Source: a virus
IMG/VR virus record: IMGVR_UViG_3300032073_004165
Span: 1 to 29,160 of that record
Reading direction: 5' to 3' (one strand)
DNA: 29,160 nucleotides
Below the pieces are notes generated by a model that was not told the DNA's origin, did no database searches, and saw only the letters and a list, made by a program, of their open reading frames with translations. Shown here piece after piece: positions 1 through 29,160 of this stretch. Each line of letters opens with the position of its first letter. Position 1 is the first letter of the stretch. The position numbers and the translations under genes are program-made.

Positions 1-365
1 GGATTGTTGACATCTGTAATAACATTGCAATGCCTGCCCGCTATGTTGCATTTTTGATTAAAGCATATGACATCTGTATCAGGATTTTTATTGATAGTAT
101 TTAGAATTACATAAACGTAATCATCCGAAACGTCATCATCATCGTCGAGGAAGGCGATAAAGTCGCCTCTAGCGATATCAATAAGATGATTTCTTTTTTC
201 ATATATGTGCATAGACTTATTATCCATAAGAGAGATAAGCTCTACGTCTTCACGAGCACCAATCTGCTTTAGGATTTTTTGTGACTGAACCCTGAACGGC
301 TCAATCCTAGAGGGGATTGTCAAGGACAGTATACTGAGTCTAATGTTATTAGGATCTTTAGGCAT
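1..365 (-). CDS. GT-A (GT2-like) glycosyltransferase, partial (C-terminus beyond window)
   Basis: Translating the minus strand from the ATG at 365 gives 121 open codons running off the window edge. The protein begins MPKDPNNIRLSILSLTIPSR, then has VELISLMDNKS and EKRNHLIDIARGDFIAFLDD followed by further aspartates. This is the layout of a GT-A glycosyltransferase: an N-terminal beta strand, a conserved RN with a downstream GD, and a DxD-type metal/nucleotide-sugar motif (DDDDD near residues 73-77). The start overlaps the stop of the upstream gene as TAATG, so the two are translationally coupled. It is the last visible gene of the glycan cluster. Donor and acceptor cannot be read from the sequence. 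Confidence 0.8.
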   Translation of the reverse strand, partial: MPKDPNNIRLSILSLTIPSRIEPFRVQSQKILKQIGAREDVELISLMDNKSMHIYEKRNHLIDIARGDFIAFLDDDDDVSDDYVYVILNTINKNPDTDVICFNQKCNIAGRHCNVITDVNN

Positions 366-1081
366 TACGCTTTGCTCCTGTGATGATTGATAAAGAAGTC
401 TCTAGCTTCGCTTTCTCCGTGATGCAAACCCCACTGTGTGGGGTCTCTGTATACTGACAGCCCAAATTTTTTAGCGGTTAGACTCCAGAGAGCTTGATCG
501 TGGCGATGGTCAATAAATTCAGGAAATTCGTCAGGATCTCTTGTGGGATTATCCATTATCAAGTCTGGCTGCACACATTTATTTAGCCAGTATTCGACAA
601 TCTTTCTAGACTCTTTACAGATTCTGAACATGATGAAGCTAGCCATAAGCTGCGGCGTTCTACTGATCGTCTCGGTGTCAAGATCAAATGACTCAATAAC
701 CCTTTTGCGATTGTATTGACGCTCAAAATGACCGCCAGCTAGAGAAAAGGCAATGATTCCCAAAGGCTCTTCTGTAATCGTGTTAAACAAAGGTTGCATA
801 TGTCTTGCAAAAACAGCACCGGAGTCGGAGTACATTACAATGTCACCTTCATTATGAAGATTAAATTGCTCGTTTATAATATATGGTTTCCAGAGCCAAT
901 ATCCAGCACCCCTCTCCGATGACATTATCTCGTTGTTATCGTTAATAAAGTCTTCATTAACCATGTCAATCCCGTATGGAATTGTTTCGTCAAAGCCCGC
1001 TATAGATGTAGCACTTTCACAGTTTTCAAGCTGCGACTTAAAGAATTTCTTGTCTGCATAGTTTATTAATATTTTTCTCAT
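365..1081 (-). CDS. Predicted glycosyltransferase (GT-A-like, YSDSG motif)
   Basis: This is a 238-residue protein. Residues 57-69 read RGAGYWLWKPYII and are followed by GDIVMYSDSG (79-88). Near the C-terminus is DHRHDQALWSLTAKKFGL (191-208). The W-K-P block, the YxDxG that could act as a DxD-like donor site, and the late HRxDQ segment fit a family of uncharacterised sugar transferases that I recognise only by pattern, not by a named family. It lies two bases after the stop of the methyltransferase-like gene and overlaps the next glycosyltransferase by TAATG. The exact substrate is unknown. Confidence 0.6.
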   Translation of the reverse strand: MRKILINYADKKFFKSQLENCESATSIAGFDETIPYGIDMVNEDFINDNNEIMSSERGAGYWLWKPYIINEQFNLHNEGDIVMYSDSGAVFARHMQPLFNTITEEPLGIIAFSLAGGHFERQYNRKRVIESFDLDTETISRTPQLMASFIMFRICKESRKIVEYWLNKCVQPDLIMDNPTRDPDEFPEFIDHRHDQALWSLTAKKFGLSVYRDPTQWGLHHGESEARDFFINHHRSKA

Positions 1082-1083
1082 GA

Positions 1084-1860
1084 TTATCGCAATATCTGCC
1101 TTGGGATAGATAGGTTGTTATCCGATAGTATTTGACCTATGTTCAGCGATGTAATGATACCGTTGAGGTGTGCATGTTCATGCTGTCCAAGCCAACCATT
1201 TACTTCTAGAAGTGCAGACGTAGTATCTGGTCTTTTTCTATGAATGTCTGTCGCTATATCTAGAAACACATAACGCATAGCTTCATTACCCAAGTCGTCA
1301 TAGTAAAGTATAAAGTCGTCATCTAAAAAATCTTGGATAAAGTTGCTATACTCAGATGCTAGGCCTAGTCCAGTATGATGTGCGTCTGAAAATACTATAT
1401 TAACCTTAGAATCTACATGATCCCTAAACTTTTCAAAGTCTTCTTTTTTGAATACATCACCCTGAAAGTAGAAAACATTGTTATCCTTAGTTTTATAGCG
1501 GCTCAGTTGGCCGTCATCGCTTACGCCTTCAAATTTACTTGTAATTTTAGGGTTTGGCTTGTTTATATCAAAAGCATACAAATCCGAGTCAGATAAAAAT
1601 TGTGAAACCTGATAGAATGTTTTAAGTACAGAGACTCCTATCTCAACATATCTGACTTTATCTTTTTTAAAGTGCGTTTGGAGAAACATTATGAGATCAA
1701 CATACGTTATCTCTTCATTTATGGGTAGGTCTATCAGGTGATATACTTGATTTGGCAACCCATAGTTGTCGGGACTTCCATAATAATCTTCGTCGTTGAC
1801 AAACGATTCTACCGTTTGCAGTGTTTCTCTATTAACTTTTTGAATCTGTTTAATATCCAA
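1084..1860 (-). CDS. SAM-dependent methyltransferase-like protein (TTG start)
   Basis: This is a 258-residue protein with a Rossmann-type methyltransferase pattern. It has VEIGVSVLKTF (72-82) in the position of motif I, an acidic strand end FDIN (97-100), FYFQGDVF near 131-137, and FSDAHHTG (157-164) followed by YYDD (186-189). Motif I lacks the usual glycine-rich GxGxG, so the cofactor call is moderate. It resembles class I methyltransferases used in polysaccharide loci. The start is TTG: GGGAG lies six bases upstream and no in-frame ATG occurs until about residue 58. It sits between the FkbM methyltransferase and a glycosyltransferase, consistent with modifying a sugar. Confidence 0.55.
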   Translation of the reverse strand: MDIKQIQKVNRETLQTVESFVNDEDYYGSPDNYGLPNQVYHLIDLPINEEITYVDLIMFLQTHFKKDKVRYVEIGVSVLKTFYQVSQFLSDSDLYAFDINKPNPKITSKFEGVSDDGQLSRYKTKDNNVFYFQGDVFKKEDFEKFRDHVDSKVNIVFSDAHHTGLGLASEYSNFIQDFLDDDFILYYDDLGNEAMRYVFLDIATDIHRKRPDTTSALLEVNGWLGQHEHAHLNGIITSLNIGQILSDNNLSIPRQILR

Positions 1861-1871
1861 CTATCTCTCCC

Positions 1872-2525
1872 TTATTCCTTGTCTCTAACGCACAAGCATT
1901 GATACGCTCTGGGGCTAGAATTAATAATTTGTTCTCTCTTAGCTATATTATAGCATTTGAATCCGTTTTCTTCAATCAAAATCTTTTTAATTTCATCCCA
2001 ATCTTCATCAAAATGGCACTCAATTAAAACCGTCTTCGTTCTTTTTAGTAACTCTTTCATACCTCTTAACACTTTTAGTTCTGCACCTTCGACATCTATT
2101 TTGATTAGAGATATTTCGGACTTGTTTGCGAACATTGTGTCTAACTTCGCAGAGCTTACATCTCCGACGTGCGTCCCTCCAGTGTTGACTATACCGCATG
2201 TCTCAGGATTTCCCTCGCCAAAATCACCCTGTATGTAAACCGGTTCAGTCCCCTCTTTGTCAGACGCCGCCACATTGTAAAAAAATACGTTTTTAAGATG
2301 TCCAAACATTAACTCTAGAAATTCAAAGTTTTGTGGCATGATTTCTATGGCGTGTATCTCGCCGGTCGCACCAAGTAGTTGATGAAACATGTGAACGTAA
2401 GTTCCATTGCAAGCACCTACGTCTATCACTATGTCGCCAAGAGAAACAATCTCATTGTTTACCAACAACTTGTAATTAGTTTGGTCGTGATCATCCGTGT
2501 ACATTCCTTCTATTACTTCAGTCAT
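1872..2525 (-). CDS. FkbM family methyltransferase
   Basis: This is a 217-residue protein with the hallmarks of FkbM-type SAM-dependent methyltransferases. It has VIDVGACNG (33-41, motif I), an acidic residue ending strand 2 (HAIEI, E61), FYNVAASDKEG (82-92) and the diagnostic IKIDVEGAE (141-149), then VLIECH near the end of the fold. FkbM proteins usually O-methylate sugars or polyketides. In glycan clusters they often cap or decorate the chain. The gene overlaps the upstream glycosyltransferase by eight bases. It ends 11 bases before the TTG start of the next gene. Confidence 0.88.
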   Translation of the reverse strand: MTEVIEGMYTDDHDQTNYKLLVNNEIVSLGDIVIDVGACNGTYVHMFHQLLGATGEIHAIEIMPQNFEFLELMFGHLKNVFFYNVAASDKEGTEPVYIQGDFGEGNPETCGIVNTGGTHVGDVSSAKLDTMFANKSEISLIKIDVEGAELKVLRGMKELLKRTKTVLIECHFDEDWDEIKKILIEENGFKCYNIAKREQIINSSPRAYQCLCVRDKE

Positions 2526-3228
2526 TTGTTATTCTCTCTTTTGGGAATCCCAGTTCTTTCCTTTTATTAAAAACTAATTGGTCTCTACCTGAATAGTGGA
2601 GTGTCTTCGATGCTGCATAATCCAAGTCGCCGTGATTTTCTGTACCCTCGACGCTATAGTGTTCGTGACTAATAATCACTTGATCTATAAACTTCTCTTT
2701 ACCCATACTTCGTACTACCTGAGTGAACTCGTCATCGCAGTACAGACTTTTATAGTCCGGGTGATAAACATAGCCAAAGTGCTCATACAACTTTCTACCA
2801 AGAATAGAAAAAGTAATAAGATTCCCATCAGTGTTTCCATCATTAAAATGAACACAACCGTCTAAATCAGGAAAATGTTCTTTCATGGCTGTTGCTATTT
2901 TTTGATCCCAACTATAAACTTTAGGAACCATATCATCAGAAGCACAAATAACAATATCAAAGGACTTACCTTCAATGTTTGAATTTATAGCACTTATCTT
3001 GTCTGTGCCTTGATCGTAGTTTATTACACCATCTACCTCATGGCGTTTATTCAGTATGTATTTTATCCGCTCCTGCACATAAGGATCGGTCATAGTCTCG
3101 TCTTCGGAATCACAGTTTATATTAAAAAATATTTTGTTCCATGTGCTGCATGTTGTTACGTAGCTATCTAATACTTTAAGAAACTTATCAGCTCTCGCTA
3201 GCGTTGGAAATTGTACTAGTAGATTCAT
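2518..3228 (-). CDS. GT-A type glycosyltransferase (GT2-like)
   Basis: This is a 236-residue protein beginning MNLLVQFPTLARADKFLKVL, a typical GT-A opening. INSNIEGKSFDIVICASDDM spans 81-100, with SDDM in the DxD position, and YCDDEFTQ follows at 163-170. A histidine-rich segment (ISHEHYSV) ends the core. The start lies 41 bases inside the end of the epimerase gene, but a strong GGAGG nine bases upstream supports it. The fold is inferred from motif order; the sugar is unknown. It is one of a run of transferases in the same operon. Confidence 0.65.
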   Translation of the reverse strand: MNLLVQFPTLARADKFLKVLDSYVTTCSTWNKIFFNINCDSEDETMTDPYVQERIKYILNKRHEVDGVINYDQGTDKISAINSNIEGKSFDIVICASDDMVPKVYSWDQKIATAMKEHFPDLDGCVHFNDGNTDGNLITFSILGRKLYEHFGYVYHPDYKSLYCDDEFTQVVRSMGKEKFIDQVIISHEHYSVEGTENHGDLDYAASKTLHYSGRDQLVFNKRKELGFPKERITND

Positions 3229-4117
3229 TTAACCAATCCTCCAATTTAACTTTAGGTTCCCATCCCAATATGTCTTTAGCTTTTGAGTTGTCAGCTTTAG
3301 TGTCTCTTGCCTCACCAAGTCTTTGCGGTAAGTTTATGTAAAACTCTTCCTTGTCCACCATCTTGACAATATCCATAACACTAAAGTTCACACCGGTTCC
3401 TACATTAAATGTTTCTCCAAGAGCTTTACTGTTGTCGCAAAATGCTGCCTTCATGTTGGCCTCGACGACATCTGAAACATGGGTAAAATCTCTAGTTTGG
3501 AGTCCATCTCCTACAACGGTCAGAGGTTCACCCGCCGCATGTTGCCTTTGAAACAAACCTATAACTGGTGCGTACTGACCTTTAGTTGGTTGTCTTTCTC
3601 CGTAAACATTAAAGTACCTTAGCGTAACGGTTTCTAATCCATACAACCTGAAAAACATCTTGCACAAATCTTCCCCCGCAACCTTACTGGTTGAGTAAGC
3701 GTTTAAGCAGTCGTTTGGCATGTCCTCTTTTAGTGGTGTAGGATTTTTAACACCGTAAGCCGCCGATGTTGAAGAATAAACAACTCTCTTGACACCATGC
3801 TCTCTAGCGGCCTGAAGAACGCTACAAGTTCCTACTACGTTAGAAAGACTGGCCATTAACGGGTTTTGAATACAGGGTTGTATTCTAGACTCTGCCGCCA
3901 AATGAAATACAAAATCTACTCCTTCAAACTTATCAATGATATCGTAGTGATCTTGAACAGATAGTAAGTTATATTCGGCTTTGTCGTTGTAGTAAAATTG
4001 GTCATGAGCATCTGCCGACTCATCGTCTATAACGATTACCTCGTGACCATCTTTAATTAGTCTATCTACGATGTTAGACCCTATAAACCCGCAACCTCCA
4101 GTTACTATTGTTTTCAT
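3188..4117 (-). CDS. NAD-dependent nucleotide-sugar epimerase/dehydratase (extended SDR)
   Basis: This is a 309-residue extended short-chain dehydrogenase, close to the usual length for GalE/WbpP-type sugar epimerases. The NAD site GGCGFIG is at 7-13, acidic residues DD at 31-32 end strand 2, FHLAA is at 71-75, SSTSAAYG at 115-122 and the catalytic YSTSK at 141-145. RYFNVYGERQ and VGDGLQTRDFTHVSDV are typical of UDP-sugar substrates. It would interconvert a nucleotide sugar feeding the neighbouring transferases. It overlaps the upstream gene by ATGA. The family is certain. The substrate (UDP-Glc/Gal, UDP-GlcNAc or a uronate) is not resolved. Confidence 0.93.
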   Translation of the reverse strand: MKTIVTGGCGFIGSNIVDRLIKDGHEVIVIDDESADAHDQFYYNDKAEYNLLSVQDHYDIIDKFEGVDFVFHLAAESRIQPCIQNPLMASLSNVVGTCSVLQAAREHGVKRVVYSSTSAAYGVKNPTPLKEDMPNDCLNAYSTSKVAGEDLCKMFFRLYGLETVTLRYFNVYGERQPTKGQYAPVIGLFQRQHAAGEPLTVVGDGLQTRDFTHVSDVVEANMKAAFCDNSKALGETFNVGTGVNFSVMDIVKMVDKEEFYINLPQRLGEARDTKADNSKAKDILGWEPKVKLEDWLNESTSTISNASES

Positions 4118-4998
4118 AGGTTGTCACTTTTCCTTTCAAGTTTAGAGGATAGTTCGTTGTTTTTTAGCAGTCTTGCTAATCTAGCGGTTCTTCTAAAACA
4201 GTTATGTCTACTTTTGACTTGACCCTTTATTATTGATGTCATATCTGCCCCTTCGGATTCCTTGAAGAGTGTTCCAAAGATACTGTCTAGCATCTTTTGC
4301 TGTTGATCTGGAACCTTAATTTTTACGGAGTCTGATTTAAGAATCGAATCAAATAAGATTTGGGATGAAACAAAATTAATGTCTCCTACTAGATACGATT
4401 TTTTATACTTGTCATAAAAGGTTACTGCTGACGTTACATCCAGCGTCATGTCGCAATAATTGTCTTCAGGATGATTAGGATTGAACGACACTACGTGGTA
4501 ATCACCCTTTTCGTCTTTTCTTAAATCCTTAAGAAGCTCGTTATTATCCAAAGCGAAGAAGCAAGTATCTAACTTATAGGGAGGTGTTGCTAAATTAGGT
4601 ATGAACACGTCTGCGGCTGGATAGATACCCTTGACATCTCTCCTTGTTTTTTGTAGGTTATTAGTGCTGTCGTAGAGATTTGTAAACATAAGCGGCATGT
4701 TTATGTCGGCTTGTTTGACAATTTCCTGTATCTGCTCTACATCCTGATCGCTAGCACCTGTAACATTCAACACTAGGTCTGTCTTCTTGCTTGCAGCTAG
4801 ATATTTTAGGGCGTCTTGAGATAAGAACCTAAAATGCGTAATAAAAACTTCTGGATTAACCATGTCAAAGGTGTCAAACACACTTTGGTTTTGTTCTGAC
4901 CACATGTGAGACTCTTGAGCTACCTCCTGCAAACATCTTTGCATATACATCGCTTCAGTGGATAATACGGAGCAGTAATTTTGAAATAGGGTTTTCAT
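4114..4998 (-). CDS. Uncharacterised protein of the glycan cluster
   Basis: This is a 294-residue protein that I do not recognise. VFITHFRFLSQDALKYLAAS (51-70) and TDLVLNVTGASDQDVEQIQE suggest alternating strands and helices as in a GT-B or CgeB-like Rossmann fold. The tail SRHNCFRRTARLARLLKN resembles the H-x-x-x-R-x-x-x-L helix that ends some GT-B glycosyltransferases. There is no signal peptide or membrane segment. It is coupled by ATGA on both sides, between the nucleotidyltransferase-like gene and the epimerase, so a role in the same glycan pathway is likely. A catalytic motif is not evident. Confidence 0.45.
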   Translation of the reverse strand: MKTLFQNYCSVLSTEAMYMQRCLQEVAQESHMWSEQNQSVFDTFDMVNPEVFITHFRFLSQDALKYLAASKKTDLVLNVTGASDQDVEQIQEIVKQADINMPLMFTNLYDSTNNLQKTRRDVKGIYPAADVFIPNLATPPYKLDTCFFALDNNELLKDLRKDEKGDYHVVSFNPNHPEDNYCDMTLDVTSAVTFYDKYKKSYLVGDINFVSSQILFDSILKSDSVKIKVPDQQQKMLDSIFGTLFKESEGADMTSIIKGQVKSRHNCFRRTARLARLLKNNELSSKLERKSDNL

Positions 4999-5744
4999 AT
5001 ATTCATCATCCTTTTAAGTGTCTTTATGTTTTGTATTTTTAGAATTCCGGAATCACCGCAGTCGCTTATCAAGAATCTGTTATCTCTTAATACTACGTTC
5101 ACCGCTTCAAACAGAAATCTGTTTTTAAATTCCGGATTTGACACGGTAGCGTATAGACTATTAATAGCTTTTCTATTTTGCAGAAACATTATTTCGCTCC
5201 AGACTCTTTCTTTTACGCCCACAGATAGACTCTCTAATATTTCATCATTGCCTATTACACCAATGTCAAAACTCTTAAACTCGTCTTGCTTTTGCGACAA
5301 AACTGTCGATTTTTCGTAGGTCATAGAAGATAGAATCTCTGGAGTGAGAAGTAAAGATCCATTACAAAATAATATCTTGTCGTTATTGATATTGTGTAGA
5401 CAGAGTCTAGCACTCTCACAGTCATTAGAGTTGAAGTGGATTTGATTTTCCACCACTCTTATATTAATATCCGCAAAGTTTCTCTTGACAAAATTTACAG
5501 TCTTTTCAGTCTCGAAACCTGCACATAATACTATCTCAAAGTTCTTAAACGAAGCCTTTATAGCATCTACTTGTCTTTGTATTAGCGTTCGCCCGTGGAT
5601 CTTCATCAGTGATATAGGTCCGTAGGATTTCATTCTGTATCCATGATTTTCACTGAACAAAACGATAGAAATAAACCTATCTGGATAGTCAATGTTCGCC
5701 TCTGGACCAACAGCACTTGTTATATGTCTACTTCTTTGTCTCAT
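4995..5744 (-). CDS. Nucleotidyltransferase-like protein (sugar nucleotidyltransferase fold)
   Basis: This is a 249-residue protein. After a 22-residue leader it has FISIVLFSENHGYRMKSYGP followed by ISLMKIHGRTLIQRQVDAIK. This matches the opening of NTP_transferase/MobA-like enzymes (a G-x-R-M loop, then a K-x-L/I-x-G-K/R-x-L-I-x-R segment). KILFCNGSLLLT (about 124-135) sits where the metal-binding strand would be, but the usual D is replaced by NGS, so activity may differ. Such enzymes activate sugars as nucleotide derivatives, which would suit the surrounding glycosyltransferases. It is coupled by ATGA to both neighbours. Confidence 0.55.
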   Translation of the reverse strand: MRQRSRHITSAVGPEANIDYPDRFISIVLFSENHGYRMKSYGPISLMKIHGRTLIQRQVDAIKASFKNFEIVLCAGFETEKTVNFVKRNFADINIRVVENQIHFNSNDCESARLCLHNINNDKILFCNGSLLLTPEILSSMTYEKSTVLSQKQDEFKSFDIGVIGNDEILESLSVGVKERVWSEIMFLQNRKAINSLYATVSNPEFKNRFLFEAVNVVLRDNRFLISDCGDSGILKIQNIKTLKRMMNI

Positions 5745-6538
5745 ATTTTCTTATAATTATTCTGCTCTTTGGAGAGATCGAGCACACCATTAATCATTAA
5801 GTTATAATCTTGGTATTCCATATAGAGACCATTGATAACATTTCTGTTTATAAGAATGTTGTCGTTTGAATCAAACACTGTAATTTGCTCAAGATCCTCA
5901 TTAATACATGTGTTCACTTTAGAAAATACATTACTATCAAATAACTTCCCTGCTACAACCTTGCAAACGTATCCACTTCTAGCATCCATTATTGGCGTGA
6001 TAGAATCTGTATCTATAATGGATTGAGCCTTTGTGAAATGTATTACTAGTTTACAGTTAACGCCCTCTGACTTTAGCTCTTCCACTAAGTTGGCGTATAT
6101 TTGAGTATGAAGATTTTTTTCTAAAACGGATATAACACATGTTATTTTGTCTGAAGCATAGTCAATTTCTTTTATAGAATTGACCGTGTTTTTTAATTCT
6201 TGTTCCGACTGATTATCAATATCAATTAGTATACCAAAATTAACGTCTGACTCTTTCTTTGCAATTCCTAATATTTCATCTGGTGATCCCTCCTTGGACT
6301 TGTACCAATTGTAATCCCTATTCATATTACAAAACCGTGTTAGTTGGTAGTACTGATTATTCTCTTCAAAATCAAGTACCAACCTTTCGGGAATGCTCGC
6401 TTCTTTTCTTTGTAAAAATTTTTCCAACCTGTTTGCTTTGCAGCCGTCTTGCCAAATACCAAACGGCCCACCGCTAGACGGTGGGGTGCATTGTGCAAAA
6501 CAACACTTTGAACAATTCATTATTACTTTTTGTTGCAT
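5741..6538 (-). CDS. Cysteine-rich N-terminus plus GT-A-like protein
   Basis: The ATG at 6538 (265 residues) is chosen because GAAGAGG lies five bases upstream and it follows the previous stop by one base. A longer reading would need a TTG inside the previous gene. The N-terminus carries CSKCCFAQC (9-17), a further GC at 32-33 and RFCN at 68-71, with WY nearby, suggesting a metal-binding (zinc or Fe-S) module. The following FGILIDIDNQSEQELKNTVN resembles the first strand and helix of GT2 transferases. I have seen the same order (CxxCxFA, GC, RFCN) in uncharacterised phage and environmental proteins, but I cannot name a family. A role in the glycan cluster is inferred from position. Confidence 0.5.
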   Translation of the reverse strand: MQQKVIMNCSKCCFAQCTPPSSGGPFGIWQDGCKANRLEKFLQRKEASIPERLVLDFEENNQYYQLTRFCNMNRDYNWYKSKEGSPDEILGIAKKESDVNFGILIDIDNQSEQELKNTVNSIKEIDYASDKITCVISVLEKNLHTQIYANLVEELKSEGVNCKLVIHFTKAQSIIDTDSITPIMDARSGYVCKVVAGKLFDSNVFSKVNTCINEDLEQITVFDSNDNILINRNVINGLYMEYQDYNLMINGVLDLSKEQNNYKKI

Positions 6539-6539
6539 A

Positions 6540-6956
6540 CTAACCTCTTCTTGCAACTACTTCAAAATGAATGCCCGATAGATTAACAGTTACAATATTC
6601 AAACCTAGAGACGCAAGAATCTCGGTCACTAATGAAGATTGGGGCATCGAGTTTGATTTTTTTATAATCTGTGAGGCTTCTTCTTCGCTAATCATGTTAT
6701 TCATAACAAGTCTAGAAAATAGTCTAATATCTGTACCTCCGACAGACAGTGTTCCGCCTAACCTAAGTTTGCCAACTATAGCGACCAAACAGTCTTTTAC
6801 TTTATCTATATCAAATAGATCTAAGACTTCAGACGCTACAATCTCTGTACACTCATTATCAGACACTTCCATAAAATTAATGTAATTGTCAGAGCAAACA
6901 ATGTGTTTGTATCCTCCGACCGTTTCTTCGCCTACTTTAGCGATTTGAACTTTCAT
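6540..6956 (-). CDS. Short methyltransferase-like protein, probably degenerate
   Basis: This is a 138-residue protein. The segment DLFDIDKVKDCLVAIVGKLRLGGTLSVGGT resembles the region of class I methyltransferases around motif III (an acidic aromatic element, then a helix, then LRLGGTL). The end, LASLGLNIVTVNLSGIHFEV, resembles the last two strands of such enzymes. The SAM-binding glycine-rich N-terminus is missing, so it may be a remnant or a non-catalytic partner. It is coupled to the glycosyltransferase by ATGA and has a strong GGAGGT ribosome site. The functional call is weak; that it is a gene is clear. Confidence 0.55.
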   Translation of the reverse strand: MKVQIAKVGEETVGGYKHIVCSDNYINFMEVSDNECTEIVASEVLDLFDIDKVKDCLVAIVGKLRLGGTLSVGGTDIRLFSRLVMNNMISEEEASQIIKKSNSMPQSSLVTEILASLGLNIVTVNLSGIHFEVVARRG

Positions 6957-7966
6957 TTCCTACCTCCGTAAGCCATATCGAATATTCTATTCCAATTGTT
7001 AATAAATTTTTCTTCCGAAAACTTTTTCAGTACTGTTTCTCTAGCTCTCTGACCCATTGTTTTTCTTAGGTCGTCGTCTTCCAACAGTTTTTGTATTGAT
7101 GCCGCCAACTCTTTCTCATCGTTTGAGCAGAATCCATTCACGCCATCCTCCATAATTTCAGGTATCATACACGTTGCAGTAGTTACAACCGCACACCCAC
7201 AAGCCATAGCCTCTAAAAGAGAGGTTGGAACCGGACTGATTGTCGAAGTGTTTAAAAAGACCTTGCAACCATTGTATCTAGAAACTAAGTCCTCTATACC
7301 GTTTGCTGTTCCACCCCTGACCCCCGGAATTTGTTCGCTATCCTTGCCTACTACGTCTACCTCTTTATCTGAAAAGTTCTTTACAATACGTTGCCAACCA
7401 CTAAAATTACAGCAATAATCCCTAGTGGCAAATTCGTTGACAACACTTAAGATATCCACAGTCTTTTCTTCTTCTGTATGCTTAAATGTTTCCGTATCCA
7501 CTGAGTGATGAATAACTTCAGTGTTGGCGGGTATACGCCATTTGCTAACAGAGTACTCAGAGATAAAAACGTTTAGGTCGCCCACCATAGACTTCATTCC
7601 TGAAAATTGTTCTTCTGTCCAGTGCGGCAGAGGTAAGGTATGCTCCAAAGACACCAAGGGGATGTCAAGATTACTTTGAATACTTTTAGATACTTGGAAC
7701 TGACCAAACTTGCTCTGGCTTAAAATAAAATCAAAGTTTATAGCAGAAGGTAGGCTGTTCTCAGCTAGAATATGATGGTTTTCTGGGATTGCACCGTAGC
7801 TTTCGTCCCACTTCTTGCAGTCGTTATATCTAAACGAATAAAAATTATGTCCCGTTTTACATAACTGGCTTTGATATCTCTCATGTGTATCAAACGTCAG
7901 AATGTTATATTTTTCTTTCTTTGGAAAAAGGGCGGTGTTGATCACACCAGTGGTTTTAAAACTCAT
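6953..7966 (-). CDS. GT-B glycosyltransferase, GT4 family
   Basis: This is a 337-residue protein. The C-terminal Rossmann domain carries SPVPTSLLEAMACGCAVVTT (244-263), the classic GT4 donor-binding E-x7-E region, followed by the IPEIMEDGVNGF loop. The N-terminal acceptor domain has FDFILSQ (78-84) and a linker VIHHSVDTETF (151-161), as in GT4 enzymes. It would transfer a sugar from a nucleotide donor with retention of configuration. The start has GGAGGT six bases upstream and overlaps the preceding GT4 gene by 11 bases. Confidence 0.87.
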   Translation of the reverse strand: MSFKTTGVINTALFPKKEKYNILTFDTHERYQSQLCKTGHNFYSFRYNDCKKWDESYGAIPENHHILAENSLPSAINFDFILSQSKFGQFQVSKSIQSNLDIPLVSLEHTLPLPHWTEEQFSGMKSMVGDLNVFISEYSVSKWRIPANTEVIHHSVDTETFKHTEEEKTVDILSVVNEFATRDYCCNFSGWQRIVKNFSDKEVDVVGKDSEQIPGVRGGTANGIEDLVSRYNGCKVFLNTSTISPVPTSLLEAMACGCAVVTTATCMIPEIMEDGVNGFCSNDEKELAASIQKLLEDDDLRKTMGQRARETVLKKFSEEKFINNWNRIFDMAYGGRK

Positions 7967-9098
7967 TTAACACCTCCATCATTTTCTTTCCTATGTTTTC
8001 GTATGAGAACTTATCAACCGCATTTAAGCCAGAAGCTAAGGCTTTTTCACGGTGACGAACTGGGTCTCTTTTAAAGCTTTCATAGTAAGCTCTCATGGCT
8101 TCTCTAATACTTTTCTCACACGGTGTAAACCAATATTCTCTGCCCGTAAACATGTCTGGAAATGCTGAGTCAGAACATTTGCAGCAAGAGAAAACGCCAT
8201 CGACCAAATATCCTGTGAAGATATCATCATTGTCAATAAACTCCGCTGGTCCGCCAAAGTTGCTGCATATTGGAGTATTACCAAAAGCCATTGCGTCCAA
8301 GGATGGTATCGACCAAGCCTCCCCGTGAGATGGTAGTAAAAAACAGTCGCAATATTGATGTAATCCAAGCAATTCTTGTTCACTTAGCTTTACTGATATA
8401 ACTGCTTCTTTCTTGTATTTGTCAACATTGTCGTAGATTCTTAGTTCGGCTTTATTCTTTTGCAGTGTTTGATCTAAAATAACATGTAGATCTTCAGGGC
8501 TTCTACCAAACTTGTTCACTTTTAATATTAACGATACATCTTCAGATTTGTCAAACTCACTATGAAAACAGGAGCATATAGAATCCATGTTTTTTCTATC
8601 GTTCAGATCTCCGGCGTAGTAGAACTTGAACGTATTGTCTAACTGTGGAATATTAGGTGTCTTGTACTTTTTCTTATACTTTTTTATGTCTGTAGCATGA
8701 TGGATGACTCTAACAGGTATATCAATCCCATCTTGAATTAATGACTTTTTAAGATGCTCGTTGGCTACCCATATTTCGTCAACCACTTGTAATTGTGTAA
8801 ACCAAGCCAAGTGTCTTATGCTTTGAGATTCAGCTTCTAAGAATGCTATGTTTTTCTTAAAGCCTCCAGTCCCGACAATGTGGTGTGGTAGTACATGCTG
8901 GATACACACATCGCAATCGGCAGAACTTTTCTTTTCAAATTCTAAAATCTTTGGGTGAATGTCTTCCCTGTCAGAGGTGAGCGTAATGTTCCTACAAACA
9001 ACGTCAACTCCAGCACTATCCAGTGCTAACATTTGATCTGTAGCGGCTTGTGACCAGCCACCAAATTCTCTATAATGTGCTATGTAGAGTAATTTCAT
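7956..9098 (-). CDS. GT-B glycosyltransferase, GT4 family
   Basis: This is a 380-residue protein opening MKLLYIAHYREFGGWSQAAT, with the N-terminal glycine loop of GT4 enzymes. DEIWVANEHLKKSLIQDGID and VIHHATDIKKY form the linker. LPSHGEAWSIPSLDAMAFGN (255-274) is the donor site, with aspartate in the second acidic position. FTGYLVDG follows, and an unusual CCKC stretch at 305-308 may bind metal. It is about average length for the family. It overlaps both neighbours (ATGA upstream, 11 bases downstream), so it sits in one operon of three consecutive GT4 genes. Confidence 0.87.
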   Translation of the reverse strand: MKLLYIAHYREFGGWSQAATDQMLALDSAGVDVVCRNITLTSDREDIHPKILEFEKKSSADCDVCIQHVLPHHIVGTGGFKKNIAFLEAESQSIRHLAWFTQLQVVDEIWVANEHLKKSLIQDGIDIPVRVIHHATDIKKYKKKYKTPNIPQLDNTFKFYYAGDLNDRKNMDSICSCFHSEFDKSEDVSLILKVNKFGRSPEDLHVILDQTLQKNKAELRIYDNVDKYKKEAVISVKLSEQELLGLHQYCDCFLLPSHGEAWSIPSLDAMAFGNTPICSNFGGPAEFIDNDDIFTGYLVDGVFSCCKCSDSAFPDMFTGREYWFTPCEKSIREAMRAYYESFKRDPVRHREKALASGLNAVDKFSYENIGKKMMEVLNEF

Positions 9099-10777
9099 CT
9101 TATGAGACTCCTTTCCCGCATGACTTGAACCCTCTTCTCTTCCCAGCTATTGTTTCTCATGCAGAGGTTACGCATCTGGTCGTAAGCGATATCAAAGTTG
9201 AACTCAACCCTGTGGTTAATTCCATCAAAAGCTGCTGAGGATTCATTGAAGTACATGCCTCCGGTAGAGCTTGTTGCCGACCTGTAAAGTAGGTCTCTTG
9301 TCATTCTAGATTCAAACCAAGTATTTAGTTTGCTGGGATCTCCCAATACATTTACAATTAGCCACTTAGCAAGATTGTTTGTATTCGTTGTATAGTTCAC
9401 ATCTTCAGGTTTTGGTGCCGGATTATGGATCTTAGGTGGCGAAGCCCAAGTTGCCTGTATTGGCTCTAATTCAATACTATCAAAATAGTCTTCCCACTTT
9501 TTACCACTCATGTGCCACTGAAAATGCTTTTCAAAATTTGTTCTCGTTCTTTTTCCTTCGGCGGCTCTTTCTTCATCGCTCTTAGCAAAAAAGTCTAAGA
9601 AGTATTGAGCAGCTAAATCATTGTCTGGGACAGCTCTCAAACACCCCGTTTCAAGTTCTTTGTACAGGGCTGCTGGTTTGATTGGATATCCTTCTAGTTT
9701 TCGTATCTCACTTTCCATAGCAGAATAATCTGTTCCGCAAACTGGAACACCGCAGGCAGCAGCTTCCACGTATGGTAGCCCAAAACCTTCGCAGTTAGCA
9801 TATTGAGTATATAGGTCAAACAGATTTATTATTGAAGATAGTTGTTCATACGTCGCACCGTTTTTGACATTTGAAAGGGTACTACCCCACTTGCCCGTAA
9901 ACGGTGATTGTGCTACAGCACCCTTGAATAATGAAGGGAATACGTTTTTAGTCTCCGGACAAATATAGGTAAAGAGAACGTGTGAAGAAAGCCCGTGCTC
10001 TTGGACTAACTCGGGTATGTCCCAACCCAAATCTGGATATGACGTGTGGCAATATAGATAATACTTTTTATCTTCGGACTTGTCTAAAAACTTGCGAAAT
10101 GCTTCAAACAAATCTGGGTATAGTTTGCGTCTTTGATTACGCATAACCGTTCCTATAATTTTGTACTCTGGGTCTATGCCAAAAGATTCCTTGTGTGCTT
10201 TCTTGTCCGCTACTACTCCGTAGGCAGGATGTGCGGAGGGTGGTGCAGATCCGAGATAATTAATGGTGTCGTTGGATTGATCCGTGAGCACTTTTCCGGC
10301 CCAGTCTGAATAGGTTAGACAAGCGTCCGCACCAGCGTATGTAGCCACCCATTGCCTAGCCTGTGGCCTAGCATCTACCGTTGGCATAATAGCCCACTTA
10401 AAGTATTTCCGGAATGGGCTTCTTTCGGCAAAATCAAGCATCCAAAAGTCTCTGATGTCGCATACCACGTCTGGTATAAAATCAAGACACACATGCTCAA
10501 AAATCCATTCTCCAAATTGGCCAGCACCAGAACCTTGATACGCATCCATTTCCTCTTTAGATGCCTTTGGTTCAAAGTCCGTATTTGGCACTACTCCATA
10601 ATACTGCCAAGGTATATCGTTGGCACGAGGATCGTTCCTTTGTCCATACGAGGCCATCTCAGCGATTTCATATTTGCCTGTTCCATGTAGATAATTTAGA
10701 ATTTCCCTAGTGTAGGTGGCATATCCAGTATTTAAGAATGTAGCTTCGCTACAGAAAAGTATGCGTTTTTTTCTCAT
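9095..10777 (-). CDS. GT-B glycosyltransferase, GT4 family, with C-terminal extension
   Basis: The ATG at 10777 (560 residues) is preferred: it follows the ssb stop by one base, has AAGGA upstream, and gives the normal start MRKKRILFCSEATFLNTGYA. The core ends with GFGLPYVEAAACGVPVCGTD (331-350), the GT4 donor motif. A further 120 or so residues (about 440-560), including NTWFESRMTRDLLYRSAT, are not part of the usual fold. They may bind an acceptor or partner. It is the first gene of the glycan cluster and is transcribed after ssb, perhaps from the promoter at 11117-11145. Confidence 0.85.
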   Translation of the reverse strand: MRKKRILFCSEATFLNTGYATYTREILNYLHGTGKYEIAEMASYGQRNDPRANDIPWQYYGVVPNTDFEPKASKEEMDAYQGSGAGQFGEWIFEHVCLDFIPDVVCDIRDFWMLDFAERSPFRKYFKWAIMPTVDARPQARQWVATYAGADACLTYSDWAGKVLTDQSNDTINYLGSAPPSAHPAYGVVADKKAHKESFGIDPEYKIIGTVMRNQRRKLYPDLFEAFRKFLDKSEDKKYYLYCHTSYPDLGWDIPELVQEHGLSSHVLFTYICPETKNVFPSLFKGAVAQSPFTGKWGSTLSNVKNGATYEQLSSIINLFDLYTQYANCEGFGLPYVEAAACGVPVCGTDYSAMESEIRKLEGYPIKPAALYKELETGCLRAVPDNDLAAQYFLDFFAKSDEERAAEGKRTRTNFEKHFQWHMSGKKWEDYFDSIELEPIQATWASPPKIHNPAPKPEDVNYTTNTNNLAKWLIVNVLGDPSKLNTWFESRMTRDLLYRSATSSTGGMYFNESSAAFDGINHRVEFNFDIAYDQMRNLCMRNNSWEEKRVQVMRERSLIR

Positions 10778-10778
10778 T

Positions 10779-11096
10779 TTAGTCCTTGTCCAAACATCCA
10801 AAGTCGAATTGATTTACTCTAAAAATAATTCCGGTGTCATCTTCTGTGTATGAGTTTCTTGCAGATGCGTTTATGGTCATCTTCATGTCACTCTTTCCCA
10901 ACTTGGCTATGGTTCTTGCTCCGCTGTCCCAAGCCTTGAAGCGAAGATATGTAGAATGTCTTTTCTTTTCGCCTCTTTTATTTCTGAAGTACTCATAGAT
11001 ATATAGAGTAAACTCGCAGTATTCCGCACCTGAATCTTCGTCTATTTCTACTTCCGGGTCGTGATACAAATACCCAGTAAACATGCAATTATTCAT
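10779..11096 (-). CDS. ssb: Single-stranded DNA-binding protein (OB fold)
   Basis: The protein is 105 residues, starting at the ATG at 11096, which has GGAGG five bases upstream. An upstream alternative adds 13 residues without a ribosome site. MNNCMFTGYLYHDPEVEIDE matches the SSB opening (N-x-x-x-x-G-x-L-x-x-DPEV). STYLRFKAWDSGARTIAKLG corresponds to the E/W-x-R-V-x-x-F/W-G-K-x-A strand and helix, and SARNSYTEDDTG to the last beta hairpin. It has no flexible acidic tail with the DDIPF-type interaction peptide, only CLDKD. It would coat single-stranded DNA during replication. The gene follows the polymerase genes and has its own promoter candidate. Confidence 0.82.
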   Translation of the reverse strand: MNNCMFTGYLYHDPEVEIDEDSGAEYCEFTLYIYEYFRNKRGEKKRHSTYLRFKAWDSGARTIAKLGKSDMKMTINASARNSYTEDDTGIIFRVNQFDFGCLDKD

Positions 11097-11104
11097 TTGT
11101 CCTC
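11094..11104 (-). promoter_or_regulatory. Start-deciding ribosome binding site of ssb
   Basis: The minus strand reads GGAGGACAAATG. This perfect GGAGG five bases ahead of the ATG at 11096 fixes the ssb start and rejects the upstream in-frame start at 11135. Confidence 0.75.
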
Positions 11105-11116
11105 CAATATACTTAC

Positions 11117-11145
11117 ATAGTAGTATCCAAACCACAAAAGTACAA
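11117..11145 (-). promoter_or_regulatory. Promoter-like element upstream of ssb (TTGTAC-17-TACTAT)
   Basis: On the minus strand TTGTAC (11140-11145) is followed after 17 bases by TACTAT (11117-11122). Each hexamer alone is a weak sigma70 match. From the -35 to four bases past the -10, however, the element agrees with the strong promoter at 15102-15130 at 23 of 33 positions, including most of the spacer and a GTAA after the -10. It lies in the 58-base gap between the polymerase C-half and ssb. The leader would be only about 14 bases and includes GGAGG. Confidence 0.5.
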
Positions 11146-11154
11146 CCATTTTAT

Positions 11155-12714
11155 TTATATTTCGTGAACTTTATTCACTATAAAAGAATTATCGTTTTGA
11201 ACTTCTCCGCATAACAAGAGGTTGTTACCTTCGTATAAAACGTATTGATATTTTTCTCTGGCTTCTGGGAAGATTATTACGCTGTCTAGGGAGCATGTCG
11301 AGTCTTCTATTGTCATGAACGACATGAGCTTTCCCTTTGTTTTGCCCTTTTTGACCTTGTGATTGTTGATCCTGTTTATGTTTGCTGCTATGCAAATGTC
11401 TTTTCCCGCCTTCCCGTTTAACACATCTACACAGCTAGTGTTTGCTGAAGAGGTGTCGGAAGACTCAACCTTTGCAAGAGAAACTGGACAACCCAAAAAT
11501 TTTGTCTCTTGTTCAATAATCCAAGCTGGATCATCAGAGAGATCGTAGGGCGGATTGTTGAGCATCTCAGCTTCGTTAAAAACAACTTGACTCCTTTGTT
11601 GCCTTGATGTGCCGCCGCCCTCTTTCTTGGTGGGTGCAAGTTCAAGTAAACACTCACGTAGTGAACCCCATTTTCTCTTAGGGTAATTATTGACTAACCA
11701 AGTCATCTCAGCTTTTGTTAACTCTTTTATGATTAAATACTCATACAAGGCCTTATTCCTAGACACGTTAGTGGCTTTTGTTGAGAAAAAACCTATTGAG
11801 GCCAAAGACTTAAATGCTGTTGAGTTTATGTTTGGTGCTATGTAGACTAATACATCCATCCAATTAAAACTCTCAGGCTCTTTGCTAGAAGTTTTTGACG
11901 CTTCATTAATCGCAGAGATTACCTTATCACCAGTGACACCAGTGAGAGACTTGACATCTTTGACCCCAAAACATATTCCATCGTCTGTTAGTGAAACTTT
12001 TGTAGAAAACGAGTTTAACTTTGGTATTCTTACATGTATATCAAAAAGCTTCGCTTCGTTTACAAGTTCGTAAATTTCTTGATGAGGGTCTTGTTTCTCA
12101 CTCGCATGGTGTAGGTAAGACAGGAAAAATTCCTTAACGTGATTCGCCTTGTACCATGCTGACCAAAAAGAGTCTACGGCGTAAGCCACAGCGTGAGACT
12201 TGTTAAAGGAATACCTAGATGACTTTTCAATCCATCCAAATATTTCTTCGGCCTCGTCTGTAGTGACAATACCTTTGTCAGCAGCTCCTTCTAAAAAAGA
12301 CTTCTTAACCTTAGCCATTAAGTCTGCCTTTTTCTTACCGATAGCTTTACGAAGATCGTCGGCCTCTTTCAGGTCAAAACCAGCTAGCTTTTGTGCTATA
12401 CGCATAGATTGCTCTTGGTAAACAAGAACACCATAAGTAGGCTTAAGAATATCTTCAAGCGACTCGTGTAGGTAAGTCACATCTTCAAGCTTGTGCTTTC
12501 TGTCAACAAATCTTTGGGTCATTGACTTCCCGTCGATAACGGCTTTCAAGCATCCGGGCCTAATCAGTGCAATCAAGGCGGCAAGCTCTTCTATGTTTTT
12601 AGGTGCCAACTTTTTAGACCAACTTCTACCAAGATTGCTTTCAAGCTGAAATACGCCTTTAGTTTTCCCGTCTTTAAATAGATCCCAAGTCTTTTCATCC
12701 AAGTAGTTTACCAT
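11155..12714 (-). CDS. dnaE: DNA polymerase III alpha subunit, C-terminal half (split gene)
   Basis: This 519-residue protein corresponds to the DnaE region after the palm. It has VFQLES (21-26), LIALIRPG (47-54), YGVLVYQEQSMRIAQKLAGF (94-113), LRKAIGKKK (121-129) and the SFNKSHAVAYA element (169-179), which is nearly invariant in bacterial DnaE. It then shows a helix-hairpin-helix-like region and a C-terminal OB fold (about 435-510, GKLMSFMTIEDSTCSLDSVI). It lacks the catalytic aspartates, which are in the other half. It starts with ATG after TTAAGGAATTG, in the same frame as the exonuclease and four codons after that gene's TAA (inclusive). Together the halves (540 + 519) equal a normal DnaE, so a functional two-chain polymerase is likely. 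Confidence 0.93.
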   Translation of the reverse strand: MVNYLDEKTWDLFKDGKTKGVFQLESNLGRSWSKKLAPKNIEELAALIALIRPGCLKAVIDGKSMTQRFVDRKHKLEDVTYLHESLEDILKPTYGVLVYQEQSMRIAQKLAGFDLKEADDLRKAIGKKKADLMAKVKKSFLEGAADKGIVTTDEAEEIFGWIEKSSRYSFNKSHAVAYAVDSFWSAWYKANHVKEFFLSYLHHASEKQDPHQEIYELVNEAKLFDIHVRIPKLNSFSTKVSLTDDGICFGVKDVKSLTGVTGDKVISAINEASKTSSKEPESFNWMDVLVYIAPNINSTAFKSLASIGFFSTKATNVSRNKALYEYLIIKELTKAEMTWLVNNYPKRKWGSLRECLLELAPTKKEGGGTSRQQRSQVVFNEAEMLNNPPYDLSDDPAWIIEQETKFLGCPVSLAKVESSDTSSANTSCVDVLNGKAGKDICIAANINRINNHKVKKGKTKGKLMSFMTIEDSTCSLDSVIIFPEAREKYQYVLYEGNNLLLCGEVQNDNSFIVNKVHEI

Positions 12715-12716
12715 TA

Positions 12717-12727
12717 CAATTCCTTAA
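12717..12727 (-). repeat. Direct repeat copy 2 (TTAAGGAATTG), ribosome site of the polymerase C-half
   Basis: The minus strand reads TTAAGGAATTG, then TA, then ATG of the C-half. It is identical to the copy at 13401-13411, so the exonuclease gene is bracketed by the two. The AAGGA serves as the Shine-Dalgarno sequence. Confidence 0.7.
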
Positions 12728-13398
12728 ACAAACAACTTTCCGTCAGCAAACGCTTTCTCAAATTTCATATTTCTGTAAACTGCACGTCTAGACTTTTGTA
12801 GCTTAATAAAAATATTAGCCGTATCCTTAACATCCTGAAGTGCATCGTGTGCATTTTCTGATGATAGCCCCATGCGTTCTCTTAGGCTGTCCATACTAAT
12901 TGACTTGACGCTGGGATCTCCCTCCGTCCATAGCCATACATCATCCATTACATCAATCTTATAGATTTGGTGAAATAGTTTTTGACACTGCCTTTTATCA
13001 TCATAGGGGCCGTATTCTTTACAAAGGCGATCCACAATTTTCATATCATATCCAAGAATGTTAAAGCCTGCTGGAATTGGTGCAAAGTATGGTGTTCCTT
13101 TCCAGTTGTACTTGTTAACAAAGGCACAGAACTTTTTCCATACACCTTTTGGTAGCGGTGCTTTAGCTAGCTGTGCTCTGGTTTGTCCGGTAACTTTCAA
13201 CGCACCTTCTTCGATTGGGTCTACGCCAGCAGCGATAGCTTTGTCATCATCAATAATAGGTCGCATCATACTGTTAAACTCACCTTTGAGTCTAAAGTTT
13301 CTGCCGTCTAAGGCGATAGCCGCAATCTGAGTAGGTTGACATCGCATGGGGTTTCTACCGCCAGTCTCAAAGTCGAAAACAATTATGTCTCTGTTCAT
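12724..13398 (-). CDS. DnaQ-like 3'-5' proofreading exonuclease (DEDDh)
   Basis: This 224-residue protein carries all exonuclease motifs: Exo I FDFETGG (D9, E11), Exo II FNILGYDM (D118), and Exo III NAHDALQDV (H184, D189). This makes it a DEDDh nuclease like the epsilon subunit, acting with two metal ions to remove mismatched 3' ends. It lies exactly between the two polymerase alpha halves, overlapping the first by ATGA and ending 9 bases before the second. Proofreading for that polymerase is the obvious role. It is in frame with the downstream half: TAA GGA ATT GTA then ATG. A fused product would need readthrough of the stop. Confidence 0.92.
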   Translation of the reverse strand: MNRDIIVFDFETGGRNPMRCQPTQIAAIALDGRNFRLKGEFNSMMRPIIDDDKAIAAGVDPIEEGALKVTGQTRAQLAKAPLPKGVWKKFCAFVNKYNWKGTPYFAPIPAGFNILGYDMKIVDRLCKEYGPYDDKRQCQKLFHQIYKIDVMDDVWLWTEGDPSVKSISMDSLRERMGLSSENAHDALQDVKDTANIFIKLQKSRRAVYRNMKFEKAFADGKLFV

Positions 13399-15017
13399 AC
13401 CAATTCCTTAATCATCATAAGTTTATCTAATAAGTTAATTCCTAACACGTCAAACTTAACGTGTCCTAAAGCTTCTAGGTCGGCCATTTCGAGACCGGCT
13501 ATTTTTTCTGTTCCACTTTTGGGGTTGACCATTGGACACACTTCAAACAGTGGGTTTGCAGATATGACAACACCAGCCGCGTGTTTTCCCTGCGTTTTAA
13601 ATGTACCTTCTATATCTATAGCCTGCCTAAAGTATTCCGAGTAGTCGCCCTTTAACTGTCCTTCTTCATTTACATAGCAATAGTCCCTCAACTCTTCTGG
13701 GTTGTTTATTAATGCCCACTTTATGATTGATCTATCTTCTTCGTCCATTTCTGCGAGTTGGTCGGAGATAGCTGCTTCGTCTGGTATTGACTTAGTTATT
13801 TCATTCATCTCGCCAAATCCGCAAGCACTGTTGACACGCAATACTTCTTTTATAGCACTTCGACCTTGTAGTCTACCAAATGTCAGCATCTGACTGACAT
13901 TACTTTGACCGTATTTGTCTTTTAGGTAGGAGATTATCTCGTCCCTTTTGCCTCCGGGAACATCAATATCAATATCTGGAAGAGATATGTGATCTTCCGT
14001 ATTACGACCAGAGTTATAAAATCTTTCAAACAAAAGATCAAATTCAATTGGGTCAATCTGAGTAATGCCTATCAAGTAGGAGATGAGACATCCGGCGGCA
14101 GATCCTCTTCCCGGACCAACCATCCAGCCTTGGCTCTTGCAATAATTTATAATGTCCCAAACGATTAGAAAATAGCCAAACAAGTCGGCTTTTTCTATAA
14201 CATCAAACTCCATTCTAAACCTATCGCCATACGCTTTCTTTTGATCTGGATCTTTAATCTTGTGTGCCAACAGCTCAGTCCACCCCTGTCTAGCTAATTG
14301 TCTTAGATAATCTTTCTGCGTTTCTCCTTTGGGGGTTCCAAACCTAGGAAGCATTGGTCCGCTGAGTATATTATAGTTTTCACACTTGTCGAATATCTCT
14401 CGGAAAAGATAAAGTTTATTATCGTTTATTATGATCTCGCCTATTTCGGTCTTGTCTCTGACAAAATATTCATTACACTCAAAAAATTCATGGTTTTCTA
14501 TCTGATCTCCAGAGTTTAGAGCTTTGTTTATTTTAGGCATAGTTGTCTTCATTTTAGAACAAAGCATGATCCTATGTAGATCCGCCTCAGATCTGTCTAC
14601 ATAGTACGTGTCCATAAAAGACTCTGTCTTGTTATAGTAGTCTTCACCTCTTATTGGTGATAGGGATTCGTTACTTGATACCGAAATTAAGTTCCCCTTT
14701 TCACAGATACTAACCATAGAAGGTGTAGAGAAATTACCTTCGGCGTCAATAGAGGAGACTATTTTTATTAAGTCAAGCCAGCCTTCATGGTTCTTAGCAA
14801 AAAGCGAGAACCCGTCAAAAGAACAGCCTATGATAGGCTTAACGTCGTTAGAGATACAGGCGTTGTAAAAAGCGACCGCACCTGATATGGATTTATAGTC
14901 AGCTATGCCGCAGGCCGCATAAGAGTTTTTGCGACATTTTTTAGCTAACTGTTTAGGCTTTGAAAAACCTTTTTGAAGAGAGTAGTGCGTAAGGTTACAC
15001 AGTGGGAACCAATCCAT
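13395..15017 (-). CDS. dnaE: DNA polymerase III alpha subunit, N-terminal half (PHP and palm)
   Basis: This 540-residue protein begins with a PHP domain (1-about 75, KPIIGCSF at 60-67). The HxH metal pair of that domain is replaced by C7 and L9, so it is probably inactive. The palm follows: GPGRGSAAG (301-309), the catalytic pair in SLPDIDIDV (D348, D350), GKHAAGVVIS (477-486), and the third aspartate in KFDVLG (D523). The chain stops 17 residues later, in the linker before the fingers, which begin in the gene at 11155-12714. All three catalytic residues are therefore on this half. The start has AAGGA upstream and lies about 80 bases below the promoter at 15102-15130. Confidence 0.94.
   Translation of the reverse strand: MDWFPLCNLTHYSLQKGFSKPKQLAKKCRKNSYAACGIADYKSISGAVAFYNACISNDVKPIIGCSFDGFSLFAKNHEGWLDLIKIVSSIDAEGNFSTPSMVSICEKGNLISVSSNESLSPIRGEDYYNKTESFMDTYYVDRSEADLHRIMLCSKMKTTMPKINKALNSGDQIENHEFFECNEYFVRDKTEIGEIIINDNKLYLFREIFDKCENYNILSGPMLPRFGTPKGETQKDYLRQLARQGWTELLAHKIKDPDQKKAYGDRFRMEFDVIEKADLFGYFLIVWDIINYCKSQGWMVGPGRGSAAGCLISYLIGITQIDPIEFDLLFERFYNSGRNTEDHISLPDIDIDVPGGKRDEIISYLKDKYGQSNVSQMLTFGRLQGRSAIKEVLRVNSACGFGEMNEITKSIPDEAAISDQLAEMDEEDRSIIKWALINNPEELRDYCYVNEEGQLKGDYSEYFRQAIDIEGTFKTQGKHAAGVVISANPLFEVCPMVNPKSGTEKIAGLEMADLEALGHVKFDVLGINLLDKLMMIKELV
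13401..13411 (-). repeat. Direct repeat copy 1 (TTAAGGAATTG), ribosome site of the exonuclease
   Basis: The minus strand reads TTAAGGAATTG, then GT, then ATG of the exonuclease. It lies inside the last codons of the polymerase N-half (IKEL). The same 11 bases recur at 12717-12727 ahead of the C-half. Confidence 0.7.
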
Positions 15018-15052
15018 TTTCTATCCTTATTCAATCTTAAATTCAATACAAA

Positions 15053-15075
15053 GGCGGTCTTTGACCAGAACCGCC
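15053..15075 (-). promoter_or_regulatory. Hairpin in the polymerase leader (terminator-like or attenuator)
   Basis: The minus strand reads GGCGGT, an 11-base loop, then ACCGCC, followed by TTTGTATT. The 6-bp stem is GC-rich in an AT-rich region. An alternative GGTC-AAA-GACC hairpin overlaps it and would exclude it. The T-run is short, so termination would be weak. Because it lies downstream of the promoter at 15102-15130 it would be in the leader of the polymerase transcript. Confidence 0.5.
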
Positions 15076-15101
15076 AAACTGGTGATAACTAACACTATTA
15101 C

Positions 15102-15130
15102 ATTATAGTCTACAGACCTCTAAAAGTCAA
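15102..15130 (-). promoter_or_regulatory. Sigma70-like promoter for the DNA polymerase genes (TTGACT-17-TATAAT)
   Basis: On the minus strand TTGACT (15125-15130) and a perfect TATAAT (15102-15107) are separated by the optimal 17 bases. They sit in the only intergenic gap above 100 bases (15018-15146). Transcription would start near 15095 and read through the hairpin at 15053-15075 into the polymerase N-half. A related element precedes ssb at 11117-11145. Confidence 0.8.
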
Positions 15131-15146
15131 TAGAAAAATGAAAAAA

Positions 15147-15779
15147 TTACCAAGCACGACAAGACCAATATCTTGCCTTCCAGCGTGGGCCGGGATTATC
15201 GCAATTATGTCTAGCCCTAAAGCTCTTTCTTCGTTTGGGGCTATCTTTCTTGATCTCCATATTTGGATCGCCAAAGTTTACTTTTACTACATTGCCTTTG
15301 TCGTTTTTGACATAGACAGAGGATTTCTTTGGGCCATCTGGAGTTCTAAAGGGTTTCCCCAGTTTGACTTTTCTTCCTTGATATTCTGCACCTTGAGCAG
15401 GAATCAAAGTTCTTCCGTCTTTCTTGTAGATACCTTTTCTTTCATATTCATAGACCTGTCCCGTCTTAGGATCTTTATACTTATATTTATTTTGTGCCTT
15501 TTTCCAAGATTCTGGATCTGGCCTATCGGGATCGCCTTTCTTGGCGGGCTTGTAGTTTTTGCCCTCGCGGTCCTTCTTTTTACGAATATTCTCCCATAGT
15601 CCCGGTTTAGCCACAGAAAGATCAATCTCTTCTACTTCGGATTCTTCATAATAAACTTCGTCCGCAGAGATATAATCTTCCTCTTCTGGTATGATGTAAT
15701 TATCCGCAGTAAGCTCTTCTTCCGAACCGTATGACTCAAAGTAAAACTCGTCATCGGCTTCCTTTATGTAGTCAGGCAT
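15147..15779 (-). CDS. Phage protein with FRARHxC...ARYWSC C-terminal signature
   Basis: This is a 210-residue protein with a strongly acidic first 55 residues (many E, D and Y) and a basic lysine-rich remainder. GLWENIRKKKDREGKNYKPA is at 60-79. The C-terminus has a compact signature of FRARHNC (187-193) and ARYWSC (202-207), two cysteines framed by aromatic and basic residues. I associate this ending with uncharacterised proteins of large marine phages, sometimes near head-assembly genes, but cannot assign a function. A ribosome site AGGGGAAAG precedes the ATG. It is the last gene before the polymerase promoter. Confidence 0.65.
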   Translation of the reverse strand: MPDYIKEADDEFYFESYGSEEELTADNYIIPEEEDYISADEVYYEESEVEEIDLSVAKPGLWENIRKKKDREGKNYKPAKKGDPDRPDPESWKKAQNKYKYKDPKTGQVYEYERKGIYKKDGRTLIPAQGAEYQGRKVKLGKPFRTPDGPKKSSVYVKNDKGNVVKVNFGDPNMEIKKDSPKRRKSFRARHNCDNPGPRWKARYWSCRAW

Positions 15780-15788
15780 TTCTTTCCC

Positions 15789-16454
15789 CTAAAAGTTTGG
15801 TAGTTCTGGAAATAATCTATATCTAATGTCTTCCCATAAAGCTCCGGTTATAATCATTGAAGCTTCATTGTCGGACGGGTAATGCACACCCATTAACATC
15901 CTAGCCATACCCGCCATTTGAATCTTGTCAAAAAAATGCTCTGAGAACTGTGGATACTTAGCTGCTAATATATACGCTGATAAAGCTGCGTAGGAAGTGT
16001 GGCCAGATGGATAAGCTGGTGTTTGTGCTGTTTTTGAATCTCTTACTTTTATTTTTAGACCGTACTTATCCGCTAACTGGTAAGGTCTAGGTCTGTTGTG
16101 TATTTGTTTTAAGTTCATAATCACTGGACGTATGAGTCTCCAAGACTTTTTGAATATGTCCTTTGGAAATTCTATATTCAAATGTTTAAGAGTCTTGTGA
16201 AAAAGAGCATTAGGATCTTCGTCTACTAATTTTATTAGATCAAGTTGAGAATTGGAAACGCTCTTTGTTAGCTCCGAAAGGTATATCAACTCTCTTTTTG
16301 TTGTCTCACTGTCGTTCTGGGGCGGATCTGGCAATACGTCATCCCAACCAATAGTTATCGTATCTGAAACCTTGACGGTCTTGGGTTTGTCTGTATATTT
16401 AATATTCTTTATCTGTTCAGACAAAAATTTATCTGCACCAATTATGTAGCTCAT
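15789..16454 (-). CDS. PAP2-family phosphatase (acid phosphatase / haloperoxidase superfamily)
   Basis: This 221-residue protein has all three phosphatase motifs: K-x6-RP at K116-P124 (KQIHNRPRP), PSGH at 149-152, and R185-x5-H191-x3-D195 (RMLMGVHYPSD). H191 would be the nucleophile and H152 the acid. No membrane helices or clear signal peptide are visible, so it resembles soluble class A acid phosphatases more than lipid phosphatases. Possible roles are phosphate release from small phosphoesters or removal of phosphate from undecaprenyl-type carriers; the sequence does not decide. Its start overlaps the CPLC protein stop by ATGA. Confidence 0.88.
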   Translation of the reverse strand: MSYIIGADKFLSEQIKNIKYTDKPKTVKVSDTITIGWDDVLPDPPQNDSETTKRELIYLSELTKSVSNSQLDLIKLVDEDPNALFHKTLKHLNIEFPKDIFKKSWRLIRPVIMNLKQIHNRPRPYQLADKYGLKIKVRDSKTAQTPAYPSGHTSYAALSAYILAAKYPQFSEHFFDKIQMAGMARMLMGVHYPSDNEASMIITGALWEDIRYRLFPELPNF

Positions 16455-16738
16455 TTATTCACCAGTTTTGAGTCTTGTCTAATTTTATCACAAAGTGGGC
16501 ACAGCATTTGCTCTCCGGGTTTGTGCATATCTCTATCGTGATGAATCATTAGTATGCCTTGAAGTATTTGCGTATCTCTCATCATCGAATGATCTTGTAA
16601 AGTCTTTATACCGTTGTTCGGGTCTGGGGCTATGATTACGTTTGGCTCCTTAAGCTCCCTAAACATATAAGCACTAAAACCTAAATTGCATAAACTCACT
16701 GCAAACAGCACGTATGCTGCACACTTGAAAAATCTCAT
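16451..16738 (-). CDS. Small membrane-anchored protein with CPLC motif
   Basis: This 95-residue protein begins with a basic residue and a hydrophobic segment (about 5-26), a signal anchor or signal peptide. It is followed by a soluble part with several histidines and methionines (MIHHDRDMH, 64-72) and a C-terminal CPLC (80-83). The His/Met/Cys content suggests metal binding or a thiol-redox site, but no family is recognised. It is coupled by ATGA to the PAP2 phosphatase, so a joint function in the envelope is possible. Confidence 0.55.
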   Translation of the reverse strand: MRFFKCAAYVLFAVSLCNLGFSAYMFRELKEPNVIIAPDPNNGIKTLQDHSMMRDTQILQGILMIHHDRDMHKPGEQMLCPLCDKIRQDSKLVNK

Positions 16739-16749
16739 TTTGACACCTG

Positions 16750-17964
16750 TTAGGAAAATAGTTCAGAAATTACTTTTCCTGAGTTAGCTATTTTCATAGG
16801 TCGTCCACTATTACTTGTGTAAGTAGTTTGTAACGAAATGCCAAGAGCCTTACAAATTGAGGCCATGACATCTTGGGAGGAATAAGGTTCTGTCTCCACC
16901 CGTGTACCATCTTTATTAGTTGCACCAACAGCTATGCCGCCATTCATACCAGCACCGCCCACGACCACACTCCAGCTTCTTGCCCAGTGATCTCGACCAG
17001 CGTTTTGATTAATACGTGGAGTTCTACTAAATTCGCCCATCCATATGATAGCTGTATCCTCCAATAGTCCTCTTTGCTCTAAATCCTCTACTAATGCACT
17101 CATACCCTGATCTAGCATTGGTAACTTTGTATCTCTTAATGTTGGGAATATGTTTTGATGGTTGTCCCAACCGCCTAGTCCAACCTCTATAAACGGCACA
17201 CCAACCTCTACTAAACGTCTAGCCATTAGGCATCCTTTGCCAAAGCTATTGTCTCCGTATCTTTCTTTAACGTTCTCTGGCTCGCCTTCAACTTTCATAG
17301 CATCCATTTCAGAACTTGTCAAGACATTAAATGTCTTACGTAGAACTTTCTGGTGTTCTTTTGCTAAGGCTCCTCTGCTGCTATTTATAAAGTTGGTTTC
17401 TATTATATCTAGTGCCTGTGCTCTCTGGTAAAATCTTTGATCTATTTTCATATTTAGATTTCTAATTCTACCGTCGCTGTTTACAACAAACGGTGAATAC
17501 TCTGCACCCAAGAATCCAGCACCAGCACTAGGGCCGTTTACAGACACAAATTGAGGTATCATAAGTTCTGGCTTTTCAAGTTCCTTAGATAATACGGAGC
17601 CATAACTAGGATGAACCATGTTTGGGTTTGGTACGTAGCCTGTGTGCATGTAGTAGCGACCACGCATGTGGTCAGCTTCACGGGTGCTCATGCTGCGAAC
17701 AATCGCCATGTTGTGCATCTGCTTTGCCATTAGTGGCATATGCTCAGAAATCTCAACGTCGCCGGTAGTTGATATTGGCTTGAATGGCCCGCCGGTTGGA
17801 GCATCAGGTTTTAAATCCCATATATCCATAGTGGACGGTCCACCGCCCATCCATAATAGGATGGCCGATTTTCCGTTTTTCTTTAGCTGCTGCTCGTTCG
17901 CCTTTAGTGTTTGTGTCAGAGCAGCAACTCCCGCTAGGGATGATAAAAATTGTCTTCTTTTCAT
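16750..17964 (-). CDS. DUF1501 protein with Tat-type signal
   Basis: This is a 404-residue protein. The ATG at 17964 is chosen because it gives the twin-arginine signal MKRRQFLSSLAG and follows the preceding stop by one base (TGATATG). DUF1501 marks are WMGGGPSTMDIWD (38-50), GGWDNH (264-269), EFSRTPRINQNAGRDHW (311-327) and a late GRPMK. DUF1501 belongs to the alkaline phosphatase/sulfatase clan and is abundant in Planctomycetota, generally exported. Substrate is unknown even in hosts. It is unrelated in detail to the second copy at 18539-19801 beyond the core motifs, so this is not a recent duplication. Finding it between phage replication genes is unusual. Confidence 0.9.
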   Translation of the reverse strand: MKRRQFLSSLAGVAALTQTLKANEQQLKKNGKSAILLWMGGGPSTMDIWDLKPDAPTGGPFKPISTTGDVEISEHMPLMAKQMHNMAIVRSMSTREADHMRGRYYMHTGYVPNPNMVHPSYGSVLSKELEKPELMIPQFVSVNGPSAGAGFLGAEYSPFVVNSDGRIRNLNMKIDQRFYQRAQALDIIETNFINSSRGALAKEHQKVLRKTFNVLTSSEMDAMKVEGEPENVKERYGDNSFGKGCLMARRLVEVGVPFIEVGLGGWDNHQNIFPTLRDTKLPMLDQGMSALVEDLEQRGLLEDTAIIWMGEFSRTPRINQNAGRDHWARSWSVVVGGAGMNGGIAVGATNKDGTRVETEPYSSQDVMASICKALGISLQTTYTSNSGRPMKIANSGKVISELFS

Positions 17965-17965
17965 A

Positions 17966-18340
17966 TCAAAACCTAAAGTGAAAGAATAATCCGCTAAACG
18001 GCGAGGGGTAAACAGGAACGGGTTGTGGCTGAATAATAACCGGAGGACCATAATAATGATGAATTACTGGTGGTCTATACATCCTGTACTGATAGGGAAG
18101 AACATACGGCCTGCCAATTATAATACTTCCATGCCTGTAGTTATGGCTGGGTCTAACCTGTTGTTGCTGAGGTCTTTGCCATTCCTGCTTCCCGAATCCG
18201 GCGGGTCTCTGTGGTTGCGGTCTCGTAAAGTCTCTAGGAACACTCTTTACAACCGGAGGTTTAATAACTTTACGCTCAGGTTGCTGTGCTTCAGCCGACA
18301 GCGGAGTAAGCAAGAAACATAGTAATGCTAAGTATTTCAT
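17966..18340 (-). CDS. Secreted proline/tyrosine-rich protein
   Basis: This is a 124-residue protein. The ATG at 18340 has AAGGAG seven bases upstream and gives a clear signal peptide, MKYLALLCFLLTPLSAEA, with AEA as the cleavage site. Longer readings run through the cysteine-rich gene in another frame and are rejected. The mature chain is rich in P, Q, Y, H and R, with a QEWQRPQQQQVRP stretch and a PPVIHHYYGPPVII block (90-103), ending in aromatic FHFRF. This composition suggests an extended, low-complexity exported protein, perhaps surface or periplasmic. No family is recognised. Confidence 0.7.
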   Translation of the reverse strand: MKYLALLCFLLTPLSAEAQQPERKVIKPPVVKSVPRDFTRPQPQRPAGFGKQEWQRPQQQQVRPSHNYRHGSIIIGRPYVLPYQYRMYRPPVIHHYYGPPVIIQPQPVPVYPSPFSGLFFHFRF

Positions 18341-18350
18341 TTTAATCTCC

Positions 18351-18539
18351 TTACGCACAATCAGGACAAGAACATTGGTCTTCACAGTTACAGTCTGATT
18401 TAATACATGGGCAGTCATCTTTACATATTTCGCAAACCATATCTGGCTCCTTGTTGAACATATTTTTAATTTCATCTTTGTTAATTAAGCAAATAGCGGC
18501 TACGATTATAACTGCTAAAAATGGTATCTTAAGTTTCAT
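18351..18539 (-). CDS. Membrane-anchored cysteine-rich mini-protein (metallothionein-like)
   Basis: This is a 62-residue protein. A hydrophobic segment (about 5-19) is followed by a linker and then nine cysteines in residues 36-61, arranged CxxC (36/39), CxC (43/45), CxC (50/52), CxC (56/58) and C61, with many D and E between. Metallothioneins use this CxC/CxxC pattern to bind metal clusters. Here it is anchored or exported, which they are not, so a metal-capture or disulfide-rich role is inferred. The start overlaps the DUF1501 stop (TAATG) and GGGAG lies seven bases upstream, so it is a real gene despite its length. Confidence 0.7.
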   Translation of the reverse strand: MKLKIPFLAVIIVAAICLINKDEIKNMFNKEPDMVCEICKDDCPCIKSDCNCEDQCSCPDCA

Positions 18540-19801
18540 TAGCCTACTCCCACATTAATATCTGTTAGAATGTTTTTCTCTTCGTTTGTCGTTACTGGCA
18601 TGGGTCTACCTTGGATTCCCATCCAAGTGTTATTTCTCTGCACACCCACATGGTTCAAAACAGTCCATCTCAAATCTGCTGGGCCACACTCGCCGTCTTC
18701 TGGTACTTCTGCGTTAGCATTAGAAGTTCCGATTACACGACCTGTATCGTAGCCTCCACCGGCAAACATCAAAGGGACACTACCACTCCAGTGGTCACGC
18801 CCAGCATTCCCATTAATTTTAGGTGTTCTACCAAATTCTGTAGCAACAACAAGAAGCGTTTTATCAAATAACTCTCTAGCTTCTAGCTCGTCCATTAATA
18901 GGCCAATATATCTGTCTAATGTTACCTGACGGGTATTGAGGGCGTTGACAATACCGTTGTGCATATCCCAGCCGCCATATTGAATATTTACAAACTTAGC
19001 ACCGTTCTGTATGGCTCTAACTGCGGATAAGGCATCCTTGCCTAGTTGATCGTCCTTAAACGTTTCGTACTTTGCGTCTTCTTCTATTCTGAAGGTTTCA
19101 GCGGCCTTGCCCGTAATAGCAGTTACGGCCTGACTTTGGAATTCGCTCCAGCCCTTACCCTGCTCTTTGATGCGTGAATGTTTCTCTACAAGGTCTAGTA
19201 AAGATTTTCTAGCTAGAAATTTATCTTTTTCCATCTTTAACTGCAAATCGCCAACACCTTCTTTGCTAGCCTCGTAGCCCATATATTTTTGCCCCATCCA
19301 AGCAGAGCCATCACCTTCTATCTTGTTCATCTTGATATAGGTGGGAAGACCGTGTGGGTGAGACACTGGACCGTAATAACCAGCCACCATAGCTCCATAA
19401 CTAGGGTAGTTCTGTGAGCTTCCACCTTGATTTCTTTCTCCGCCAACAACCCAATGAGTAGCGGTCTGATGGTTAGAGTCTTTATGGGCAAAGCTTCTGA
19501 CGATATTCACCTTGTCAGATCTTTTTGCTATTTCTTTGAAGAGACCACCTATCTTGACTGTAGGTATCTTTGTTTCAACAAAACCTGTTGCAGAGCGTCT
19601 TTCAACAGGAGCATAAGGGATAGGGTTAAACGTCTCTATATGCGTAGCTCCACCGCCTAGCCATAGAAAAATCACGCTTTTCTCGTTTTTAGTTATTCTG
19701 GGGGAGTACTCATCAGCATATGAGATACCAACATTGTTGGAGGCTAAGTAAGCTCCACCAAGAAAACTAGTGCCGTAAGTTAGGAAATCTCGTCTCTTCA
19801 T
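18539..19801 (-). CDS. DUF1501 protein with Tat-type signal
   Basis: This 420-residue protein begins MKRRDFLTYGTSFLGG, a twin-arginine signal. Core marks are WLGGGATHIETFNP (47-60), GGWDMHN (276-282), TEFGRTPKINGNAGRDHW (321-338) and a late GRPMP. Its first motif differs from the other DUF1501 copy (ETFN where that copy has DIWD), so metal binding or substrate may differ. DUF1501 proteins are exported enzymes of unknown substrate in the alkaline phosphatase/sulfatase clan. It heads the exported block and is likely cotranscribed with the RecB-like gene, ending 26 bases upstream. Confidence 0.9.
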   Translation of the reverse strand: MKRRDFLTYGTSFLGGAYLASNNVGISYADEYSPRITKNEKSVIFLWLGGGATHIETFNPIPYAPVERRSATGFVETKIPTVKIGGLFKEIAKRSDKVNIVRSFAHKDSNHQTATHWVVGGERNQGGSSQNYPSYGAMVAGYYGPVSHPHGLPTYIKMNKIEGDGSAWMGQKYMGYEASKEGVGDLQLKMEKDKFLARKSLLDLVEKHSRIKEQGKGWSEFQSQAVTAITGKAAETFRIEEDAKYETFKDDQLGKDALSAVRAIQNGAKFVNIQYGGWDMHNGIVNALNTRQVTLDRYIGLLMDELEARELFDKTLLVVATEFGRTPKINGNAGRDHWSGSVPLMFAGGGYDTGRVIGTSNANAEVPEDGECGPADLRWTVLNHVGVQRNNTWMGIQGRPMPVTTNEEKNILTDINVGVG

Positions 19802-19826
19802 TGTTCTTCTATTTATTCTCCGTTTA

Positions 19827-20864
19827 TTACCCCGGTGCTTCGTAAAATCCTATATTAAACCCTTCTCTTGTACACTCATCAACGGTTTTCTCCATACCGT
19901 GTTTTTTTAAGTGCCTCTCTATATGTATACACATTTTTTCATCAGTTCCCGGCCAATTGTTCTTGGCAAAGTGACAAAGATATTTACATTTCCAATGTTT
20001 TCTCGTATGATCTAGCAGTTTAGGGTTGACATTCTGTCTAATTTCTTCAACCCTAGCTCTTAACATTTCAAGAAAGCGTTTTTCATCGCTTTTGTCAAAC
20101 ATTAAAGAAAATGGCTTTGGATCTGGCTCTCCGTCCTTATCTTTATAAAAGAAAATGCTCATAATCCTGTTTGGATATTCTGGATAAAGTTTTGATATAG
20201 CATAAAAATAAAGTAATAACTGTGCGTCATTCTCTAGTTTTTTGTAATCCTTTTCTTCACCAGTTGCCCAATCCATGCGACGACCGCTTTTCCAGTCAAT
20301 TACTTCTATAGTATCTTCGTTTAGTAGGGTTACTAGGTCTATTGTACCCTTTATCGCTAACTGCCCCTGAACCTTTTCCCCGTTTACTTCATATTCAAAC
20401 TTAGCCCAATCCTCTTCAATTGGAATATCAAAGTGCGGCTCTGGGTGGTGTATGTTTCTTAATCTAGGGTCAAACATCCCGTCGCTATGAGTTAAAAAAG
20501 TCCAAACTGTCTCAGATACAGCTTTTCTGTCTGCGGGATAAAATTTATGTTTTGAATTTTTAGCATAACAGTCAATAGAAATATCTATAAGTTTATCAAC
20601 AAAATCATCTGTATATAACTCATCTTTATGAATTCTTATCTTTCCCGCCGCATCATCATCAACAACCAAATACTTTTTTCTTGAGTTGTCTTGTTGGAAC
20701 TTTTTAAGACCAGCTAATATTTCCATAGCCTTGTGTGCCATAGTTCCCATATCTGCCTTTTTTCCACTGTCAGATTGATGACCTAATACATAAGTAATAA
20801 AATACTGCATCTCGCAGAAAGAATAGTTATTATAACTTGAACTTCTAACGTAAGTAACTAACAT
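19827..20864 (-). CDS. RecB/Cas4-like PD-(D/E)XK nuclease with four-cysteine set
   Basis: This is a 345-residue protein. It has GTMAHKAMEIL (H44), GTIDLV (D176) and EVIDWKSG (D190 and K192, the PD-(D/E)XK core), then QLLLYFYA (Q215, Y219), the QxxxY that marks RecB-type nucleases. C17 in SYNNYSFCEMQYF and a C-terminal set C293, C297 and C312 match the placement of the Fe-S cluster cysteines in AddB and Cas4. It may be a 5'-3' exonuclease processing ends for the RecA-like protein. It overlaps dNMP kinase by TAATG with AAGGAG upstream. The nuclease call is strong; the Fe-S cluster is inferred. Confidence 0.9.
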   Translation of the reverse strand: MLVTYVRSSSYNNYSFCEMQYFITYVLGHQSDSGKKADMGTMAHKAMEILAGLKKFQQDNSRKKYLVVDDDAAGKIRIHKDELYTDDFVDKLIDISIDCYAKNSKHKFYPADRKAVSETVWTFLTHSDGMFDPRLRNIHHPEPHFDIPIEEDWAKFEYEVNGEKVQGQLAIKGTIDLVTLLNEDTIEVIDWKSGRRMDWATGEEKDYKKLENDAQLLLYFYAISKLYPEYPNRIMSIFFYKDKDGEPDPKPFSLMFDKSDEKRFLEMLRARVEEIRQNVNPKLLDHTRKHWKCKYLCHFAKNNWPGTDEKMCIHIERHLKKHGMEKTVDECTREGFNIGFYEAPG

Positions 20865-21673
20865 TAGTTCTCCTTTAGGTGTCGATAAAATTTACTGACC
20901 TTCACCATGAGGGCATCTATGCTTTCTACTTGGTTATCTATAAAATCTGTGAAGGGATAACTATCCAAAGCTACTTCGCTAGAATGATTATCATCAAAAA
21001 CTTGTCTTGTTAAACGAACGACTCTTCCGCCAGCCTCTTCTATAGCCTTGGCTTCATTGGGAAACCTTACGTCGGCAATTATGGCGAGTTGCGACTGCTC
21101 TTGCTGTATTTTTTTAATGCATGATTTTACCCAGATAGGTTCAAACATCTTACGGCAAACATCCGTACCAAAGAACTGCATGAACTCACGAGCGGTCATT
21201 GGGCCTTCATTCAATTTAATATCAAAATCTTCTGGCTCTTGATTGTATCCAGCAAGAACGCCGCCTTGCCTCATTGACCATTCAGTTGGGGTCATCACCC
21301 CCGGCATGTTCTCCCACAGCAAATGACTTTGGGGTTGATTCTTTTGGTCATCAGTTCCCCAGACGCACTCGTGGGGCATGTCAAAAAGATTTGTACATAT
21401 CCATTTTAGGTAATCTGCGAAGCTGTACAGCTTTACATATGGCCACATATTATTTTCTGCATAGGCTGTGAAGTCTTCGTCGTTCCTAGTTACATCAAAC
21501 TCCCCCCATCCAGCAGTGCCATTAGAATTTTCCGTCAATATTACTAATTCGCCTGAAGAGCCAATGTTCCAATCTTTGATTAGACCCTTTTCTTTTAAAA
21601 CTATTCCGTGTAAAATGTTTGCAGTGGTATTTTTACCAGCTTGCTTCCGTCCCGATATTCCTATTATTTTCAT
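20864..21673 (-). CDS. Deoxynucleoside monophosphate kinase (T4 gp1-like)
   Basis: This is a 269-residue protein with the P-loop GRKQAGKNT (8-16). LYSFADYLKWICTNLFDMP is a typical dNMP kinase segment, MTAREFMQFFGTDVCRKMF binds the acceptor region, and IIADVRFPNEAKAIEEAGG is near the end of the fold. The enzyme would phosphorylate dNMPs from host DNA breakdown to dNDPs for phage DNA synthesis. The length fits the phage family. It is coupled by TAATG to both neighbours. Confidence 0.88.
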   Translation of the reverse strand: MKIIGISGRKQAGKNTTANILHGIVLKEKGLIKDWNIGSSGELVILTENSNGTAGWGEFDVTRNDEDFTAYAENNMWPYVKLYSFADYLKWICTNLFDMPHECVWGTDDQKNQPQSHLLWENMPGVMTPTEWSMRQGGVLAGYNQEPEDFDIKLNEGPMTAREFMQFFGTDVCRKMFEPIWVKSCIKKIQQEQSQLAIIADVRFPNEAKAIEEAGGRVVRLTRQVFDDNHSSEVALDSYPFTDFIDNQVESIDALMVKVSKFYRHLKEN

Positions 21674-22713
21674 TAAAAGTATCCTTTGAGGTCTTCCAGT
21701 ATATCTTTCTTTATTTTTTCTAAAAACATATTCCCTAAATCTTTTGTGTGCATCTTTGGGAATACTAACTTGAATAGTCTCGACATCTCTCTCTTTATTT
21801 TTATTTTAGACTCTCTTCCTGCCTGATCATTATCTGTAAGTACAACCAACCTAGTTATTCCTGAGTTGAGTAGTAATCGTTTTTGCTGCTTGGATATATC
21901 CTTACCAAACAATCCAACAACATTATCAACACCAGCTTCGTAAAGCTTCCATACATCTCCTTGTCCCTCTACCAAAAACAAGCAGTTTACTTTCTGTGCT
22001 TTTTCGATTGCGTTATCATAATTGTATAAGTAATCAGTTTTTCTAAACCCATCAGAGAATAGATACTTTGGTTGTACCCACTCTTTAGTTGATCTAGCTA
22101 TAAACCCGACTGTATCTCCCCTGTATGTTATGGGTATTATAGATCTATTTCTCATGACTAGAGAATCGCTATCTTTCACGTCAAAAAAGGAAAGAGTCCC
22201 CTTTTTAAAACCTCTGCTTTCAAAATATGGAGATCCGTCCAACATCTTTGCTGGAAAGGGGCCAATAAAAACTTCTTGGGACTTTGCCTTGTTTTGTTCT
22301 TTCGTTCTAAACCTATTAACGAGGGTGTTAAAATCTCCATGCGGAACCTGTGTCGTTTGCTGTTTAAACCCCTTGGCTCCATCGACCTCATAAACCTTAC
22401 ATACATGCCTCAGTGCGTCAGAAAATGAGTCCGTATCTAAGACCCCTTTTATAAAGCCCCAGATATCAGAACTGAGATTTTCATGACAGCCACGAGTCCA
22501 ACATCTCCACATTTGTTTTTCTATAGAAAAGGATAATCCATTTGGGTTATCACTGCCTTCGTGGATGGGGCATTTCATAAATATGTTGTCACCATCTCTA
22601 CGATAATCCAAGTCAAAACTGTCTAAAAGTTTATCCAAATCATTAAATATGATTTCCCTTACTTTGTCTAGGTCTAGTGTTGGTTTGTTTTTACGTACTG
22701 CCTTGCTACACAT
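21673..22713 (-). CDS. dnaG: DnaG-like DNA primase (zinc finger plus Toprim)
   Basis: This is a 346-residue protein. An N-terminal zinc finger uses C48, H51, C71 and C76 (CPIH and CWTRGC). The Toprim domain has FLVEGQGDVWKLYEAG (E249) and VVLTDNDQAGR (D294, D296), the catalytic acids for RNA primer synthesis. It is shorter than bacterial DnaG and lacks the helicase-binding C-domain, as in other phage primases. The start overlaps the acetyltransferase by 40 bases, supported by GGGAG ten bases upstream. It acts with the DnaB-like helicase at 24394-25845. Confidence 0.92.
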   Translation of the reverse strand: MCSKAVRKNKPTLDLDKVREIIFNDLDKLLDSFDLDYRRDGDNIFMKCPIHEGSDNPNGLSFSIEKQMWRCWTRGCHENLSSDIWGFIKGVLDTDSFSDALRHVCKVYEVDGAKGFKQQTTQVPHGDFNTLVNRFRTKEQNKAKSQEVFIGPFPAKMLDGSPYFESRGFKKGTLSFFDVKDSDSLVMRNRSIIPITYRGDTVGFIARSTKEWVQPKYLFSDGFRKTDYLYNYDNAIEKAQKVNCLFLVEGQGDVWKLYEAGVDNVVGLFGKDISKQQKRLLLNSGITRLVVLTDNDQAGRESKIKIKREMSRLFKLVFPKMHTKDLGNMFLEKIKKDILEDLKGYF

Positions 22714-23144
22714 GTGCAGTTACTCCCACAGTATTTACATTGACTTCTAGTATTATTATAGTATTCACCTAGCTCTTTATGCAACTTAAAACCGAAATTT
22801 TCTAGATTTCTACATGACATACATGTGCCGTCAGGTCTAACCCAAGCATAGGAAAAAACTTTATCGCAGTCACCTAGGTACTCTAGTCTTTTTTTAGTTA
22901 GCTCTTTTCCAATCCCTTGACCACGGCAATCTGGGTGAACTACTATACATCTAAGCATACAGTCTGACACCGCCGCCCATCCGACAACTTTGTTCCCATG
23001 TAATGCCACCCATGCACATTCAATCTCTTCTAAATGATTTCTAAAATATCCATTGGCGAACGCATTGTCTACAAGTCTAGTGGCTTCAAGCAACTGGCCG
23101 TATCCAAATATCGGACTAGGTAATGCTATATATTTATACTTCAT
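22674..23144 (-). CDS. GNAT-family N-acetyltransferase with cysteine-rich tail
   Basis: This 156-residue protein, starting at the ATG at 23144, has the acetyl-CoA-binding motif CIVVHPDCRGQGIGKEL (66-82) and a NLENFGFKLHKELGEYY segment, the usual end of GNAT domains. It adds CMSC (108-111) and a tail CKYCGSNCTC (136-145), probably a zinc site. A longer start (23222) would add 26 residues without a ribosome site and overlap the membrane gene. The target is unknown; it could modify a protein or small molecule, or act as an antitoxin-like defence-related enzyme. Confidence 0.82.
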   Translation of the reverse strand: MKYKYIALPSPIFGYGQLLEATRLVDNAFANGYFRNHLEEIECAWVALHGNKVVGWAAVSDCMLRCIVVHPDCRGQGIGKELTKKRLEYLGDCDKVFSYAWVRPDGTCMSCRNLENFGFKLHKELGEYYNNTRSQCKYCGSNCTCVARQYVKTNQH

Positions 23145-23343
23145 TTTTCTTCTTGGGTGGCATATATCCAAAAATATGTCCACATGTAAATCCAACAGCA
23201 AAAGAGATGAAAGGAGCCTCAAATGAGGAGTCTTGCATAAATCTACTTATGCTAAGTGGAATACCACCCACTGTTACCGCCAATAAGTCATACATACCTA
23301 ATGCTATTACTGAAAATGTTACTATCTTTGCTGTTAGTGACAT
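23134..23343 (-). CDS. Two-helix membrane protein, unknown
   Basis: This is a 69-residue protein with hydrophobic segments near 7-27 and 43-61 and a basic tail PPKKKNEV. The SRFMQDSSFEAPFISFAVGF stretch lies between and into the second helix. Holins have two or three helices and a charged tail, so a holin-like role is possible. The position among replication genes and the absence of a nearby lysin do not support it. It is coupled to guaC by TAATG, with GGAG upstream. Confidence 0.6.
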   Translation of the reverse strand: MSLTAKIVTFSVIALGMYDLLAVTVGGIPLSISRFMQDSSFEAPFISFAVGFTCGHIFGYMPPKKKNEV

Positions 23344-24404
23344 TATAATTTCTCCACTGATAAATCATTATGAGTTCTGTTTACACGTACAAATCGTGCT
23401 GTTTTACTAAAGTCTTTTAAGGAAGTAGCACCAGTATAAGCACAAGCACTACGCACACCCCCAAGAATATCATTGATGACAACCTCTGCCTTTCCTTTGT
23501 GAGCAACCTTTTGAACCCTACCCTCGCTAGAGCGATAGTTCAGGAGGCCGTCTCCATGTTTTTCTTGAGCCTTCTTTGATGACATACCGTAGAATGTTAG
23601 ATACTTCGTTCCTGCGTGTTCTACCCATTCACCCTCACATTCTGACGCACCTGCAAGCATACCTCCCAGCATAACAAAGTCAGCCCCCGCTGCATAAGCT
23701 TTTGCAACATCTGCCGGATAACGGCATCCACCGTCAGCACAAATTAGCCCAAGCCGACCAGAATCAGAGCGTAGTCCATGAGCAACATGTGAACATTCTG
23801 CAATAGCTGAAAGCTGTGGATAACCGACTCCAGCTTTTAGTCTGGTTGTACATGCAGATCCGGGGCCAATACCAACTTTGACGATATCAACTTCTCCATG
23901 TAAGATTAATTCCGATACCATTTCTGGGGTGGCTACGTTGCCAGCCATTATAATAGAGTCTGGAAATTCTAGCCTAATTTTACTACACCAGTCTACAAAC
24001 TTTTCGGTGTATCCATTTGCTATGTCAATACAAATATTTGGTGAAGAGTTTATGGCCTCTGAAATATCGAACAACTTATACAGGTCATCCCCCGCCATGC
24101 CGATGCTAACCCATACATTAGGCTCTATATTGTAGTATTTAAAATAGGATTCTACCTCTTCTGCTTCATAGTATTTATGCAAACATGTTATTGCTTCATA
24201 ATTATTTAATGCTGCTCCCATTTTAAAAGTTCCTGTGGTGTCCATGTTAGCAGCCATCAAAGGGACTCCATGCCACTCTTTAGGAGAGTGGTAGAACTTA
24301 AAATTTCTTTTAAGGTCTACCTGTTTTCTGCTCGCAGCAGCCGATCTTTGTGGTACAAGTAAGACATCGTCAAAGTCCAACTTAATATCATTATCAATTT
24401 TCAT
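23343..24404 (-). CDS. guaC: GMP reductase
   Basis: This 353-residue protein starts at the ATG at 24404 (GGAGG seven bases upstream; an upstream alternative would add 13 residues). It follows the bacterial GuaC sequence closely: DFDDVLLVPQRS (10-21), PLMAANMDTTGTF (48-60), CIDIANGYTEKF (125-136), GPGSACTTRLKAGVGYPQLS (180-199) with catalytic C185, and ADFVMLGGMLAG (241-252). There is no CBS domain, separating it from IMP dehydrogenase. It converts GMP to IMP with NADPH and releases ammonia. In a phage this could move purine toward adenine for an AT-rich genome. It overlaps the helicase by 11 bases. Confidence 0.93.
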   Translation of the reverse strand: MKIDNDIKLDFDDVLLVPQRSAAASRKQVDLKRNFKFYHSPKEWHGVPLMAANMDTTGTFKMGAALNNYEAITCLHKYYEAEEVESYFKYYNIEPNVWVSIGMAGDDLYKLFDISEAINSSPNICIDIANGYTEKFVDWCSKIRLEFPDSIIMAGNVATPEMVSELILHGEVDIVKVGIGPGSACTTRLKAGVGYPQLSAIAECSHVAHGLRSDSGRLGLICADGGCRYPADVAKAYAAGADFVMLGGMLAGASECEGEWVEHAGTKYLTFYGMSSKKAQEKHGDGLLNYRSSEGRVQKVAHKGKAEVVINDILGGVRSACAYTGATSLKDFSKTARFVRVNRTHNDLSVEKL

Positions 24405-25845
24405 CTTGATCCTCCATATCAAACGGTACATCTGAACCTTCAATTACGTCCCCATCCGGAGAAGAGCGTATTTCGTCTCTAGTCCTAAGCTCAACAAGCT
24501 GGGAATGAGAACCTATCATGTTCATGTTTATATAGTTTCCGTCCATAAGGCCAGCACCGTGTCTAGCCTTTAATGTAACCAGTTTGCGATTTCCGGCACT
24601 AGGACCGTCTTCAGCAAGCTCCTCTGCCGACTTTAGTTTAAATATGGAGAATGACGTACATAACCATATAAGCCTGTCAGAGCCGCTTACAGCGTCCGTA
24701 GACTCTTTAGTAATTCCATCTCTGTTTAGTTGCACAAAAGAGAGACACGGAAAATCATATTTAACTGCTAAATTATGTAGGTTGGTGATTTGAAATCCTA
24801 ACGCTTGATACTCTTGAATATTGTTTGTTATAGAGTTAGACGACATTAATTTTAAATAGTCGTATACAACTAAGCAATCGTTTGTTTTGCCAAGGTCATC
24901 TTGGCCTACCTCTTGGATAATCCAACGTTTGATGGTGTTCATAATCGTTTCAAATGGAGCACCGGCAACACTTACGTAGGTGTATGGAATATCACGTATT
25001 TCTTCTATGGCTTCTTTAACTTTTATAAACTTTTCATCGTCCTCAACAAATTTACCTGTGGCAACTTCTTCTATAGGAACACCACTAATATTAGAAACGA
25101 TCCTGTTTAAATGATCTTCTTTAGACATTTCTGTGTCTAGCATTAGAACTGGAATACCACTTCTTGCATTGTGGAGTGCCACATTGTCGGCAAATACGGA
25201 TTTACCAACTCCGGGCCTTGCAGAAACCAAATCAACACACTTACGACGCAAGCCGCCGCCAACAACATTATCAAATCTAGGAAAGCCGCTGGATAATCCG
25301 ATTTGGTCACATTGATTCTCAATTAGAAAGTCTATATATTCGTCAATATCATCGCCAAGCTTCTCTGGCTTTTGACCGACATCATCCTGTCTCAAGAATT
25401 CAGTTATCGGTGCCTCAATTAAGTTTATGATTTCATCAATGTTCTCATCGCCATTGATATCCTCAATGTCCTTACCGATCTTGTCTGCAATCTTCTTTGC
25501 TTTTCTGGCTATCTCAAACTTTTTGACCTGTGCGGCAAAGTGTGGAATATTCTCTTTTTTTACTGGGTAATCCATCAGGTCTTGGATGTACCCTAGCTCC
25601 TGCTCAGTCTGTATAATCTCAGATAGATTAAGCTGCTGTGACGCAGAGAGCATGGCTGGGATATCTATAGAAGCTTCACTGTTCAGAACCTTCTCTGCAC
25701 ACCTATAAATAACCTGATTATTTCTGTGGGAAAAGCTGTTGTGGGTAAGGAAATCTGAAATTTCTACGTAGGATTCTAGACCATACGCAAACAATCCAGC
25801 CAAAACAGCACGTTCGGAACCCAAGTCCGAAAGTTTAGAGTTCAT
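24394..25845 (-). CDS. dnaB: Replicative DNA helicase, DnaB family
   Basis: This is a 483-residue protein. The ATG at 25845 is chosen since it follows the zinc-ribbon gene stop by one base, with AGGA upstream. An N-terminal DnaB domain (about 1-115; LGSERAVLAGLF at 8-19) is followed by the RecA-like motor. Walker A is SARPGVGKS (208-216), Walker B is LVVYDYLKL (325-333), then come FVQLNRDG and RLIWLCTSF, and KARHGAG holds the late arginine region. It would unwind DNA as a hexamer with the DnaG-like primase. Confidence 0.93.
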   Translation of the reverse strand: MNSKLSDLGSERAVLAGLFAYGLESYVEISDFLTHNSFSHRNNQVIYRCAEKVLNSEASIDIPAMLSASQQLNLSEIIQTEQELGYIQDLMDYPVKKENIPHFAAQVKKFEIARKAKKIADKIGKDIEDINGDENIDEIINLIEAPITEFLRQDDVGQKPEKLGDDIDEYIDFLIENQCDQIGLSSGFPRFDNVVGGGLRRKCVDLVSARPGVGKSVFADNVALHNARSGIPVLMLDTEMSKEDHLNRIVSNISGVPIEEVATGKFVEDDEKFIKVKEAIEEIRDIPYTYVSVAGAPFETIMNTIKRWIIQEVGQDDLGKTNDCLVVYDYLKLMSSNSITNNIQEYQALGFQITNLHNLAVKYDFPCLSFVQLNRDGITKESTDAVSGSDRLIWLCTSFSIFKLKSAEELAEDGPSAGNRKLVTLKARHGAGLMDGNYINMNMIGSHSQLVELRTRDEIRSSPDGDVIEGSDVPFDMEDQDEN

Positions 25846-25846
25846 A

Positions 25847-26281
25847 CTATCTTCCTGTGCATTTATTGCATCTAACAAATTCGCCGTAGATTAAACTTTC
25901 ATTTATAGTAAATGTTTTGCCACACACATGGCATTCAACCTCCCTCTTCTTTGGTTTACCTCTTCTTCTGGGGGTTTTCATTTTTTCAAACTTAGCATAA
26001 TCTACTTCTTCGTCTCTAAATTCGCCATCGTCTGTCCAGCTATTTTTTCTAGCCCTCACTACTTCTTTCCTTTTATCTAAATTATCACTTCTTTGCACCG
26101 TGAAATCCTCCTTAACTCTACTTTGAGTTGGGTCACTGACGCTCTGTTCTTTTGTTTGTTTCTCTGTAGGTGTTTGCATTTCATCTTTTTTAACGTTGCT
26201 ATTCAGGAGGCTATTAACAAGCTCATTTTTCTGTTCTTGCGTAAGGGACTCCAGTAGTGCCTTTACTATATTGTCACTCAT
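25847..26281 (-). CDS. Zinc-ribbon protein of unknown function
   Basis: This is a 144-residue protein. The N-terminus is a short helix (SDNIVKALLESLTQEQKNEL). The middle is charged and low-complexity. The end is a basic run TPRRRGKPKKREV followed by CHVCGKTF and VRCNKCTGR, a four-cysteine zinc ribbon. Such ribbons bind DNA or RNA polymerase. Its place between the mediator-like gene and the helicase suggests a replication or transcription accessory, but no family is recognised. It is coupled by ATGA upstream. Confidence 0.55.
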   Translation of the reverse strand: MSDNIVKALLESLTQEQKNELVNSLLNSNVKKDEMQTPTEKQTKEQSVSDPTQSRVKEDFTVQRSDNLDKRKEVVRARKNSWTDDGEFRDEEVDYAKFEKMKTPRRRGKPKKREVECHVCGKTFTINESLIYGEFVRCNKCTGR

Positions 26282-26742
26282 TTTCTTCTACCTTTTTCTA
26301 TTAAGATATCTGCCTTGCGGCGAACGTTGTATTCCCTGCTTTTGATGTTCTCTAGCCTACCCTCTGCTGTCATTTTCCAGTCATTAATTTTATTTGCTAG
26401 ATCATCATTTCTTAAAATTGTTGCCACTTTTGTGTCGTGTTTTGCGTACTGATCCCATACGCCCGTGTTTAACTCTACCGATATGATACTTTGCAGACTG
26501 TTGTTACACCACCTAATTACATTTTCGCAGTGTGCTCTTTCTTTAGCTACATGATCTGCAAATTGATATAGTTGATAAGCGTAATTAAAACAATCGTCTT
26601 GATTAAGTCTCTCCATATCCTCTAAAGATAGCGTCTCAGCTATGGCATGATCTGGATTGAATACGGTGGGTACTACATTTTTAGCTGCAATGTAAGATTC
26701 AATACCATCTAGAAAGTGTTTTAGTCTATCAGCGGCGTTCAA
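26278..26742 (-). CDS. Helical protein, possible UvsY-like recombination mediator
   Basis: This protein is 154 residues from the TTG at 26742, where GGAGA lies eight bases upstream. An in-frame TTG at 26775 would add 11 residues but has no good ribosome site. The protein is all-helical by composition. The stretch WDQYAKHDTKVATILRNDDL, with a following IKSREYNVRRKADIL, resembles the T4 UvsY pattern (Y, a K-rich segment, L-x-x-D, then SR). Its place just after the RecA/UvsX gene fits a loader of recombinase onto SSB-coated DNA. Similarity is by eye only and weak. Confidence 0.5.
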   Translation of the reverse strand: MNAADRLKHFLDGIESYIAAKNVVPTVFNPDHAIAETLSLEDMERLNQDDCFNYAYQLYQFADHVAKERAHCENVIRWCNNSLQSIISVELNTGVWDQYAKHDTKVATILRNDDLANKINDWKMTAEGRLENIKSREYNVRRKADILIEKGRRK

Positions 26743-27145
26743 GTTTTTGTCTCCAATACTCTTCTGAGTCGTCAAATCTCAAAATAATTAATTCAATGTC
26801 GTTTATCTCACACCATTCAGCCTTGTCTCTATCTCTAGCTTTCGCTTGTAAGAAACCAGCTTTACTTTTGTGGAAGAAAGGTGTGTACTTAAAATGTTGT
26901 TGACCGTGTACCTCTACACCTATTCTAACATTTGGAATGAAAAAGTCAAGGTATAGTACAGATTTTTTTGCAGGTTTTACTGTTCCGGGAAGTTTCATTT
27001 CTTCAAGAATGGTGTAACCCTTGAATATATCCTTAATCATTTCTCTGGCACGAATATGGTAAAAAGATCTTTTGGATCTGTCGTTGTCTATATATTTTTT
27101 CAGATCTAAATTATACTCTCTGCCGTTCAGACCTGTTACTTTCAT
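26729..27145 (-). CDS. Small PD-(D/E)XK endonuclease (Vsr/DUF559-like)
   Basis: This is a 138-residue protein. YLDFFIPNVRIGVEVHGQQH (65-84) places D67 and the E78-V-H-G-QQH set as in very-short-patch-repair and DUF559-type nucleases. DRDKAEWCEINDIELIILRF follows as the C-terminal strand-helix-strand. The core gives a single-domain nuclease without a target-recognition module. It sits one ATGA overlap after the RecA-like gene, so nicking or resolving recombination intermediates is plausible. A free-standing homing nuclease is an alternative. Confidence 0.7.
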   Translation of the reverse strand: MKVTGLNGREYNLDLKKYIDNDRSKRSFYHIRAREMIKDIFKGYTILEEMKLPGTVKPAKKSVLYLDFFIPNVRIGVEVHGQQHFKYTPFFHKSKAGFLQAKARDRDKAEWCEINDIELIILRFDDSEEYWRQKLERR

Positions 27146-28257
27146 AGGAAGACTTCTCTTATCTGATCATATATAAACTGTGTGATCGTTTCGTTTTCTT
27201 CTAGGAAGTTTGTTACCCTCTCCATCCCCTGAAACTTAAAAGCTTTTGTGACTGCTTCGTCATCTTCTGGGTCGATGTCGTTTTCAATTAGCCAACTTTT
27301 AATTGTTGGGTCTTCCTTGTTTTCAATCGCACAAGATACTGTGTACCAAGCTCCACTTCGGTCAATCATAGCAAACTCACTAGCTATCTGTGCCACCTCT
27401 TGGCACTCGTCAATTCCTATGCCGTATCTAATCCAACCCTCAGTTGTTTTGAGCGGTGTGCCTCCAGCGGCAGAGGTTTTGATAAGCCAGTTTGCTATTT
27501 GCCCAACGTGATTTCCAGAGTCTTTTGGTACTTCCCATTTACCCCTATGGGTTATTACCATATTGGTTCCAGCTTGATATTGTAGCATATTACCACAGTC
27601 AGCCATTTTATTCGGAGAATACCTGCTCCCGCCAGTGTTTGCAATATTATGAGTTATGAAGATGCAGATAGCTTTCATTCTTGCTACGTCTCCGCTGATA
27701 CGCTTAAAAAACATAGAAAGTAATCTAGGTAAAGCGTTGCGTACGCCTGTTCTAATCTCTCCATCTAACTCGTCTTGAGGAACCATGCTAGATGTTGAGT
27801 CAACTATTGCTACTAGATCAGGTGTACCCTTGATGTATTTTTCAAGGGAATTTAAATATCTCTCGGCAGACACGAGAGGTTCTTTATCGGTAGCTTGAAC
27901 AATTTTTATTTTAGAAATGTCCAAACCCTTAATGCCCTTGAAGTTCTCTTTTGTCAATCTACCTTCGGTATTAAAGTAGATTACATTTTTGCCTTCTTTT
28001 TGGGCTTTAGCGGCGAAGTACAAGGCTGTTGTTGTTTTACCAGTCTTTGGGTCTCCCGTCATAACAACGCAGCTACCCTCTCTTAATCCTCCGCCAAGAG
28101 CTATGTCTAAAGCGGGGGATATACCGATAGTCTTGTAGTTCTCTAATGATGCCAGAACCTCAGAACCAGACTCAACAATTGTGCCGTACTTTTTATTAAT
28201 CTCATTACTGATTGGGTCGTTGTCGAACTCGACTACTTTACTCTTCTTCTTCGCCAT
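27142..28257 (-). CDS. RecA/UvsX-like recombinase
   Basis: This is a 371-residue protein. Walker A is GDPKTGKTT (68-76) and Walker B is LVAIVDST (148-155). IFITHNIANTGG (199-210) occupies the position of RecA's Q194 loop, with H203. RTGVRNALPRLLSMF is the RecA multimer region. Length matches phage UvsX more than bacterial RecA's C-terminal extension. It pairs homologous DNA for recombination-dependent replication and repair. It starts 20 bases inside the upstream gene with GAGG upstream. Confidence 0.93.
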   Translation of the reverse strand: MAKKKSKVVEFDNDPISNEINKKYGTIVESGSEVLASLENYKTIGISPALDIALGGGLREGSCVVMTGDPKTGKTTTALYFAAKAQKEGKNVIYFNTEGRLTKENFKGIKGLDISKIKIVQATDKEPLVSAERYLNSLEKYIKGTPDLVAIVDSTSSMVPQDELDGEIRTGVRNALPRLLSMFFKRISGDVARMKAICIFITHNIANTGGSRYSPNKMADCGNMLQYQAGTNMVITHRGKWEVPKDSGNHVGQIANWLIKTSAAGGTPLKTTEGWIRYGIGIDECQEVAQIASEFAMIDRSGAWYTVSCAIENKEDPTIKSWLIENDIDPEDDEAVTKAFKFQGMERVTNFLEENETITQFIYDQIREVFL

Positions 28258-28705
28258 TTTCTAATTTCCTCAACGTCTTAAAAATGTTCTTCTTTCCGAA
28301 TCTCTTATCTCTGTGCTTTGGGTTCTTGTTTACTTTAATTTCTTGATTGCTTTCGGTTTCCTTGTCTAATAATAGCTGATACCTCTTAATAATCCCAACT
28401 GCTTCTGGATGTTTTAAGGAAAAAATATTCCGTCGTTTGAAATCATCGGAATTTACAGCCTTTACTAAGGCACGTTCGGATATTTTTTTATCCTTCAATA
28501 TCTGAGTTGCGAGCCTCATTTGATGTTGGAACGTTCTTTTCCAAGGTTCTTTGTTCCAGAACTTAAAAGATAGAGATCCTTGATTGTTGTATTCAGCCTT
28601 TTTCTTACACATCATCTCTGCTACGTAGGCGGCACATGTACAATAATCCCCAGTGCTTTCATGTTTGTATTTGCTTTTATCGGTTCTGTTTCTTTTTTTT
28701 GACAT
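28238..28705 (-). CDS. Conserved phage-type protein, unknown function
   Basis: This is a 155-residue protein from the ATG at 28705 (AAGGA ten bases upstream; a longer start at 28750 overlaps the previous gene by 74 bases). Basic overall, it has CTCAAYVAEMMCKKKA near 22-37, then KFWNKEPWKRTFQHQMRLAT, and SLKHPEAVGIIKRYQLLLD. The KFWN-W segment recurs in uncharacterised phage proteins I have seen, but I cannot assign a role. It immediately precedes the recombinase gene, so replication or recombination is likely. Confidence 0.5.
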   Translation of the reverse strand: MSKKRNRTDKSKYKHESTGDYCTCAAYVAEMMCKKKAEYNNQGSLSFKFWNKEPWKRTFQHQMRLATQILKDKKISERALVKAVNSDDFKRRNIFSLKHPEAVGIIKRYQLLLDKETESNQEIKVNKNPKHRDKRFGKKNIFKTLRKLENGEEEE

Positions 28706-29099
28706 CGTAAATAATTCCTTCTGCAAAGCATGATTCAAGGTCATCTTCATACTCCTTCTCGGCTACCAATTCGGGGATGATAAACATCCTCTTATATACA
28801 TTGTCCCCGTTTATCACTCCGACTGTATAGTAATGTTTAGTTTCGCCACCAAATTGTCCCATGATGGATCGTACAAAATAAACACCGTCAGCATCTTTTA
28901 CATCTATCTCGATCTCGTGAGATCTGAACTGTAAAAAGAATTCGACTACGTGTGAGCCAATCTTACTGCAAAGCTTTTTAATTATCTTCCACTCATCATA
29001 GTCTTTGAAGAAAAATTCTTCACCGCTGGAAAGCTTAACCTTGATCCATGTAGCGTTTTTATTGGTTCTATATCTTTTTAAAAATTCGTTATTATTCAT
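28677..29099 (-). CDS. Hypothetical protein, unknown
   Basis: This is a 140-residue protein starting MNNNEFLKRYRTNKNATWIK. It alternates beta-rich (KLSSGEEFFFKDYDEW, GETKHYYTVGVINGDNVYKR) and charged segments, ending in a basic KKKKQNR. There is no signal peptide, membrane helix or recognised motif. The ribosome site is weak (GAAGAT). It overlaps the next gene by 29 bases and lies in the replication operon. Confidence 0.5.
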   Translation of the reverse strand: MNNNEFLKRYRTNKNATWIKVKLSSGEEFFFKDYDEWKIIKKLCSKIGSHVVEFFLQFRSHEIEIDVKDADGVYFVRSIMGQFGGETKHYYTVGVINGDNVYKRMFIIPELVAEKEYEDDLESCFAEGIIYDVKKKKQNR

Positions 29100-29160
29100 T
29101 TCTAATCTTCGTTATACATTTTCTTCTCTGTGATTTATTTTGATTAAACGATGGCCTCAT
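29100..29160. other. Right edge of window, no gene assigned
   Basis: All three minus-strand frames contain short open stretches that end near here, so the tail of an upstream gene is probable. Which frame carries it cannot be decided from 61 bases. Confidence 0.4.

Follow-up and report, generated by a model that had tools for sequence, protein, structure and literature searches.

A phage DnaE-type DNA polymerase encoded on two chains with a DEDDh exonuclease gene between them

We found that a large group of uncultured phages encodes a DnaE-type DNA polymerase in two pieces, an N-terminal half (N) and a C-terminal half (C), with the gene for a DEDDh 3'-5' exonuclease (X) lying between them. 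The analysis started from a 29,160-nt linear IMG/VR metagenomic contig, hereafter the window, and was extended to its relatives. The evidence presented below makes it probable that the replicative polymerase of this group is DnaE on two chains with X as its trans-acting proofreader, and we are similarly confident that N and C assemble into one enzyme.

All three genes lie on the minus strand of the window. N (13395..15017; 540 amino acids) contains a reduced PHP domain with a degenerate metal site, the thumb, and the palm with D348, D350 and D523. It is followed by X (12724..13398; 224 amino acids), whose sequence marks it as a probable proofreading subunit and whose start overlaps the stop of N by 4 nt in an ATGA (13395..13398), exactly as had been read from the sequence beforehand. 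C (11155..12714; 519 amino acids) comes after a 9-nt gap (12715..12723) with a Shine-Dalgarno-like AAGGA ahead, and carries the fingers (VFQLES, FNKSH), a helix-hairpin-helix region and an OB-like domain, after which it ends. Directly downstream of C is an SSB-like gene (10779..11135, minus strand), which adjoins C in most relatives too, and upstream in the window are PD-(D/E)XK exonuclease, nucleotide kinase, primase, DnaB and RecA/UvsX-type genes. The 11-bp direct repeat TTAAGGAATTG, which flanks X in the window, was considered as an insertion scar and rejected because it is absent from the next relatives; its copies at the ends of X are better read as two Shine-Dalgarno-like sites.

Domain searches assigned both halves to the same polymerase. 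Pfam matched N to PHP (residues 10-100, 8e-13) and DNA_pol3_alpha (residues 237-526, 7e-69) and C to DNA_pol3_finger (4e-48), while PHROGs placed both in DNA polymerase 405. HHH_6 and OB Pfam matches were present in C of one relative, and the ~80 terminal residues of the window's C are predicted to be beta-rich and OB-like. AlphaFold2 models of N (pLDDT 90.4, pTM 0.87) and C (pLDDT 86.0, pTM 0.64) each match Pol III alpha structures. The sequence-only reading had described an N-half that carries all three catalytic aspartates and stops 17 residues past D523, and a C-half that resumes with VFQLES, FNKSH and an OB fold; sequence, Pfam and alignment confirmed the first description, and the second held as well, its OB fold as a predicted one. 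The domain order of a DnaE (PHP, thumb, palm, fingers, helix-hairpin-helix, OB) is kept but spread over two chains, so that the pair departs from the single chain expected of a DnaE-type C-family polymerase.

Alignment by sequence to solved structures extended N up to residue ~564 of E. coli DnaE and C from residue ~593 onward. These limits place the cut in the palm-to-fingers linker, in agreement with the earlier claim of a break in the linker after the palm, and to judge from the sequence the linker is partly missing or replaced at the cut. The two chains had also been said to add up to a normal DnaE length, which proved incorrect: together they comprise 1059 amino acids, compared with 1160 in E. 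coli DnaE, because the PHP domain is shortened and C has nothing beyond the OB fold. C residues 460-509 correspond in the alignment to E. coli residues 1010-1058 and C ends at residue 519, ~90 residues short, so that it is missing the C-terminal domain beyond the OB fold, which binds tau in E. coli. No canonical clamp-binding motif was recognised in C when judged by eye.

We scanned IMG/VR four times and GTDB genomes once, recovering relatives down to ~38% identity. Wherever all three genes were found (265/265 loci), they lie in the order N-X-C on one strand, the arrangement for which a search had been suggested beforehand. An uninterrupted dnaE in close relatives, which the sequence-only reading had named as contrary evidence, was looked for and not found: DnaE is intact in none of the 265 three-gene loci, whereas the same test recovered both parts together in each of 82 outgroup ORFs, bacterial or from other phages. 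Many of the 265 loci repeat others as overlapping fragments of a shared contig, and ~200 are distinct by N sequence (173 of these N sequences complete; 143 groups at 95% identity and 37 at 70%). Among 207 distinct loci, X and C are closely spaced (<=30 nt apart or overlapping) in 182, and N and X in 50. N is single in 23 contigs of 105-231 kb, except for two copies in G022, and C is single in 17 contigs tested and broken in one further contig. No close relative of N was found in isolates of the phage collection, the best matches being ~30% identical. One close relative sits in a SAR202 MAG bin, and members of other branches in bins of Flavobacteriales and Chitinophagia, assignments to be read with the frequent mis-binning of phage contigs in mind.

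In the same 23 contigs of 105-231 kb, searches whose positive controls were detected found neither PolA nor PolB nor a DnaN-type clamp, and PF00136 (family B) was absent from 23 relatives. Given that IMG/VR records may be fragments, these absences are provisional, as is the conclusion that the split DnaE is the sole DNA polymerase detected in these phages.

A tree of the palm and finger regions, built by a quick method with limited outgroups, placed every split member on one side of a branch with an SH-aLRT support of 100. A single origin of the split therefore suffices, and the tree places it at the root of the group or earlier. The PHP domain has a more varied history. An active PHP is marked by nine metal-binding residues, HHDHEH[C/H]DH, according to one survey (PMC12926913). 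Deep members of the group read HHDHEHHDH at these positions, whereas the window reads CLKYSGNDY and lacks the mark. Loss of the site, with a deletion within PHP, falls in one clade (support 92), which holds the window, and a single loss of the site fits the tree. X is present on both sides of this loss.

The earlier claim that a DEDDh exonuclease gene separates the halves was borne out by an RNase_T match in Pfam (2e-11) and by a complete active site (D9, E11, D118, H184, D189); PHROGs assigned X to polymerase exonuclease 192. No variation was seen in the DEDDh residues of any ORF long enough to include them. Among the close relatives of the window, the X protein is 92-96% identical where N is 74-78%, and for the same amount of synonymous divergence its sequence changes far less rapidly than that of N or C. 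Since X has diverged at synonymous sites as much as N and C, its protein identity reflects constraint, and recent lateral spread of X was ruled out. Given that X is always retained, also in the window's branch, where the PHP exonuclease site underwent its one loss, its sequence and distribution point to X as the likely proofreader of the split DnaE. It would act in trans as a 3'-5' exonuclease, like epsilon alongside alpha in E. coli, a role suggested by its intact DEDDh site, its universal linkage and its retention after the loss of the PHP site.

Alternatively, X could be an independent nuclease, acting for example on host DNA or in recombination, that merely occupies the gap. Its matches to solved structures are weak and include Exonuclease I besides the PolC exonuclease, which sets it at a distance from known epsilon and PolC domains, and X-related proteins lie beside terminase genes in Bacteroides phages. 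However, X is linked to C in all 265 loci, is usually the only RNase_T protein in its contig (among the 23 contigs of 105-231 kb), and has its DEDDh site complete even where the window's clade has lost the PHP site, all of which make an unrelated function unlikely. A more elaborate role, in which X is a structural third subunit of an obligate N-X-C polymerase that replaces the palm-fingers linker, bridges the halves and couples proofreading to assembly, seems to us equally doubtful.

With X as a trans proofreader, N (PHP, thumb, palm and the catalytic metal site) and C (fingers, helix-hairpin-helix and OB) would reassemble non-covalently into an active polymerase. By analogy, the split family B polymerase gp43A/gp43B of Aeromonas phage 25, whose chains co-purify and are active, provides a precedent for such reassembly (PMC2988022).

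Some relatives have additional breaks in the polymerase, and these are associated with inteins (in the motifs that follow, a slash marks the junction). In seven distinct loci (L250, L309, L316, L324, L326, L345 and L378), N is broken at GPGRG/S and the break is flanked by the two parts of an intein, the N-part running into a stop and the C-part finishing with VHN/S. In L023 and L378, C is broken at FNK/S, where the split DnaE inteins of cyanobacteria are also located, and a cis intein is located at RPG/C in L318, L326 and L360. As a result, L378 encodes its polymerase in four pieces. The motifs of these inteins suggest that they splice. By contrast, no intein was seen among the relatives at the break between N, X and C, suggesting that N and C are probably held together only non-covalently.

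The split inteins at other breaks of the same polymerase nevertheless raise the question of whether the halves are rejoined covalently into one DnaE chain through protein splicing, RNA splicing or ribosome bypass. We consider this very unlikely: N ends 15-43 residues (median 21) past the last catalytic Asp, C ORFs start without a recognisable intein, the space between the halves is taken up by X, a conserved coding frame, and no Rfam intron reached the gathering threshold in the window, where the one junction match (E 0.44) is at chance level.

Even less credible is the view that these phages use the host polymerase and that N and C are relics of a dnaE in decay. The gene is indeed broken, the PHP active site of the window is dead, and C ends without the part that follows the OB fold. 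However, D348, D350 and D523 (PDIDID and KFD motifs) are invariant in 77/77 aligned sequences, dN/dS among closer pairs is ~0.01-0.06 for N, X and C, and both halves are retained in ~200 distinct loci. Purifying selection on N, X and C is strong. An assembly or sequencing artefact, a natural concern with a 29-kb linear metagenomic contig, has practically no likelihood left, since the same layout recurs in ~200 distinct loci, drawn from many metagenomes, and in four contigs of the genome collection, which rules out misassembly.

The sequence-only reading had gone on to propose a three-gene polymerase core made as one coupled unit. That the three genes form a core that is kept together is supported by their co-occurrence, order, active sites and selection and by the failure to detect another polymerase. 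Coupling stands in part. Sequence supports it for N and X in the window's clade, where most loci have N/X overlaps of 4-14 nt, and for X and C in most loci; it does not extend to two other clades, in which a small ORF or cargo separates N from X, or to two loci in which N lies ~6 kb upstream of X-C. Separation of N and X by a small ORF is a feature of deep clades, and it speaks to some extent against the main reading. The small ORFs (~60-80 amino acids) of these two clades were considered as one conserved fourth subunit and rejected, their families not being detectably related. In the window's clade, where the frames overlap or abut, this layout may coordinate the synthesis of N, X and C.

As to how the split originated, the likeliest scenario, held only tentatively and at less than even odds, is that a mobile gene inserted at the linker and that the exonuclease gene was in the gap before the known members diverged. 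Genes with HNH_3 and Endonuclease VII domains are found in the N-X or X-C gaps of some relatives, as are more HNH-like proteins judged by eye. Other cargo in the gaps of some relatives includes sugar-nucleotide enzymes (by eye) and uracil-DNA glycosylase. The endonuclease genes could instead have entered an existing gap, so the case for a mobile origin is circumstantial.

If our interpretation of a two-chain DnaE is correct, a bacterial replicase family that normally consists of one chain of >1000 residues has been run as two throughout the known history of a phage radiation, one that is common in metagenomes. The split is old, being common to all ~200 relatives examined, which suggests that DnaE-class enzymes can work in pieces. 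The palm-fingers break offers a natural cut site for building a split, controllable Pol III. Relatives that have lost the PHP site and kept DEDDh are natural replicates in which the overlap of two proofreading systems is directly testable, and a single gene family allows non-covalent assembly and split-intein joining to be compared side by side.

Split phage polymerases are already known in families A, B and C, those of family C being minimal or cut elsewhere. Dassa et al. (2009) reportedly described 'fractured genes', phage genes that are in pieces. The relatives with split inteins at GPGRG/S and FNK/S resemble such genes and the cyanobacterial split DnaE intein, whereas no intein parts flank the universal break between N, X and C. 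Keyword searches of two surveys of bacterial C-family polymerases (PMC3919608, PMC12926913) did not return the N-X-C layout, and a literature search that had most subscription journals outside its range found no published case in which the DnaE of a whole clade is divided in the linker between palm and fingers and the gap holds an exonuclease gene.

Like gp43A/gp43B of Aeromonas phages 25 and 44RR, the polymerase described here is a phage replicative enzyme made as two chains from neighbouring genes, and the gp43A/gp43B break, which holds a homing endonuclease or a spacer, is a further point of likeness (PMC2988022). The two differ in that the window's polymerase belongs to family C by Pfam and fold and theirs to family B, that their gap is without an exonuclease gene, and that the DnaE break is universal across a radiation. 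Group 2.2 jumbo phages also distribute the catalytic parts of Pol III alpha over two proteins, but as a minimal core encoded by distant genes beside a family B polymerase (PMC7824862); in the present group the architecture from PHP to OB is full, the genes are neighbours in nearly all loci, and PolB was not detected. Phages MEP401/402 of OM43, which are likewise marine, have their polymerase in two ORFs around a small gene, although that polymerase is of family A and the gene in the gap encodes a small protein of unknown function (PMC10580990). In the Cellulophaga phages phiST and phi19:2 (Cbastvirus; KC821621 gp44 and gp45), DnaE itself is encoded by two neighbouring genes, but the cut precedes PDIDID (about N residue 341-345) and there is no exonuclease gene between them. 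The X-like gene of Bacteroides phage DAC19 was set aside as a precedent because it adjoins a terminase-like gene, not DnaE. Finally, whereas bacterial alpha is one chain, and X is no more than a remote relative of epsilon, the two-chain phage enzyme and the bacterial Pol III core share the same catalytic family and a DEDDh exonuclease provided as a separate protein (PMC3919608).

The gene for the DnaE N-half (N, carrying the PHP, thumb and palm) is itself interrupted by a split intein at the site GPGRG/S in seven relatives with a split polymerase (L250, L309, L316, L324, L326, L345, and L378). At this site, the intein N-part reads CFIPETRV...CTKDHRFLT... and then stops, while the C-part ends in ...VHN/SAAG, and most of the seven loci carry an endonuclease-like ORF (YYPDFII...VEIKGKG.WY) between the two parts. 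The arrangement is a fractured-gene layout within the polymerase palm, and the motifs predict that the intein splices.

Loss of the PHP metal site in N (residues 1-140 of the window protein, and relatives) was a single event within the family and was accompanied by a deletion; deep relatives retain all nine metal-site residues (HHDHEHHDH) alongside an intact DEDDh exonuclease gene (X). The gap between N and X contains conserved small ORFs of about 60-80 aa that belong to two unrelated families, one in loci of the L070-L110 type and the other in loci of the L229-L387 type. Neither family had a match in Pfam, and these ORFs possibly encode accessory factors of the polymerase. The 206-kb L304 record (G022) has two differing copies each of N and X, at about 53.3 kb and 199.4 kb, which represent either a true duplication or a chimeric assembly.

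All neighboring genes described here lie on the minus strand of the window. Two DUF1501 genes (16750-18051 and 18539-19801) adjoin the replication genes, and relatives have one to several copies. Just upstream of N's neighbor is a PAP2-family phosphatase gene (15789-16454), which many close relatives retain close to the polymerase. The window also encodes a phage-borne IMP dehydrogenase/GMP reductase-like protein (23343-24443) and a glycosyltransferase cluster with a nucleotide-sugar epimerase (2518-10801), whose first glycosyltransferase (9095-10801) comes after the polymerase-SSB genes in most relatives.

Inteins also occur in the gene for the DnaE C-half (C). L318 (6695-9094), L326, and L360 (6674-9040) carry a cis intein of ~260 aa at RPG/C, with an HNH-like stretch recognized by eye. 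In L023 (8479-12112) and L378 (6696-9644), C is broken at FNK/S by intein N- and C-parts, and L378 thus encodes its polymerase in four pieces, plus X. FNK/S is the cyanobacterial split DnaE intein site.
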